Source of the DNA: Draconibacterium sediminis
Lineage (GTDB): Bacteria; Bacteroidota; Bacteroidia; Bacteroidales; Prolixibacteraceae
Direction of reading: 5' to 3'
Assembly (NCBI RefSeq): GCF_000949475.1
Contig: NZ_JRHC01000001.1
Span: 1,922,001 to 1,986,000 of the forward strand
DNA length: 64,000 nt
Part shown: one piece after another, positions 1 through 64,000 of the stretch
Numbering within the stretch: the stretch's first letter is position 1
Layout: every line of letters begins with the position of its first letter
The notes under the pieces: model-generated
What the model was told of the DNA's origin: nothing
What the model saw: only the letters and a program-made list of their open reading frames with translations
The model's database searches: none
Position numbers and translations under genes: made by a program

Positions 1-690
1 GCACCAGAAATTCATTTTATAAACGGGAAATGGCACGTTTTGCATACCTCTAATTCGGGATTGGGAAATTTTGCCACAACACAAGGCGAAGAACTAGAAG
101 GGCCTTATTCGGGCTGGAACGAAAAATTTGCACAACAACACGACCCAACGCTTTTTCAGGATGACGATGGCAGTGTTTGGCTGGTTTCGAGGTGTACCCA
201 AATTCAAAAGCTGAATAAAGAGTTAACTGCCTTTGAAGGAGAGCCGATTAATATTGGACCATCGAACCGTAAGATGGGACACGAGGGGGCTTATATCATT
301 AAATTTGAAAACAAATACATTTTGTTTGGAACAGCGTGGAGTACCGATACCATGCGCCATGGAACTTACAATTTGTATTACTGTACCTCTGATAAATTGG
401 AAGGACCATACAATGAACGAAAATTTGCAGGCCGTTTTTTAGGGCACGGTACTCCGTTTAAAGATAAGGAAGGCCGCTGGTGGTGCACGGCTTTTTATAA
501 TGCAAATATGCCAACACTCGAACCTGGAGATGCTCAAAATAAAAATTTAAGCGACACGGCATACACCATAAATAAACAAGGTTTAACTTTGGTTCCACTC
601 GATATTAAAAAGGTAAATGGCGATATAGTGGTTACTGCAAAAGATGAAGCCTATCGTTATCCTGGGAAAGAAGAAGTTCAACAATTTTAG
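1..690 (+). CDS. GH43-family glycosidase, C-terminal part (5' truncated by window)
   Basis: The reading frame is open from base 1, so this is the last 229 residues of a longer gene. It begins inside the APEIHFINGKW segment, which is the usual GH43 'WAPE' blade. Further on come HDPTLFQDDDG, carrying the Asp that normally tunes the acid, and GHEGAY, with the likely Glu general acid. The Asp base would lie upstream, outside the window. GH43 enzymes are five-bladed propellers that remove arabinofuranosyl, xylosyl or galactosyl units. The segment from GHEGAY to the C-terminus resembles the second domain of the protein at 32260 and the GH43 part of the one at 45255, so these look like paralogues. 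The stop is 9 bp before the next gene, which suggests one operon. Substrate unknown. Confidence 0.85.
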   Translation, partial: APEIHFINGKWHVLHTSNSGLGNFATTQGEELEGPYSGWNEKFAQQHDPTLFQDDDGSVWLVSRCTQIQKLNKELTAFEGEPINIGPSNRKMGHEGAYIIKFENKYILFGTAWSTDTMRHGTYNLYYCTSDKLEGPYNERKFAGRFLGHGTPFKDKEGRWWCTAFYNANMPTLEPGDAQNKNLSDTAYTINKQGLTLVPLDIKKVNGDIVVTAKDEAYRYPGKEEVQQF

Positions 691-699
691 GTCGGGAGA

Positions 700-2760
700 A
701 TGAAAAATATCAAATTGAATTTAATCGTTCAAATCTTTCTGTTTCTCGGTATAAATGTGTTTGGGCAAACCCAGTATTTTCGGGCACCGTCCTATCCGTT
801 GGTTACACATGATCCGTATTTTAGTATTTGGATAAATGATGAAGTGCCAACCCGAACGGAAACGACACATTGGACACAAAAACCTATGCCCATTCGCAGT
901 ACAATTAAAATTGATGGAAAAGCTTATCGTTTGATGGGTAAATCTCCGGCTTTTATTCCCGAAGCGAAATCAACAGGAGCAAAATTAAGCCCAACGCAAA
1001 CCACATTTTTGTTTCAGCAGGACGGTACAGAAATTAAACTGAATTTTCTTTCTCCGATACTCATTGACGATTTGGATATGGTTTCCCGGCCCTTAACATA
1101 TGTGTCCTGGCAGCTAAGCTCGCTGGATGGTAAATCTCACGCAGTTGAAATTTATTTTGAGATTTCGGCGCTGGCAGCGGTTAATACAAGAGGACAAAAA
1201 GTAAAATGGGAGAAATACCGTGAAGGTGAACTTCAAATTCTAAAAGTTGGAAATGTAGATCAACCGGTTCTGGAAAAAAGCGGCGACGATATTCGGATTG
1301 ATTGGGGATATTTATATGCGGCAGCTAGCCAAAGTACGATTAGCCAGTTTTTTGCAGGAAGAAGCGAAGATGCATTGCCTGCATTTGTTGAATCGGGGAA
1401 ATTGCCCGCCATTAATAACAACGATCAGGAGACAAGAGTAGTGGAGGGGCAAAAAGTATTGGCCTATGTCATTCCGGTAGAAGTTTCAGCAGCAAAAAAG
1501 GTTGAAAGACACCTTATGCTGGCTTACGATGATGTTTACTCAGTAGAGTATTTTGGAGAACGTTTGGAAGGCTATTGGAAAAAGAAATTTGATGGCATAA
1601 ACGATTTGCTTCAAACAGCAGAGAAGGAGTATCCGGCCATAAAAAAACGGTGCGATACCTACGATGCCGATCTGATGCAAAAAGCCGAAAAGCTAGGCGG
1701 AAAAGAATATGCTGCCATCTGTGCACTGGCTTACCGGCAGAGCATGGCTGCGCATAAAGTGGTAAAAGACGCAAACGGAGAATCGCTGTGTTTCTCGAAA
1801 GAGAATTTCAGTAACGGTTCGATGGGTACCGTTGATGTGTTTTACCCGGCAGCGCCTATCTTTTTATACCTGAATCCGGAATTGATAAAAGCTCAGACAA
1901 CTCCCATTTTTGAATATGCCGAATCAGGTCGGTGGCCGTGGCCTTATGCCCCGCACGATATTGGCAAATATCCGTTGGGTAACGGACAAAAATACGGTGG
2001 AGGAGAAGAAAGTGAAGACCGCCAAATGCCGGTTGAAGAATGTGGTAATATGCTGATTTTAACTGCGGCAATTGCCAAAACGGAAGGAAATGCTGCATAT
2101 GCAAAGAAATATTGGGGCACTGTAACTAAGTGGGCTGAATACCTCAGAGAAAAAGGATTTGATCCGGATAACCAGCTTTGTACCGATGATTTTGCCGGAC
2201 ATCTGGCGCATAATGCCAATCTTTCGGTAAAAGCGATAATGGGATTGGCTTCGTATGCCATGCTTTGCGAAATGCAGGGAATGAATAGTGATGCGGATCA
2301 GTACAAGAACCAGGCACGGGAAATGGTTGCCAAATGGATAAAAGCTGCCGATGACGGCGATCACTATCGTTTGGCTTTTGATGCCGAAGGCAGCTGGTCG
2401 CAAAAATACAATATGGTTTGGGACGATATTCTCGGGTTTAATATTTTTCCTGAAGAGGTTGAAAACAAGGAAATAGCATATTATCTGAAAGTACAAAATC
2501 GTTACGGCCTACCATTGGATAACCGTGATAGTTATACGAAACTCGATTGGATTTTGTGGACCGCCTCGCTGGCTAATTCACAGGAAGAATTCAAACAACT
2601 TATGACACCGGTCTATCGTTTCCTGAATGAAACGCCGGAACGGGTTCCAATGACCGACTGGTACTATACAAAAACTGGCGAATGGAGAGGATTTATTGCT
2701 CGTTCGGTAGTTGGCGGTGTGTATATGGAATTACTAAAAGAGAAACTTAAAACCAAATGA
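700..2760 (+). CDS. Glutaminase-A-like protein (DUF5127/DUF4965/DUF1793 family)
   Basis: This is a 686-residue exported protein with a Sec signal peptide ending near Gln23 (VFGQ). After it comes the family signature [15 protein letters not shown] and the WTQKP segment. The N-terminal beta-rich part (about 25-320) and the helical barrel-like part (about 330-680, with QSMAAHKV and [12 protein letters not shown]) match the architecture of proteins annotated as glutaminase A in fungi. In Bacteroidota this family is common in polysaccharide loci and the barrel resembles clan-type (alpha/alpha)6 glycosidases, so the true substrate may be a glycan. That part is inference. It sits between a GH43 and a GH67-like gene with gaps of under 10 bp, so it is probably co-transcribed with them. 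Confidence 0.8.
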
Positions 2761-2767
2761 TTATTTC

Positions 2768-4915
2768 ATGAAACCAACTGTAAACCGACAACTTTTAACC
2801 GCCATTTATTGTCTCGTACTCGTTCCGTTTTTTTTGTCGTGCTCAGGCGAAATTAAGATTGAGGCCGACAAGGGGCCCAGAATTGATTTTGCTGTGACTG
2901 AATTAACAACAGCAATCAATGAACTTGACCAGGCAAATGATTTAAAAAAAATTACGCTGCAAATCAATTCAAACAATGAATTAGAAAAGCAAGGGTATAC
3001 GATTAAGCGAAAAGGCAATGCTGAGATTGTGGTAAGCGGTGCTGACGCAGCGGGTGCCATGTACGGAGGACTTGAACTGGCCGAACAGATAAAACTGTAT
3101 GGAATTGAGGGTGTGAAAGAGGTGAAGCAAAATCCTTATATGCAGCTACGTGGTGTTAAATTCAATATCCCACTTGATGTTCGAACACCAAGTTACACCG
3201 ATCCATGTGATGCCGCTCAAAAGAACATTCCTGAAATGTGGAATTTTGACTTCTGGAAGGAATTTATTGATAACATAGCCCGGTATCGCTACAATTATAT
3301 TTCGTTGTGGAGTCTTCATCCTTTCCCGTCGATGGTGAAAGTTCCGGGTTACGAAGATGTGGCACTCGACGATGTTCAGCGCTCAACAGTGCAATGGACA
3401 GAACGTTATAGTCTGAATGGCGTTGGTTTTGATGCACCGGAGATTCTGGCAAACCCTGAGATCGTAAAAACGATGACCATTGAAGAGAAAATCGAATTCT
3501 GGAAAAGAGTAATGGCCTATGGGAAAAGCCGGAATGTTGATTTTTACGTAGTTACCTGGAACATTTTTGTGAATGGTACGGATGGGAAATACGGTATTAC
3601 AGATGATATAAATAATGAAACTACACGCGATTATTTCAGAAAAAGTGTCAAGCAGATGTTTGTTACTTATCCCGATTTGGCCGGAATAGGATTAACTACA
3701 GGTGAGAATATGCCTGGTGCCGGTTTTGAAGAAAAGGAAGACTGGGCTTTTGATACTTACGCGCAGGGAGTTCTGGATGCTGCAGCAGAAATGCCCGATC
3801 GTAAATTCAAATTCATCCACCGGCAACACCAAACGGGTGCCCAGGATATTGCTCGGAAATTTAAACCGGTAATCGATCATAAAAACATTGAATTTCTATT
3901 TAGTTTTAAATATGCCAAAGCGCATGTAATGAGTGCAACTGAGCAGCCGTATCACAAAGATTTTGTAGTGGATATTGGTGATATGAAAACCATCTGGACG
4001 CTCCGAAATGACGACAATTACTATTTCCGCTGGGGGGCGCCGGATTTTGTGAGGGAGTTCATCAAAAATATTCCTTACGATGTGTCGCGTGGATTTTACT
4101 ACGGTTCCGATCAATGGATTTGGGGACGTGAGTTTACCATGAAAGAACCGGAAACGCCGCGTCAGATTGAAGTGGCAAAACACTGGTACCACTGGATGAT
4201 GTGGGGCCGGCTCGGTTTCGATCCAGAACTTTCGGATGAACGATTTACGGCGATTTTGCAAAACCGGTTTCCTGAAATAGATGCGGCTAAATTGTTTGCC
4301 GCCTGGCAGGAGGCTTCGATGATTTATCCTGTTACGACCGGATTTCACTGGGGGCCGCTCGATTTTCAGTGGTACGTCGAGGCTTGCCGAAGTACGCCGG
4401 GATATGCCAAAAATGAAACAGGCTTTCACGATGTTAACCGGTTTATTAGTCTTCCTCCGCATGAAAATTCAGGATTCCAGTCGATCCCCGATTTTGTTCA
4501 AATGAGGCTGAAAGGAGGGACTACCGAACTATTAACGCCAATTCAGGTTGCAGCTTTGCTGCATACTCATGCAGACAAAGCGCTCGAAATCACCAACAAT
4601 TTTGTTCCGATTAACAGCAAGGAACTGCAAGCGACCGTCCAAGACATCAACACAATGGCCTGGCTGGGGAAATATTATGCTCATAAGATTGTTGGCTCTA
4701 CCCAATTGGCACTTTACCGCAAAACGGGCGGAAAATCGTATCAGGTAGCCGCTATTGAAGCGTTGGAGCACGCACTGGATGCCTGGAAAGAATATACAGA
4801 AAAAGCACTTCAGCAAAACATAAACCCGATTTGGACCAACAGAGTTGGATATGTTGATTGGGAAAAGATTTCAGAATGGGTAAAACACGATATTGAAATA
4901 GCAAAAAAAGGATAA
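2768..4915 (+). CDS. GH67/GH20-like TIM-barrel lipoprotein, probable glycosidase
   Basis: A 715-residue lipoprotein with lipobox FFLSC and acceptor Cys25. Residues about 30-125 look like the small alpha/beta domain that precedes the barrel in GH20 and GH67 enzymes ([13 protein letters not shown]). A TIM barrel follows, opening with [13 protein letters not shown] and containing WSLHPFP, TWNIFV and TTGENM. Glu313 in TTGENM is placed where a catalytic or substrate-binding acid would be expected. A helical C-terminal part completes the protein. I recognise the architecture as alpha-glucuronidase-like but cannot assign a numbered family; the GH20 motif H-x-G-G-D-E is absent. It starts 7 bp after the DUF4965 gene and ends 1 bp before a GH43, so it is tightly operonic. 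A uronidase or galacturonidase role is a guess. Confidence 0.7.
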
Positions 4916-4916
4916 A

Positions 4917-6041
4917 ATGAAGTTGATTAGTAAAATTATTATGGTATTGGTTGTGGTTGTTCTTACCGCCTGTGGACCAATGAATAAACAAACTTTTGAG
5001 TACCAAAACCCAATTTCAAATGGAATTGATGAACACGGCCTGCGCGACTGCCAGGTGATACGTGATGGCAACTGGTGGTACCTTACCGGAACATCCTATC
5101 CACACTGGAGCCGCCAGGAAACCGATGGTAACCTAAACAAAGGCGTGGTGTTGTACAAGTCGCAAGACCTGTCAAACTGGCAATTTGTAGATTATATTGT
5201 GAAACGCCCGGGGATAGATAAGTGGTACTACAATCGTTTTTGGGCACCAGAAATACAGAAAATTGGCGGTAAATACTATGCCTTGTTTAACTGTAGAAAC
5301 GATAGTTTAGGTTACATCGGGCAGCACACCGGATACGCCGTTTCCGATTACATTGAAGGGCCATATACTGTTGTAACAGAAAAGCAGCCACTTTGTAATG
5401 GTAATGATCTCACTTTTTTTGAAGATGATGACAACAAAGTTTGGGCATTCTGGAACCGGGGGCGTGAATTTGGAATCGGTTTTGCACAAATTGATTTGGA
5501 AACAGGAACTTTCTTGACAGAACCACAATCTGCCATTCAACCGGCAAAGGTAGATTACGAATACAACGACAAAGGAGAATTAGTAAACGAACCTGGTTAC
5601 GATGGCCGTCCAATACCCAAAGTTGCAAAATATTACGACTGGGATGCAATTGGTATTGAGGGGGCTTATGTAATTAAGAATAACGAAACTTATTACCTGT
5701 TCTATTCAAGCTGGACTCGCGGTTACGAAATTGGCTATGCCACTGCTCCGCAAATTAACGGCCCCTGGACAAAACACCCCGATAATCCGTTTTATGGAGC
5801 AATGAGTAGGCAGGCATGTGAAAAGAATGGCTTTGAATGGGAGGGAGATCCTGAAAATCCATTTAACCAGGTTGGGCATAACGAAATATTTAAAGGACCT
5901 GACGGTCGTTATTGGCTCTCGTGTCATGGAATTGGTGAAGACGGAATTCCTCAGTTGGTAATTGATCCGATAGAATTTGATTTAGATGGGAATATATACG
6001 CTAACGGACCAACTTATACTCCACAAACAGTTCTGTGGTAA
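4917..6041 (+). CDS. GH43-family lipoprotein glycosidase
   Basis: This 374-residue lipoprotein (VVLTAC, Cys19) is a single five-bladed propeller. The three expected GH43 acids are visible: Asp44 in GLRDCQV (base), Asp164 in NDLTFFEDDD (pKa modulator) and Glu248 in IGIEGAYVIK (acid). The WAPEIQKIGGKYY blade is intact. GH43 members act on alpha-L-arabinofuranosides, beta-xylosides or 1,3-beta-galactans, and sequence alone does not separate these. The start ATG is 1 bp past the stop of the previous gene, so translation is probably coupled. Confidence 0.85.
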   Translation: MKLISKIIMVLVVVVLTACGPMNKQTFEYQNPISNGIDEHGLRDCQVIRDGNWWYLTGTSYPHWSRQETDGNLNKGVVLYKSQDLSNWQFVDYIVKRPGIDKWYYNRFWAPEIQKIGGKYYALFNCRNDSLGYIGQHTGYAVSDYIEGPYTVVTEKQPLCNGNDLTFFEDDDNKVWAFWNRGREFGIGFAQIDLETGTFLTEPQSAIQPAKVDYEYNDKGELVNEPGYDGRPIPKVAKYYDWDAIGIEGAYVIKNNETYYLFYSSWTRGYEIGYATAPQINGPWTKHPDNPFYGAMSRQACEKNGFEWEGDPENPFNQVGHNEIFKGPDGRYWLSCHGIGEDGIPQLVIDPIEFDLDGNIYANGPTYTPQTVLW

Positions 6042-6149
6042 CTATATGGAAGATGCACTTTGTGCCGGGAAGCTCGACGAAATAATTAGTTGCGCAGGAA
6101 GGGGTATTTTCCATTGAGTGGATTAAATAAAACTAAAAAAAATAGTATC

Positions 6150-8078
6150 ATGTTAAAGTTAATTAGTATCGTTATTTCAGTATTCATTGCTGGCTTATTG
6201 GCTAATGCAAAAGAAGTTTCTGTAAAATCTCCTGATGGAAAATCAGAGTTTATTTTAAATGTTGGAGATAATTTAACCTATGCTGTTAATTTCAATGGGG
6301 AAGGTATAATCCAGAACGGGAGACTGGGTTTAAAAATGGTTAGCGCACCGGCATTTTGCAGTTCACTGGAAGTAGTAAATTCAGATATCAAAGAAGTAGA
6401 TGAAACCTGGCAACCAATGCAAAAACAACATGAATACATCCATAATCATTACAATGAATTAGCAGTTGATTTTAAGGAAGAAAAGTATCCTGGACGAGCA
6501 TTTAAAATTATTGCCAGGGCATATAACAACGGAATTGCCTTTCGTTACATTGTTCCATTGGGAGCTGACCGCCAGAAGTGTAACCTCGAAAAGGAACTAA
6601 CTACATTTAATTTTACATCGGATGTAACCTGCTGGGTTGCGGATTATAAAAGCTTCGCGTCGCACCAGGAGGAACCATTTAACAAGAATATGCTGAGTGA
6701 ATTAACTCCAGATGGCCTCTATGGTTTACCGATGACTTTAAAAGTTGCTGAAGATTGTTATGCGGCAATTACTGAAGCTCACTTGGATAAATGGTCGGGC
6801 ATGTATCTGAAGACAACAAAAAATGAAACAGAGCTTAGAACGGAACTTTCGAATATTAAAAACGATGGAACTGAAGATAAATTTGTATGCAAGCTGGAGT
6901 TACCACATCAGTCGCCCTGGAGAGTAATCATGTTGGGCAAAACACCTGGTGATTTGGTTGAGTCAGAAATTGTCATGAATTTGAATCCTCCATGTAAGCT
7001 TGAAGATACCTCATGGATTAAACCAGGTCTGTGTGCCTGGGACAGCTGGTGGAGCCGCGGGGTGGTGATGGAAAACGAAGAGATTAAAAAATATATCGAT
7101 CTGGCATCAGAAAATGAATTTCCTTATATGCTTATCGATTGGCAATGGTACGGTATGTATAATAAACCGGAAGCTGATGTTACAACTGTTGCCGACCAAC
7201 TGGATATGCCGATGATTATTGACTATGCCAAACAAAAAAATGTAAAGTTATGGTTGTGGTTATATTGGACTGATGTGACTCGTAACATGGAAAAAGCTTT
7301 TCAATTATATGAAAGCTGGGGAATTGCCGGTGTAAAAATTGACTTTATGGCGTTAGATGGCGCTGAAATGGTGGAATGGTACCATAATACAGTAAAACTA
7401 GCAGCAAAACACCATTTGATGGTGAATTTTCATGGTGCTTATAAACCTACCGGTTTTAGACGAACTTATCCTAATTTGATGACACGCGAAGGTGTATTAG
7501 GGAATGAGTACAATAAGTGGTCGTATATGGTAACACCTGAACATAATGTAACATTGCCGTTTACAAGAATGCTGGCAGGGCCTATGGATTACACTCCGGG
7601 AGGTTTTAGAAACTCATTAAAAGGAGAGTTTAAACCTCAGATAAACACCAGGGTTATGGGAACACGCTGTCACGAGCTGGCTAAATTTGTGGTGTTCGAT
7701 AGCCCGATAACAACCGTTTGCGATCACCCGGAGAACTACTCAGATCAACAATGTGTAGACTTTTTGCAACAAGTTAAAACAGTTTGGGATGATACCCGGG
7801 TATTAAAGGGAAAAATAGGTGAATATATTGTTATGGCCCGTAAAAGCAGAGATCAATGGTTTATTGCCGGAATGACAAACAGCGATGGACGAACTTTCGA
7901 TATCGATCTCGGTTTTCTTCCTGATGGTATAAACAATCTTAGAATATATCGTGACTGTGAAGCCACAAAAAAAGATGCAACAAAGTTAGAATTTGAAGAA
8001 ATGAAAATTGAATCAAAAGATCATCTTTCAATTACCTGTGCACCTGGTGGTGGCTTTGTGGGGATTATTTCAAAATAG
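6150..8078 (+). CDS. GH97-family retaining-type glycosidase (alpha-galactosidase or beta-L-arabinopyranosidase-like)
   Basis: I place the start at the ATG at 6150 (642 aa), because it gives a clean signal peptide (MLKLISIVISV...ANAK). An upstream in-frame TTG would add 20 unlikely residues. The N-terminal beta-sandwich begins KEVSVKSPDGK. The TIM barrel carries WDSWWSRG, LIDWQWYG and GVKIDFM, with Asp398 in the last. In this family a nucleophilic Asp at this place marks the retaining branch (alpha-galactosidase, beta-L-arabinopyranosidase), whereas the inverting SusB type has Gly there. NFHGAYKPTG and REGVLGNEY follow, as in other members. A 108-bp gap separates it from the GH43 gene upstream. 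It is probably periplasmic. Confidence 0.9.
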   Translation: MLKLISIVISVFIAGLLANAKEVSVKSPDGKSEFILNVGDNLTYAVNFNGEGIIQNGRLGLKMVSAPAFCSSLEVVNSDIKEVDETWQPMQKQHEYIHNHYNELAVDFKEEKYPGRAFKIIARAYNNGIAFRYIVPLGADRQKCNLEKELTTFNFTSDVTCWVADYKSFASHQEEPFNKNMLSELTPDGLYGLPMTLKVAEDCYAAITEAHLDKWSGMYLKTTKNETELRTELSNIKNDGTEDKFVCKLELPHQSPWRVIMLGKTPGDLVESEIVMNLNPPCKLEDTSWIKPGLCAWDSWWSRGVVMENEEIKKYIDLASENEFPYMLIDWQWYGMYNKPEADVTTVADQLDMPMIIDYAKQKNVKLWLWLYWTDVTRNMEKAFQLYESWGIAGVKIDFMALDGAEMVEWYHNTVKLAAKHHLMVNFHGAYKPTGFRRTYPNLMTREGVLGNEYNKWSYMVTPEHNVTLPFTRMLAGPMDYTPGGFRNSLKGEFKPQINTRVMGTRCHELAKFVVFDSPITTVCDHPENYSDQQCVDFLQQVKTVWDDTRVLKGKIGEYIVMARKSRDQWFIAGMTNSDGRTFDIDLGFLPDGINNLRIYRDCEATKKDATKLEFEEMKIESKDHLSITCAPGGGFVGIISK

Positions 8079-8122
8079 TTGGTGACTAACGATCCGATAA
8101 AACCTTACATATAATTCTTTAA

Positions 8123-8401
8123 ACTCCGCAGGCGATATTTACGTACCGGATAGAAGTGCTTCTAGAAAGAATTTGGTCAATATCTGGATTAAAAATTAAC
8201 TACCTTTCCCTTTCTGTAGACGGAAACAGGTATTTCCTTGTGAACGATCACTTGTGTGACAATTATAAAATTGAAGTGAATTATTGAGAAACGCTCAAAT
8301 CTTTCAAACGAGAGTACATTGATGCAAAAAGTTACAGTGTAATTAGCGAAATTTATAAGCAAAACGAGAATGAAAAGAATGTATCAAAAATTTACCTATA
8401 G
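8123..8401 (+). pseudogene. Coding-like remnant of an unrecognised gene
   Basis: The gap between GH97 and the next GH43 gene contains a frame that reads like protein for about 90 codons. It includes FTYRIEVLLERIWSISG, NRYFLVNDHL and REYIDAKSYSVISEIYK. It is broken by one TGA at 8285-8287 and ends at TAG 8399-8401, inside the start of the 8370 gene but in another frame. There is no credible start codon. The amino-acid composition is natural, unlike random intergenic DNA. I do not recognise the family; it looks like the 3' end of a gene lost by deletion. Confidence 0.45.
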
Positions 8402-9701
8402 TTTTATACTTATATTTTTTACACAGCAATTACATGCTCAGACTCCAATAAATCCGCCATTCTCCTGGCCCGATTTGAATATTATTCAGGTGGGCGAAAG
8501 GGCTTATGCTTTTGGCGGCACCGATGTAGAACCCTATAATTTCGACATACAAACCTTTATTATGCCTTATTGGCGTTGCTTTTCGTCAACCGATTTGGTA
8601 CACTGGGAGTTTGAAAGTATGCTCGACCCCAAAGATTTATACATGGGCGAGAGTGACAAATGTTTTGCCGGTCACGGTATTGAAAGAAACGGAAAGTGGT
8701 ATTGGTATTTCAGTAATTTTAATAAAAACACGGGCGTTGCTATTGCCGATTCGCCCCGGGGGCCATGGAAAGATGCTTTGGGAAAACCCCTGCTGCCTGA
8801 AGAACTTACCGATGCGCACGAATATGATAATTGTGTGTTTATTGACGACGATGGACAAGCCTACATGTCATTTGGTAATCATAAAAACAAAAAAATAAAT
8901 TACTACATTGTTGCGCTTAACGATGATATGGTTTCGTTAAAAGAAGAACCGCGTAAGCTTGAGGTTATCGGCGATTATTCAAAAGGAGTAATTCCTGTTG
9001 ATGCCTCTTTTATTCATAAACACGGCGATTATTACTACCTTTCGTGGAGAAGCCCTTACGCCATTTCAAAAAATATTTATGGCCCCTACACTTACATTGG
9101 CGAAGCCAGTGCAAAAGGTCATCTGGGCTATTTCGACTTTAACAACCAGAATTTTGTAAATTATACTGCTTTGAAAGAAGATATGCGCAGGCGTTATCGC
9201 TTTTGTTCCCTAGCCTATGTGCATTATAAAAAAGACGGTACAATTGCTCCGATGGAAGATATTATTGCCGAAAACGGGGTAGGACAATTTGATGCCAACT
9301 GGCCGGCAATTCAGGCCGAATGGTTTATGGGAATGCCCGATGGCCCCGAAAAGTATGAGTTTAAAGAAAACCAGTTTGTTATTCGTAACCTTAAAAATGG
9401 CGATTACCTGAATTTTACAAACGTAAGAAACATGCCCTACAGTGCTCAGATTGAATTTACCTACGCTTGCGATAATAACAATGGAGGCGATATTATTGTA
9501 AAAGCCTTTAACCCAAATGGGCCTGAAATTGGCAGGGCAACCTTCGGAACAACCGGTTCGTGGGAAACATACAAAACAGTTATTGTTCCCTTAAATCACA
9601 CCCCCGAGGGCGAATATTCTGTATCGTTTGTGTTTGAAGGTAGTTCTGAAAAGGAACTTATTCGTATTGATTCATTTCGTGTTTTACCTTTAAATAAGTA
9701 G
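8370..9701 (+). CDS. GH43-like glycosidase with C-terminal CBM6-like domain
   Basis: A 443-residue exported protein with a signal peptide ending near HAQ24. Residues about 30-335 form a GH43/GH32-type propeller: CFSSTDLVHWEFES, GHGIERNGKWYWYFS, YDNCVFIDDDGQAYMSFG and GVIPVDASFIHKHGDYYYLSW. The position usually held by the Glu acid reads VDASF here, so the catalytic triad is not certain. Residues about 345-443 look like a small jelly-roll (IRNLKNGDYLNF through ELIRIDSFRVLP), as in family 6-like carbohydrate-binding modules. It stops 6 bp before the first sulfatase, so debranching and desulfation are probably co-expressed. Confidence 0.8.
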   Translation: MKRMYQKFTYSFILIFFTQQLHAQTPINPPFSWPDLNIIQVGERAYAFGGTDVEPYNFDIQTFIMPYWRCFSSTDLVHWEFESMLDPKDLYMGESDKCFAGHGIERNGKWYWYFSNFNKNTGVAIADSPRGPWKDALGKPLLPEELTDAHEYDNCVFIDDDGQAYMSFGNHKNKKINYYIVALNDDMVSLKEEPRKLEVIGDYSKGVIPVDASFIHKHGDYYYLSWRSPYAISKNIYGPYTYIGEASAKGHLGYFDFNNQNFVNYTALKEDMRRRYRFCSLAYVHYKKDGTIAPMEDIIAENGVGQFDANWPAIQAEWFMGMPDGPEKYEFKENQFVIRNLKNGDYLNFTNVRNMPYSAQIEFTYACDNNNGGDIIVKAFNPNGPEIGRATFGTTGSWETYKTVIVPLNHTPEGEYSVSFVFEGSSEKELIRIDSFRVLPLNK

Positions 9702-9707
9702 GTTCCC

Positions 9708-11096
9708 ATGAAGAATATTTTAGGAATTATAGGTTTTATTGCCCTGCAGTTGTTTTGCATTGTTTCTCCTGGGCAGGAAGCTCAACCAACGAAGACTAAC
9801 TTTCTGTTTATTATCGTTGATGATTTGAGGCCACAATTGGGATGTTACGGGAATGCTGAAACGTTGAGTCCCAATATCGACAGGCTGGCCGAAGAAGGAT
9901 TGTTGTTCCACAACGCCTATTGTAATGTTCCGGTTTGTGGGGCATCACGTGCCAGTTTATTAACAGGCACAAGGCCAACTGCAAGCCGTTTTACCAATGC
10001 CGCTACCTGGGCCGAGAAAGATGTTCCGGATTTAGTTGATATTCCGGGCTATTTAAAACAAAACGGATACAAAACCATAAGTAACGGAAAAATATATCAT
10101 CATCAGTTTGATAATGCAGCTTCGTGGGACGACAATTACAAGCCCAAAGATTTCAGAGATTATAAAACGCCTGAAAATATTGAGCTGATGAAGACAAAAG
10201 GGATGGCCGCTGCCTGGGAAATTGCCCAGGTTCCTGATGATTCGCTTCAGGGGGGAAAAATTGCCAATAAGGTTATTGCCGACCTGCGAAACCTGAAAAA
10301 AAGCGGGGACCCCTTTTTTTTAACAGCCGGTTTTACAAAACCCCACTTGCCGTTTATTGCTCCCGAAAAATATTGGGACATGTACGACCACAACAAAATT
10401 GAATTGGCAAAAAATCCTTTTGCTCCCGAAAAATGCCCGAAAGAAGCACTTCACAATTGGGGAGAGTTACGAAAACAGTACACCGGTATACCACAAACCG
10501 GGCCAGTGTCAGACGAAGTGGCACGTAATCTTATTCATGGCTATAATGCATGCGTAAGTTTTTCCGATGCCATGATTGGTCGGATATTAGACGAACTGGT
10601 GCAACTGGAATTCGATAAAAATACAGTGGTTATTTTGTGTGGCGACCATGGCTGGCAACTGGGCGAGCACGGTTTATGGTGTAAGCACAGTAATTTTAAT
10701 ACCTCATTACAAGTACCCTTAATCATTCGGGCTCCGGGTTTTGCTAAAAATGCAAAGGTTGAGGCTTTGGTTGAATTTGTTGATTTGTTCCCGAGTATTT
10801 GCGAACTGGCAGGTATTGAAATACCCAAACATCTGCAGGGGAAAAGTATGAAACCATTGCTCGGAAATCCTGATACAGAATGGAAAGAAGCTGTATTTTC
10901 ACGCTTTAAAAATGGCGAATCGGTAAAAACCAAAGACTACCTTTATACCGAATACCGGGTTAAGGGAGAACGAATTTCGCAAATGCTTTACAACCATAAT
11001 ACAGACAAGGACGAGAATAAAAACATTGCAGATGAAAATGAATCTGTAACCGAAAAACTTCACTTCTTAATGAAATCGGAAGGCATTTTAAAGTAA
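9708..11096 (+). CDS. S1-family sulfatase, iduronate-2-sulfatase-like
   Basis: This 462-residue exported protein (signal peptide ending about SPGQ23) opens its catalytic domain with FLFIIVDDLRPQLGCYGN, where the Asp pair binds calcium. The formylglycine signature is VCGASRASLLTG with Cys77 as the residue to be oxidised; Ala takes the Pro position, as in other CxAxR-type members. TKPHLPFIAPEKYWDMY, CGDHGWQLGEHG and the short C-terminal domain are typical of the iduronate-2-sulfatase-like branch. The activity removes sulfate esters from glycans in the periplasm and needs a maturation enzyme acting in trans. It is first in a run of three sulfatases with gaps of 18 and 33 bp. Confidence 0.9.
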   Translation: MKNILGIIGFIALQLFCIVSPGQEAQPTKTNFLFIIVDDLRPQLGCYGNAETLSPNIDRLAEEGLLFHNAYCNVPVCGASRASLLTGTRPTASRFTNAATWAEKDVPDLVDIPGYLKQNGYKTISNGKIYHHQFDNAASWDDNYKPKDFRDYKTPENIELMKTKGMAAAWEIAQVPDDSLQGGKIANKVIADLRNLKKSGDPFFLTAGFTKPHLPFIAPEKYWDMYDHNKIELAKNPFAPEKCPKEALHNWGELRKQYTGIPQTGPVSDEVARNLIHGYNACVSFSDAMIGRILDELVQLEFDKNTVVILCGDHGWQLGEHGLWCKHSNFNTSLQVPLIIRAPGFAKNAKVEALVEFVDLFPSICELAGIEIPKHLQGKSMKPLLGNPDTEWKEAVFSRFKNGESVKTKDYLYTEYRVKGERISQMLYNHNTDKDENKNIADENESVTEKLHFLMKSEGILK

Positions 11097-11114
11097 ACAA
11101 AACATAAAGCTGAA

Positions 11115-12644
11115 ATGAAGAAACAAGTTTGTTGGATACTTATATTTGGCGTGGCAGGATTACTGTTTTCTTGTTCGTTGCAAAAAACAGAGAAACAAAA
11201 AACAAACAAGCCCAACATTGTTTTTATTCTGGCCGACGATATGGGCTGGGCTGATTTGCCGGTTTACGGAAACCGCTTTAACGAAGCACCACGTTTAGCC
11301 AAACTGGCCGAAGAGGGAACTCGATTTACCAATGCTTATGCTGCTTGTCCGGTTTGTTCGCCAACGCGTGCCAGTATACAATCGGGGCAGTACCCGGCAA
11401 GAGTTGGGGTAATCGATTTTATTCCGGGGCACTGGAGGCCTTTTGAGGAAGTTGTTGTACCCAAAAACCGAACGCAGCACTTGCCAACAGACATAACTTC
11501 TTTGGGCGAAGCTATGAAAACTGCCGGTTATAAAACAGGGTATTTCGGAAAATGGCACCTGGGATTCTGGGACGAGCATCACCCCTCGAAACGTGGTTAT
11601 GATAGCGCTTACGAATACAAGGGCGGCGGCTTTTTTAATTCGAGGTTTAGCCCTCATTACGAAGTGAATAACCCGAAACAACCGCTTTCTGATGTTCTTA
11701 CAGATATGAGCGTTAATTTTTTGGAAGAAAATAAGGATACTTCATTTTTTCTTTTCCTTTCGCATTACGATGTGCATGTGCAGTTAGACGCCGATTCGGC
11801 TTTAATCGACAAGTACCTGAAAAAAGAGAAAGTTGATAATTATCCTTGTAATGCCATTTATGCGGCTATGGTTGAAAGTGTTGATAAAAGTGTTGGCCGG
11901 GTACTCGATAAGTTGGATGAACTGGGCTTGGCCGAGAATACAATTGTTCTCTTTTTCTCCGATAATGGAGGGTTAAAGAGCCGTTTCGATGAGATTCCAC
12001 TAATTGATGATTCCAAACAACATATTTACGAAAACGATTCGTTGTTATACATTGCGTCATCGAATACTCCGTTACGGGCCGAAAAAGGTACGGTTTACGA
12101 AGGAGGTATTCGCGAACCTTTTATTGTACGCTGGCCCGGTAAAATAGAGTCAGGTTTGGTTTCTGATGCATTAATCAGCAGCGTTGATTTTTACCCCACC
12201 TTTATGGCACTGGCAGGAGCCAACATGCCCGAAACACAGGTGTTCGACGGAAAGAACATTCTTCCTGAACTGATGGGAAATAACAGAGAACCTGAACGGG
12301 CGTTGTTTTGGCACTACCCGGTGTACCATCACGATGTGCCCAAAAGTGTTATTCGAAAAGGCGATTGGAAACTGATAGAAAATTTGGTTGACGGTTCTTT
12401 TGAATTGTATAACCTGAAAGAAGATATTTCAGAAACAAATAATTTGGCCGAAGTAAATATTGTCAGGCTAATGGAATTGAAAACAGAACTGAAAGCCTGG
12501 CAGAAAGACACCGGCGCCGCGTTGCCTGTAAAAAATCACGACTTTGATGAAACAAAAAGAAAACTTTGGAAGCAGCATCCTGATACAAAGACACTTTTTA
12601 AGAAGCCCGAGCCGAAAACAGCCAATGATATTATTCCCCAATAG
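11115..12644 (+). CDS. S1-family sulfatase lipoprotein, arylsulfatase-A-like
   Basis: A 509-residue lipoprotein (LLFSC, Cys20). The metal site opens NIVFILADDMGWADLPVYG and the maturation motif is VCSPTRASIQSGQYPAR with Cys81. GYFGKWHLG carries the conserved Lys-His pair, FFSDNGG the second metal-binding Asp-Asn, and RAEKGTVYEGGIREP the usual sulfate-binding Lys. The C-terminal KGDWKLIENLVDGSFELYNL strand is complete. It differs clearly from its upstream neighbour, so the two probably remove sulfates from different positions or residues. Exact regiospecificity cannot be read from sequence. Confidence 0.92.
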   Translation: MKKQVCWILIFGVAGLLFSCSLQKTEKQKTNKPNIVFILADDMGWADLPVYGNRFNEAPRLAKLAEEGTRFTNAYAACPVCSPTRASIQSGQYPARVGVIDFIPGHWRPFEEVVVPKNRTQHLPTDITSLGEAMKTAGYKTGYFGKWHLGFWDEHHPSKRGYDSAYEYKGGGFFNSRFSPHYEVNNPKQPLSDVLTDMSVNFLEENKDTSFFLFLSHYDVHVQLDADSALIDKYLKKEKVDNYPCNAIYAAMVESVDKSVGRVLDKLDELGLAENTIVLFFSDNGGLKSRFDEIPLIDDSKQHIYENDSLLYIASSNTPLRAEKGTVYEGGIREPFIVRWPGKIESGLVSDALISSVDFYPTFMALAGANMPETQVFDGKNILPELMGNNREPERALFWHYPVYHHDVPKSVIRKGDWKLIENLVDGSFELYNLKEDISETNNLAEVNIVRLMELKTELKAWQKDTGAALPVKNHDFDETKRKLWKQHPDTKTLFKKPEPKTANDIIPQ

Positions 12645-12677
12645 GTTTAAAAGTAAAATTCAGAATTAACGTTAATC

Positions 12678-14114
12678 ATGCAAAAAATAGTAGCAACATT
12701 TATTCTTGCGTTTTGTGCAATCAATTTCATTTTTGCACAGCAGCGTCCCAATATTATTGTAATTTTTACCGACGACCTGGGGTATGCCGATATCGGTGCA
12801 AACGGGATGGTTCCCGACATAAAAACTCCGAATATTGATAAACTGGCAGAAAATGGGGTACGCATGACATCTGGTTATGTTACTGCGCCACAATGTGCTC
12901 CATCGCGGGCAGGTTTGCTAACCGGCCGCTACCAGCAGCGTTTTGGTTCCGATGATAATGGTGTTCAACCGGTCCCGTTGGATGAAACACTAATTGCCGA
13001 ACACATGTCAAATGCCGGTTATGTTACCGGAATGACCGGAAAATGGCATTTACAGCCTTTGTATGTGCAAACCAATTGGGTTCGCGAAAATGTACCCGGT
13101 ATTCCGGATAAGGAGCGTTACTCGCCTAAGGATGTTCCCCTGGATTTAACGATGAAATATTATCCCCATGTGCGAGGTTTTCAGGAGTATTATTATGGTA
13201 CAATGTATAATATTTGGGCAAACTACGACTTGTGCGGGAATTCGATTGAACCACAATGGATAAATGCCGATGGTTATCGCTTGGATAATCAAACCAATGC
13301 AGCAACAACTTTTATCGACCGTAATCACGAAAATCCATTTTTCTTTTATCTAGGCTATTATGCCCCGCATGTTCCTTTGGAAGCAACCGAAAAGTATTTA
13401 AGCCGTTTTCCCGGCAAAATGCCCGAACGTAGGCGGTATTGTTTGGCTATGATGTCGGCAGTTGACGACGGAGTAGGGAAGATTATTAATAAACTCAAAG
13501 AACATGGGGTTTATGAAAACACGCTTATATTTTTTATGAGCGATAACGGAGCACCCTTAAAAATATATAAAGAAGATATTCCTCTAACACACAAAGGTGG
13601 TGCCTGGGACGGCTCGTTAAATAAACCTTTTGTTGGCGAAAAAGGAATGATTTCTGAAGGTGGTATCCGCGTACCTTACATTGTTTCGTGGCCGGCAGTA
13701 TTGCCCAAAGGGGAAGTATATGATAAACCGGTAATTTCTCTGGACATGGCTGCAACTGCCATTGAACTGGCAGGCAAAAAGAGACCAGGGGAGTTGGATG
13801 GTGTAAACCTGATACCATTCCTTACAGGCGAAAAGCTTGAAGAACCTCATGATAAATTATATTGGAGGTTTTGGGACCAAAGTGCCATTAGAATGGGGCG
13901 GTGGAAATTTCTAAAAGCCGGTAGTCGAGAGTTTCTGTTCGATTTGAGATCTGAAAAGCAAGAACATGAAAATTTAATATTAAAGCATCCGGAGAGAGCC
14001 GAGCAAATGAAAAAGGAATTGGTAAAATGGGGAAACGAGTTAAAAAATCCGGGAATTCCGGATGGTGACATAAAAAGGGAAAAGAATTGGTACGATTACT
14101 ATTTTGCAGAATAA
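12678..14114 (+). CDS. S1-family sulfatase
   Basis: A 478-residue exported sulfatase with a signal peptide ending near FAQ21. Motifs are NIIVIFTDDLGYADIG, PQCAPSRAGLLTGRYQQRFG (Cys73 to be converted to formylglycine), GMTGKWHLQ, FFMSDNGAP and FVGEKGMISEGGIRVP. The C-terminal subdomain RMGRWKFLKAGSREFLFDL is present, so the protein appears full length. It is the last of the three-gene sulfatase run, and a 345-bp non-coding stretch follows. Substrate unknown; being placed next to GH43 and GH97 genes suggests exo-desulfation of an arabinose- or galactose-containing chain. Confidence 0.92.
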   Translation: MQKIVATFILAFCAINFIFAQQRPNIIVIFTDDLGYADIGANGMVPDIKTPNIDKLAENGVRMTSGYVTAPQCAPSRAGLLTGRYQQRFGSDDNGVQPVPLDETLIAEHMSNAGYVTGMTGKWHLQPLYVQTNWVRENVPGIPDKERYSPKDVPLDLTMKYYPHVRGFQEYYYGTMYNIWANYDLCGNSIEPQWINADGYRLDNQTNAATTFIDRNHENPFFFYLGYYAPHVPLEATEKYLSRFPGKMPERRRYCLAMMSAVDDGVGKIINKLKEHGVYENTLIFFMSDNGAPLKIYKEDIPLTHKGGAWDGSLNKPFVGEKGMISEGGIRVPYIVSWPAVLPKGEVYDKPVISLDMAATAIELAGKKRPGELDGVNLIPFLTGEKLEEPHDKLYWRFWDQSAIRMGRWKFLKAGSREFLFDLRSEKQEHENLILKHPERAEQMKKELVKWGNELKNPGIPDGDIKREKNWYDYYFAE

Positions 14115-14459
14115 ATTTTTCGATATCAATCCAACATGGAATGTATTTGTATCAATACCTTTTTAAGGGAAAATAAATACCGTTGTGGAAACTAGATAGA
14201 GGTTTACACGGTAAAATTTCATATTCCCTACATCCTCTTCGAAAAGTTGAAATGCCCGAAAGAATAGATCATTTTGTACCATATGGTTGGGTAACACTTC
14301 GTGTCGCATAGTTTAATGCTGTTTAAGTAGCAGAAAAAGAGAAGGTTGAAATGTGTATATGAGCCTCGTTCTCTATTTGTACGATAAGGATAATCTTTTG
14401 TACAATCGGCAAACATAGTTTTTGAAACAGTTCCTAACTTGGTTTCAAAAACAAAAGTA
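14115..14459. other. Non-coding gap with three TTTGTAC repeats
   Basis: No supported gene. TTTGTAC occurs at 14273, 14376 and 14397, the last two 21 bp apart and close to the start of the next gene. They could be a binding site, but nothing else supports this. An in-frame TTG at 14439 exists but the ATG at 14460 is the better start for the following gene. Confidence 0.3.
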
Positions 14460-15938
14460 ATGCAAGTAAACCATTTACTAATAGCTTTACTATTATTTCT
14501 TGCTATAGCATTCCATGCCAGGGCACAGAACCCAAAATTGTTAATGGTTGTTCCACCCGATAAATTTCATGATACTGAATTTTCTGACCCGATGCAGGCA
14601 CTCGATTCTGCTGGGATAAATGTTACCATTTCAAGTCTTGTTACGGGTAATATCGGAGGAGTTAATGGCGATACAATACAGGCAAGCTTATTGCTTTCAG
14701 ATGTTGAAGTCGATGAGTTCGATGGTATCTGCATTATGGGAGGAAAGGGAACCGGACAATACATTTGGGGTAATGAATTGGTAAATCATTTACTTCATGA
14801 ATTTAAGTCGCAAAATAAATTAGTTACAGGTATTTGTGCCGGATCAGTTTCGCTGGCTAAGGCAGGTATTCTGGAAAAGAAGAATGCTACCACATACCCG
14901 GTAAAAGGTTTTATCCGGCAATTGAAAGAAAACGGTGCAATATATTCGACTGACTCAGTAGTCGTTGATGGAAATATTATTACATCAAATGGCCCAACTG
15001 GTGCGCGATCATTTGGGCGGGTTCTTGTACATAAACTTAATTCGGCAAAAAATGTGGGGTATTTGTTTGCTCATATGATGAAGGACGATTACGGTCACCT
15101 GTATTATTCCATTTCTGAAGACGGCTTAAAATGGACTTTGCTAAATAATGGCAAACGGATTAATGAGGAGTATCGTGGACATCCAGATATTTGTAAAGGG
15201 CATGATGGAAGATATTATCAAATAGGAGTGGAAGAGGAAACAGGCCGTCCGATACTTTGGATTTCAGAAGATTTAGTGGGGTGGAATGAAGAAAAGGACC
15301 TGCCGCGCGAAGTGTTTGAAAAAAATCTCGGCCACAAGGCCAATGCCTCATGGTATGGAGCACCAAAAATGTTCTTTGATGCGGCCACCGGAAAATATAT
15401 CATTACCTGGCACTGCCCGAAAGATGGGGTAGCACGCGAAGATGCTTCCAATTACTGGTGCAGTATGCGCACTTTTTTTGTTACCACCAACGATTTTAAA
15501 ACATTTACTCCGGCCAGCCGGCTTTTCGATTTTGAGATGGGAACCATTGATGTCATCATTCGGAAAGAGGGCGAATTGTATTATGCCATAATCAAAGATG
15601 AATGTGAAGCCACCGATTTATGGCCAACCGGAAAAAGCATCCGGGTATGCGTTTCGAAAAATCTGGAAGGACCTTATTCCTATCCCGGAGGAAAAATATC
15701 GCCCAGTTATCGTGAAGCGCCTACAGTAATTCCCCAAAAGCAGGGGGGATGGCTAATGTATTTCGAACAGTATCCCGGGGTGCAATATGAAGCTGCTCAG
15801 GCTCCTTCATTAATGGGGCCGTGGTACGATGTATATACCATGAAAATTAAAATTCCAGAGGAATGTCGGCACGGTTGTATGATTTCTTTAACTGAAACTC
15901 AGTATCAATCTATTTTGAAACACTACGGCACACAATAG
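14460..15938 (+). CDS. Exported DJ-1/PfpI domain fused to a GH43/GH32-like propeller
   Basis: The ATG at 14460 gives 492 residues with a clear signal peptide ending at ARAQ23. Residues about 26-195 are a DJ-1/PfpI domain: KLLMVVPPDKFHDTEF, CIMGGKGTGQYIW and the nucleophile elbow GICAGS with Cys126. Residues about 198-492 read as a five-bladed propeller of the GH43/GH32 kind: HLYYSISEDGLKW, RGHPDICKGHDGRYYQIG, WYGAPKMFFD, YWCSM and EAPTVIPQKQGGWLMYF. I know DJ-1-like domains mostly as cytoplasmic chaperones, amidotransferases or proteases, so an exported fusion to a sugar-cleaving fold is odd. The junction is continuous with no stop or shift. A long gap precedes it, so it may have its own promoter. 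Confidence 0.75.
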   Translation: MQVNHLLIALLLFLAIAFHARAQNPKLLMVVPPDKFHDTEFSDPMQALDSAGINVTISSLVTGNIGGVNGDTIQASLLLSDVEVDEFDGICIMGGKGTGQYIWGNELVNHLLHEFKSQNKLVTGICAGSVSLAKAGILEKKNATTYPVKGFIRQLKENGAIYSTDSVVVDGNIITSNGPTGARSFGRVLVHKLNSAKNVGYLFAHMMKDDYGHLYYSISEDGLKWTLLNNGKRINEEYRGHPDICKGHDGRYYQIGVEEETGRPILWISEDLVGWNEEKDLPREVFEKNLGHKANASWYGAPKMFFDAATGKYIITWHCPKDGVAREDASNYWCSMRTFFVTTNDFKTFTPASRLFDFEMGTIDVIIRKEGELYYAIIKDECEATDLWPTGKSIRVCVSKNLEGPYSYPGGKISPSYREAPTVIPQKQGGWLMYFEQYPGVQYEAAQAPSLMGPWYDVYTMKIKIPEECRHGCMISLTETQYQSILKHYGTQ

Positions 15939-16013
15939 TAGAAATGAGATGATAACACCGTTTTAATCAAATACTTTCTTTGAGAAGAAAATATTATCAA
16001 CTTAAAAGAATAC

Positions 16014-16021
16014 TGTATACA
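16014..16021. promoter_or_regulatory. TGTATACA palindrome, predicted GntR operator 1
   Basis: Perfect 8-bp palindrome in the context ATACTGTATACAAAAA, 43 bp before the 16065 start. It matches the T-x-GT-AC-x-A pattern known for FCD-type GntR proteins and is one of four intergenic copies. A possible Bacteroidota -7 element (TTTCTTTG) lies about 30 bp upstream, so binding here could block transcription. Confidence 0.6.
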
Positions 16022-16064
16022 AAAAAATTAAATTTGAAGTTATAATCAATTAAAACTATTAATC

Positions 16065-17171
16065 ATGAAATCCGTCACTTTATTTATTATCCTGGTAGTT
16101 ATTTATTTTTCTTCTAATTCGTGCAAAATTAACAAGAATAATCCAAAAGAATTAGAATCGGGGAAAAACACAAAAGTGGAGATTCAAGGAGAGAAGTTTC
16201 TGATAAACGGAAAACCAACATTTGAAGGCCGGATTTGGAACGGGGTTTCCGTTGAAGGATTACTTCCAAATTCACGTATGGTTCAGGGGATTTTTGATGA
16301 CCTTAATCCTGAAACGGTTACACGATGGAATTATCCTGATGGGAAATGGAGTGCTAAACGAAACAATGATGAATTTGTTGCTGCCATGAGCGATTGGCAT
16401 AATTATGGTTTGCTGGCATTTACCATAAATATGCAGGGTGGAAGCCCAATGGGGTATGGTAATAAAAATTGGTATAATTCTGCGTATTACGAAGATGGGA
16501 AATTACGCAAAGACTATATGCAGCGGTTAGATAATATTCTTAAAAAAGCCGATCAATTAGGAATGGTTCCAATATTAGGGCTGTTTTATTTTGGTCAGGA
16601 TCAAAACCTTAAAGATGAGGCTGCCGTTATCGCAGCAACAGATAACGCTATCGAGTGGTTATCGGAAAAAGGATATAAAAATGTAATAATAGAAGTAGGC
16701 AATGAAAGTAATAATAGAGCCTACGATCACAGCATTCTAAAGCAAGACAGAATTCATGAACTAATTTTGAGGATAAAAGACAAAGCTCCATATCTGTTTG
16801 TATCAACAAGTTTTAATGGTAATACACTTCCCACCGAAAAAGTTGTTGAGGTAGCCGATTTTATACTTGTCCACGGAAACGGAATTGAAAATTCGGAACG
16901 TATAACCGAAATGGTCAAACAAATTAGAGCTATGGATTCTTATAGTCCCAAACCAATTGTTTTTAATGAAGATGATCATTTTGATTTTGAAAAGGATCAG
17001 AATAATTATATTAATGCAACCCTGAATTATGCATCGTGGGGATTTTTTGATTATAGAATGGAAGGTGAAGATTTTGACGAAGGTTTTCAAAGTATCCCCG
17101 TAAACTGGGAAATAAGTTCAGACCGTAAATTAGCATTTTTCAAGAAAACACGCCAAATATTTATCAAGTAA
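16065..17171 (+). CDS. Clan GH-A-type TIM-barrel lipoprotein, probable glycosidase
   Basis: A 368-residue probable lipoprotein (SSNSC, Cys20). It begins with a short strand, FLINGKPTFEGRIWNG, as in many GH5/GH39/GH140-like enzymes that start with an N-terminal barrel lead-in. Two acids fit the clan GH-A pattern: Glu214 in IIEVGNESN (acid/base at the end of strand 4, Asn-Glu) and Glu302 in IVFNEDDHF (nucleophile at strand 7). I cannot assign a numbered family. It stands alone between two predicted GntR sites and just ahead of the susC gene, so it is likely a surface or periplasmic glycosidase of that locus. Confidence 0.7.
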   Translation: MKSVTLFIILVVIYFSSNSCKINKNNPKELESGKNTKVEIQGEKFLINGKPTFEGRIWNGVSVEGLLPNSRMVQGIFDDLNPETVTRWNYPDGKWSAKRNNDEFVAAMSDWHNYGLLAFTINMQGGSPMGYGNKNWYNSAYYEDGKLRKDYMQRLDNILKKADQLGMVPILGLFYFGQDQNLKDEAAVIAATDNAIEWLSEKGYKNVIIEVGNESNNRAYDHSILKQDRIHELILRIKDKAPYLFVSTSFNGNTLPTEKVVEVADFILVHGNGIENSERITEMVKQIRAMDSYSPKPIVFNEDDHFDFEKDQNNYINATLNYASWGFFDYRMEGEDFDEGFQSIPVNWEISSDRKLAFFKKTRQIFIK

Positions 17172-17259
17172 ACCCTTGCGTTTCAAATTGTAAATTTTAA
17201 TCAAAAGTATCTATTGAAGTTACCTTAATGTTTTATAACATTGCTCTCTTTGTGTATAT

Positions 17260-17267
17260 TGTATACA
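17260..17267. promoter_or_regulatory. TGTATACA palindrome, predicted GntR operator 2 (susC promoter)
   Basis: Second copy, in the context TATATTGTATACAGAA, 71 bp before the susC ATG. TCTCTTTG at 17245-17252 resembles the Bacteroidota -7 element TAnnTTTG and lies about 8 bp upstream. The palindrome would therefore overlap the transcription start, a position fit for repression. Confidence 0.6.
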
Positions 17268-17338
17268 GAATATTGTATGTTTAAAAAGATTTTGAATACT
17301 AAACCAAGTATTAATAATTAAAACTTAACAATGAACTT

Positions 17339-20300
17339 ATGAGACAAAGGCTTTTGATTTTTATTAGCTTATTTGTGTTCTTGGCAAATGTGGCCATAGC
17401 ACAAAACAAAACCATTACAGGAACTGTTGTGGATGCAGATCAATCACCTCTACCGGGAGTTTCTATCATTGCCGATGGTACAACCAACGGAACCATAACT
17501 AATATGGATGGTTCATACGAACTCACCAATGTAAAACCAACCGATAAGTTGCGTTTTACTTTTATTGGGATGTTAACGCAGATCATTGAGGTTGGCGAGC
17601 AAACTCAGATTAATGTTACACTAAAAACCGATGTTGTAGGTCTTGAAGAAGTAATTGTAACCGGCTATGGAACACAGAAGAAAGTGGATGTTACAGGTTC
17701 GGTTTCTACGGTTAAAACGGAAGAATTAACCACAGTGCCAACTCCAACTATTGCTCAATCCATAGCAGGACGAACCAGCGGTGTATTCGTAACAACCAAA
17801 AATGCCCAGCCCGGAGACTATAATGGCGTTTCATACAGTATCAGGGGATTTGGCGATGCCCTTTTGATTATTGATGGAATGCCAGCTTCCAATGAGGAGT
17901 TTCTATTGCTTGATCCCAATGATATTGATGAATTTAATATTTTGAAAGATGCAGCAACAGCAGCATTATATGGAGCAAGGGCCGGTAACGGAGTTATTTT
18001 GGTTACCACTAAAAGGGGTAAAATTCAGGATGCCAAATTTAGTTATAATGGTAGTTATGGCGTTCAGAAACTTACCATGTTGCCAACTGCAGTAACATCA
18101 TGGGAAAATGCCCAGTTTGAAAATGTTGCCCGTCAAAATGCAGGTCTCGATCCCTTATGGTCTATTGAAGATATCAATAAATTTAAAGCTGGCGATGATC
18201 CGGCCTATCCGAATACAGACTGGTGGGATCTTACTTTACGCGAATTTGCTCCTCAAACGCAACATAATCTGAGCGTTAGAGGCGGGTCGCACAAAGTGAA
18301 ATATTTTGTATCAGCAGGTTACTACTATCAGGAAAGTGTTTATCGTTCTAATGATCTTAAAAATAAAAAATACAATTTACGTTCGAATTTGGATATAAAT
18401 CTAACCGATAAACTTGATATGAGTTTTGACCTTGCCATGCTGGAGAACGATTACATTGGGCCAAGTTGGGACATGGAAAACAGAAACGGTCACCTTGGAG
18501 TAATGATGTTGTTATATCGCTCGAGGCCACAATATCCGGCAACTTATCCTGACCCTACTAAGTTTCCGGCAATGGGTGCCGATGACCTTAATCCAGTGTC
18601 GGCAACAAAAATCAGCGATGTTGGTTATTATAAATGGAATCAATTTACTGCCGACTCAAAATTCTCAATATCCTATAAATTGCCGTATGGTTTTGCTGCC
18701 AAAGCTAATTTCAATTATAAAAGGGTATTTCGTAGAGATAAACGAAAAGAAAATTTGGCGCCAGCGTACTGGTTCGATTATGATGCCGATGGGAACATCG
18801 TGTATCACAACCACAGAAACTTTAATAAATATAATTGGCTTCAGGAAAAAAGTTCAGGTTCTCAGGCACTCAACCAACAGTACATGTTAACCTGGAACCA
18901 ACAATATGGCGATCATAGAATTAATGCACTTGCAGTTTACGAACGCTTATCAAGCGAAGGAGATTGGTTTAATGCCGACCGTATCAGGTATGAGTTTGAT
19001 ATTGACTATTTATTTGCCGGACCGGATTTGGATAAATCAAACGATGGCCGGGGGTGGCAAGATGGCCGGGTAGGGCAGATATTTAGTATGGATTACAGCT
19101 TCAGAGAGAAATATCTTTTAGGATTTAATGTCAGACGAGATGGTTCTCCAAAATTTCCTAAAGATTCTCGATGGGGGATTTTTCCATCAGTTTCAGCAGG
19201 TTGGAGGATATCAGAAGAAGCTTTCCTAAAGGACAATATTTCAGCATTAAGTAACCTTAAACTTCGTGCTTCGTGGGGAAAATTGGGTTACGACCAGACC
19301 GGTAATTATCAGTACCTTTCAACTTATTCCATTAAACCTGCTCAAATTATGGTAGATGGAGTTGTTCGGTCAGGTATTAATGCCGATAATATACCTAACT
19401 ACGACATAACCTGGGAAAAAATGACTACCTCGAACATTGGACTCGATTTTGGCTTTTTTGATAACCGGTTTACTGGAGCTTTCGATGCATTTTATAGAAA
19501 AAGATCCGATGTGCTTGGAGACAGACAAGTTTCAATCCCGGATGTAGTAGGAGCAACCTTGTCAAAAGAAAACATTGAAGAATACAGCAACCGGGGTGTT
19601 GAAGTTTCGTTGGAATATTTGACAAATATAAACGAGGTGCAGATAACTATTGGAGGTAATGTCTCTTATTCCAGGGAGAAAATAGAATTTATTGATCAAC
19701 CTCCTTATGCCTCGGAAGAAGATTACCGGAGAAACAATAAAATTGGCCAGTGGTCTGATATGAGGTGGGGTTATATGGCTGACGGCTTATTTACTTCTCA
19801 GGAAGAAATTGATAATTGGGCAATAATTGACGGGCGAAATAATGCTACAATTAATGTTGGCGATGTGAAACTGGTCGATTACAATGGTGACGGAGTTATC
19901 AATTCGCTCGACAATGTAATTATAGGACGAGGGCTTTCTCCCGACCTGATGTTTGGTGTTTATGGTTCGGTATCGTGGAAGGGGATCGATTTTAACATGC
20001 TTTGGCAAGGTGCAAGTTTATTCGATGTGCATTATGGCGCAAGCAACGATTTAAGTCAACCTTTTAGAGGTGGTAATGCTCCTTTTAGAGAAATGTACGA
20101 TATGTCGTATGTGCCTGAAAACGATTGGGGAATGCCAGCCAATTTGGATGGAGATGCCACATTTCCAAATTTTTATTGGCCCGGTTACGGAACACATAAT
20201 ACGAATAAAAATACCAGTTTTTGGTATAAAAATGGAACTTATTTACGTTTGAAATCTATCGAATTAGGATATAATTTACCAAAGAATTTAATCAGTAAAG

Positions 20301-20467
20301 CCAATATCGATAATTTGAAAATTTATTTCTCGGGATACAATGTGCTAACATTTCACGCACTTGATTTTATAGATCCTGAACTTCAGAAAAACGGTGGAGG
20401 AAATGATGCGGCTTTAAATTACCCATCAACTAAAACATTCAGCTTTGGACTGATTTTAGACTTTTAA
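17339..20467 (+). CDS. susC: SusC/RagA-type TonB-dependent transporter (first pair)
   Basis: A 1042-residue outer-membrane protein with a signal peptide ending at AIAQ22. Residues about 25-105 are the carboxypeptidase-like regulatory domain (ITGTVVDADQSPLPGVS). A TonB-box-like EEVIVTGYGTQKK follows, then the plug with RGFGDALLIIDGMP and LKDAATAALYGARAGNGVI. The 22-stranded barrel ends in TFSFGLILDF with the usual terminal Phe. It imports oligosaccharides together with the SusD partner that starts 18 bp later. No HTCS, SusR or anti-sigma gene adjoins this pair; the nearest regulator is the GntR gene downstream, whose predicted site lies in this promoter. Confidence 0.96.
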   Translation: MRQRLLIFISLFVFLANVAIAQNKTITGTVVDADQSPLPGVSIIADGTTNGTITNMDGSYELTNVKPTDKLRFTFIGMLTQIIEVGEQTQINVTLKTDVVGLEEVIVTGYGTQKKVDVTGSVSTVKTEELTTVPTPTIAQSIAGRTSGVFVTTKNAQPGDYNGVSYSIRGFGDALLIIDGMPASNEEFLLLDPNDIDEFNILKDAATAALYGARAGNGVILVTTKRGKIQDAKFSYNGSYGVQKLTMLPTAVTSWENAQFENVARQNAGLDPLWSIEDINKFKAGDDPAYPNTDWWDLTLREFAPQTQHNLSVRGGSHKVKYFVSAGYYYQESVYRSNDLKNKKYNLRSNLDINLTDKLDMSFDLAMLENDYIGPSWDMENRNGHLGVMMLLYRSRPQYPATYPDPTKFPAMGADDLNPVSATKISDVGYYKWNQFTADSKFSISYKLPYGFAAKANFNYKRVFRRDKRKENLAPAYWFDYDADGNIVYHNHRNFNKYNWLQEKSSGSQALNQQYMLTWNQQYGDHRINALAVYERLSSEGDWFNADRIRYEFDIDYLFAGPDLDKSNDGRGWQDGRVGQIFSMDYSFREKYLLGFNVRRDGSPKFPKDSRWGIFPSVSAGWRISEEAFLKDNISALSNLKLRASWGKLGYDQTGNYQYLSTYSIKPAQIMVDGVVRSGINADNIPNYDITWEKMTTSNIGLDFGFFDNRFTGAFDAFYRKRSDVLGDRQVSIPDVVGATLSKENIEEYSNRGVEVSLEYLTNINEVQITIGGNVSYSREKIEFIDQPPYASEEDYRRNNKIGQWSDMRWGYMADGLFTSQEEIDNWAIIDGRNNATINVGDVKLVDYNGDGVINSLDNVIIGRGLSPDLMFGVYGSVSWKGIDFNMLWQGASLFDVHYGASNDLSQPFRGGNAPFREMYDMSYVPENDWGMPANLDGDATFPNFYWPGYGTHNTNKNTSFWYKNGTYLRLKSIELGYNLPKNLISKANIDNLKIYFSGYNVLTFHALDFIDPELQKNGGGNDAALNYPSTKTFSFGLILDF

Positions 20468-20485
20468 ATATTAAACAATTTGAAA

Positions 20486-22237
20486 ATGAAAAATAAGATA
20501 TTTATTATAGTATTAATTGCCCTGTTAATTGGAGCAAATAGCTGCGAAGATGTTCTTGATCGGGCTCCGCTAGATAAAATTTCGGATGCAGATGTTTGGG
20601 AGAGCGAGTCGCTTATGCAAGGATATATTTATGATCTCTACGCCAGGTTCCCTTCTTTTGCTTATGAAGACTATTATATGTATTGTGACGAAGCTACTAC
20701 AAGCGGGGGTGGAAGTAATGCCATTTCGCAGGGAACAATGTCGAAAAGTAATGTCCCCGGAGACTTACAATACTGGGATTACGTTTATATTCGTGATATT
20801 AACGTGTTTTTGGAAAATGCTCCGGATGCGCCCATCCAGGATGATGTGAAAAATCAGATGCTGGGAGAAGTACGGGCTATGCGCGCAACCGTATATTTCG
20901 AAATGGCTAAACGTTACGGAGGAGTTCCGCTGGTTACCGATGTTCTTGATCCTTATGGAGAAATTGTAACTGAATTACAGGAACGTAACACGGAAGTTGA
21001 AATTTACGATTTTGTTGATACAGAATATACGCAAGCTATTCAATTATTAAGTGAAACAACCGGCCAGACACCAACCGCACGAATAAATAAATGGACTGCA
21101 CTTGCACTTCAGGCCCGGGCCAATCTTTGGGCGGCTTCTATTGCAAAATACGGACAGGTTGAATTGGATGGTTTGGTAGGAGTTCCTGCAGACAGAGCCA
21201 ATGAATTCTTTCAGAAAGCATCAACTGCTGCATCAACAGTTATAACTGATGGACCGTACTCGCTTTACAAAGGAAAAACTGATAAAGCTGAGAATTATCA
21301 ATACATATTTCTAGACGAAGGCAACGATGAAATAATGTTTGCGAAAGAGTACAATGGTGTTGAGGTGAAACACGACTGGGACCATTGGAAAGCTCCTGCT
21401 CGTTTTGCAAGCGGACAGGGATCACGATGTAATCCATTGCTGGACTTTATTTTGGCCTACGAAAATGTTGATGGATCGGAAGTAGATTACACGCAATATT
21501 TTAATGAAAATTATCTGTTCGAAGATGGTTGGGATATTTTTAAAGATAAGGATCCGCGATTGTTTGGAACAGTGTTATTTCAAAAGGCTGATTTTGCCGG
21601 CGATAAAATGCAAACCTACGAAGGTATTGATACCGGAGAAGAGCCAAATCCTGATAATATTGTAAATAACCCAAGTTTAAGTTATAATGGTGTAAAACAA
21701 GTGGGTGTGGATTCAAGGTTAGTGGTTGGAGACGATAAAACTACAAACTCCGGGTTTTTAATCCGTAAATGGTGTGATGAACCGAACCTTCCTGTGCCTG
21801 CAGGTCAAAGTCAGGTTGATTGGACAATAATGCGGTTAGCCGAAATGTATATTACTCTGGCCGAAGCTGAATTTCAATTAAACAATAAAGTACAAGCGGC
21901 CACGGCCTTAAATGCAACACGCGAAAGAGCAGGTATTAGTCTTGTTGATGAGAATACTATCAGTATGGAAAAAATCAGAACGGAGTGGATGGCTGAATAT
22001 GCATTTGAGAATAAACGTTTTTGGGATTTGAGAAGATGGAGAATTGCAGACCAGGTATTAAATCATCAGTTCGAGGGATTGAAAATAATCTGGCACTATG
22101 CATCTGATAAATATTACTTCTTACCGCTAAAAGCAGAGGCTTTTAACAGGGTATTCAGGCAGGAACACTATTATTTGCCAATGACAAATTCAATGATTAA
22201 CAATAATCCATTGTTGGTTCAAAATCCATTATATTAA
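20486..22237 (+). CDS. susD: SusD/RagB-type surface glycan-binding lipoprotein (first pair)
   Basis: The start at the ATG 20486 gives 583 residues; an in-frame TTG 6 bp upstream adds only two. The lipobox is IGANSC with Cys20, followed directly by EDVLDRAPLDKISD, the classic SusD N-terminus. The tetratricopeptide-like helices (EVRAMRATVYFEMAKRYGG) and the C-terminal RTEWMAEYAFENKRFWDLRRW segment are intact. The protein forms the lid over the SusC channel at the cell surface and binds the glycan before import. It is followed by a DUF3823 gene, a common third member of such loci. Confidence 0.96.
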   Translation: MKNKIFIIVLIALLIGANSCEDVLDRAPLDKISDADVWESESLMQGYIYDLYARFPSFAYEDYYMYCDEATTSGGGSNAISQGTMSKSNVPGDLQYWDYVYIRDINVFLENAPDAPIQDDVKNQMLGEVRAMRATVYFEMAKRYGGVPLVTDVLDPYGEIVTELQERNTEVEIYDFVDTEYTQAIQLLSETTGQTPTARINKWTALALQARANLWAASIAKYGQVELDGLVGVPADRANEFFQKASTAASTVITDGPYSLYKGKTDKAENYQYIFLDEGNDEIMFAKEYNGVEVKHDWDHWKAPARFASGQGSRCNPLLDFILAYENVDGSEVDYTQYFNENYLFEDGWDIFKDKDPRLFGTVLFQKADFAGDKMQTYEGIDTGEEPNPDNIVNNPSLSYNGVKQVGVDSRLVVGDDKTTNSGFLIRKWCDEPNLPVPAGQSQVDWTIMRLAEMYITLAEAEFQLNNKVQAATALNATRERAGISLVDENTISMEKIRTEWMAEYAFENKRFWDLRRWRIADQVLNHQFEGLKIIWHYASDKYYFLPLKAEAFNRVFRQEHYYLPMTNSMINNNPLLVQNPLY

Positions 22238-22253
22238 TCAGAAAATTAAACAA

Positions 22254-22925
22254 ATGAAAATGAAATATATAAAATTGTTTGTACTTATTGTTGTGTCGTC
22301 TGCAATGATTAAGTGCGAATATCAAGATACCGATTTTGGGTTCGATGGCTCAATAAAAGGAATGGTGAAAGATAACAGCGGAACTCCGGTTTACGGAGAT
22401 ATGAGCAGTAACAACCTGGTTGTAAAACTGCTGGGTGAAAATGATGAACAAGCTTTAGAAATACGTGTAAATGGAGATGGTACTTATCAGAACCTCAAAA
22501 TGTTTCCTAAAAAACATGAGGTGTGGCTTGAAGGACCAATTGTAAACAGTGCACACACAACCGTGGATTTTAGTGTGGATCCTGAGCAAGTTCTGGATTT
22601 TACAGTTACTCCCCTGGTCTCTCCAAAGCTAAACAGTGCGTCAGGCAGCGGAACTTCGATTTCTGTTTCCTATGATATTTTACCAAATGATGGTAACACC
22701 ATTAAGAAAATGGAAGTGTACTGCAGTACGGTTAAATATCCAACAGCCGCCATCGGTTCGCGTACCAATGTTTATTTTACTAAAAAAGTAACCTTAACCG
22801 AATCTTCCGGTTCTGTGGTGGTCGATGGGCTTGAGACTGGAGTGCATTATTACATACGTTTGGGAGCTCAGGCAGACGGTGCCTCATCAATGAACTACAG
22901 TAACCAAATAGAAGTTGATCTTTAA
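22254..22925 (+). CDS. DUF3823-type surface lipoprotein
   Basis: A 223-residue lipoprotein (AMIKC, Cys21). The N-terminal half (about 30-120) is a beta-sandwich beginning GSIKGMVKDNSGTPVYG, and the second half (about 123-223) reads as a fibronectin-like fold ending SMNYSNQIEVDL. This matches the two-domain DUF3823 proteins often found directly after susD. They are thought to be accessory surface glycan-binding proteins, though binding has not been shown here. It starts 16 bp after susD and is followed by a strong hairpin, so it closes the transcript. Confidence 0.85.
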   Translation: MKMKYIKLFVLIVVSSAMIKCEYQDTDFGFDGSIKGMVKDNSGTPVYGDMSSNNLVVKLLGENDEQALEIRVNGDGTYQNLKMFPKKHEVWLEGPIVNSAHTTVDFSVDPEQVLDFTVTPLVSPKLNSASGSGTSISVSYDILPNDGNTIKKMEVYCSTVKYPTAAIGSRTNVYFTKKVTLTESSGSVVVDGLETGVHYYIRLGAQADGASSMNYSNQIEVDL

Positions 22926-22945
22926 TAGTTTAGTTAGTTAGTAAC

Positions 22946-22976
22946 ATTCTTCCGGAGTATTATGCTCCGGAAGAAT
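22946..22976 (+). terminator. Hairpin terminator after the first SusCD operon
   Basis: A perfect 12-bp inverted repeat (ATTCTTCCGGAG / CTCCGGAAGAAT) with a 7-base loop, followed by a T-rich but not pure-T tail. It lies just past the TTAGTTAG-rich leader and 20 bp after the last stop of the operon. Confidence 0.8.
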
Positions 22977-23077
22977 TATTCTCATTTTAAATTGGACATA
23001 CATCTCAAGTGTTAATTAATAGTATGAATTATCGAGAGGCATGGTAGTTTCTGAGATAAAAAATTAAATTTGTCTTT

Positions 23078-23085
23078 TGTATACA
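23078..23085. promoter_or_regulatory. TGTATACA palindrome, predicted GntR operator 3 (autoregulation)
   Basis: The most symmetrical copy, TTTTGTATACAAAA, ends 15 bp before the gntR start codon. Its place next to the regulator gene is what identifies the likely cognate protein for all four sites. Confidence 0.65.
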
Positions 23086-23100
23086 AAAAACAAGAAAAAG

Positions 23101-23745
23101 ATGGAAATAATACATACAGATTTAAGCTTTGAAGTTTACAAAAGGCTAAAAACGATGATTCTTGCCAACGAGTTTGAGCCGGGAGAGAAATTGGTTCAGG
23201 AGCAAATTGCTGCTATGTTTGGTGTTAGTAGAATGCCGTTGCACAAAGCATTTCAAATGCTGGAAAATGAGATGTTGGTTGAAAATTTGCCAAGAAGAGG
23301 ATTTTATGTAACGGAAATTGATAATGCTAAATTACTAGATGCTTTCGAGTGTCGGGAAGCATTGGAGGGAATTGCAGCAAGAAGAACAACACAGGTTATT
23401 ACGGAAAAAGAGCTTGATGATTTAAAATCACTTTTTAAACCGTTTATTAGCAAGATTAAGATAGATATTAAAAAATACATTGAAGCCGATCAGGCTTTTC
23501 ATAACTCAATATTGCAGTTAAGTGGGAATCAGATTCTACAGAAATTTGAAGTGGTAAAAAACATTACTTCTCAAACATATAGAGGAGGTTTAATTCGTCA
23601 ACCTGAAGAAACCCTGCCCGAACATTTAGCAATAATTGATGCCATATCAAAAGGTGATGCGCAACTTGCCGAGCAATTAATGCGTGAACATTCGGTTAAA
23701 ACCCAGGAATTAATCCGGGAACAAATCAATAAAGAAAAAACCTAA
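23101..23745 (+). CDS. GntR-family regulator, FCD (FadR-like) subfamily
   Basis: I take the ATG at 23101 (214 aa); a TTG 24 bp upstream lies inside the palindrome. Residues about 5-75 are the winged helix: EVYKRLKTMI, AAMFGVSRMPLHKAFQML and PRRGFYV. Residues about 85-210 form the all-helical FCD effector domain, with the metal ligands Asp/His in EADQAFHNSI and two later His residues (PEHLAIID, MREHSV). FCD regulators often sense sugar acids or sugar phosphates and bind T-x-GT-AC-x-A palindromes. Four such sites around this gene suggest control of the susC locus, itself and the rpiB-dhaKL operon. An MFS gene follows 11 bp later, so it may be under the same promoter. Confidence 0.93.
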   Translation: MEIIHTDLSFEVYKRLKTMILANEFEPGEKLVQEQIAAMFGVSRMPLHKAFQMLENEMLVENLPRRGFYVTEIDNAKLLDAFECREALEGIAARRTTQVITEKELDDLKSLFKPFISKIKIDIKKYIEADQAFHNSILQLSGNQILQKFEVVKNITSQTYRGGLIRQPEETLPEHLAIIDAISKGDAQLAEQLMREHSVKTQELIREQINKEKT

Positions 23746-23756
23746 GCAATAATTTC

Positions 23757-25049
23757 ATGAAAAAAACAATCATTCCGCAACGTTTTGTGCTTGTAACTTT
23801 TACTTTCCTGATATCAGTTTTAATGTATGTTGACAGGGCGTGTATTGGTGCTGCAAAAGGAAGTGCAAGTAGTGAATTTGGTTTAAACAACATACAATGG
23901 GCGTGGGTGATGGCAGCCTTTACTTTGGGGTATGCGCTTTTGCAAACTCCATCGGGTAAACTGGCCGATAAAAAAGGTGCTCGTTTGGTAATGAGCCTTA
24001 TTATTACGATATGGTCGGTGTTAACAGCATTAACTGGTGCTGCCTGGAACTTTATATCGATGGTACTTATTCGTTTTCTGTTTGGAGCAGGCGAAGCAGG
24101 TGCCTTTCCAACCTTGTCAAAAGTGGTTTATAAATGGTTTCCTGTAAACGAACGGGGAATCATTCAGGGCATAAACTTTTCTGGTTCAAGAATAGGTGGC
24201 GCTGTGGCTTACCCAATTGTTGTTGCTTTAATTGCTTCGTTAGGGTGGAGAGGAAGCTTTTTTATTTTTGGTGCTGTTGGATTTGTTTTTGCTTTAGTTT
24301 GGTGGCTCTATTTCCGTAATTCGCCCGAAGAATCAAAATTAATAGGCGAAGAAGAAAAGCAATATATTTTAGAAACCCGTCAGCAGGACGGATCAGGTAA
24401 AAAAGGGACGCTTACTTTTGCCAAAACTTTAAGATCTAAAAATATGTTGCTAGCCATGTTACAATATGTTGGCAGCAACTTCACCTTCTATTTTACCCTA
24501 ACCTGGATGTTCCCGTATTTAAAGGAAGCATTAAAAAGTACCGGTACCACAGCCAGCTTTTGGGCTATGGCTCCTTTAATTGGCGGTGCTGTTGGTAACT
24601 GGGTTTCGGGAATATTGGTTGATAAAATTTATAAATCGGGTAATTTAACTCTGTCAAGAAGATTGCCGGCTATAATCGGATTTTCTTTGGCCGCAGCAGG
24701 AGTGGTTTTAATGACCAATGCCACGAGCGATTTGTATAAAGTGATGTTTTTAACCCTGGCCATTTTCGGAGCCGATATGACCTTAAGTCCTTCGTGGGCA
24801 TTTTGTATCGATATTGGAAAAGAAAATGCAGGTGCGGTTTCCGGAACCATGAACATGGCCGGCAACCTTGGTGCCTTTACCTCGATTCTGGCTTTTGGAT
24901 ACCTGGCCGACGGTTTAATAAAATCGGGGGTGGATGCCAAAGAAGCACTTGCCGGAAATGACATGTTTTTCTATATCTGTGCCGGGCTTAGTATTGTTTC
25001 TATTGTGGCCTGGTTATTAATGAATCCGAATAAAAGTATAAAAGAATAA
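23757..25049 (+). CDS. MFS transporter, ACS-like (hexuronate/organic anion type)
   Basis: A 430-residue inner-membrane protein with about 12 predicted transmembrane helices. The first helix carries LMYVDRACIG, the loop 2-3 signature is GKLADKKGARLVM, and GAGEAGAFPTLSKVV in helix 4 is typical of the anion:cation symporter family that includes hexuronate and galactonate carriers. The GntR neighbour and the downstream isomerase and kinase genes suggest that it takes the released monosaccharide, sugar acid or small polyol into the cytoplasm. The exact cargo cannot be read from sequence. Confidence 0.88.
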   Translation: MKKTIIPQRFVLVTFTFLISVLMYVDRACIGAAKGSASSEFGLNNIQWAWVMAAFTLGYALLQTPSGKLADKKGARLVMSLIITIWSVLTALTGAAWNFISMVLIRFLFGAGEAGAFPTLSKVVYKWFPVNERGIIQGINFSGSRIGGAVAYPIVVALIASLGWRGSFFIFGAVGFVFALVWWLYFRNSPEESKLIGEEEKQYILETRQQDGSGKKGTLTFAKTLRSKNMLLAMLQYVGSNFTFYFTLTWMFPYLKEALKSTGTTASFWAMAPLIGGAVGNWVSGILVDKIYKSGNLTLSRRLPAIIGFSLAAAGVVLMTNATSDLYKVMFLTLAIFGADMTLSPSWAFCIDIGKENAGAVSGTMNMAGNLGAFTSILAFGYLADGLIKSGVDAKEALAGNDMFFYICAGLSIVSIVAWLLMNPNKSIKE

Positions 25050-25097
25050 AAGCGGGAAGAAAAAAGTACTTCTTCTGAAAAAAAGATAGAATAAGAA

Positions 25098-25961
25098 ATG
25101 AAACTAGCATTAAATACTCTTGTATACGAGGTAGGGAATAAAGGCCCTGAAGAGTCGCTTCGTTCGGCGGCAAAATATGGATTTAAATATATCGAATATG
25201 CCGGTATCCGAAAGGGAAATCCGCAAACCATGAGCGCAGAACAAAAAAAGGAAGCGATCAGAATTGTAAAGGATAACGGCATTCATAGTACCCAAATGTT
25301 ATTGGTAGCTACAAAAGATACAGCTCATCCGGATAAGAAAAAACGCGATGCTGTTTTCGACTATATGAAAACCTGTGCCGAATTTCAGATGGAACTGGGG
25401 GGCCGGCAGTTGCTGGTGTGTTGGGGAGGCGGTTTATATGAACTGGGTGTAAGCCCCGAGCAATCGTGGTTATATATGCTCGAAAATGTTGGACGTTTTG
25501 CCGAGTGGTGTCTCGATAAAAACCTGCTGGTGGGTATTGAACTCGATCCGCATGTATATTTTATTTGCAATAACACCTATAAACTGGCAAAAGCGGTTGA
25601 AGACATTGGATTGCCAAACATTTACCCCAATATCGATGTGGGGCACCTTGTAATTACCAGGGAAGAACCCGCACAACTTGAGAAATTGAAAAGCCGTATG
25701 TTGCATGTACATTTAAGCGAAACAGAAAGTTTTGCACATACAAACAGTATTTTAGGAACTGGTGCCGTGCCGTTCCGTCAGTATGTTGATAAATGCATCG
25801 ACTTGGGGATTGAAGAAAATTGCGCTAAAATAGGTGAACCTTGCGTTGCCGGTATTGAAATGGGAAGTGAAGCCAGTGGAGGCTTTGTCGAAGATCCTGA
25901 TTTTTGGGTGGAAGAAAGCCTGAAATTTTTGGAGAAAGAACTTCCTCATGTTAAAAGGTAA
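25098..25961 (+). CDS. TIM-barrel sugar (phosphate) isomerase/epimerase
   Basis: A 287-residue cytoplasmic protein of the xylose-isomerase-like TIM-barrel family. Metal ligands can be placed at GIELDPH (Glu), PNIDVGH (Asp, His), HVHLSETE and AGIEMG (Glu). It lacks a signal peptide. Proteins of this family include EryH and LerI, which isomerise L-erythrulose 1-phosphate to D-erythrulose 4-phosphate, and also hydroxypyruvate isomerase and tagatose 3-epimerase. The immediate presence of RpiB and DhaK/DhaL genes favours the erythrulose-phosphate kind of job, but that is inference from context. A TGTATACG sequence lies 23 bp inside the gene and may be chance. Confidence 0.82.
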   Translation: MKLALNTLVYEVGNKGPEESLRSAAKYGFKYIEYAGIRKGNPQTMSAEQKKEAIRIVKDNGIHSTQMLLVATKDTAHPDKKKRDAVFDYMKTCAEFQMELGGRQLLVCWGGGLYELGVSPEQSWLYMLENVGRFAEWCLDKNLLVGIELDPHVYFICNNTYKLAKAVEDIGLPNIYPNIDVGHLVITREEPAQLEKLKSRMLHVHLSETESFAHTNSILGTGAVPFRQYVDKCIDLGIEENCAKIGEPCVAGIEMGSEASGGFVEDPDFWVEESLKFLEKELPHVKR

Positions 25962-25989
25962 GGCTTCGTTTTTTTATAGCATGTAAAAA

Positions 25990-25997
25990 TGTATACA
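25990..25997. promoter_or_regulatory. TGTATACA palindrome, predicted GntR operator 4 (rpiB promoter)
   Basis: Fourth copy, in the context AAAATGTATACAGTAT, 27 bp before the rpiB start and in the only sizeable gap inside the catabolic block. It suggests a separate, regulated promoter for rpiB-dhaK-dhaL. Confidence 0.6.
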
Positions 25998-26024
25998 GTA
26001 TAATGAATTCTAAAAAGGGCAAAT

Positions 26025-26486
26025 ATGAAAATATGTATTGATTGCGACGATGCTGCAGTAACCTTGAAAAAAGTGATCTACGAGCATTTAAAAAGCAAGG
26101 GAATTGATATAACCGATCTGAATTATTCAGAAGGAAAAGAAAATGCTTTGTACCCCGAAATTGGATTTAACCTGGCAAAAGAAGTTGCTGCAGGTAAATA
26201 TGACAGGGGAATCAGTATTTGTGGAACAGGATTGGGCATGGCAATGATTGCGAATAAAGTGGAAGGTGTATTTGCCGGTACCTGTCACGATGTGTTCTCG
26301 GCAGAACGATTACGGAAAAGCAACGATGCTCAAATCATAACAATGGGTGAACGTGTAATAGGGCCTGAGCTTGCAAAAAAAATTATTGATGCCTGGCTCG
26401 GATCTGAATTTGAAGGAGGAGGATCTGCTCCCAAAGTGGCGCAAATGCGTAATTTGGAAAGAGGTTCGTTTCACCCGGAACTATAA
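26025..26486 (+). CDS. rpiB: RpiB/LacAB-family sugar-phosphate isomerase
   Basis: A 153-residue cytoplasmic isomerase. The active-site loop SICGTGLGMAMIANK holds the catalytic Cys, and CHDVFSAERLRKSNDAQIITMGERVIG aligns with the C-terminal half of RpiB. The family interconverts aldose and ketose phosphates: ribose 5-phosphate, allose 6-phosphate, galactose 6-phosphate, and D-erythrulose 4-phosphate in the erythritol route (EryI). Lying between a TIM-barrel isomerase and DhaK/DhaL it is more likely a pathway enzyme than the housekeeping ribose isomerase. An operator-like palindrome sits directly upstream. Confidence 0.92.
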   Translation: MKICIDCDDAAVTLKKVIYEHLKSKGIDITDLNYSEGKENALYPEIGFNLAKEVAAGKYDRGISICGTGLGMAMIANKVEGVFAGTCHDVFSAERLRKSNDAQIITMGERVIGPELAKKIIDAWLGSEFEGGGSAPKVAQMRNLERGSFHPEL

Positions 26487-26504
26487 AACCAAAACTATAT
26501 TATC

Positions 26505-27509
26505 ATGCAAAAATTTGTAAACGATCCGTCGAAGGTAGTTGACGAAATGTTAGAAGCTTATGTAAAAGTGCACGCCGATTTGGTTAGCACTACCGAAAAC
26601 GAACGGGTTATAAAATATAAACACGCACCCGTTAAAGGCAAAGTTGGAATTGTTACCGGGGGTGGTTCGGGGCACAAACCGGCTTTTGTGGGGTATGTTG
26701 GTAGAAATATGGTTGATGCGGTTGCTTGTGGCGAAATATTTTCGTCGCCGCCTGCTCAAATGTTTTACGATGCCATTAAAGCTGCCGATGGAGGAAAAGG
26801 AGTAGCGCTGTTATATGGGAATTATGCCGGCGATAATATGAATGTTGCTATGGCAATGGATGAAGCAGAAGATGAGGGTATTGAAGTGAAAAAGGTAGTA
26901 GCCAACGACGATGTGCCTTCAGCTCCAAAAGGAGAGGAAGCCAAACGCCGTGGTGTAGCCGGTGAAATATTAATGTGGAAAGTTGGTGGTGCCAAAGCCG
27001 CCATGGGAGCTTCACTTGATGAAGTTATTGCCGCTGCACAAAAAGCCATCAAAAATACCCGTAGTATGGGAGTTGGCCTGGCTCCCTGTGCAATCCCCGA
27101 AGTGGGGCATCCTAATTTTACCATCGAAGAAGGCAAAATGGAAGTGGGTATAGGGCATCATGGGGAACCGGGTATTGAAGTGTGCGACCTCGAACCTTCA
27201 GCAAAAATTGCTCAACGTTTTTGCAATGTAATTCTTCCCGATCTTCCGTTCGAAAGTGGCGATGAAGTTGTTGTTCTTATATCCGGTTTGGGTTCAACCC
27301 CCGTAATGGAGCAATATATTGTGTTTAACGATATTGAAAAAATACTAAAAGAGAGAGGCATCAAAATTTATCTTTCTTATGTAGGTAACTATTTTACATC
27401 GCTCGAAATGGCGGGAGTAACCTGTACTTTAATGAAGTTGGATGAAGAGCTGAAGGAATGCATGGATTATGAATGCGATTCGGTGGGTATGCAACAGTTT
27501 CAACGATAA
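26505..27509 (+). CDS. dhaK: DhaK-like ketose kinase, substrate-binding subunit
   Basis: A 334-residue DhaK-fold protein. The phosphate-site loop is TGGGSGHKPAFVGYVG (His57), and the covalent substrate His is His219 in GIGHHGEPG. YGNYAGDN is also intact. In dihydroxyacetone kinases the first loop normally reads GGGSGHEPAH; here Lys58 and Phe61 replace Glu and the second His. I recall similar changes in family members acting on larger ketoses such as erythrulose, so the substrate may not be dihydroxyacetone. It starts 18 bp after rpiB, and dhaL follows after 2 bp. No PTS-type DhaM gene is present, so ATP is the likely phosphate donor. Confidence 0.9.
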   Translation: MQKFVNDPSKVVDEMLEAYVKVHADLVSTTENERVIKYKHAPVKGKVGIVTGGGSGHKPAFVGYVGRNMVDAVACGEIFSSPPAQMFYDAIKAADGGKGVALLYGNYAGDNMNVAMAMDEAEDEGIEVKKVVANDDVPSAPKGEEAKRRGVAGEILMWKVGGAKAAMGASLDEVIAAAQKAIKNTRSMGVGLAPCAIPEVGHPNFTIEEGKMEVGIGHHGEPGIEVCDLEPSAKIAQRFCNVILPDLPFESGDEVVVLISGLGSTPVMEQYIVFNDIEKILKERGIKIYLSYVGNYFTSLEMAGVTCTLMKLDEELKECMDYECDSVGMQQFQR

Positions 27510-27511
27510 AA

Positions 27512-28162
27512 ATGGCAAAAATGAAGACATTTTCGAATAAAGAGGGAGCCCTGATCATTGACAAAATGATTTTGGCCATACAGGAAAATAAGCAATATCT
27601 AAGTGATATTGACGGTTTAATTGGTGATGGTGATCATGGTATAAACATGAACAAAGGATTTACAATGTGCCGTGAAGAGCTGGATAATAATCCGGGGGAT
27701 TTGGCGCATTCTGCAAAAATCCTCTCAAAAATCTTAATGATGAAAATTGGCGGATCGATGGGGCCACTTTATGGAAAACTATACCGAGGTTTTGCCAGCG
27801 AATTAAGTGGCAAAGATGAAATTGGAATTTCGGAAATGGGAGCGGCACTCGAAGGAATGCTTTCTTCTATACAGGCGATATCTCCGGCCAAACCTGGCGA
27901 CAAAACACTAATCGACACGTTGGTACCGGCAGTAGAGGCCTTTAAAAAAGCACAGGCCGAAGGAAAAGAGTTCGATGTTGCACTGGACGAAATGAAAGCA
28001 GCAGCTATAGTTGGCCGCGATTCAACAAAAGATATGCTTGCCCAACTGGGACGGGCCAGCCGCCTGGGTGAACGCTCACGCGGGGTTCTGGATGCCGGTG
28101 CAACCTCGTGTTGCTTGCTTTTGGGCGTGTTGGCCGATACTTCAATTGAATTAGTAAAATAG
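27512..28162 (+). CDS. dhaL: DhaL-like kinase, nucleotide-binding subunit
   Basis: The ATG at 27512, 2 bp after the dhaK stop, gives 216 residues; an upstream in-frame start would overlap dhaK by 37 bp and is less likely. The magnesium-nucleotide loop DGLIGDGDHGINMNKGF supplies the metal-binding Asp residues, and GGSMGPLYGKLYRG and SRLGERSRGVLDAGA match the rest of the eight-helix barrel. The subunit supplies the phosphate for the sugar held by DhaK. The tight spacing implies coupled translation and a two-subunit enzyme. The DhaL and DhaK parts are separate genes, unlike the fused ATP-dependent kinases of some bacteria. Confidence 0.92.
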   Translation: MAKMKTFSNKEGALIIDKMILAIQENKQYLSDIDGLIGDGDHGINMNKGFTMCREELDNNPGDLAHSAKILSKILMMKIGGSMGPLYGKLYRGFASELSGKDEIGISEMGAALEGMLSSIQAISPAKPGDKTLIDTLVPAVEAFKKAQAEGKEFDVALDEMKAAAIVGRDSTKDMLAQLGRASRLGERSRGVLDAGATSCCLLLGVLADTSIELVK

Positions 28163-28169
28163 AAAAACT

Positions 28170-28221
28170 CTCACAAAGCTGCGAAAGTACATTCTTTGTG
28201 TCTTAGCGCCTCTGCGAGAAA
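28170..28221. repeat. Dispersed 'CTTTGxG' type short repeat in the dhaL/isomerase gap
   Basis: The gap holds CTTTGTGTCTTAGCGCCT followed by CTGCGAGAAA, facing an inverted partner CTCACAAAGCTGCGAAAG. This resembles a small element (CTTTGCGTCTTTGCGCCTTTGCG-like) that I recall being scattered through genomes of Bacteroidota and other phyla. Its role is unknown. Confidence 0.5.
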
Positions 28222-28235
28222 CAAAAACAAATATT

Positions 28236-29204
28236 ATGTCAGAAATAAAACAAGGAGTTATAATTGGTTTTCTGGGAAAAACACAGGATCGTTTTTCTGA
28301 ATACCAGGCGCCGGTAACTACCGAGCAGAAATTAGAATTTGTATCGAAAATTGATGGTTTTACCGGAGTTGAAATGGTTTTTCCGTACGAAAATGAAGGA
28401 CCGGCAGAAACCAAAGCTTTAATGGATAAATACGGACTTGAGTTCGCAGCAATAAACGTAAATATAAAAAAGGAAACCGAATGGGTACCCGGAGCTCTTT
28501 CGCGCCCCGATAAAGGGATTCGCGACCGTGCAGTTGCCATGATTAAAAAAGCAAAAGACTTTGCAAAAGCTGTGGGCGCACCACATGTAACTTGCTGCCC
28601 TTTAAGCGACGGATACGATGTGCTTTTCCAGATAAACTATAAAACAGCATGGAACCACATGGTGGAAACTTTTGCTGAGGCTGCCGATTATTTACCTGAA
28701 ATTCCTTTGTTTCTTGAACCAAAATATTCAGAAACACGTGTACATTGCCAAATCGATTCAACCGCAAAAGGTGTGCTGTTGTTAAAAGATATTCAGTGCA
28801 AAAACACCGGGATTACAATTGATATGGGGCACTCGTTGCAAAGTCAGGAAAATCCGGCGCAGGCACTTTCCCTCATTTATGAAAACGGATTTGATGCCTA
28901 CATTCATACCAACGATAACGATACCAAGGCCGACTGGGATTTAATTGGTGCCAGCCGCCACTTTTTGCATTACATCGAGCTGATGTTTTGGGCACAGGAA
29001 TACGGTTACAATAAATATTTTACAACGGATGCTTCACCACGTATTTTCGATGTCTTGGAATTTTTTAACCGTCACTCGGAAATAACCACTGGTGCTTATA
29101 AACTGGCACAAAAATTAAACCGCCAACAAATTCTGGAAATGATGCGCATTGAAGATTACAACGGATTAATGCAAATGGTTAATAAAGAAATTTACAGGAT
29201 ATAG
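28236..29204 (+). CDS. Second TIM-barrel sugar isomerase/epimerase
   Basis: A 322-residue cytoplasmic protein of the xylose-isomerase-like TIM-barrel superfamily, not closely similar to the one at 25098. Likely metal-binding strands are GVEMVFPYENEG, LFLEPKYSE, ITIDMGHS, YIHTNDND and TTDASPR. With the RpiB and the other TIM barrel this makes three isomerases in one block, one more than a simple kinase-isomerase route needs. It could act first, converting an aldose to a ketose before phosphorylation by DhaKL. Sugar substrate not resolvable from sequence. Confidence 0.8.
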   Translation: MSEIKQGVIIGFLGKTQDRFSEYQAPVTTEQKLEFVSKIDGFTGVEMVFPYENEGPAETKALMDKYGLEFAAINVNIKKETEWVPGALSRPDKGIRDRAVAMIKKAKDFAKAVGAPHVTCCPLSDGYDVLFQINYKTAWNHMVETFAEAADYLPEIPLFLEPKYSETRVHCQIDSTAKGVLLLKDIQCKNTGITIDMGHSLQSQENPAQALSLIYENGFDAYIHTNDNDTKADWDLIGASRHFLHYIELMFWAQEYGYNKYFTTDASPRIFDVLEFFNRHSEITTGAYKLAQKLNRQQILEMMRIEDYNGLMQMVNKEIYRI

Positions 29205-29243
29205 AATAAATTTAAAATCAACTAAAACAATAAATACTAAATC

Positions 29244-31064
29244 ATGAAACATCTACTGATTTTTGCATTGGCGGCATTTCTCCTCTTTTCGTGTACGCCC
29301 AATAAACCTGAGATTACAGGAGAATTAAAAACCTGGCACAAGATAACTTTAACCTTCGATGGACCTGAATCATCCGAAATGACCACACCCAATCCGTTTA
29401 CTGATTACCGGCTGGATGTAATCTTTTCGAAAGGTGATCAGAATTTTGTAGTGCCGGGCTATTTTGCTGCCGATGGTCAGGCTGCTTTTACATCTGCGGA
29501 TTCAGGAAATAAGTGGCGTGTTCATTTTTCACCAAATGCGGAAGGAGAGTGGACCTACAAAGTTTCATTTAAAAAAGGAGCAGGTATTGCCGTTAGCAAA
29601 GATGAAGGCGAAAGTGCTAAATTTATGGACGGTGCAACAGGGACTTTCATGGTTGAAAAAACCGATAAATCAGGTCGTGATTTGCGTGCGCACGGAAGAC
29701 TGCAATACGTAGGCGAGCATTATCAGCGATTTGCCGAAACAGGACAATATTTTTTAAAATGTGGTGCCGATGCTCCTGAAAATTTTCTGGCCTATTACGA
29801 AATAGACAATACGCCAAATGTAGGCGATCGTTTAAAGAAATGGGAAGATCACGCTGGTGATTATAACCAGGATGCTGAAGCATTTTTATGGGGGCCGGAC
29901 AAACAAAAAGGAAAGAATCTCTTAGGTGCAATTAACTACCTTTCATCGAAAGGAATGAATGCTTTTTCGTTTCTGACCTTTAATATCGATGGCGACGACC
30001 GTAACGTTTATCCATACTTGCTGAAGGTAAGTAACGAAGAATACGAAAAGGCCGCTAACGTGAAAAAGAATCCGAAACAGTGGGAAGAGCTTACTATTCA
30101 CGATCGGTTTGATGTGTCGAAAATGGACCAGTGGGAACAGATATTTGCTTATGGCGAAATGAAAGGGATGTTTCTGCACTTTAAAACCCAGGAAAACGAA
30201 AACGACCAGAAAATGGATGGAGGCGAGGTAGGACCTGAAAGGAAACTTTATTACCGCGAACTAATTGCACGTTACAGTCATCATTTGGCGTTGAACTGGA
30301 ACCTTGGCGAAGAAATGACACAAACCGTTCAGCAGGTAAAAGACATGGCGGCTTACTTTGCTAAAAACGATCCGTATAAAAACCTGGTTGTGGTGCATAC
30401 TTTTCCCGAGCAGCATGATAAGTATTACGCTCCTTTGGTTGGCGAAAATTCAGAACTTACCGGCTTGTCGATACAAACCAATCAACCCGATTTTTCGCGT
30501 GTGCACAGTGCCGTTAATAAATGGGTAAAAGCGTCGGCTAAAGCGGGCAAAAAGTGGGTAGTTGCTGTTGACGAACCTGGTGATGCTCAGCACGCATTAA
30601 TTACTGATGAGGAAAATCCGGAGCATAATGACGCTCGCATTAACGGACTTTGGGGAACATTTATGGCCGGTGGCTGTGGTACCGAATGGTATTTTGGCTA
30701 TAAACACCCGCATTCCGATCTTACCTGCGAATCGTGGCGTTCGCGCGACCTGTTTTGGGATCAGTGTAATATTGCGCTCGATTTCTTTAACGAAAACGAA
30801 ATTCCGGTTGAAACCATGGTTAATGCCAACGAGCTTACCTCTACCGAAAATGATTATGTGTTTGCAAAAACCGGCCAGGTGTATCTTATATACAGTAAAA
30901 CCGGCGAGAATATCGAAATTAACTTACCCGATGTTGGTTACACCGCTACCTGGTTTAATCCAAGAAACGGAAAAAGCTTGCAAATAACCGAAAGTACAGC
31001 AAACGAAGAAATTAAGCTCCAATGCCCTACAGAACAGGATTGGCTACTTTACCTACAAAAATAA
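29244..31064 (+). CDS. DUF5060-type glycosidase-like lipoprotein
   Basis: A 606-residue lipoprotein (LLFSC, Cys17). Residues about 28-135 form a beta-sandwich (TWHKITLTFDGPE through EGEWTYKVSF) as in DUF5060 domains. A TIM barrel follows (about 150-520) with INYLSSKGMNAFSFLTF and two candidate catalytic acids, Glu356 in NLGEEM and Glu444 in VAVDEPGDAQH. A small C-terminal beta domain ends YTATWFNPRNGKSLQI. Relatives occur with clan GH-A enzymes that act on algal galactans and with apiosidase-like proteins, so it may hydrolyse the target glycan. It lies 39 bp after the second isomerase and so seems part of the same operon. Confidence 0.72.
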   Translation: MKHLLIFALAAFLLFSCTPNKPEITGELKTWHKITLTFDGPESSEMTTPNPFTDYRLDVIFSKGDQNFVVPGYFAADGQAAFTSADSGNKWRVHFSPNAEGEWTYKVSFKKGAGIAVSKDEGESAKFMDGATGTFMVEKTDKSGRDLRAHGRLQYVGEHYQRFAETGQYFLKCGADAPENFLAYYEIDNTPNVGDRLKKWEDHAGDYNQDAEAFLWGPDKQKGKNLLGAINYLSSKGMNAFSFLTFNIDGDDRNVYPYLLKVSNEEYEKAANVKKNPKQWEELTIHDRFDVSKMDQWEQIFAYGEMKGMFLHFKTQENENDQKMDGGEVGPERKLYYRELIARYSHHLALNWNLGEEMTQTVQQVKDMAAYFAKNDPYKNLVVVHTFPEQHDKYYAPLVGENSELTGLSIQTNQPDFSRVHSAVNKWVKASAKAGKKWVVAVDEPGDAQHALITDEENPEHNDARINGLWGTFMAGGCGTEWYFGYKHPHSDLTCESWRSRDLFWDQCNIALDFFNENEIPVETMVNANELTSTENDYVFAKTGQVYLIYSKTGENIEINLPDVGYTATWFNPRNGKSLQITESTANEEIKLQCPTEQDWLLYLQK

Positions 31065-31079
31065 GCTAAACAAAAGTAA

Positions 31080-31853
31080 ATGAAAGAAAAAATAGCACTC
31101 CTGTTGACATGTATTTGTTTGCAGGTTTTTTCAGGTTTTGCTCAAAACTTCTCAAATCCAATTGTAGAAAACAATGTTGTTTTTGAAGAAGAAAAGGGCA
31201 TGATAGCCGTTGAAGCTGAATATTTTTTTAAGCAATCAAAAAATGATGTCAGACAATGGTATCGGACTTCGAAAAACGAGCAGGCAAAAGTTGGTCGCGA
31301 CGAAGATGGCTCGCATTGTAAAAATGCCGGGAACAATGCCTATGTTGAAATATTGCCCGATACCCGAGTTACGCATGGCGATAAATTGATTACCGGCGAA
31401 AACTTTAGTAATAAAGCTGGCGAAATGGGCATTTTGCACTATAAGGTAAAAATTAATAATCCTGGACGTTATTATGTTTGGGTGCGTGCATACAGCAGTG
31501 GCTCGGAGGATAATGGGATACACGTTGGAATTGATGGAGAGTGGCCCGATACGGGGCAGCGAATGCAGTGGTGCGAAGGCAAAAATACCTGGCGCTGGGA
31601 AAGTAAACAACGAACAGAAAAAAATCATTGCGGCGAGGCCTACAAAATTTACTTTGATATTGACAAAGCAGGCGAGCATGAAATAATGTTTAGCATGCGC
31701 GAGGATGGTTTTGAATTCGACCGCTTTTTGCTAACTACTGAAAAAGAATACAGACCGGAGGGGATCGGCCCGGATGTTAAAATCGCTTCAGGGAAATTGC
31801 CTAAATCCTGTCCAGTGGTGACAGAAAATCCGATTTCAGAAAAATCATTATAA
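31080..31853 (+). CDS. Stand-alone exported carbohydrate-binding protein (CBM-like jelly roll)
   Basis: A 257-residue exported protein with a signal peptide ending near FAQ22. It has a single beta-jelly-roll like the C-terminal domain of GH115 enzymes and family 6/35 binding modules: MIAVEAEYFFKQ, GNNAYVEILPD, ILHYKVKINNPGRYYVWVRAYS, GIHVGIDGEWPD and MFSMREDGFEFDRFLL. No catalytic residues are expected. It follows the DUF5060 gene by 15 bp, and the pair may act together on the same chain. It is the last gene before a long 3' region and terminator. Confidence 0.75.
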   Translation: MKEKIALLLTCICLQVFSGFAQNFSNPIVENNVVFEEEKGMIAVEAEYFFKQSKNDVRQWYRTSKNEQAKVGRDEDGSHCKNAGNNAYVEILPDTRVTHGDKLITGENFSNKAGEMGILHYKVKINNPGRYYVWVRAYSSGSEDNGIHVGIDGEWPDTGQRMQWCEGKNTWRWESKQRTEKNHCGEAYKIYFDIDKAGEHEIMFSMREDGFEFDRFLLTTEKEYRPEGIGPDVKIASGKLPKSCPVVTENPISEKSL

Positions 31854-32122
31854 TATACTTGGGAAAGGGGGTAATGGAATGAAACTCTTTCGTGTATCGT
31901 CACTTCCAATTGAAGAAACAAATTATTACGCAAGTTAGAACGGGCAATGCCCGCCATAAATCCCAAAGAGTATATGATAAGCATCGTCAAGGCTCAACGG
32001 CACTGAGGATTACAACGCATTTTAAATAGGGACGATAAAGGTAGTATTCCACTGGAAAAGGATTAACACGGGGTAGTGCTTTTGAGTAAGCTTTGATTTT
32101 TGAAAAATAATTATAAAGCATT
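31854..32122 (+). other. Long untranslated stretch between last gene and its terminator
   Basis: About 270 bp with no supportable reading frame lie between the 31853 stop and the terminator at 32123. It contains a GGGCAATGCCC mini-hairpin near 31942. It could be an unusually long 3' region, a small RNA or a decayed gene; I cannot tell which. Confidence 0.35.
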
Positions 32123-32155
32123 GAGAGGTAGCAAAATGGCTGCCTCTCTTTTTTT
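32123..32155 (+). terminator. Rho-independent terminator
   Basis: Ten-base stem GAGAGGTAGC / GCTGCCTCTC with one G-T pair, a 6-base loop, and a run of seven T. It probably ends the rpiB to 31853 transcript. Confidence 0.85.
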
Positions 32156-32259
32156 GCTTTGTGTACAATTGTGTTAAACTTGCGTACTCATAGGGAAGTA
32201 CAAATGACACTAAAATAATAGGTTTGCGTTGAAAAAAATAACTATTCGAACTTAAAACT

Positions 32260-34125
32260 ATGAACCTTAAATTGCTCTTTATTTTTATTCTTGGTTTAGG
32301 AATAACTTTAACCTCTGGTGCCCAATTTTTGGTTCACCCCGATTACGATGCCCAACCAATAAAACCTTTGTTAAAAGGTTTGTCTCATCCACAGGTTTGT
32401 GTTGCTCCTGATGGTTGGTACTACTTAACGGGAACGGTGGGTGAGGCCAAACAAAGTTTTGAGAACGATGGAATATACCTCTGGAAATCGAAGGATTTGA
32501 TTGAATGGAAGGCGTTGGGGAAAGTTTTCGATGTGTCGGAAATTACCTGGCAAAAGAGAGGGGAGCCTGTTTACGGCACCAATCATTCCAAACGCAGGGA
32601 AGGATGCAGGGGGGCGGAATTGCATTTTGTTAAGGGGAATTATTTCCTGGTGTATTCAACCGTTTATCAATCAATTGGAATTTTAAAAAGCAAAACCAAC
32701 AAAGCAGAAGGTCCTTACGAAGATTGGGCTAAATTATTACCGTGGGGCTACGATCCTTCATTATTCGAGGACACCGACGGGAAAGTCTATTTAACATGGG
32801 ATGGAGCCAATATTGCCCGTTTGTCGGATGACCTGAAAAAGCTGGACGAAAGTCCCCAAACGATTATCCCTGAAATTTTTCCGCCTAAAGGATGGGGTGA
32901 ATATCCCGTATTGGATAAAGTTGGCACGGCAGGCGCACACATCATAAAATTGGATGGGAAATACTGTTTTGTAGCAAGCGATATGCAACACCGAATGGGA
33001 ACCTGGTGCGACGACCTTTTTCTTGCGGTTTCCGAAGGAGACATTTATGGTCCGTATCATCGACGTGAGTTTGTAGTACCTCATGCATCGCACTCTTCAA
33101 TATTTCAAGATAGGGAAGGAAACTGGTGGAGTACATTCGCCGGAAATCCTGACGATCCTTATGCCATGTTTTCCGGGGCAACAGGTTTGCTCCCTTTGGT
33201 GAAAGGATCAAAATACAGATTGAAACCTTCCCCCGGGCTAATTCTTGAAAAAGGAGTAATTGGCAGCATGCATCCGGTTCAATCGGTAAAGGATATTTTT
33301 ATGCGCGATCCCAGCATTTGTGTGGGGCACGATGGTGCCTACTACCTCGTTTCAACATTGGGCGAACCTTCTCAACCTCCGCACGGAGGGCTTAAAATGT
33401 GGCGTTCAACCGATCTTGAAAACTGGGATTCGCTTGGCTACATCTGGAACTGGGATAAAAATGCCACCTGGCAAATCAACAGAAAAAGAGATGAACCCGG
33501 GCGAAAAGAAATGCTTTGGGCTCCCGAGATCTCCTACATTAACGGAACGTACTGGATATGTTTCAGCCACAGCCTAACCCCCAGGGTAACATCCCTAATA
33601 AAGAGTTCTACAGGTTTGCCTGAAGGTCCTTACGTCGATCCGATAAGTGGTCCGGTTAGCGATGGAATTGATGGCTTCCTCTTTCAGGATGATGATGACG
33701 AAGTGTACTATTTGTGGGGAGGTGGACAAATGGCAAAAATGAAAAAGGATATGAGTGGTTTTGCTGAAGAACCGATAACTATTTTAGCCGGAGGTTGGGA
33801 GAAAATGGGATACGAGGGTTGTTGCCTGATCAAACACAAAGACAAATATATTCTCACTGCATCCGACCATAGTGGCGACCATAATGGTACATACGATTTA
33901 ATGTACGCGATTGCCGATAATGTGAAGGGACCCTATTCCGAACGTCGCTTTGCAGCGGGACATGCAGGACACGCAACTTTATTTCATGGGACCGACGGCA
34001 AGTTGTATTGCACGGTTTTTGGCAGCGATTCACATTGTCCGGTTCATCAGCAACTCGGAATTATTGAGGTTGATTTTGATAAGGAGTTTAATTTCATCAT
34101 GAAAGACTCAAAGATTGGGTACTAA
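32260..34125 (+). CDS. Tandem double-domain GH43-like protein
   Basis: A 621-residue exported protein with a signal peptide ending near SGAQ22. It has two complete propellers of the same family in tandem. Domain 1 (about 40-335) has VCVAPDGWYYLTG, YDPSLFEDTDGKVYLTWDG and GTAGAHIIKLDGKY. Domain 2 (about 340-621) has RDPSICVGHDGAYYLVS, WAPEISYINGTYW, IDGFLFQDDDDEVYYLWGG and MGYEGCCLIKHKDKY. In domain 1 the acid position reads AGAH rather than EG, so it may be non-catalytic, while domain 2 keeps Asp-Asp-Glu. The stop is 3 bp before the next GH43 gene. Confidence 0.82.
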   Translation: MNLKLLFIFILGLGITLTSGAQFLVHPDYDAQPIKPLLKGLSHPQVCVAPDGWYYLTGTVGEAKQSFENDGIYLWKSKDLIEWKALGKVFDVSEITWQKRGEPVYGTNHSKRREGCRGAELHFVKGNYFLVYSTVYQSIGILKSKTNKAEGPYEDWAKLLPWGYDPSLFEDTDGKVYLTWDGANIARLSDDLKKLDESPQTIIPEIFPPKGWGEYPVLDKVGTAGAHIIKLDGKYCFVASDMQHRMGTWCDDLFLAVSEGDIYGPYHRREFVVPHASHSSIFQDREGNWWSTFAGNPDDPYAMFSGATGLLPLVKGSKYRLKPSPGLILEKGVIGSMHPVQSVKDIFMRDPSICVGHDGAYYLVSTLGEPSQPPHGGLKMWRSTDLENWDSLGYIWNWDKNATWQINRKRDEPGRKEMLWAPEISYINGTYWICFSHSLTPRVTSLIKSSTGLPEGPYVDPISGPVSDGIDGFLFQDDDDEVYYLWGGGQMAKMKKDMSGFAEEPITILAGGWEKMGYEGCCLIKHKDKYILTASDHSGDHNGTYDLMYAIADNVKGPYSERRFAAGHAGHATLFHGTDGKLYCTVFGSDSHCPVHQQLGIIEVDFDKEFNFIMKDSKIGY

Positions 34126-34128
34126 CTT

Positions 34129-35136
34129 ATGAAAGGTATACTGGTAATAGTATTAGTTTGGTTCAGTCAACTACTTGTTGGCCAGGAAATCAGAAAATGG
34201 GAATTGAGCGATATTCCTCTCCGCGATCCGTTTATTTTAGCCGATGAGCAAAATCAAACCTATATATTGTTTGCTGCAACCCGCGGTGATTTGCGTGGAC
34301 CAAACGGAAGACAGGGCGTTTGCGCCTATAAAAGTAAAGACCTGAAAACATGGGAAGGGCCTTTTATTGTTTTTGAAAATCCAGAACGATTTTGGGCCGA
34401 TCCCAATCATGACGTATGGGCACCCGAGGTTCACCACTACCGGAACAAATATTACCTTTTTGCCACTTTTACAAATCCTACTGATACCATCGAAATCAGG
34501 TCGGATGGAATACCTGTTGTCCTTCGCGGAACACAAATTTTGGTAGCTGATGATCCAATGGGACCATTCAATCCATTTGATTTGGAAAAACCAACAACAT
34601 CAGCTAATTGGTCAGCTCTGGATGGAACTTTATATGAAGAAGATGGTAAACCCTATATGGTTTTCTGCCACGAGTGGGTTCAAATCAATGAAGGTACTTT
34701 CGAGCTGGTTGAACTTAAACCTGATCTTACCGGATTTGCAGGCGAGCCTGAAACAGTTTTTAAGACCAATGATGCTCCCTGGGTAAAACGTATGGATGTA
34801 CTGGGAATTAAATACCGTGGACAGGATATTCCCGGCTTTGTTTCCGATGGCCCGTTCATTCATCGGTTGCCATCAGGGAAGTTAATATGCCTGACCTCCA
34901 GTTTTGGTGAAAATGGCTATTCGCTTTCCTATGCGCTTTCGAAATCAGGAAAACTCAAAGGTCCATGGATACATCCACAAGAACCTTTATTGACCGATGG
35001 ACACGGACACGGCATGATATTCCGAACTTTTGATGGAAAATTGATGCTGACTTGTCATTTCCCAAATGCAAATCCTTCTCGGGCAGTGATTTATGAGATT
35101 GACGAAATAGTGGATGGAATAATAATGAAAAGCTGA
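34129..35136 (+). CDS. GH43-family glycosidase, exported
   Basis: A 335-residue protein with a signal peptide ending near VGQ19. The propeller carries Asp33 in LRDPFILAD (base), VWAPEVHHYRNKYYLF, Asp165 in WSALDGTLYEEDG and Asp240 in VSDGPFIHRLPSGKL where most families have a Glu acid. The Asp in this DGPF form occurs in some GH43-like clades, so the enzyme may still be active, but the acid is not certain. The gene starts 3 bp after its neighbour and ends 6 bp before a sulfatase, giving a compact three-gene operon. Confidence 0.85.
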   Translation: MKGILVIVLVWFSQLLVGQEIRKWELSDIPLRDPFILADEQNQTYILFAATRGDLRGPNGRQGVCAYKSKDLKTWEGPFIVFENPERFWADPNHDVWAPEVHHYRNKYYLFATFTNPTDTIEIRSDGIPVVLRGTQILVADDPMGPFNPFDLEKPTTSANWSALDGTLYEEDGKPYMVFCHEWVQINEGTFELVELKPDLTGFAGEPETVFKTNDAPWVKRMDVLGIKYRGQDIPGFVSDGPFIHRLPSGKLICLTSSFGENGYSLSYALSKSGKLKGPWIHPQEPLLTDGHGHGMIFRTFDGKLMLTCHFPNANPSRAVIYEIDEIVDGIIMKS

Positions 35137-35142
35137 ATTAAA

Positions 35143-36504
35143 ATGAAAAAACTAGTTTTGCTTATAGTTCTTTGTGCTTCGATATTTGCAAGTGCCCAAC
35201 AAAAACCAAACGTACTTTTTCTGATTGTTGACGACATGAACGACTACGGTTTTTATGAAACAGTGTCGCAAATTAAAATGCCCTATCTCAACAAATTCAA
35301 AGAAAGTGCAGTGGTTTTCGAGAATGCCAATTGCGGTTCACCGGTTTGTACGCCTTCACGTGCCGCGGTATTCAGTGGTTTGTTTCCACATCATACCGGC
35401 GCTTACTTCAATGGTTGCGATCCCTGGAATAAATCAGAAAAACTAAAGCAACAGGAGACACTTCCTGAAATGTTTAAACGAAATGGCTACGAAACATTCG
35501 GTCGGGGAAAGTTGTATCATGCGCAACTTAGTGAAGGTAGAATTGAAAAAAACTTCGATAACAGGCCAATTTATGGAGGTGGATTCGGGCCTTTTCCTGA
35601 CGAAGAACACCAGATTAAGGGAAAATTCTGGGGAATACAGGCATTTCCTGATTCCATATTTCCGGACGTAAAAAATGCAAATGCAGCGATTGAATTTCTG
35701 CAGCAGGATCACGATAAACCTTTCTTTCTTGCGCTGGGATTGTGGCGGCCACATACGCCTTTTACCTGCCCGCAACGTTTTTACGATATGTACGACATGA
35801 ACGATATTGAACTTCCAAAAGGTTACAATGAAAACGATTTGTCGGATATACCGGAAATTGCCAAAGAATTGCTCGATCCGTTTGGCCGATTTAATCCGAA
35901 AAACAAACAGGAATGGAAAGAATTGATTCGGGCATATTTTGCCTGTACCACCTTTGCCGACTGGAGCGTTGGAAGGGTTATTGAAACCCTAGACAATAGT
36001 AAATATGCAGAAAATACCATTGTTGTTTTTTGGTCGGACAACGGTTATCACTGTGGAGAGAAGAACCATTGGGAGAAAAATACCTTGTGGGAACAGGCGG
36101 CAAAAACGCCAATGGCAATTCGTGTTCCGGGAGTAAAAGAAAATGGTAAACATTGTTTTGCTCCGGTGAGTTCGGTTGATTTATATCCAACTTTAACAGA
36201 GTTGTGTAATTTGAATCAGAAAAGTAAGACCGACGGTAAAAGTTTGAAACCCTTGCTGGACAATGTAGAACTTGACTGGAAACCGGCACTTACAACTTTT
36301 GGCGAAGGGTTCGCATCCGTTCGCGATAAACGGTTTCGTTACATACGCTATTCCGATGGAAGTGAGGAATTATATGATCATTTGAACGACCCTTATGAAT
36401 GGAATAATATTCAGGGGAAACATGCTGTTCAAAGAATTAAATTAAGATTGGGGAAGTATATTCCGGAAAAATTTGCCAAAGAATTGCAAGGGAGAAAAAA
36501 TTAA
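35143..36504 (+). CDS. S1-family sulfatase, iduronate-2-sulfatase-like
   Basis: A 453-residue exported sulfatase (signal peptide ending ASAQ19). Metal site NVLFLIVDDMNDYGF, maturation motif PVCTPSRAAVFSG with Cys69, RPHTPFTCPQRFYDMY and FWSDNGYHCGEKNHWEK place it in the iduronate-2-sulfatase-like branch with the 9708 protein. They differ in the maturation motif (CTPSR here, CGASR there). It closes the GH43-GH43-sulfatase operon; 175 bp then precede the first HTCS gene. Confidence 0.92.
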   Translation: MKKLVLLIVLCASIFASAQQKPNVLFLIVDDMNDYGFYETVSQIKMPYLNKFKESAVVFENANCGSPVCTPSRAAVFSGLFPHHTGAYFNGCDPWNKSEKLKQQETLPEMFKRNGYETFGRGKLYHAQLSEGRIEKNFDNRPIYGGGFGPFPDEEHQIKGKFWGIQAFPDSIFPDVKNANAAIEFLQQDHDKPFFLALGLWRPHTPFTCPQRFYDMYDMNDIELPKGYNENDLSDIPEIAKELLDPFGRFNPKNKQEWKELIRAYFACTTFADWSVGRVIETLDNSKYAENTIVVFWSDNGYHCGEKNHWEKNTLWEQAAKTPMAIRVPGVKENGKHCFAPVSSVDLYPTLTELCNLNQKSKTDGKSLKPLLDNVELDWKPALTTFGEGFASVRDKRFRYIRYSDGSEELYDHLNDPYEWNNIQGKHAVQRIKLRLGKYIPEKFAKELQGRKN

Positions 36505-36679
36505 GTAAAATGTTGTTATGTCGAAGGAGTAGCTTATAATTTTATTTGGGGAACAGAAAAATCTGTAAAAGAATGCTATTTTACCGATTTATTGATGTTC
36601 GTTAACTGATAACAATGCTTTAATTTGATTTATTTAAATTTAATAGTTACAATTTATTGTGTTAATGTAAAATGAGAAT

Positions 36680-39600
36680 ATGAAGAGGATTTGGATGGTA
36701 CTAATTTTGTTTTTTGTTTTGAGTGATATAAATGCCCAAAACAATAAACTTTTTCGCCATTTAGACATTAACCGAGGCTTGGTGCATACTGATGCAACTG
36801 CCATAACGGAAGATGAAAAGGCTCTAATTTGGATTGGCACAAACGCTGGAATACAAAGATTTGATGGCCAACAAACCAAGTTATTTTTTAATACAACGTC
36901 TAAATCTAACCAGGTTTACAATAATCGTATTCTCGATTTGTATACTCAAGGAAAGTTGCTTTGGGTGGCCAGCGAAGGAGGTTTGCACCTTTTTGACCTT
37001 GAGAAAGAGAGACACATTCCTTTGAGTTATTCAGGGGTGAATTTTAATGCTAATCCTCAGCGGGTATCAAAGATTATTGGTTTACAAAACGATCTATGGT
37101 TAATTAGCCAGGGTAGGCTGTTCAGGGCTCGTTTAAACAAAGGTAAGCAAGAGCTGGATATTCAGAAAATATCGGACTTTGCAAACGTTCCCGAGGCATT
37201 TAAGACTTGTGAGAAAATTTCATTGGAAACAAACCAGAAAGATGTATTATGGGTAGGAACCAGCGTGGGGGTAGCTACTTTGTTATTGAATAATGATACT
37301 ATCGAATTTCTTGATTTTACCAATAATAACAAACAGGCTTTGGGATTTATTCAGGCAAGAATAAACCATCTTCAGTTTCACAATAACCAGTTATGGTTTG
37401 TAACGCCCAATTATTTGCAGGTATTTTCACTCGAAAACAACAATTACCGTATACGAAGTTTGTTAAAAACCATCTCTCTCGATGAGGCTTTTAAAGGCAC
37501 GGAATGGGAACATGAGCTTCGAAGTTTGAATGATTTTTTGGTTGATGCTGAAAACAATTTTTGGTGTGCAACCAGTGCCGGATTGCTCTTTATTAACGAA
37601 CCTTTAAGCCAAAATCCACAGTCGCAAATATTTAATCAATCGCAGTATAATCCTTTTTCCATTTCTTCAAATAATGTATCGAGATTATTGCTCGACCACT
37701 CCAACTGTTTGTGGGCTACAACTTGGGCCGGTGGCGTGTCCTTCCTCGATTTAGAGCAAAAGCAATTTAATCTATTGGTGAAAGACCCAAGCCGTAATGG
37801 CTATTCGCTTACCGATCCCTTTGTGAGGGCTATTACTCAGGATAATCTGGGACGAGTTTGGGTGGCGGGACAAAGTGAAGGCATTGATTTTTATAATCCT
37901 GAAACAGGAAGATGTGTCCCTTTTAAAATTGGTAACATACAAAACGAATCGCTTACCAGTACACGGGTGAGGTCGTTAAAATATCACAAAAATAAAGTAT
38001 ACATTGGATCCACCGAAGGGCTTGATATTATAGATTTGACAACGAACAGGATTTATAATTATCCCGGAATATTCGGCCAGTCAAATCCTGCCTATTCTAT
38101 GGATTTTGATACTTATGATAACCTCTGGGTAGGTACTTGGCGTGGAGGTCTGTTTCAGTTTAAAGTTGAGAATAATAATCCCATTAAGATTTTGGAGATT
38201 AGTGAAAACAAGACGAATCGTTTATGCTTAAGTTCTAATCAGGTGAACTATGTGTTTGTTGATAAGACTAAAAATGAGGTTTTGGTTGGTACAAAAAAGG
38301 GATTAAACCGGTTGTTGCTTGGAAATTATGGATGGGTGAATAACATTATTTATTATCGCAGCAACGAGACCGATTTATCTTTGAGCAGCGAGTACATTTG
38401 GCCAATTCAGAAAGAAAGCGATACTGTGTATTGGGTAGGAACACTTGGAGGTGGGCTAAACCGTTTTGTTTTACTTGACGGTTGGGACCAAAACCATAAC
38501 GGGAATTATAAGGCCACTTCTTTTTCTGTTGAACAAGGTGCTCCTGCAAATGATATTGAATCATTACTAACCGATGATGACGGTAACATCTGGATTGGTT
38601 CGAAAGGCCTTTCAATGTTTAATCCCAAAGATAATGAGTTTTGGAATTTTGATGTAAACGATGGGCTACAAAGCAATGGTTTTAAAATTGGCTCAGCTTA
38701 CAAAAATGATGATGGGATTTTGTTCTTTGGAGGCATAAGGGGAATGAACCATTTTGATCCTCGCGATATTAAGCGCAATGAAATAAAGCCCACCATTATT
38801 TTAAATGGTTTACGTATTCGTAATACCGAAATTATACCGGGACAAGAAGTAAACGGGCGCGTTTTATTGGAGTCGGGCTTAGCTTATAAAAATGAACTGG
38901 AATTAAATTATAAAGAAAATGAGTTTTCATTATCGTTTGCTTCTTTGCACTATGCCAATCCTGAAAAGTGTCACTATAAATACCAACTGGTAGATTACGA
39001 TTCCGATTGGAATTTTATTTCGGGGCAATATCCGGTGGCCAATTATTCGAACCTTAAATATGGGGACTACATTTTTAGGGTTGACGCTACCAACGGAGAT
39101 GGTTTATGGAGCGAAACCCCTATTGAACTAAAAATACATATTAGTCCGCCATGGTGGTATAGCGGATGGGCTTATCTTGCTTATTTTGTTTTGTTTGTAA
39201 GCATATCGGGAGGTGTGCTTTATTACACGAACCGTTGGATGAAATTACGAAACGAGTTAAAATTGGTTGAATCCGAAGAACAGAAAAAGGAGGAGTTACA
39301 CCAGATGAAACTGCAGTTTTTTATGAATATTTCACATGAGTTTAAAACACCATTAACCCTAATTCAGACTCCAATTGAGAAATTGAAATTGGGTAAGCTG
39401 CAAGATGAAGAACAAAACAAAATGTTGAATCTGATCTCGGAAAATGCCAATCGTTTATTAAAATTGGTTAACGAGCTTATGGATTTCCGAAAGGCAGAAG
39501 TGGGGCGCTTGGAATTACATGCAGGTAAAGGCAATATAAAAGAGTTTGCCGAAAAAGTGTACCTGCAATTTGTACCCCTTTGCCAGAAAAGTTTAATTGA

Positions 39601-40936
39601 TTATTCGTATTCGTGCGAAGCTGTTCCTGAAGTTTGGTTCGAACCCGAAAAAATGTCGACAATTCTGTACAATCTACTTGCCAATGCCATTAATTACACA
39701 GAAGAAGGCGGTTCAGTAAAAATGAACGTTTTCCAGCGGGAACGAAAAGAGGTACAGGTCTTTTATGACCATAGTATTGAAGTAGGTGAAGCCAATGCAA
39801 CCGATAATTATATATATATTCAGGTAATTGATACAGGTATCGGAATTTCTAAAAAGTCTATTGGTCAGATTTTCGACCGCTTTTACCACATGAGTACTTC
39901 GAAAACCAAGCACCTTGGTACAGGAATTGGTCTGGCATTGTTGAAAAACCTGGTTCTGCTACATCACGGGCATGTTATTGTGAGTAGCCAGAGAAATGTA
40001 GGAACCGAATTTTTGGTAGGTTTACCTATTGGCGATAGTCATTTGCAAACCGAAGAAAAAGGATTGGAAATGGCCGATGCCATGCAAATGGAACTGGAAG
40101 AAGTGGCAATTCAGCAATATGAGGATACCTCGGATTTGACAAACCACACAATCGATGAATTAAAAGCCATGCCCTCATTGCTTTTGGTTGAAGATAACAG
40201 AGAGTTACGCGATGTATTGCGTGAACATTTTACCCATGATTTTAAAGTTATTGAAGCTGAAAATGGAAAAGATGCTTTGGCAAAGATGGAACATAAAACC
40301 ATTGACTTGGTGATGAGTGATATTATGATGCCCGAAATGGATGGTTTGGAGTTGGTTAAAGTTTTGCGAGAAGATATTCAAACCAGTCACATCCCTATTG
40401 CTTTGTTAACTGCAAAATCATCGCTTGAAGACCAGATTGCCGGAACCGAAGCTGGTGCCGATTTGTATTTCCCCAAGCCGTTTAGTCTGAAGTTGATGGA
40501 TTTGAAAATTAGGCAATTACTTGATTCTCATCAGAAGCTGAAGGATAAGTATGCCTCCAATGTTTTCGCCGAAAGCCGAGAACTGGCACGCACCCAAAAA
40601 GACAAAGAGTTTATGGAACGTTTTATAGAACTGGTAGATGAAAATATTGATAATAACGATTTCTCCATCAACCATATTTGTCGAGAAATGAGCATTGGAC
40701 GTACCAATTTATACAAGAAAATACGTTCGTTAACTGGGCAATCAATGGGTGAATTTATTCGTGGGTTACGATTAAAGAAAGCGGCAAAAATTCTTATTTC
40801 CGAAGATGTTTCTATTTCCGAAGTACTGTATCGGGTAGGAATTAATAGCAATTCGTATTTCACAAAATCTTTTAAAGCCCAATTCGGAATGACTCCGACA
40901 GAATTTATTCAACAGAATATGGGAAAGTATAATTGA
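36680..40936 (+). CDS. Hybrid two-component system sensor/regulator (HTCS 1)
   Basis: A 1418-residue inner-membrane protein. A signal peptide (to about Gln20) precedes a periplasmic sensor with WIGT/WVGT-type propeller repeats and a Y_Y_Y domain (about 700-820), then one transmembrane helix (about 835-855). HisKA has His886 in ISHEFKTPL. The ATPase part contains DTGIGISKK and GTGIGLALLK. The receiver carries Asp1214 in VMSDIMMPEMDG. An AraC-type HTH ends the protein (GRTNLYKKIRSLTG, FTKSFKAQFGMTP). HTCS proteins bind an oligosaccharide in the periplasm and switch on the neighbouring SusCD operon; the likely target is the 45255-52286 block. Confidence 0.96.
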   Translation: MKRIWMVLILFFVLSDINAQNNKLFRHLDINRGLVHTDATAITEDEKALIWIGTNAGIQRFDGQQTKLFFNTTSKSNQVYNNRILDLYTQGKLLWVASEGGLHLFDLEKERHIPLSYSGVNFNANPQRVSKIIGLQNDLWLISQGRLFRARLNKGKQELDIQKISDFANVPEAFKTCEKISLETNQKDVLWVGTSVGVATLLLNNDTIEFLDFTNNNKQALGFIQARINHLQFHNNQLWFVTPNYLQVFSLENNNYRIRSLLKTISLDEAFKGTEWEHELRSLNDFLVDAENNFWCATSAGLLFINEPLSQNPQSQIFNQSQYNPFSISSNNVSRLLLDHSNCLWATTWAGGVSFLDLEQKQFNLLVKDPSRNGYSLTDPFVRAITQDNLGRVWVAGQSEGIDFYNPETGRCVPFKIGNIQNESLTSTRVRSLKYHKNKVYIGSTEGLDIIDLTTNRIYNYPGIFGQSNPAYSMDFDTYDNLWVGTWRGGLFQFKVENNNPIKILEISENKTNRLCLSSNQVNYVFVDKTKNEVLVGTKKGLNRLLLGNYGWVNNIIYYRSNETDLSLSSEYIWPIQKESDTVYWVGTLGGGLNRFVLLDGWDQNHNGNYKATSFSVEQGAPANDIESLLTDDDGNIWIGSKGLSMFNPKDNEFWNFDVNDGLQSNGFKIGSAYKNDDGILFFGGIRGMNHFDPRDIKRNEIKPTIILNGLRIRNTEIIPGQEVNGRVLLESGLAYKNELELNYKENEFSLSFASLHYANPEKCHYKYQLVDYDSDWNFISGQYPVANYSNLKYGDYIFRVDATNGDGLWSETPIELKIHISPPWWYSGWAYLAYFVLFVSISGGVLYYTNRWMKLRNELKLVESEEQKKEELHQMKLQFFMNISHEFKTPLTLIQTPIEKLKLGKLQDEEQNKMLNLISENANRLLKLVNELMDFRKAEVGRLELHAGKGNIKEFAEKVYLQFVPLCQKSLIDYSYSCEAVPEVWFEPEKMSTILYNLLANAINYTEEGGSVKMNVFQRERKEVQVFYDHSIEVGEANATDNYIYIQVIDTGIGISKKSIGQIFDRFYHMSTSKTKHLGTGIGLALLKNLVLLHHGHVIVSSQRNVGTEFLVGLPIGDSHLQTEEKGLEMADAMQMELEEVAIQQYEDTSDLTNHTIDELKAMPSLLLVEDNRELRDVLREHFTHDFKVIEAENGKDALAKMEHKTIDLVMSDIMMPEMDGLELVKVLREDIQTSHIPIALLTAKSSLEDQIAGTEAGADLYFPKPFSLKLMDLKIRQLLDSHQKLKDKYASNVFAESRELARTQKDKEFMERFIELVDENIDNNDFSINHICREMSIGRTNLYKKIRSLTGQSMGEFIRGLRLKKAAKILISEDVSISEVLYRVGINSNSYFTKSFKAQFGMTPTEFIQQNMGKYN

Positions 40937-41086
40937 GATGAGGTTCATATTTTGTAATTCAAACAGTAAAGGAAAAACGGGAAGCGAAACACTGTTTGGA
41001 AGACAAGTTAATCCATAAAAGCATTAATGAAGATTATTATTTTATAAAGGATAAAAGTTTCAGGTAGATCGTATTTTTGAGGTAGA

Positions 41087-44000
41087 ATGGGAAGGGGAAT
41101 CATCTATATTTTAGTCTTATTGCTGTTGAGTATTTCTGCCGGCGCAATTGAAAATCGTTACGTTTTCAAAAAACTTAACAACGAAAATGGGCTGACCTAT
41201 AATACCGTTCATGATATTGCCCAGGAAGAGTCAGGAATAATCTGGTTTGCGACTAAACAAGGCCTCAATAAATACGACAGCTATAATATTAGTCGTTACT
41301 ACAAAGAAGACAATGTAGGTATCCCATCCAACTTTTTTACTTCTATTCTGATTACTAAAAATAACCGTTTGTTCGCCGGAACCGACCGGGGGGTGATTGA
41401 ATACAACCGTCGTTTCGACAAGTTTGAGCAGCTATTATTTAAAGGAAATAGTTTACCGGCGGTAACAACAATATTTGAAACATCTGACGAGGTTGTTTTA
41501 ATTGGAACTTCCCAAGGAATTTATGCCTATCATCCAAAAACGAATTTCATAATACGGTTCATTTCATTACAAAATGAGAACATAAAATCTATAGCAGAAG
41601 GTGATACGAGAACTCTGTATGTAACCACGAACTCAGGAATTTATGTGTTAAATACTGATGGTGTTTTGCTGAAGTATTTTAACACTACCAATACCCCTGA
41701 ATTACATACCAATTTTATCAATAAGATATATATCAGCAAGGCAGGTAATTACTGGATTGGCACAGAGAATCAGGGGCTGTATTTGTTTGAAAAATCACAA
41801 AATAAGTTTAAGAAAGTCCGGCTTGCGAAATCCGAGCAGGATGAAACTACCGTGGTTCGCGATATTGAGGAAGATTCAGAAGGAAATATCTGGATTTGTA
41901 GTGAAATTGGGATTTTTATTCTTAATCCATCAACCTTTGAAAGTGTTAACATTCAGCACTCATTGGAGAGTTCGGAATATTTGTTGAACGACAATGCCAC
42001 CTATTGTGTATTCCGTAGCAAAGAAGATATAATGTGGATAGGGACCTATTTTGGGGGAATAAACTATACCAACTTAAGCAATTTTAAAGGATTTTTCAAT
42101 CTCTACCCCGGCGATGGCGAGAATGAGTTAAGAGGTAAGGCGGTTAATAAGCTATATAAAGATTCTAACGGGATTTTGTGGATTGCCACGGAGGATGGAG
42201 GCGTTTGTACATTTAGTACCGATACCAAGGAGATAATAAAATATTATCAGCATAAAGGAAATGAAGGCCTTAGTTCCAATAATATTCATGCCATTTGTGA
42301 AGACAAGAACGGTAATATTTGGTTTGGGCATTTTATGACCGGAATTGACATCTTTGATCCTAAAACAAGTAGGTTCAAGAATATTTCCATTCTTCCTAAT
42401 GTTAGGTATAGTATTTCTGAAAACTCGGTGTACAGTGTTTATAAAGACTCCAAAAATGATATATGGGTGGGAACTCGGAAGGGCGTATATGTATACGACT
42501 ACCAAACGGAGAAATTAGTGCCGGTTAAAAAAAATGAACTGGGACAGTTGTTTATTTACAACATTTTGGAGGATAGTAGCGGGAAAGTATGGTTTTGTAT
42601 CCGGCATGGTGGAATTGCTTGTCTTAACAAAGAATCCGATTCCATCAGTTTTTACAGGGAGGATGAATTTCTTTCAACGAATAAAATCATTGCTATAAAC
42701 GAAGACAGCAGCGGTAAAATCTGGTTTGGGACGGTTGATGGTGGTGTTAATATTTACAATCCTGAAACCGATTCGTTCAACCATCTTAGCATGGAAAATG
42801 GTTTACCAAACAATACTGTTTACGGAATGTTGGAAGATGACAACAGTCATTTGTGGCTAAGTACCAATCAGGGCCTGTCTATGTACAATCCAGAAACCAA
42901 TTCGTTCAGAAATTATAACCGCAACGATGGGCTGGCACAAATGCAGTTCAACTTTGGTTCGTATTTCAAAGATTTTGATGGTACGCTTTATTTCGGACAT
43001 GTGAATGGTTTAACCTATTTTAATCCGGCTGAAATTGTAGACAACAAAGTAAAACCACAACTGGTGTTTACCGATTTTAAGCTGGCAAACGAAAGTGTTC
43101 GTGTTTCTGAAAGAGGTATTTTAACCAAACCAATTGATCAAACCGATAAAATAGTCCTAAGTTATTCACAGAAAGCATTTTCTATCAATTTTGTTGCGGT
43201 AAATCACATCTCGGCCGGAAATAATAAATTCTATTATTACCTGGAAGGTTTTGATGCGGATTGGAATGAAATGGGTAACAAAACCAACGTAAACTATACT
43301 AACTTACTGCCGGGTGAATATATCTTTCATTTAAAAGCGGAGAATAACGATGGTATTGAAAGTGCCAATACAAGGAGCCTTGTCATTCGGATCAGCCCGC
43401 CAGTTTACCTTTCTACAGGTGCTTTTATCTTTTACTTACTGCTTATTGTTGGAATTTTCCTGATCTATCGCAAAATTACCATCGACAAACAAAAAGAAAA
43501 GGCTGCTCTGGACATGGAGCGGATGGAAAAGGAGAAAATTAAGGAGTTGAATCAGCAGCGACTGAATTTCTACACCTATATCTCGCACGAATTTAAAACA
43601 CCGCTCTCCATAATTATTTCAAGTATCGATCAGATGATCGGGAAAAATGATATTTCTGATGATTTGAAAGTACGCTTTCAAAGGCTAATCAGGAGTTCAA
43701 AACGGCTTTCTTTTCTATTTAATCAGTTAATGGATTTTCGAAGAATTGAGACAAAACATGCAAAACTTATTTTGCAGAAAGGAGACATAATCGACTTTCT
43801 GCGTGAATCCTGTTTAGTTTTTACTCCACTTTTTGATGAGCATCGTGTGAATTTTGAATTTAAAGCCAATCGTGAAAGCTTTGAATACTGGTTCGATCCT
43901 GATAAGATTGAAAAAATTATTGTAAACCTTATTTCTAATGCGTTGAAGCATACGCCGGTTCATGGTAAAATAATTTGTGAAACAATAATTACGGATGATG

Positions 44001-45157
44001 TAATTCATTATGAACAAGGAAGTTTGAGTATTTGCATTTCGGATAATGGGAAAGGTATTTCGGAAGAGGAACAAGGAAATCTGTTTACACCGTTTTACAT
44101 GAATTACCAGCATAATGAACAAAGGAGCGGTTCGGGAATCGGGCTTACGCTGGTAAAGAGTTTGGTAGAATACCTGCACGGAACAATAAATGTAAGTTGC
44201 AGGCCAAACGAAGGAACCCGATTTAAAATTCAATTGCCGCTGGAGTATAAGGGATTTTCTAATATTAAACTGGAAAATAACACAGAAACAATTAATCGTA
44301 ATATTGATTTGGAAAGTATTGCAGAAGTGAGTTCAAGACAACTACCTGCGAAAGAAAAAACAAATAGCGATAGAGCGTTTAAACTTTTAATTGTTGAGGA
44401 TACATTCGACCTGGCAGAAGTGTTAATGGAGCATTACTCGAAAAACTTTGATGTAAAGTGCGCCCAAAACGGGATAGAAGCAATAAAAATTGTAAAGGAT
44501 GAAGAACCTGATATCATTATTAGCGATGTAATGATGCCCGAAATGAATGGTATTGAATTTTGTGAAAAAATTAAGTCAGACGAAACCACCAGCCATATTG
44601 CAGTTATATTACTTACCGCAAGGACCACCCACGAAGATAAGATTGCAGGTTTACAGGCCGGTGCTGAAGCGTACATACGTAAACCTTTCGATCTGAACGA
44701 ACTGGATTTGCACGTGCGCAATTTTATTGAGATGCGTAAAAAGCTCAAAGAGAAAGTGGTTACCGGCGCACATATTGATCTTGAAAAGCTGAATTTTCAA
44801 GATAAAGACAAAGATTTTATAGAGAAAGTTTCAACGATCATAAAAGAGAATATTGAAAGCGAAACCCTGAATACCGAAGAACTGGCCAAACAACTGGGTA
44901 TGAGTAAAACCCTGGTTTACCTGAAACTTAAGAAACTACTCAACATGTCTGGTTCTGATTATATCCAGTCACTGCGATTTGAAAAAGCAATTGAGTTGAT
45001 GGCCGATTCCAGCCGCAATATCTCCAACATTGCCTATGAGGTTGGTTTTAACGATCCTAATTATTTTAGCAAAGTATTTAAGAAGGTATACAAAAAAACA
45101 CCAACTGTCTATCGAAAAGAATTGTTGAAAAATATTAAAAGTATGAATATTACTTGA
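41087..45157 (+). CDS. Hybrid two-component system sensor/regulator (HTCS 2)
   Basis: A 1356-residue paralogue of the preceding HTCS with the same order: signal peptide (to about Ala20), periplasmic propeller repeats (WFATKQGLNKYD, WIGTENQGLYLF), Y_Y_Y domain, transmembrane segment (about 785-805), HisKA with His834 in ISHEFKTPL, ATPase with DNGKGISEE, receiver with Asp1147 in IISDVMMPEMNG, and an AraC-type HTH (MSKTLVYLKLKKLLNMSG, FSKVFKKVYKKTP). The two share family motifs but differ in the sensor, so they may recognise different fragments of the same polymer. A -7-like TATTTTTG lies at 41072-41079, only 7 bp before the ATG. Confidence 0.96.
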   Translation: MGRGIIYILVLLLLSISAGAIENRYVFKKLNNENGLTYNTVHDIAQEESGIIWFATKQGLNKYDSYNISRYYKEDNVGIPSNFFTSILITKNNRLFAGTDRGVIEYNRRFDKFEQLLFKGNSLPAVTTIFETSDEVVLIGTSQGIYAYHPKTNFIIRFISLQNENIKSIAEGDTRTLYVTTNSGIYVLNTDGVLLKYFNTTNTPELHTNFINKIYISKAGNYWIGTENQGLYLFEKSQNKFKKVRLAKSEQDETTVVRDIEEDSEGNIWICSEIGIFILNPSTFESVNIQHSLESSEYLLNDNATYCVFRSKEDIMWIGTYFGGINYTNLSNFKGFFNLYPGDGENELRGKAVNKLYKDSNGILWIATEDGGVCTFSTDTKEIIKYYQHKGNEGLSSNNIHAICEDKNGNIWFGHFMTGIDIFDPKTSRFKNISILPNVRYSISENSVYSVYKDSKNDIWVGTRKGVYVYDYQTEKLVPVKKNELGQLFIYNILEDSSGKVWFCIRHGGIACLNKESDSISFYREDEFLSTNKIIAINEDSSGKIWFGTVDGGVNIYNPETDSFNHLSMENGLPNNTVYGMLEDDNSHLWLSTNQGLSMYNPETNSFRNYNRNDGLAQMQFNFGSYFKDFDGTLYFGHVNGLTYFNPAEIVDNKVKPQLVFTDFKLANESVRVSERGILTKPIDQTDKIVLSYSQKAFSINFVAVNHISAGNNKFYYYLEGFDADWNEMGNKTNVNYTNLLPGEYIFHLKAENNDGIESANTRSLVIRISPPVYLSTGAFIFYLLLIVGIFLIYRKITIDKQKEKAALDMERMEKEKIKELNQQRLNFYTYISHEFKTPLSIIISSIDQMIGKNDISDDLKVRFQRLIRSSKRLSFLFNQLMDFRRIETKHAKLILQKGDIIDFLRESCLVFTPLFDEHRVNFEFKANRESFEYWFDPDKIEKIIVNLISNALKHTPVHGKIICETIITDDVIHYEQGSLSICISDNGKGISEEEQGNLFTPFYMNYQHNEQRSGSGIGLTLVKSLVEYLHGTINVSCRPNEGTRFKIQLPLEYKGFSNIKLENNTETINRNIDLESIAEVSSRQLPAKEKTNSDRAFKLLIVEDTFDLAEVLMEHYSKNFDVKCAQNGIEAIKIVKDEEPDIIISDVMMPEMNGIEFCEKIKSDETTSHIAVILLTARTTHEDKIAGLQAGAEAYIRKPFDLNELDLHVRNFIEMRKKLKEKVVTGAHIDLEKLNFQDKDKDFIEKVSTIIKENIESETLNTEELAKQLGMSKTLVYLKLKKLLNMSGSDYIQSLRFEKAIELMADSSRNISNIAYEVGFNDPNYFSKVFKKVYKKTPTVYRKELLKNIKSMNIT

Positions 45158-45254
45158 TTAGTGTATTTAGTCTTTCTGATTTTCCCTGTTTTTTAATCCA
45201 AATTCCAGACCCGGAAACACATTATTGCCGATTCTTGCATCAAATATTTTACTT

Positions 45255-47594
45255 ATGCAACGAATCAAATTTAGCTTATATCTTTTAATCGTTTTCATTG
45301 TTTTTGGAAACGGAACATTAAAAAGCCAAACCTTAAACCCAAAGGTATCGACGATGTTCGAGAGCGCGATCGACAGTATCGAACCTCAGCTACCTGTTGT
45401 TTCTCCCTTGTTTAAATACCATTTGCGAGATGTTGCTGTTTGCAAAGCTCCCGGTGGTAAATATTACCTAACCGGAACTACTGACGACAACTGGGGAGTT
45501 GCTGAAGGAATCCGGGTTTGGGAATCATCAGATTTAAAAGACTGGCAAATGATAGGCGAAAATGGCTTTGTATGGACCTTTGATAAAGATGCCAGCAACG
45601 ATGCACAGCGGAAAATAAAGATTGCCAATGGCCGTATGATCCGTGGCATTTGGGCTCCCGAAATTCATTATATCAACAATGATTTCTGGATTACCTATTC
45701 GGTTAGTGGAGGTTACGGTTCTGGCTTGCTGAAAAGCACCACCGGAAAACCTGAAGGTCCCTACGAAGATGTTAAAAAAGATGGCGCCATGGTTAAAGGC
45801 ATCGATGCCACTTTGTTTAAAGATGTTGATGGAACTGTGTGGTACATCTGGGGCCCTGGAAATATGAAAAAGCTTAAGCCCGATATGATGGGATTTGCAG
45901 ATAATAAACCACCTGTGTTTCCTAAAGATGCCAGAGGTAAGGAAGTGGGGTACGAAGGGGTGAATATGTACTACAAGAATGGTATTTATTACCTGATGGC
46001 CGCTGAGTGGAATACTGAAAGTCCTAAAAAGGGCCACGTTTTTGGTAATACTGATGTTAACCGGCGCACTGCCGATGGTCGATATGATTGTATGATCGCC
46101 ATGTCTAAAAATATTACCGGTCCATATTCTGAAGCTTATATTGCCATTCCGCATGGTGGTCACAACATGATATTTGATGATTTCGACGGAAACACATGGG
46201 CAACCATGTTTGGCAATGATGAAGCCGCTGCACAGTGGCGCGAAAATGCAGCACTGGTGCAAATGAAAATGGACGGGCAAAACCGTCTGATACCGGTTAT
46301 TCCTTATCCTTCAGCGGCAACCGAAGATATGCCTGTACTATTTGTTTCTGAAAATGGAAACAACACCAATGGAAAATCATGGAAGTCGGCTTTTACATCG
46401 CTGCAAAATGCTGTTGAAGCAGCAAATCCCGGAACTCAAATTTGGGTAGCTGAAGGCAGTTATGGAAACAACTTAAAGATTGATGGAAAAACAGCACTTT
46501 ATATTTATGGTGGTTTCAAGGGAGATGAAAAAGTCTTGTCTGAAAGAAATGAACTGACAACAACAAAACTTGATGGAGAAAAGAAAACGGCACATGTACT
46601 AACCATTGTAAATTCAGAATACATCAGAATTGATGGCTTAACCATTTCAGGTGGTAAAAACATCGGCGAAACAGCTAAAGGAAATGGTGCCGGAATATGG
46701 CTGGAGAATGGAGGCGAATCAGTTCGGTTTGTCAACTGCACTATTTCCGATAATTATGCATCAAAAGACGGTGCCGGAATATATGTAACCAATGGTGCCA
46801 GCCCCTTGTTTGTGGGGTGCGATATTGTTAACAACGAGGCGCACAACAACGGAGGTGCAGTGTATGTGAATTGTAATGCCGACAACGGCTATCACACGCG
46901 TTTTTACAATTGCAACATCAGCAATAACAAGGCACAGGAAAATGGTGGAATTGCATGGTTTATTACAGACCTAAAACAAACCGGCACACTACGTTTCGTC
47001 AATTGTTTACTGGATAACAATTTTACCTTGCTTGAAGGTGGAAATATTGTAATGAACGGTGGCGCAACTTTGTTGATGAGTCATTGCACGGTGGTAAATA
47101 ACCGAGGCATGTCGAAAGGTGCGGCAATCGTTCAGTTAGGTCGTGTTCCTGCACAAAACCGCATTATCAACTCAATCTTTTCAAATAATTATGGAGCCGC
47201 ACTTTTTGTCGCAGATGCATATGAGGGAGCTGACCCGACTTCGGCTAATAAATGGCATTGGACAGAGGTACAAAACAATCTTTTTCATAATAACCAGACC
47301 TTAAGTCTTTGTCGTTATTCTTACAAAGCAGAAGATTACGATAATGTTACGGAATTAAATGCAGTGGATTGGGCTTCCGGAAATATTGAGGGTGATCCCC
47401 AATTCATTGATATAGAAAATAACAACTTTAATATAAAACAAACTTCTTCAGCAATTGGAATAGGGACCTTAAAAAATGCTTTCCCGGTTGACAACAAAGG
47501 ATGCAAGCGATTTTCTGATTTTGATAATACTGATGCCTCAGTCGATGTAGGATACTTTAATTATTCGAATCAAGTCAGTTTTACTGATAATTAA
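45255..47594 (+). CDS. GH43-like domain fused to right-handed beta-helix domain
   Basis: The ATG at 45255 gives 779 residues with a signal peptide (RIKFSLYLLIVFIVF) ending near Gln24. Residues about 55-355 form a GH43-type propeller: LRDVAVCKAPGGKYYLTG, GIWAPEIHYINNDFWITYS, IDATLFKDVDGTVWYIWG and VGYEGVNMYYKNG. Residues about 365-779 read as a parallel beta-helix: LYIYGGFKGDEKVL, YIRIDGLTISGG, VRFVNCTISDN, FVGCDIVNN and FYNCNISNN, ending in a repetitive, polymorphic-membrane-protein-like fold often seen in lyases and sugar-binding proteins. It lies 97 bp after HTCS 2 and just before the second susC gene. Confidence 0.82.
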   Translation: MQRIKFSLYLLIVFIVFGNGTLKSQTLNPKVSTMFESAIDSIEPQLPVVSPLFKYHLRDVAVCKAPGGKYYLTGTTDDNWGVAEGIRVWESSDLKDWQMIGENGFVWTFDKDASNDAQRKIKIANGRMIRGIWAPEIHYINNDFWITYSVSGGYGSGLLKSTTGKPEGPYEDVKKDGAMVKGIDATLFKDVDGTVWYIWGPGNMKKLKPDMMGFADNKPPVFPKDARGKEVGYEGVNMYYKNGIYYLMAAEWNTESPKKGHVFGNTDVNRRTADGRYDCMIAMSKNITGPYSEAYIAIPHGGHNMIFDDFDGNTWATMFGNDEAAAQWRENAALVQMKMDGQNRLIPVIPYPSAATEDMPVLFVSENGNNTNGKSWKSAFTSLQNAVEAANPGTQIWVAEGSYGNNLKIDGKTALYIYGGFKGDEKVLSERNELTTTKLDGEKKTAHVLTIVNSEYIRIDGLTISGGKNIGETAKGNGAGIWLENGGESVRFVNCTISDNYASKDGAGIYVTNGASPLFVGCDIVNNEAHNNGGAVYVNCNADNGYHTRFYNCNISNNKAQENGGIAWFITDLKQTGTLRFVNCLLDNNFTLLEGGNIVMNGGATLLMSHCTVVNNRGMSKGAAIVQLGRVPAQNRIINSIFSNNYGAALFVADAYEGADPTSANKWHWTEVQNNLFHNNQTLSLCRYSYKAEDYDNVTELNAVDWASGNIEGDPQFIDIENNNFNIKQTSSAIGIGTLKNAFPVDNKGCKRFSDFDNTDASVDVGYFNYSNQVSFTDN

Positions 47595-47692
47595 GGAGGG
47601 TGATTCAGATTCCAGTTTTTATGAATCATTCTCAAGAAGAACAAATGTCTAAGAACACAATATTTGTAGAACTAAATTAATAAACAAAATTT

Positions 47693-50600
47693 ATGAACAA
47701 GCTTAAATTATTATTTCTAACCTTGTTTTTCCTCCCGTTGACACTATTCGCGCAGAATAGAATTTCGGGTGTGGTAAAGAGCGATGCCGGAGAAGTACTT
47801 CCCGGTGTAACAATTGTTGTAGAAGGAACTACACAAGGTACAACTACCAATCTAAATGGTGAATATGCTATTACAGCCCCGGCTGGTGCAAATCTCTCTT
47901 ATAGTTTTATTGGCTATATTAAACAAATTGTTCCAGTTGATGGAAAGACAACAATAGATGTTGCTCTAAAACAGGATTATGAAGAGTTAGAACAAGTTGT
48001 TGTAATTGGTTATGGCTCGGTGAAAAAGAGCGATTTAACAGGGTCGGTTGTTTCCCTAAGTGAAGAAGATTTAAACAAAGGAGTAACAACCAGTGTTGAC
48101 CAAATGCTTACCGGTCGTGCTCCGGGGGTAAATGTTTATCAAAATAGCTCAGAACCAGGTGGCGGCATGAACATTCAAATTCGTGGGGTTGGTTCTATTA
48201 ATGCAGGTAACGAACCACTTTATGTCATCGACGGGCTTCCTGTCGATAATTCATCTCCAATTACCGGTTCCGGTGAAGGATTTACAGCTTCACGCAACAA
48301 TAGGAATCCATTAAATGCATTGAGTCCAAACGATATTCAATCAATTGAGGTATTAAAGGATGCATCAGCAACGGCTATATACGGTTCGCGTGGTGCAAAT
48401 GGCGTAATTCTTATTACAACAAAAAAAGGTAGTTCGGGCAAGCTAAAAGTTAATTATGATGCCTACTATGGTGTACAAAGTGTGATTAAAACCACAGAAG
48501 TAATGACTGCAGATGAATACATGACTACTTTAAATGAACTTTTCGATGCTGGTGCTGTAAATGCCGGTGTTGGCGAAAGAGTAGAAGGTATTGCAGATGG
48601 CGGAACAAATTGGCAGGATCAGGTTTTTAGAAGCGCTCCGGTTCAAAGTCATAACCTGTCATTTTCGGGTGGCGATAACAATACCAAATGTTTTGTGTCG
48701 TTGGGATATTTCAAACAGGAAGGTGTTGTTATTAGTTCTGCTCTTGAACGTTATTCTGCACGTTTAAATGTTCAGCAGGAAATAAAAGAGAAATTCCGTT
48801 TTGGTACAAACTTAAACAGCAGTTATGTTTACGATGATTTTGTTCCGAATGGTATTGTTCCAAACGAAGCTGCTGGTGTTATAAGTACGGCAATTGATTT
48901 CGATCCAACTTTGGCAATTATTGATCCTGAAACAGGAAGTTATTCAGTTTCTCCATTTATTACAAAAGACAATCCCTTAGCGGTTGCTTATGGCAAAGAT
49001 GCCTATTCGCGATCATTCCGTACTTTTGGAACAGCATACGGCGAATATTTTATCCTTCCGGCGCTGTCAGTTAAATTAAACCTTGGGGGGGATATTACTG
49101 CTTCTAAACGCGATGTGTTTGTTGATTCAACAACAAAAGAAGGCCAGGATAACAATGGTCTGGGAACTGTATTTTCCGCATTAATGTATAATTACCTGGC
49201 AGAAGCTACTGTTAATTACCGAAAAAAGTTTAACGATAAACACAGCATAAATGTAATGGCAGGTGCGACCACACAGAAATTCTTTATTGAACGGTTTAGT
49301 GCAAGTTCGAAGGGTTTTATCTCAGAAACTACCGGAACAAATAGCTTGCAGTCAGGAACACAAGCCACTTTCGATATAAATACAAGTAAAATTCCGAATA
49401 CTTTGTTGTCGTATCTTGGACGCGCTAATTATAACTACAACGACAAAGTTTTGTTAACTGCAACAATACGGGCTGATGGTTCTTCTCGTTTTGGTGAAAA
49501 CAATAAATTTGCTTATTTCCCATCCACAGCGGTAGCCTGGAAACTTGGGAATGAAGATTTTATTAAAGATCTGAATACCTTTAGTACATTGAAACTAAGA
49601 GCTGGTTGGGGACGGACAGGTAATCAGGAAATCGGAAACTTCAGATCGTTAACCACTTTTAGGACTGGTAATACACCAATGATTTATGGCGATTCGCAAT
49701 ATGTAGTTATGGAGCCATCTCGAATGGCAAATCCCGATTTAAAATGGGAAACAACAACCCAAACAAACATTGGTATTGATGCAGGTATTTTAGATGGAAG
49801 AATTTCAGCTTCGTTCGACTATTTCACTAGAAATACAACTGACCTGTTGCTGGCACTTCCAGTTCCGTCGCAAACGGGTTTTGCCACTAAACTATCTAAT
49901 GTAGGAGAAATCACCAATAAAGGTTGGGAAGTAAATATCGATTCCAGAAACTTTGTAGGAAACAAGTTTACATGGAGTACCAACCTGAATTTTTCATCGG
50001 TTAAAAATGAGGTTATCGACCTGGGTGAAATTGATTACATAACCATGGGAGACCTACAGTTTACTAACGATATTTCAATAATCAGGCCTGGTGATGTAAT
50101 GAATAGTTATTATGGGATTGAAGTCGAAGGTGTTTGGCAGGAAGGAGACGATTTTACGAATGCTCCTGCAGGAGTTCAGCCGGGCGACTGGAAATATAAA
50201 GATCAGTTAACAGTTGATAGCGACGGTGATGGAGTAGCTGATGCTACAGATGGTAAAATTACTGCAGATGACCGCGTAGTATTAGGCGATCCATTACCTG
50301 ATTTTACATGGGGAATGACCAATGACATTACTTTTGGCCCTTTATCATTAACATTTAACATACAGGGAGTACATGGCGTACAATTATTAAACAACCAATT
50401 GGCCGAAAGCTTGTATCCAATTAATTTTCGACGAAACAAACTTGCTGATCCTTATCTAAATCGATGGACACCGGATAATCCAACCAATGAATGGGCTTCG
50501 TTTATCAATCCTGCATCCCAGGGTACATATAAAGTTAATTCAAAAACAGTGGAAGATGCCGGTTATGTGCGCTTGCAAAATGTTACACTGGGTTACGATC

Positions 50601-50797
50601 TTCCCGTTCAAAAAAGCACTGTCTTTAGCTCGTTTAATGTTTATGTTTCTGCAACCAACCTATTCACTATTACTAATTATAGTGGTATCGACCCGGGAGC
50701 AAATGTTAACGGAACAAGTGCTGCTGCCGTAAGGATTGATTATAACGCATATCCTTTGGCAAGAACTTATACTCTGGGTGTTAATGTAGGTTTTTAA
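47693..50797 (+). CDS. susC: SusC/RagA-type TonB-dependent transporter (second pair)
   Basis: A 1034-residue outer-membrane transporter with a signal peptide ending at LFAQ21. It has the regulatory domain (ISGVVKSDAGEVLPGVT), TonB box region (LEQVVVIGYGSVKKSD), plug signatures (RGVGSINAGNEPLYVIDGLP, LKDASATAIYGSRGANGVI) and a barrel ending TYTLGVNVGF. Its plug and barrel differ from those of the first SusC, so the two pairs probably carry different oligosaccharides. Its partner susD starts 22 bp later. The two HTCS genes and the GH43/beta-helix fusion directly upstream make this the HTCS-controlled locus. Confidence 0.96.
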   Translation: MNKLKLLFLTLFFLPLTLFAQNRISGVVKSDAGEVLPGVTIVVEGTTQGTTTNLNGEYAITAPAGANLSYSFIGYIKQIVPVDGKTTIDVALKQDYEELEQVVVIGYGSVKKSDLTGSVVSLSEEDLNKGVTTSVDQMLTGRAPGVNVYQNSSEPGGGMNIQIRGVGSINAGNEPLYVIDGLPVDNSSPITGSGEGFTASRNNRNPLNALSPNDIQSIEVLKDASATAIYGSRGANGVILITTKKGSSGKLKVNYDAYYGVQSVIKTTEVMTADEYMTTLNELFDAGAVNAGVGERVEGIADGGTNWQDQVFRSAPVQSHNLSFSGGDNNTKCFVSLGYFKQEGVVISSALERYSARLNVQQEIKEKFRFGTNLNSSYVYDDFVPNGIVPNEAAGVISTAIDFDPTLAIIDPETGSYSVSPFITKDNPLAVAYGKDAYSRSFRTFGTAYGEYFILPALSVKLNLGGDITASKRDVFVDSTTKEGQDNNGLGTVFSALMYNYLAEATVNYRKKFNDKHSINVMAGATTQKFFIERFSASSKGFISETTGTNSLQSGTQATFDINTSKIPNTLLSYLGRANYNYNDKVLLTATIRADGSSRFGENNKFAYFPSTAVAWKLGNEDFIKDLNTFSTLKLRAGWGRTGNQEIGNFRSLTTFRTGNTPMIYGDSQYVVMEPSRMANPDLKWETTTQTNIGIDAGILDGRISASFDYFTRNTTDLLLALPVPSQTGFATKLSNVGEITNKGWEVNIDSRNFVGNKFTWSTNLNFSSVKNEVIDLGEIDYITMGDLQFTNDISIIRPGDVMNSYYGIEVEGVWQEGDDFTNAPAGVQPGDWKYKDQLTVDSDGDGVADATDGKITADDRVVLGDPLPDFTWGMTNDITFGPLSLTFNIQGVHGVQLLNNQLAESLYPINFRRNKLADPYLNRWTPDNPTNEWASFINPASQGTYKVNSKTVEDAGYVRLQNVTLGYDLPVQKSTVFSSFNVYVSATNLFTITNYSGIDPGANVNGTSAAAVRIDYNAYPLARTYTLGVNVGF

Positions 50798-50819
50798 TTT
50801 CAACTAAAACAATAATATA

Positions 50820-52286
50820 ATGAAACGAATAAATATAATATTAATAATACTTGGTTTAGCTTTTGCTTTTATAGCTTGCGAAGATTATTTAAAAGAGAAT
50901 CCTCCCGGGGAGTTGGCTCCTGAAAGTTTTTTGGCCACCCAGGAGGGAGTGGAAGCTGTGTTGAATAGTGCATACGTACAGTATAAATTTAATTACTCTC
51001 AACACAATTTATTAACCCAAAGTTTCGAATATCCGGGCGATATTATGTACGAAACAGGTGGAGGGATGAATATTAATTTTGTACGTATGGCTAATTTTCA
51101 ATGGACTTCATCGTCTTCTGATGCGAATGCGGTTTGGAATACAAAATACGAGTCGATTAGAGATGCAAATATTGTTATCGATAATATCGATAATATTGAG
51201 GATGAAAATATAAGAGCTGCTCTATTGGCAGAAGCCAGGTATATTCGTGCGGTAGGCTATGTTTATCTGTACGATCACTTTGGACCAGTACCTTTGCGCA
51301 ATTCGGCACTTGACGCACCAGATTTACCGCGAGCTACAGAGGAGGAATTTCAAAGTTTTGTAATTTCTGAATTGGAAGCTTCCGCTACAGGACTTCCGAA
51401 TCCTGGAACTGAAGTTTACGGAAAGGGAACCAAAGGGGCTGCTTTAGCATTTCTTACCCGCTTTTATATGACCATTAAAGACTGGCAAAAAGGTGCTGAA
51501 ACAGCAAAAAGAGTAATGGATTTGGGGTATTATGAATTATTTCCGTCGTACCACGATTTATTTAAGGTAGAAAATGAACACGATAAAAATCCAAATAATA
51601 AAGAAATGATCGCTGTATCGGTTTGTACACATACCCATCCATATGGTAATAAAATACCTACAGTTGCATTACCTCCTGGTTTTTGGTACACCGATGAAAT
51701 CCCTGAATTTAAAGCTGAAGGCATTGCCAATTGGGCCGCCAACTTCCGTTTTTACGACTGGTTTATTGAAACATTTGATAAAGAAAAAGACGACAGGTTT
51801 AGTTTAATTTTCGGATCGTATGTTAATAATAAAGGCGTTGTAGTTGATTTAACTACTCAGGCTCACAATTACCGTACGTTGAAATATTTTGACAATATGG
51901 CCGAAGGTGCAACTCATGGAGCAGATTTTCCGATGTTCCGTTATGCTGATGTGTTAATGCTTCGTGCTGAGGCGCTTAATGAAATGAACGGCCCCAATGC
52001 AGAAAGTATCAGCTTAATTAACCAGGTGAGATCAAGATCTGGTGTAGATTCAATAGATGCAGCCGACTTTACCAAAGAATCATTACGTGATTTCATTTTG
52101 GAAGAAAGGGGACGCGAATTTTATTATGAAGCTCTACGTCGCTCAGACTTGATTCGTCATGGTAAATTAATTGAAAGGGCAAAGGAAAGAGGGATTGCCA
52201 ATGCGGCCGACTACCACAACAGGTACCCAATTCCACAGGCTGAAATGGATGCAAATCCGAATATGGAACAAAATCCTGGATATTAG
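50820..52286 (+). CDS. susD: SusD/RagB-type surface glycan-binding lipoprotein (second pair)
   Basis: A 488-residue lipoprotein (AFIAC, Cys20) continuing EDYLKENPPGELAPESFLAT. The helical scaffold (ALLAEARYIRAVGYVYLYDHFG), the central RYADVLMLRAEALNEMNG segment and the C-terminal FILEERGREFYYEALRRSDLIRHGKL are intact. Shorter than the first SusD by nearly 100 residues, as expected if it covers a different SusC. A hairpin follows 50 bp after the stop, before the GH36 gene. Confidence 0.95.
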   Translation: MKRINIILIILGLAFAFIACEDYLKENPPGELAPESFLATQEGVEAVLNSAYVQYKFNYSQHNLLTQSFEYPGDIMYETGGGMNINFVRMANFQWTSSSSDANAVWNTKYESIRDANIVIDNIDNIEDENIRAALLAEARYIRAVGYVYLYDHFGPVPLRNSALDAPDLPRATEEEFQSFVISELEASATGLPNPGTEVYGKGTKGAALAFLTRFYMTIKDWQKGAETAKRVMDLGYYELFPSYHDLFKVENEHDKNPNNKEMIAVSVCTHTHPYGNKIPTVALPPGFWYTDEIPEFKAEGIANWAANFRFYDWFIETFDKEKDDRFSLIFGSYVNNKGVVVDLTTQAHNYRTLKYFDNMAEGATHGADFPMFRYADVLMLRAEALNEMNGPNAESISLINQVRSRSGVDSIDAADFTKESLRDFILEERGREFYYEALRRSDLIRHGKLIERAKERGIANAADYHNRYPIPQAEMDANPNMEQNPGY

Positions 52287-52336
52287 TTTTAAGGTTAATT
52301 AGCTCACATAGGTTTAAGTTAGTAGTTAGTAAAATT

Positions 52337-52371
52337 AGGGCTGTTGGAGCGTTTCCACAGCCCTCTTTTAA
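52337..52371 (+). terminator. Hairpin terminator/attenuator after the second SusCD pair
   Basis: AGGGCTGT pairs with ACAGCCCT, extended by GGA/TCC beyond a one-base bulge, then CTTTTAA. Such a hairpin would let susCD be made in excess of the downstream enzyme genes. Confidence 0.7.
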
Positions 52372-52399
52372 CGTTTGCTTAGTAAAGGATTATAAAAAA

Positions 52400-54568
52400 A
52401 TGAAAAAACTATTTTTAAAACAGGCGTTTATCTTATTTGTAGCCATAAATTTAATTTTAAGTCTGCTTGGATGCTCCAACCTGGCCAAAGAAAAAGAAAC
52501 AAAAATATTAACTGATAAAGGTTCAGTCATTCACGCAGATTTAGCGGAGGGCACTGGTGTAGTTGTTCTGGAAGATTTTGCGGCTGCTCCCATAAATGGA
52601 AATTTAAAAACCTTAAGCACAATTCTCCCGCAATACGAATCGCTTGTGTATTTTAGTACAGACGGACGGGAGAGAATGCTGGATGCAGCAAACCGCATTT
52701 TCCCTTGGGCAGCAAACAATCTAAAAACAATTGTAAGCGATGGTTTTAAGCCTGATCCAAAAGCTGATGTGCCTTCGAGAAATGGATTGCTGGCACTGTT
52801 TAAACTAAAAGACGGCAATTATTTGGTTTTACAGGGGATTGCAAGCCCAATGGCATACGCACACTTAAGAATAAATGATAATGGGGATTTATCCGTAATA
52901 CTTACGAATTTTGGTGTTGATCCGGTGGCTGGAGACATCCCAATACTGGCATGGGCAAAAGATAAAGACATTTATAAGGCATTTCAGGGAGCATGGCAGA
53001 GTGCAATTAATACAGCTGCTTTGAAAGAAAGGACTGCAATGCGTTACGAGAAAGAGTATCCCGAAATATTCAAATACCTCGGTTGGTGTAGCTGGGAACA
53101 GTATCGCCGTAAAATTTCCAGTGATTTAATGGTCGATGCCATGAATAAAATAGAAAAAAACCCTTTGCCTATTCGTTGGGTTATGGTTGATGACGGGCAT
53201 CAACACCAAACAGGTTTTACCATGGGCGACAGCCGCATGTTATCTTTCGGAGCACACCCGGAGAGTTTTCCCAGCGGATTTAAGCCTTTGATGGACCTAA
53301 AATCTGACAAAATAAAATGGATGGGAATCTGGCATGCCATGAACGGACAATGGCAGGGATTAAACCCTGAGCATGAAATGAAGGAACTAGCCCCTTATAT
53401 GATCAGGGTTTCAAAGAAATACAAAGGTGAACCAATGGATGTAATGATGCCAAAGGGTGACTCTGTTTCTTCCTGGATGTTTTATAAAGGACTTGTTGGA
53501 TCGAGTAAAGATCATGGGTTTGATTTTGTTAAGATTGATAACCAAAACCGTCAAATGGCTTTTTATAAAGGGCTTGGAAATCCGGTAAAAACTGTTTCTC
53601 AACATGCACAATCCCTGGAACGAGCGGCGCACGAATTGTCTGGCGGTTTAATCAACTGCTTTTGTGCCGACTTATTAAGCCTGATGAACACCAAATACAG
53701 CGCTGTTTCGCGTGTAAGTGTAGATTATTTATTAAATAATGAGGAGAAAGCAAAGTCGCATTTGTTTCAGTCTTACCAAAATACACTTTGGATGGGACAA
53801 GCCATTTGGCCCGACCACGATATGTTTCATTCGAGTGATAAATTTGCAGGTCGGATGATGGCGGTAAGCAAAGCCATGTCGGGTGCCCCCATTTACCTTT
53901 CAGATGCACCGGATGATTTTCTTAATGAGATGGTTACCCCATTATGTTACAGCGATGGCCGCTTATTGCGTCCCCTGGCACCTGCAGTGCCTTTGCCCGA
54001 GTCGGCCACTATTTCGGCATTGAGTGAACCAAAGGCATACCGGGTGGTAGCACCATTGCCACATGGAGCAGCTGCATTTGTGGTTTACAACCTGGCTCAT
54101 CCGACACCTGCTGAAAGTATCAAAACCCAAATATCTGCAGAAGACTACACGTATGCAGGTTCATTTATACAGCCTGCTGTTGATCAATGGAAAGTGCCAG
54201 AAGAAGGTTTGGTTTACTATGATTGGTACGAAGGTAAAGGTGGAATTTTGAATGAAAAATATGAAATCGAACTGAACGGTTTTTCCGACCGATTTGTTCA
54301 GCTTACACCGATTGTAAACGGTTGGTCAGTTATTGGTAGCACCGACAAATATTTATCTGCTGCAGCTGTCGAGACCATTGACTATTCTGAGAATGAAGTA
54401 AAATTGAAATTAATAGAGTCGGGCTCGATTATAGTATTCAACAGGAATAAAATAAACTGTGCAGCAGCCCAAAAAATTGAAGATCTGGGAAATAATTTAT
54501 GGAAAATTATGCTTCAATCGGGTACGAAGGAGGTTGAAATTTCCATAATTGCAATCGATAATCAGTAA
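52400..54568 (+). CDS. GH36-type (raffinose synthase/Sip1-like) alpha-galactosidase-like lipoprotein
   Basis: A 722-residue lipoprotein (SLLGC, Cys25). The N-terminal beta-rich part (about 40-205) is followed by a TIM barrel starting LGWCSWEQYRR, with WVMVDDGHQHQTG and GFDFVKIDNQ; Asp380 in the last is where the GH36 nucleophile lies. WPDHDMFHSS and GAPIYLSDAPDDF complete the barrel and a C-terminal beta domain ends the protein. These are the marks of the plant-style Sip1/raffinose synthase branch of GH36. Alpha-galactosidase or transferase activity is likely. It is the first enzyme after susCD in the HTCS-controlled block. Confidence 0.88.
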   Translation: MKKLFLKQAFILFVAINLILSLLGCSNLAKEKETKILTDKGSVIHADLAEGTGVVVLEDFAAAPINGNLKTLSTILPQYESLVYFSTDGRERMLDAANRIFPWAANNLKTIVSDGFKPDPKADVPSRNGLLALFKLKDGNYLVLQGIASPMAYAHLRINDNGDLSVILTNFGVDPVAGDIPILAWAKDKDIYKAFQGAWQSAINTAALKERTAMRYEKEYPEIFKYLGWCSWEQYRRKISSDLMVDAMNKIEKNPLPIRWVMVDDGHQHQTGFTMGDSRMLSFGAHPESFPSGFKPLMDLKSDKIKWMGIWHAMNGQWQGLNPEHEMKELAPYMIRVSKKYKGEPMDVMMPKGDSVSSWMFYKGLVGSSKDHGFDFVKIDNQNRQMAFYKGLGNPVKTVSQHAQSLERAAHELSGGLINCFCADLLSLMNTKYSAVSRVSVDYLLNNEEKAKSHLFQSYQNTLWMGQAIWPDHDMFHSSDKFAGRMMAVSKAMSGAPIYLSDAPDDFLNEMVTPLCYSDGRLLRPLAPAVPLPESATISALSEPKAYRVVAPLPHGAAAFVVYNLAHPTPAESIKTQISAEDYTYAGSFIQPAVDQWKVPEEGLVYYDWYEGKGGILNEKYEIELNGFSDRFVQLTPIVNGWSVIGSTDKYLSAAAVETIDYSENEVKLKLIESGSIIVFNRNKINCAAAQKIEDLGNNLWKIMLQSGTKEVEISIIAIDNQ

Positions 54569-54647
54569 TGAATGGATTAGAAAGGATAATATCTGTTTTT
54601 TGAAAGATAAAATATTTATAAGGTTGAACAACCTAAAATTAGTAGTA

Positions 54648-56714
54648 ATGAAACCAATATACCTAATCTCGATCTTTATTTTATTTCTTCTACATGTATG
54701 TGTCAAAAGGCATGCGCAGTCAAAAATTGATAAAAATATCCTCCAGATTGATTTGGCCAATCCCAAAAAAATAACTCCAATTAAATACGGCTGGCATTAC
54801 GAAGAAATCGGTATGATTGGCGATGGAGGATTGTATGCTGAAATGGTTCGCAATCGTGCTTTTGAAGAAGCCAATCCTCCAAAAGGAATGGACATTGAAA
54901 ACGGATTTTATGCCAACGTTCCAAATCCAACTGAAAATCCACGGAAAAAAGCTTACACAATAGATCCGCTAATTGGCTGGGAGAAATTTCCAAAAACCAA
55001 TAGTAATATTGAATTACGAATAGTTGATAAAGAACCTCTTAATGAATTGAGCCCTCATTCTTTACAAATCGGACTAAACGGAGATACACACGGAACTTCC
55101 GGGTTTGTGAATAATGGTTTTTTTGGAATGTACTTTAGACAAGGCAATTTATATAAGCTTTCATTTTATTCGAGAGGCGAGGATTTTAAAGGAAGTATGA
55201 ATGTTTTTTTGTGCGATTCAACAGGAAGGAAGATTTCGAACGTATTTGAAATTAATAACTTATCCGCTGATTGGGATAATTACTCTGTAGTTTTCGAAGC
55301 AGAAGAAACCACCGACAAAGGAATGTTGTTTTTTCAGACAAAAGGAGCCGGAAAAGTGTTTCTTGATGTGGTCTCCTTGTTTCCCGGCGATACCTGGGAT
55401 GACGGCAAATCAGTATTTCGTGCTGATATCATGAGGAACTTAATTGATTATGCACCCGATTTTTTGCGCTTTCCCGGAGGTTGTTTGGTGCACGGTGTGA
55501 ATGTGGAGACCATGTATCATTGGAAAGAAACCATTGGTGATATTGCCGAACGACCGGGGGCATGGTCAAAATGGTCACCAAATTACCGCACAGATGGACT
55601 TGGTTACCACGAATTTTACGAATTATGCGAATACCTCAATTGTGATGCAATGTATGTTACCCCATCTGGGTTAGTTTGTACCGGTTGGGTATTCGAAGCA
55701 GAAGAAAGGGATCATTACCACCATCCGGATGTGGATGTGCAGGAGTATATTAAGGATGCTTTGGATGCCATTGAGTATGCTATTGGTCCGATTGATTCAC
55801 AGTGGGGTAGTAAACGCGCAGAAAATGGTCATCCCAAGCCATTTCCATTAAAATATATTTCAATTGGGAATGAAGATTTTGGACCAACCTATTATCGTAA
55901 TTACGATGCCTTTTATCGCGCAATAAAATCTAAGTACCCAAATTTAAATATCATTGCAAACAGTATAATTGGCAACACACCCGATCGTACTGAAAAACGT
56001 GAAAGACTCGTCGATTTCAAAGATATTACAACGATTGATATTTTTGACGAACATTATTATAAAGATGTACCCTGGGTAATTCAGAATTATTACAAGTTTG
56101 ACACCTATAAAAGACCTGGCCCTGATTTGTTTATAGGCGAACTCGGCATAAGAGGCGAACATCCTTTTGATATACTTGGTGAAGCAGTTTTCATGATGGC
56201 AATGGAACGTAACGCCGATTTGAATCCGATGATGGCTGATCGTCCGTTGATGCGTAATTGGGATTTTGTAAAGGGTAATGGTAATCCGCTGTTTTTTCAT
56301 ACAAATTCAAAAAGTTTTAAAACTTTCAATTATTATATGTCCAAGTTGTTTAGAGATAATAAGATCGAGATTTGGTATGCTTCAGCTAATCTGTTTGGGG
56401 AAAATGAAAAGAAATTAGATGCCAATTACCTCTTTTCATCGGCAGGATATGATTCTGAGACAAACGAAGTAGTTATTAAAGTTGTAAACTTTCAAGACAA
56501 GATTGTTTTAACAAAACTTAAGATTGGAAATGAAGCCAAAATCGTTAATGCACAAATAACAACTCTAAGCAGCAACAGGACCATGAAGCATACACTGCAA
56601 CGCCCTTATGCCGAAGTTCCGCATGCCCATGCAATGAAACTAAATCTGCAAGGCGAATATGAATTTGAACCCAAATCCCTTACCGTATTCCGAATAGAGC
56701 AAGATGAAAAATAA
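54648..56714 (+). CDS. GH51-family alpha-L-arabinofuranosidase
   Basis: The ATG at 54648 gives 688 residues and a signal peptide ending near HAQ22; an upstream TTG would add 33 hydrophilic residues. It opens YGWHYEEIGMIGDGGLYAEM, the GH51 lead-in, then a jelly-roll insert (about 95-255). The barrel has DFLRFPGGCLVHG, ISIGNEDFG with Glu409 (acid/base), FDEHYY and FIGELG with Glu498 (nucleophile). The C-terminal jelly-roll ends KSLTVFRIEQ. GH51 enzymes release terminal arabinofuranose from arabinan, arabinoxylan or arabinogalactan. With the several GH43 genes it points to arabinose side chains in the target. Confidence 0.93.
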   Translation: MKPIYLISIFILFLLHVCVKRHAQSKIDKNILQIDLANPKKITPIKYGWHYEEIGMIGDGGLYAEMVRNRAFEEANPPKGMDIENGFYANVPNPTENPRKKAYTIDPLIGWEKFPKTNSNIELRIVDKEPLNELSPHSLQIGLNGDTHGTSGFVNNGFFGMYFRQGNLYKLSFYSRGEDFKGSMNVFLCDSTGRKISNVFEINNLSADWDNYSVVFEAEETTDKGMLFFQTKGAGKVFLDVVSLFPGDTWDDGKSVFRADIMRNLIDYAPDFLRFPGGCLVHGVNVETMYHWKETIGDIAERPGAWSKWSPNYRTDGLGYHEFYELCEYLNCDAMYVTPSGLVCTGWVFEAEERDHYHHPDVDVQEYIKDALDAIEYAIGPIDSQWGSKRAENGHPKPFPLKYISIGNEDFGPTYYRNYDAFYRAIKSKYPNLNIIANSIIGNTPDRTEKRERLVDFKDITTIDIFDEHYYKDVPWVIQNYYKFDTYKRPGPDLFIGELGIRGEHPFDILGEAVFMMAMERNADLNPMMADRPLMRNWDFVKGNGNPLFFHTNSKSFKTFNYYMSKLFRDNKIEIWYASANLFGENEKKLDANYLFSSAGYDSETNEVVIKVVNFQDKIVLTKLKIGNEAKIVNAQITTLSSNRTMKHTLQRPYAEVPHAHAMKLNLQGEYEFEPKSLTVFRIEQDEK

Positions 56715-56833
56715 AGAAACAGTTGGTTATATTATTCTCCAATGTTTCTTTCTTTTTGTTCATTATCAATACTGTTTGAATAATTTAACCAAGAAAAATA
56801 CGTAGTGGTGCTATCCATCTTCCATTAATTTTT

Positions 56834-57166
56834 ATGAAAGTGGCAGGCACAAAACCGGACAATAATGTTAAGAATGTTGGAGAACGCATGTATGCAGCAA
56901 TATCCGGTGTAAAACAGGTAAAAAGAAGTAAGTTGCTCTTTTGGATCCGTTCTGCTTATCGACGCGGTGATAATGGAAATAATTCGCCGGATTTGGGAAT
57001 GCCAAAAAGAGATTATAAAATGATGATCGATTCTGATGGTTCGCATATTCAACTTTACAATGATGAAAAGGACATGGGGAAATCTCAAAATTTGAAGGAC
57101 ACAGAACCTGACAAAACCGCGGAATTAATGAATGAATTGGAGGACTGTTGCCAATCATCCTCTTGA
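56834..57166 (+). pseudogene. Sulfatase C-terminal remnant
   Basis: A 110-codon frame reads like the end of an S1 sulfatase: LFWIRSAYRRGDNGNNSPDL, KRDYKMMIDSDGSHIQLYND, EKDMGKSQNLKDTEPDKTAELM and NELEDCCQSS. These match the 'SPDLAVRDGDYKLLMD...LYNL..D..E..NLA' tail of arylsulfatases. The catalytic domain, formylglycine motif and signal peptide are absent, and several conserved residues are changed. It sits between GH51 and an intact sulfatase whose own tail is different in sequence, so it is not a copy of that tail. It is most likely a deletion relic. Confidence 0.7.
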
Positions 57167-57222
57167 TATAGATTTTAAAAAGTTTAGCAACTTAAATTAG
57201 TAACGGTTAAAAATAGCGAATA

Positions 57223-58773
57223 ATGAAATGGTTAGTGTATTTTTTATTTTTTGTAATGTTTACAGGAATAACTAGCTCCTGTCAATTCGAAAAGAAACAA
57301 TTATCAGAGGAATCGAGAAGCCCGAATATAGTGATCATTTACCTGGATGATTTGGGCTATGGCGATGTAAGTGCCTATGGTGCTACAGAAATTCAAACAC
57401 CAAACATTGATCGTTTGGCAAAAGGAGGCGTAATGTTTACTGATGGACATGCATCATCGGCAACTTGTACACCGAGTCGTTATGCCCTGTTAACCGGAGT
57501 TTATCCGTGGCGAAATAAGGATGCCAAAATTTTGCCGGGCACTGCACCGCTGATTATTGATACCGCACAGGTTACCATTCCTAAAATGTTAAAAGAGCAG
57601 GGGTATTATACCGGAGTGGTTGGAAAATGGCACCTTGGCTTAGGTAGCGGTTATGTAAACTGGAACGAACATGTTTCGCCGGGGCCAAATGAAGTGGGTT
57701 TCGACTATTCGTACATTATGGCTGCCACGCAAGACCGCGTACCAACAGTTTATCTTAAAGACGGCTTGGTGGAAGGCCTTGATCCGAACGATCCGATAGA
57801 AGTGGACTACAGTAAGAATTTTGAAGGCGAGCCAACCGGCAAGGACAATCCTGAAATGCTGACCATGAAATGGCATCACGGGCATAACAATTCAGTCGTT
57901 AATGGTATTCCGCGAATTGGCTTTATGAAAGGTGGCGAGAAAGCTAAATGGAGCGATGTGGATATGGCCGACCATTTTCTTGCAAAAGCTCAGAACTACG
58001 TAAAACATCACAAAAACGAGCCATTCTTTTTGTATTATGCCCTGCAGCAACCTCACGTTCCGCGTACACCACATCCGCGATTTGTTGGCAGTACCGACCT
58101 TGGACCGCGTGGCGATGTGATTGTTGAAGCCGACTGGTGTATAGGTGAGTTTTTAAAAACACTGGAAGAAGAGGGAATTCTTGAAAATACACTGATCATT
58201 CTCTCGAGCGATAATGGCCCGGTACTTAACGATGGCTATTACGATGATGCCGTTGAGCGAATTGGCAACCACGACCAAAACGGAGGCCTGCGAGGAGGAA
58301 AGTACAGTTTGTTTGAAGCCGGTACCCGCGTACCGTTTATTACTTATTGGAAAGGACAGATAGAGCCTAAAAAATCGGATGCCTTGGTTTGTCAAATTGA
58401 TTTTCTGGCTTCTCTGGCTAAGATGACAGGTAAGGAAGTTAATTTCACCGATAGTGAAGAATTATTGGATGTATTTATGGGGAAATCGGATGAAGGAAGG
58501 AAAGAATTGGTCTTGGAAGCCTCAACAAGAACTGCATATCGTCAGGGAAGCTGGTTAATGATTCCACCTTACAATGGACCGGCGGTTGCAGCGCAGGTTA
58601 ATATCGAATTGGGAAATTCTCTAGAATATCAGGTTTATAATCTGAATGATGATTTTGGGCAGAGGGAAAACCTGGCTGAACGCAACCTAGAAAAATTAAA
58701 TGCGATGATTGCGGATTATGAAGAAGTTATGGGAACACACAAAAAGGAGGTAGAAGCTTTGGAATTGCAATAG
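57223..58773 (+). CDS. S1-family sulfatase lipoprotein
   Basis: A 516-residue lipoprotein (GITSSC, Cys20). Motifs are NIVIIYLDDLGYGDVSAYG, ATCTPSRYALLTGVYPWR (Cys82 for formylglycine), GVVGKWHLGLG, QQPHVPRTPHPRF, LSSDNGPVLNDGYYDD and LRGGKYSLFEAGTRVP. It is full length to the DFGQRENLAERN strand. The stop overlaps a truncated SusD frame that runs on into the next region, so an ancestral rearrangement joined the two. It resembles exo-acting N-acetylhexosamine or galactose sulfatases in layout, but position specificity cannot be stated. Confidence 0.92.
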   Translation: MKWLVYFLFFVMFTGITSSCQFEKKQLSEESRSPNIVIIYLDDLGYGDVSAYGATEIQTPNIDRLAKGGVMFTDGHASSATCTPSRYALLTGVYPWRNKDAKILPGTAPLIIDTAQVTIPKMLKEQGYYTGVVGKWHLGLGSGYVNWNEHVSPGPNEVGFDYSYIMAATQDRVPTVYLKDGLVEGLDPNDPIEVDYSKNFEGEPTGKDNPEMLTMKWHHGHNNSVVNGIPRIGFMKGGEKAKWSDVDMADHFLAKAQNYVKHHKNEPFFLYYALQQPHVPRTPHPRFVGSTDLGPRGDVIVEADWCIGEFLKTLEEEGILENTLIILSSDNGPVLNDGYYDDAVERIGNHDQNGGLRGGKYSLFEAGTRVPFITYWKGQIEPKKSDALVCQIDFLASLAKMTGKEVNFTDSEELLDVFMGKSDEGRKELVLEASTRTAYRQGSWLMIPPYNGPAVAAQVNIELGNSLEYQVYNLNDDFGQRENLAERNLEKLNAMIADYEEVMGTHKKEVEALELQ

Positions 58774-59624
58774 AAGAACTGCTGGATTCAGATGGTTATC
58801 CTGTAAAAGATGAATCAAAGTATGACCTTGCAGCGAAAAAAGCAAAAGAAGTTATGGATAATGCAGATGTTTATGGCTATCGTCTTTTAGTTGATTTTGC
58901 CGATTTATGGACACCCGAGCAATTTAATGATGAGATTGTTTTTGGATTGGTTTATGATAGGGGAATATCTCCCTGGACCTGGGAAAATGGAAATATGTGG
59001 GCTCCATTGGCCTGTAAGCCTGAAGAAGAAGGTGGTTGGGATGATTATTTTGCCGAAATTAATTTCTTCAATAAATTTACCGAAGGTTCACGAAAGGATG
59101 CTACATTCCAAACAATTATTAAACCGGATGCGGAAACAACTTGGCACTGGACTGAAGGAGTTCAAAAACATCCTTATTATAAAAAAATGCAGCAAATTGA
59201 AGGTTACGATCCTGAAAAACCTTGGGAGTACATTGATTGGTGGTCAAGCCGTACCAATATTGTTATCAGGTATGCCGAAGTATTGTTGATTTATGGCGAA
59301 GCGCATGCCATGGCTTCCAGTCCTGATCAATCAGCCTACGATGCTTTAAATGCAGTTCGCATCAGGGCAGGATTGTCAGAAATGACACCAGGTCTTTCCA
59401 ATGAAGCCTTTAGAGATTCGGTAGTAATGGAACGTGCATGGGAATTTGCTGGGGCAGAAATAAATCCAGCCAGATGGTATGACCTTGTACGTTTAGAAAG
59501 AGTAGAAGAAGCAGCTCAGGATAGGCATGAGTCAGAACTTCCAATTCTGAACCCTCCAACAAAGAAGGATTATTTTGCTCCAATAGCAATTAGCGAAATA
59601 CTGATTAATCCCAACCTGGAGTAA
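58722..59624 (+). pseudogene. SusD C-terminal fragment, no N-terminus and no SusC partner
   Basis: The frame is open from 58722 (first in-frame ATG at 58854) and reads as the second half of a SusD protein: AAKKAKEVMDNADVYGYRLL, NIVIRYAEVLLIYGEAHAM, ALNAVRIRAGL, SVVMERAWEFAGAEINPARW and the C-terminal FAPIAISEILINPNLE. The signal peptide, lipobox and N-terminal helices are lacking. The frame begins inside the end of the sulfatase gene, so the missing half was replaced by that gene. No susC lies nearby. It may be expressed from the sulfatase transcript but could not be exported as a lipoprotein. Confidence 0.85.
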
Positions 59625-59989
59625 TAGTTGTTGCCATAATAAATTATAGGTAATGGATTAATTTTCAAATTTATATATTTAGTTTGGTTAGTTAGATTCG
59701 AAGGGAGGTAGTGTTATACTGCCTTCCTTCTTTAAATCTTACAGAGGTAGAATTGCATTTAATTGAAACCGAAAACCAATAAAATTCTCTGTAAAAATAT
59801 GTTTTACTCTTTTTATAATTATTATTGTATGTACACGACTAAATATTTTAAAAATATTCCAAAGAATTTACCTTTATGCTAAAATATTTATTTAGTAAAA
59901 GTATATTCCATGTTTTCTGATTATTCCTTATTGCAGTATTTCTGAAACAATTACTCTAAACAATAGAAAAACCATTTACAAATTTTTAT
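59625..59989. other. Non-coding gap with terminator and GH20 upstream region
   Basis: No gene seen. The first half holds a TTAGTTAG-rich leader and the hairpin listed separately; the AT-rich second half probably carries the promoter for the GH20 gene, but no clear -7 element stands out. Confidence 0.5.
59700..59733 (+). terminator. Hairpin terminator after the SusD remnant
   Basis: Twelve-base stem GAAGGGAGGTAG / CTGCCTTCCTTC with a 7-base loop; two positions are G-T pairs. It is followed by TTTAAATCTT. It likely belonged to the SusD operon of which only the fragment is left. Confidence 0.75.
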
Positions 59990-61576
59990 ATGAACAACAA
60001 CTTAAGATTACTGATTATTGCGTTAGTAGCCGGTTTTATGGCATCGTGTACAACATACGAATGTCCGGATCAACCCGTTGAGATTATTCCCTATCCAAAT
60101 CAATTACAGGTAGGTGATGGTTGTGTTAACTTGGCAAAAGGTTTTCAGGTTATTGGAGAAACAACTCATGCTGCATACCTTAGCTCTGAATTAAGTAAAC
60201 ATGGAATTGAGGCCGGTAAAGGGGTAAAAATACTTTTTAAAGTGGCTGAAAATCCTAATAATCTGGGTGAAGAAGGTTATCGGTTATCTGCAAAGAAAAA
60301 AACAATTACAATTGAGGCCAACGGCATCAAAGGGCAATTCTATGGTATTCAAACTCTGCTTCAGATGGTAAATGGAGCAACTGTTGCTGCCGTTGAAATT
60401 GAAGATGTACCTGCCTTTGGATGGCGTGCATACATGCTTGATGAATCGCGTTATTTTCATGGCGAAACATTTGTCAAACAAGTGCTCGATCAAATGGCAT
60501 ACTTAAAGATGAATGTCTTTCACTGGCACCTGATTGACGATGCCGGATGGCGAATTGAAATAAAGAAGTATCCTTTGCTTACCGAAGTTGGTGGTTCTCG
60601 GGCAGATTCTGAGATAGAAACTTGGAAAAGTGGTAAAACAGCGGGTGTTCCGCACTCCGGCTTTTATACACAGGATCAAATTAAATCGATTGTAAAATAT
60701 GCTGCCGAAAGGAACATTACTATTATGCCGGAATTCGAAATGCCGGGCCATTCAAGTGCAGCAATAGCGGCATATACCTGGTTAGGTACAGCAGGTAAAG
60801 ATATTGATGTTCCGATTAAATTTGGCCGTCATTACGATAATTACGATGTTACAAAACCTGAGGTTGAGCAATTTGTGAAGGATGTTTTAAACGAATTGTT
60901 TGAATTGTTTCCTTCAAATTTTATTCATATTGGTGGTGATGAAGTTGGCTACAAATCATGGGAAGATGCTAAACATGTGCAGCAATACATGAAAGAGAAC
61001 GGAATCAATACCCCGGCAGATTTACAAATTGCCTTTACTAATAAGATATCAAAATTCGTCGAGAGTAAGGGGAGACGCATGATGGGTTGGAATGAAATTG
61101 TGGGAATCAATATTCATAAAGATTTTGAAGAGAAAAAGGTTGATAAGGAGGCTGAAACAGAATTGGCTAAAAATGTAGTTGTTCACTTCTGGAAAGGCGA
61201 TATTAAATTGATTACCGACGTTGCTCAAAGAGGTTATAGCATTGTTAACTCATTACATTCTAGCACGTATTTGGACTATGATTACAAAAGGCTTGATCTA
61301 AAAAAAGCATATGAATTTTATCCAATTCCTGAAGATTTGGATAAAGAATACCATAAAAACATAGTTGGCTTAGGATGCCAGATGTGGAGTGAGTGGACTC
61401 CAACAAATAAGGATGTTGAACGTCAGACCTTTCCCCGGATTGCTGCCTATGCCGAGACAGGTTGGACGAAAAAAGACAATAAAGATTATACCAGGTTCCG
61501 CAAATCGATGGATAACTTAATCCTTGTATGGGATGGATTAAACATTAGTTACGGTCCATTGGACACAAAAAAATAG
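59990..61576 (+). CDS. GH20-family beta-N-acetylhexosaminidase lipoprotein
   Basis: A 528-residue lipoprotein (FMASC, Cys20). Residues about 30-140 form the GH20 domain 2 (EIIPYPNQLQ, GIQTLLQMV). The barrel starts GWRAYMLDESRYFHG, with FHWHLIDDAGWRIEIKKYP and PEFEMPGHSSAA. The catalytic pair is Asp317-Glu318 in HIGGDEVGYKSW: Glu acts as acid and Asp steadies the substrate's acetamido group. The final WSEWTPTNKDVERQTFPR is complete. It removes terminal GlcNAc or GalNAc, or in some members a sulfated residue. Its presence beside a sulfatase suggests hexosamine in the target or a separate small glycan locus. Confidence 0.95.
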   Translation: MNNNLRLLIIALVAGFMASCTTYECPDQPVEIIPYPNQLQVGDGCVNLAKGFQVIGETTHAAYLSSELSKHGIEAGKGVKILFKVAENPNNLGEEGYRLSAKKKTITIEANGIKGQFYGIQTLLQMVNGATVAAVEIEDVPAFGWRAYMLDESRYFHGETFVKQVLDQMAYLKMNVFHWHLIDDAGWRIEIKKYPLLTEVGGSRADSEIETWKSGKTAGVPHSGFYTQDQIKSIVKYAAERNITIMPEFEMPGHSSAAIAAYTWLGTAGKDIDVPIKFGRHYDNYDVTKPEVEQFVKDVLNELFELFPSNFIHIGGDEVGYKSWEDAKHVQQYMKENGINTPADLQIAFTNKISKFVESKGRRMMGWNEIVGINIHKDFEEKKVDKEAETELAKNVVVHFWKGDIKLITDVAQRGYSIVNSLHSSTYLDYDYKRLDLKKAYEFYPIPEDLDKEYHKNIVGLGCQMWSEWTPTNKDVERQTFPRIAAYAETGWTKKDNKDYTRFRKSMDNLILVWDGLNISYGPLDTKK

Positions 61577-61837
61577 TCTACAACAGGTTATACAAATATG
61601 GAAATCATAGATGATATTCGAAAAATGTGATATATTGGGGGAAACACTCAGGCTAACCAAAATATTTCTTTCCTTAAAGAAACAAATGGGGTAACGGAAT
61701 TAAACTGTGCTGAACAGCGAAGATAACCTGTTCCCTATATCAAACGATTGATTTCAATAAAGCGCACAAGATAATTTTGGCATTCTCTTAATCATATCGA
61801 GGATGTTGAACACAAAAATTTTATGTAAGTCCTTTTT
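61577..61837. other. Non-coding gap after GH20
   Basis: I see no gene, hairpin terminator or clear repeat here. It may include the lost 5' part of the transposase that follows. Confidence 0.4.
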
Positions 61838-62127
61838 GATAATATGTCTATCATAACAGGGATTAACAGGCTCGTTAAACAGTTCAAGGCCATGTTAAAA
61901 GCAGGTTAAGGGCAGATTTGCGAATGGATTCATTCAGTCGAAACAGCCAAGGGGAAATTGCCTGGTCTAAAGACTTTTGCTAATGAACTAAAACGTGATA
62001 TTAGAGCGGTTCAGAATGCGATACAACTAGGTGGAGCAATGGCCCCGTTGATGGTCATGCTAAAAGATTTAAAAGTACTAAAAGACGAACGTACTGGAGG
62101 GCAAGCTTTGAGTTACTTCGTAAGTAA
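61838..62127 (+). pseudogene. ISL3-type transposase C-terminal remnant, frameshifted
   Basis: Two frames joined by a frameshift near 62030 rebuild a transposase tail. The first frame reads VKQFKAMLKAG, then a TAA at 61907-61909, then EWIHSVETAKGKLPGLKTF and LKRDIRAVQNAIQL. The second reads WSNGPVDGHAKRFKSTKRR and TYWRASFELLRK, ending TAA at 62125-62127. The order 'W-S-N-G-x-V-x-G...K-x-x-K-R...Y-x-R-A-S-F-E-L-L-R' is the ISL3 family ending. The rest of the gene and obvious terminal repeats are lost. Confidence 0.75.

Positions 62128-64000
<1,873 letters not shown>

What the first reader, a model, noticed from the sequence alone, without database searches (positions are those of the whole stretch)
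25098..29204. Possible four-carbon ketose pathway: DhaK + DhaL + RpiB + two TIM-barrel isomerases
The block joins a DhaK/DhaL kinase, an RpiB-type isomerase and two xylose-isomerase-like TIM barrels, with an MFS carrier. In the erythritol/threitol routes (EryH/EryI and LerK/LerI), L-erythrulose is phosphorylated by a DhaK-type kinase, converted by a TIM-barrel isomerase to D-erythrulose 4-phosphate and then by an RpiB-type enzyme to D-erythrose 4-phosphate. The same three enzyme types are here in one operon-like block. Its placing in a polysaccharide locus of Bacteroidota, with an extra isomerase, would be a new setting. The sugar that feeds it (a tetrose, an apiose-like branched sugar, a uronate-derived product) is open.
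Basis: inference. Interest (0 to 1): 0.85.

Follow-up and report, generated by a model that had tools for sequence, protein, structure and literature searches.

The report
Four-carbon sugar operon in Bacteroidota
A compact set of sugar genes that recurs in a few Bacteroidota appears to turn an unusual sugar into a four-carbon ketose and then into erythrose 4-phosphate, using two little-known isomerases whose natural sugar is not yet known.

Summary
In detail: TIM1, RpiB, DhaK, DhaL and TIM2 lie head to tail at 25098-29204, behind a GntR regulator and an MFS carrier, in a sulfatase/GH43 polysaccharide locus. It is a discrete cassette. Of 19 loci from one scan of named genomes, 13 hold all five genes, in the same order (guest genes intervene in some); four contigs end too early, one has TIM1 alone, and L074 has TIM1-TIM2 with a transaldolase-like gene instead. 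One carrier is an Opitutales MAG. The lower half looks four-carbon: RpiB has Ser for the ring-opening His in 17 of 17 cassette copies, as in erythritol and apionate loci, unlike the genome's own second RpiB. The kinase is about 62% identical to kinases beside such RpiBs, 36% to E. coli DhaK; the genome has no DhaM. TIM2 looks like a xylose-isomerase-type aldose isomerase, TIM1 like a ketose 3-epimerase. Most likely: aldose > L-erythrulose > D-erythrulose > D-erythrulose 4-P > erythrose 4-P. The feeding sugar is unknown; an acid is possible.

The parts
23101..23745 (+). GntR/FCD regulator of the cassette
   Evidence: Pfam GntR + FCD; a GntR homologue precedes the MFS gene in 9 of 19 related loci
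23757..25049 (+). MFS carrier, anion:cation symporter type
   Evidence: best NCBIfam TIGR00893 D-galactonate transporter, 232 bits against a cut-off of 395; no significant similarity to the RbtT-type polyol carrier of L056
25098..25961 (+). TIM1, AP_endonuc_2; predicted ketose 3-epimerase (L-/D-erythrulose)
   Evidence: the 17-row profile matches six solved sequences, best an 'epimerase' (1.8e-6) and D-tagatose 3-epimerase, then uncharacterised MJ1311, 3ktc and L-ribulose 3-epimerase; E148, D180, H205, E254 in 19 of 19 cassette copies
26025..26486 (+). RpiB-family isomerase, DerI/EryI-like (D-erythrulose 4-P to D-erythrose 4-P)
   Evidence: Ser99 in place of the ring-opening His in 17 of 17 copies; E. 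coli and own second RpiB split off from it, 99/96, on long branches; NF051858 158 bits, below the cut-off of 240
26505..27509 (+). DhaK, ketose-binding kinase subunit; predicted D-erythrulose 4-kinase
   Evidence: Dak1; H57, D110, H218 in 16 of 16 copies; about 62% to DhaK of L050, L051, L052a, L056, 36% to E. coli DhaK; tree
27521..28162 (+). DhaL, nucleotide subunit (start taken at the ATG matching homologues)
   Evidence: Dak2, TIGR02365 163 bits over cut-off 138; no EIIA-man/DhaM match in the genome, so ATP is the likely donor
28236..29204 (+). TIM2, xylose-isomerase-type aldose-ketose isomerase
   Evidence: E161, K163, D196, H224, D233, D235, D265 in 14 of 14 copies; E-x-K aligns with xylose isomerase and 3ktc, D-x-D with 3ktc; own clade with Roseibium/Paracoccus homologues
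29244..31064 (+). secreted DUF5060 + Collagen_bind_2 protein, possible glycan hydrolase of the cassette
   Evidence: DUF5060 genes lie in or beside the cassette in L062, L064, L073, L078
16065..17171 (+). cellulase-like lipoprotein (Pfam Cellulase at E 0.0018, below cut-off), a frequent guest of the cassette elsewhere
   Evidence: homologues beside or inside the cassette in L062, L064, L065, L070, L072, L073, L075, and a 28% one in L074
17339..22237 (+). SusC/SusD pair of the surrounding polysaccharide locus

Best explanation
The block is one catabolic operon. The carrier brings in a small sugar or sugar acid, probably released by the surrounding glycan locus. TIM2, with a xylose-isomerase-type metal site and Lys, turns an aldose into a ketose. 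TIM1, of the free-ketose 3-epimerase kind, adjusts its C3 configuration, giving D-erythrulose. DhaK/DhaL with ATP makes D-erythrulose 4-phosphate. The RpiB protein, which lacks the ring-opening His because its substrate cannot close a furanose ring, makes D-erythrose 4-phosphate for the pentose phosphate pathway. Shown: gene order, conservation, family, motif and tree placements. Inferred: every substrate; the kinase and RpiB steps are far better founded than the TIM1 and TIM2 steps.
For: Conserved order in the 13 loci, of 19, that hold all five genes. RpiB: Ser99 in 17 of 17, as in the erythritol and apionate loci; His kept in E. coli and own second RpiB and in L100-L102, the non-cassette RpiB of three further genomes. 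A fungal RpiB with the same His-to-Ser change was suspected by its authors to act on shorter substrates (PMC3212906, passages). The E. coli H99N mutant loses 26-fold in kcat (PMC4783025, passages). Kinase: near relatives include Klebsiella and Salmonella plasmid loci with a dehydrogenase-like gene, MFS (RbtT-type, tested in Klebsiella only), DhaK, DhaL, SN-type RpiB and transaldolase (Klebsiella also transketolase), with no Tpi listed in the 9-kb flanks shown (PLSDB gene tables are incomplete). The genome keeps a separate HN-type RpiB, one TpiA, a transketolase and two transaldolase-family proteins, and no DhaM match. TIM1 and TIM2 profiles.
Against: L074 keeps TIM1 and TIM2, but its genome has no DhaK and a single RpiB, of HN type; a transaldolase-like, an HbpS and a BKACE gene follow. 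A transaldolase acting on a tetrulose makes little sense. The carrier's family moves anions, and relatives sit by TRAP (L039, L040) or tripartite (L077) systems, pointing to an acid. No polymer is known to me that yields a tetrose. The DerI model's cut-off is not reached. The RpiB split rests on two ribose-type rows with long branches. No structure or assay was possible.
Confidence: 0.5

Rival explanations
1. Sugar-acid route: a five-carbon sugar acid is isomerised by TIM2 and then moved to a 3-keto acid by TIM1, which loses CO2 to give erythrulose; DhaK/DhaL and RpiB finish as above. Chemically it parallels 3-oxo-isoapionate decarboxylation to L-erythrulose (recalled).
For: Anion-type MFS; a tripartite-type carrier beside the cassette in L077 (TctC by Pfam; the two other genes by eye); TRAP genes with the nearest TIM2 homologues; a beta-keto-acid cleavage enzyme in the variant L074.
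Against: No dehydrogenase or known decarboxylase gene in the cassette; TIM2 has a sugar-isomerase site; the MFS scores below its family cut-off; the L077 carrier lies on the other strand.
Confidence: 0.2
2. D-apiose route: TIM2 makes apulose, DhaK/DhaL is an apulose kinase, and the product is cleaved elsewhere.
For: TIM2 is a distant relative of the L041/L042/3ktc-like group, and L041 sits with split transketolase and an FGGY kinase like the published apiose cluster (apsI, aplK, aptAB; PMC13001218, passages).
Against: TIM2 lies outside that clade at 25-28% identity; no split AptAB seen in the genome; RpiB and TIM1 have no part in it.
Confidence: 0.1
3. Dihydroxyacetone kinase plus a ribose-5-phosphate isomerase that merely share an operon with sugar isomerases.
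For: It is the only Dak1 protein in the genome; its catalytic His and Asp residues are kept.
Against: RpiB active site and tree, 36% to E. coli DhaK, a separate HN-type RpiB in the genome.
Confidence: 0.1
4. The two TIM barrels make a five- or six-carbon ketose that DhaK/DhaL phosphorylates and the RpiB isomerises; no tetrulose is involved.
For: The L074 variant with a transaldolase-like gene.
Against: Loss of the ring-opening His and the four-carbon company of the nearest kinases and RpiBs.
Confidence: 0.1

Closest known systems
D-threitol / D-erythrulose route of Mycolicibacterium smegmatis (DerK + DerI; the name DerK is recalled; route mentioned in PMC12780249 passages)
   Same: kinase on erythrulose, then an RpiB-type isomerase to erythrose 4-phosphate, no Tpi-type step (enzyme families recalled)
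   Different: a polyol dehydrogenase feeds it there; here two TIM-barrel enzymes and an anion-type carrier; the mycobacterial sequences were not compared
Enterobacterial plasmid locus ADH-MFS-DhaK-DhaL / RpiB-Tal(-Tkt) (L050, L056)
   Same: kinase about 62% and RpiB 47-55% identical, RpiB also SN-type, no Tpi listed nearby
   Different: MFS (RbtT/DalT-type in L056), dehydrogenase-like gene, own transaldolase; no TIM1 or TIM2
Erythritol route (EryABC, TpiB/EryH, RpiB/EryI; L057) and the apionate locus L055/L061
   Same: RpiB of the DerI type; L061 has DhaK/DhaL
   Different: Tpi-type isomerase present there, absent here; kinase only 43% identical to that of L061
D-apiose isomerase ApsI clade (L041, L042; 3ktc resembles L042 by eye)
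   Same: TIM2 shares the metal/Lys pattern in large part
   Different: 25-28% identity, separate clade, no AptAB or FGGY partner in the cassette
D-tagatose / L-ribulose 3-epimerases
   Same: among the few solved structures that the TIM1 profile matches
   Different: E-values only 1e-3 to 1e-5; TIM1 is a closed family, 6 of 393 genomes of the order, each above 590 bits

Membership tests
L-erythrulose / erythritol route (LerK-LerI-DerI, EryH-EryI) | DhaK-type kinase | tested here: met
   Dak1/Dak2
L-erythrulose / erythritol route (LerK-LerI-DerI, EryH-EryI) | kinase of the LerK branch, using L-erythrulose | not tested
   no LerK sequence was at hand to compare
L-erythrulose / erythritol route (LerK-LerI-DerI, EryH-EryI) | Tpi-type isomerase (EryH/TpiB; that LerI is of this family is recalled) | tested here: not met
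   one PF00121 match in the genome, outside the window; TIM1 and TIM2 are AP_endonuc_2
[quoted passage not shown]
   158 bits; yardsticks L055 255.7 and L057 257.3; L054 186, L051 169, L056 165; own second RpiB 79.4. The model's name suggests it is rhizobial
[quoted passage not shown]
   that this defines the family is my inference from the yardsticks
D-erythrulose kinase route (DerK-DerI) | activity on D-erythrulose | not testable with these tools
   needs an assay
PTS dihydroxyacetone kinase DhaKLM | DhaM / EIIA-man partner | tested here: not met
   0 matches in the genome
Housekeeping RpiB | His at E. coli positions 10 and 99 | tested here: not met
   Asp and Ser in the window
D-apiose pathway (ApsI, AplK, AptAB) | isomerase in the ApsI clade | tested here: not met
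   tree; that clade is named by context only
D-apiose pathway (ApsI, AplK, AptAB) | split transketolase AptAB | tested here: not met
   one strong Transketolase_N match in a 678-aa frame; the other is weak, 21.7 bits in a 655-aa frame
Xylose-isomerase-type aldose isomerase (TIM2) | E-x-K and D-x-D metal/Lys pattern | tested here: met
   14 of 14 copies; E-x-K aligned to solved xylose isomerase, D-x-D aligned to 3ktc only; role of each residue recalled

The most novel reading that the evidence does not exclude
A dedicated bacterial route for a free four-carbon sugar, or a five-carbon sugar acid that loses one carbon, in which two previously unrecognised isomerase families feed D-erythrulose to a DerK/DerI-like pair. 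Its home in sulfatase-rich glycan loci would mean that some sulfated glycan or glycoside carries a sugar that is degraded through erythrulose.
Probability: 0.35. Interest if true: 0.72.

Novelty: new variant of a known kind. Interest (0 to 1): 0.55.

Why it matters
[quoted passage not shown] This cassette gives a concrete, cloneable candidate, two isomerase families to assay, and a genetic handle on which sugar of a sulfated glycan is unusual. It also suggests a rule for annotation: an RpiB with Ser for the ring-opening His is probably not a ribose 5-phosphate isomerase.

Tried and rejected
D-apiose as the sugar: TIM2 outside the ApsI clade, no AptAB seen in the genome, RpiB left without a role. 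D-apionate with TIM2 as a decarboxylase (OiaC, recalled): no oxidoisomerase among the window proteins scanned near it and a sugar-isomerase site in TIM2. TIM1 as EryC: phmmer found no match to the EryC of L057. The DUF5060 protein as a GH140-like apiosidase: search of solved structures gave only E 0.019 to a putative hydrolase. PUL substrate from GH content: left open.

The first TIM2 tree had outgroup rows that were badly extracted (L008_og 38 aa and L016_og 45 aa); it was rebuilt without any outgroup and only that one is used. For the trees three duplicate rows (L043-L045) were left out, and fused kinases were cut to the first 345 residues (L051, L054) or to residues after 330 (L052b). In one search four minus-strand RpiB loci were read on the wrong strand; one search reads three of them (L103, L105, L106) and still not L099. 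My notes say that Sde182-type genes flank the TIM gene of L046 on both sides; the frames show both upstream.
Full report
WHAT IS THERE. At 25098-29204, all on the + strand, lie TIM1, RpiB, DhaK, DhaL and TIM2; a GntR/FCD regulator and an MFS carrier precede them and a secreted DUF5060 protein follows, with gaps of 11-73 bp throughout. DhaL most likely starts at 27521, the ATG that matches its homologues. The neighbours form a polysaccharide locus with a SusC/SusD pair and further SusD genes, several GH43, GH97, GH51, GH20, five sulfatases and two hybrid two-component regulators. Nearest named contigs are Prolixibacteraceae MAGs, one labelled Draconibacterium.

A CONSERVED CASSETTE. TIM1 is either present at high identity or absent: with a 17-row profile, 6 of 393 genomes of the order (own included) match at E 1e-12 or better, the weakest of them at 596 bits. 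TIM2 at E 1e-15 is in 4 of 198 genomes of the order, own included. In 296 genomes of the phylum the best match outside the own genome is 29% identical, E 3e-35. One scan of named genome contigs with a TIM1 alignment gave 19 loci: 18 from Bacteroidota MAGs and one from an Opitutales MAG, L077. All five genes in the same order are in 13 (L062, L064, L066, L067, L068, L071, L073, L075-L080). L065, L069, L070 and L072 break off at the contig end. L063 has TIM1 alone on a 3.5-kb contig, and its genome has a cassette-type RpiB elsewhere. L074 has TIM1 and TIM2 only. The scan used exact peptide patterns and finds close relatives only. Guest genes recur: DUF5060 (L062, L064, L073, L078), a nucleoside-hydrolase-like secreted protein (L072, L073, L076, L079; no Pfam match, likeness by eye), HbpS (L073-L076, L080), and the 368-residue cellulase-like lipoprotein that also lies at window 16065-17171. 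The Opitutales copy suggests transfer between phyla, unless that contig is misbinned.

THE LOWER HALF. The window RpiB carries Asp and Ser where E. coli RpiB has His10 and His99. Ser99 holds in 17 of 17 cassette copies. The same kind of loss is seen in RpiB of an erythritol locus (L057) and an apionate locus (L055), and in RpiB of four other plasmid loci with DhaK-type kinases (L050, L051, L054, L056); it is not seen in E. coli RpiB or in the genome's own second RpiB, nor in the only RpiB of the L074 genome (L100) or the second RpiB of the L072 and L078 genomes (L101, L102). The second RpiB of the L077 genome (L099) could not be read by my script. E. coli and the own second RpiB split from all 24 other rows in the tree, 99/96, on long branches, and the rest is poorly resolved. 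Authors of a fungal structure with the same His-to-Ser change suspected shorter-chain substrates (PMC3212906, passages read), and passages of PMC4783025 give that His a ring-opening role and a 26-fold loss in kcat for E. coli H99N. A tetrose 4-phosphate cannot form a furanose ring, so the His is not needed (chemistry, inferred). Against this, the curated DerI model gives 158 bits, under its cut-off of 240; the yardsticks score 256 and 257, the own second RpiB 79.

The kinase is 61.7-62.6% identical to DhaK of L050, L051, L052a and L056, 43% to that beside the apionate locus, and 36% to E. coli DhaK; the tree puts it with the first group, 100/99, though the E. coli and L054 rows are long. L052a, in Sinorhizobium, has no RpiB listed nearby. 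In the Klebsiella plasmid locus L056 the company is a dehydrogenase-like gene, an RbtT/DalT-type polyol carrier at 544 bits, DhaK, DhaL, RpiB, transaldolase and transketolase, with no Tpi listed; the Salmonella locus L050 is alike without the transketolase. No EIIA-man match is in the genome, so DhaK/DhaL probably uses ATP. The genome also has a single TpiA, one clear transketolase and two transaldolase-family proteins, enough to drain erythrose 4-phosphate.

THE UPPER HALF. TIM2 keeps E161, K163, D196, H224, D233, D235 and D265 in 14 of 14 copies, and its E-x-K stretch aligns with that of xylose isomerase; the catalytic meaning of these residues is recalled. Its place in an unrooted tree is with Roseibium and Paracoccus homologues (31-32%), apart from L041, L042 and L046. 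L041 lies with a split transketolase and an FGGY kinase, like the gene set that passages of PMC13001218 name for D-apiose, so that clade is probably ApsI; TIM2 is not in it. The TIM1 profile matches six solved sequences at E 0.01 or better: an 'epimerase' (1.8e-6), D-tagatose 3-epimerases (2.5e-5), uncharacterised MJ1311, 3ktc and L-ribulose 3-epimerase (1e-3). TIM1 keeps four would-be metal ligands in 19 of 19.

MECHANISM. Most likely: aldose to L-erythrulose (TIM2), L- to D-erythrulose (TIM1), D-erythrulose to its 4-phosphate (DhaK/DhaL), then erythrose 4-phosphate (RpiB). That M. smegmatis has three- or four-step routes through D/L-erythrulose is in passages of PMC12780249; LerK, LerI and DerI are described in PMC10733421 passages, DerK is recalled. 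The last two steps I hold at about 0.7, the first two at about 0.35.

WHAT SPEAKS AGAINST IT. L074 keeps TIM1 and TIM2 but has no DhaK in its genome and one RpiB, of HN type; a transaldolase-like gene, an HbpS homologue and a beta-keto-acid cleavage enzyme follow. That would fit a longer ketose or an acid. The carrier belongs to an anion-moving family, below its cut-off; a tripartite-type carrier lies beside the cassette in L077 on the other strand (TctC by Pfam, the other two genes by eye), and TRAP genes precede the nearest TIM2 homologues. So a sugar acid is a real rival. No glycan source of a tetrose is known to me.

NOVELTY. Full-text searches for erythrulose with Bacteroidetes and kinase (2 papers, listing only), L-erythrulose with apionate and decarboxylase (0), L-erythrulose or threitol terms (listings), apiose terms (listings) and isoapionate (2 papers, passages) showed me no such cassette; the library lacks most subscription papers, and the Huang 2015 and Carter 2018 pathway papers I know only by recall and citation. 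I file it as a new variant of a known kind.

Noticed in passing
L074 10001-14565: Variant cassette TIM1-TIM2-transaldolase-like-HbpS-BKACE in a Prolixibacteraceae MAG whose genome has no DhaK and a single, HN-type RpiB.
   Followed up: partly
L077 4243-15087: The cassette in an Opitutales (Verrucomicrobiota) MAG next to tripartite-carrier-like genes on the other strand: transfer between phyla, or a misbinned contig.
   Followed up: partly
G000 C13:434632-434974 (own genome, outside the window): Two partial LacAB_rpiB matches with stop codons inside: looks like a broken RpiB-family gene.
   Followed up: no
L046 (G219) 3192-7316: Two nucleoside-hydrolase-like secreted genes (Sde182 type; the second by Pfam, the first by eye) directly upstream of a TIM barrel of the apiose-isomerase clade; the same secreted family sits near the cassette in L065 and L078 (Pfam) and L062 (by eye). 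A possible furanosidase link.
   Followed up: partly
window 14439-15938: DJ-1/PfpI domain fused to a weak GH43-like C-terminal part (below Pfam's cut-off).
   Followed up: no
window 2768-4915: 715-residue protein without any Pfam match inside the polysaccharide locus; a 34% relative in L073.
   Followed up: no
L050, L056 (enterobacterial plasmids): Plasmid-borne loci with DhaK, DhaL and an SN-type RpiB, annotated in L050 as ribose 5-phosphate isomerase B; probably misnamed four-carbon enzymes.
   Followed up: partly
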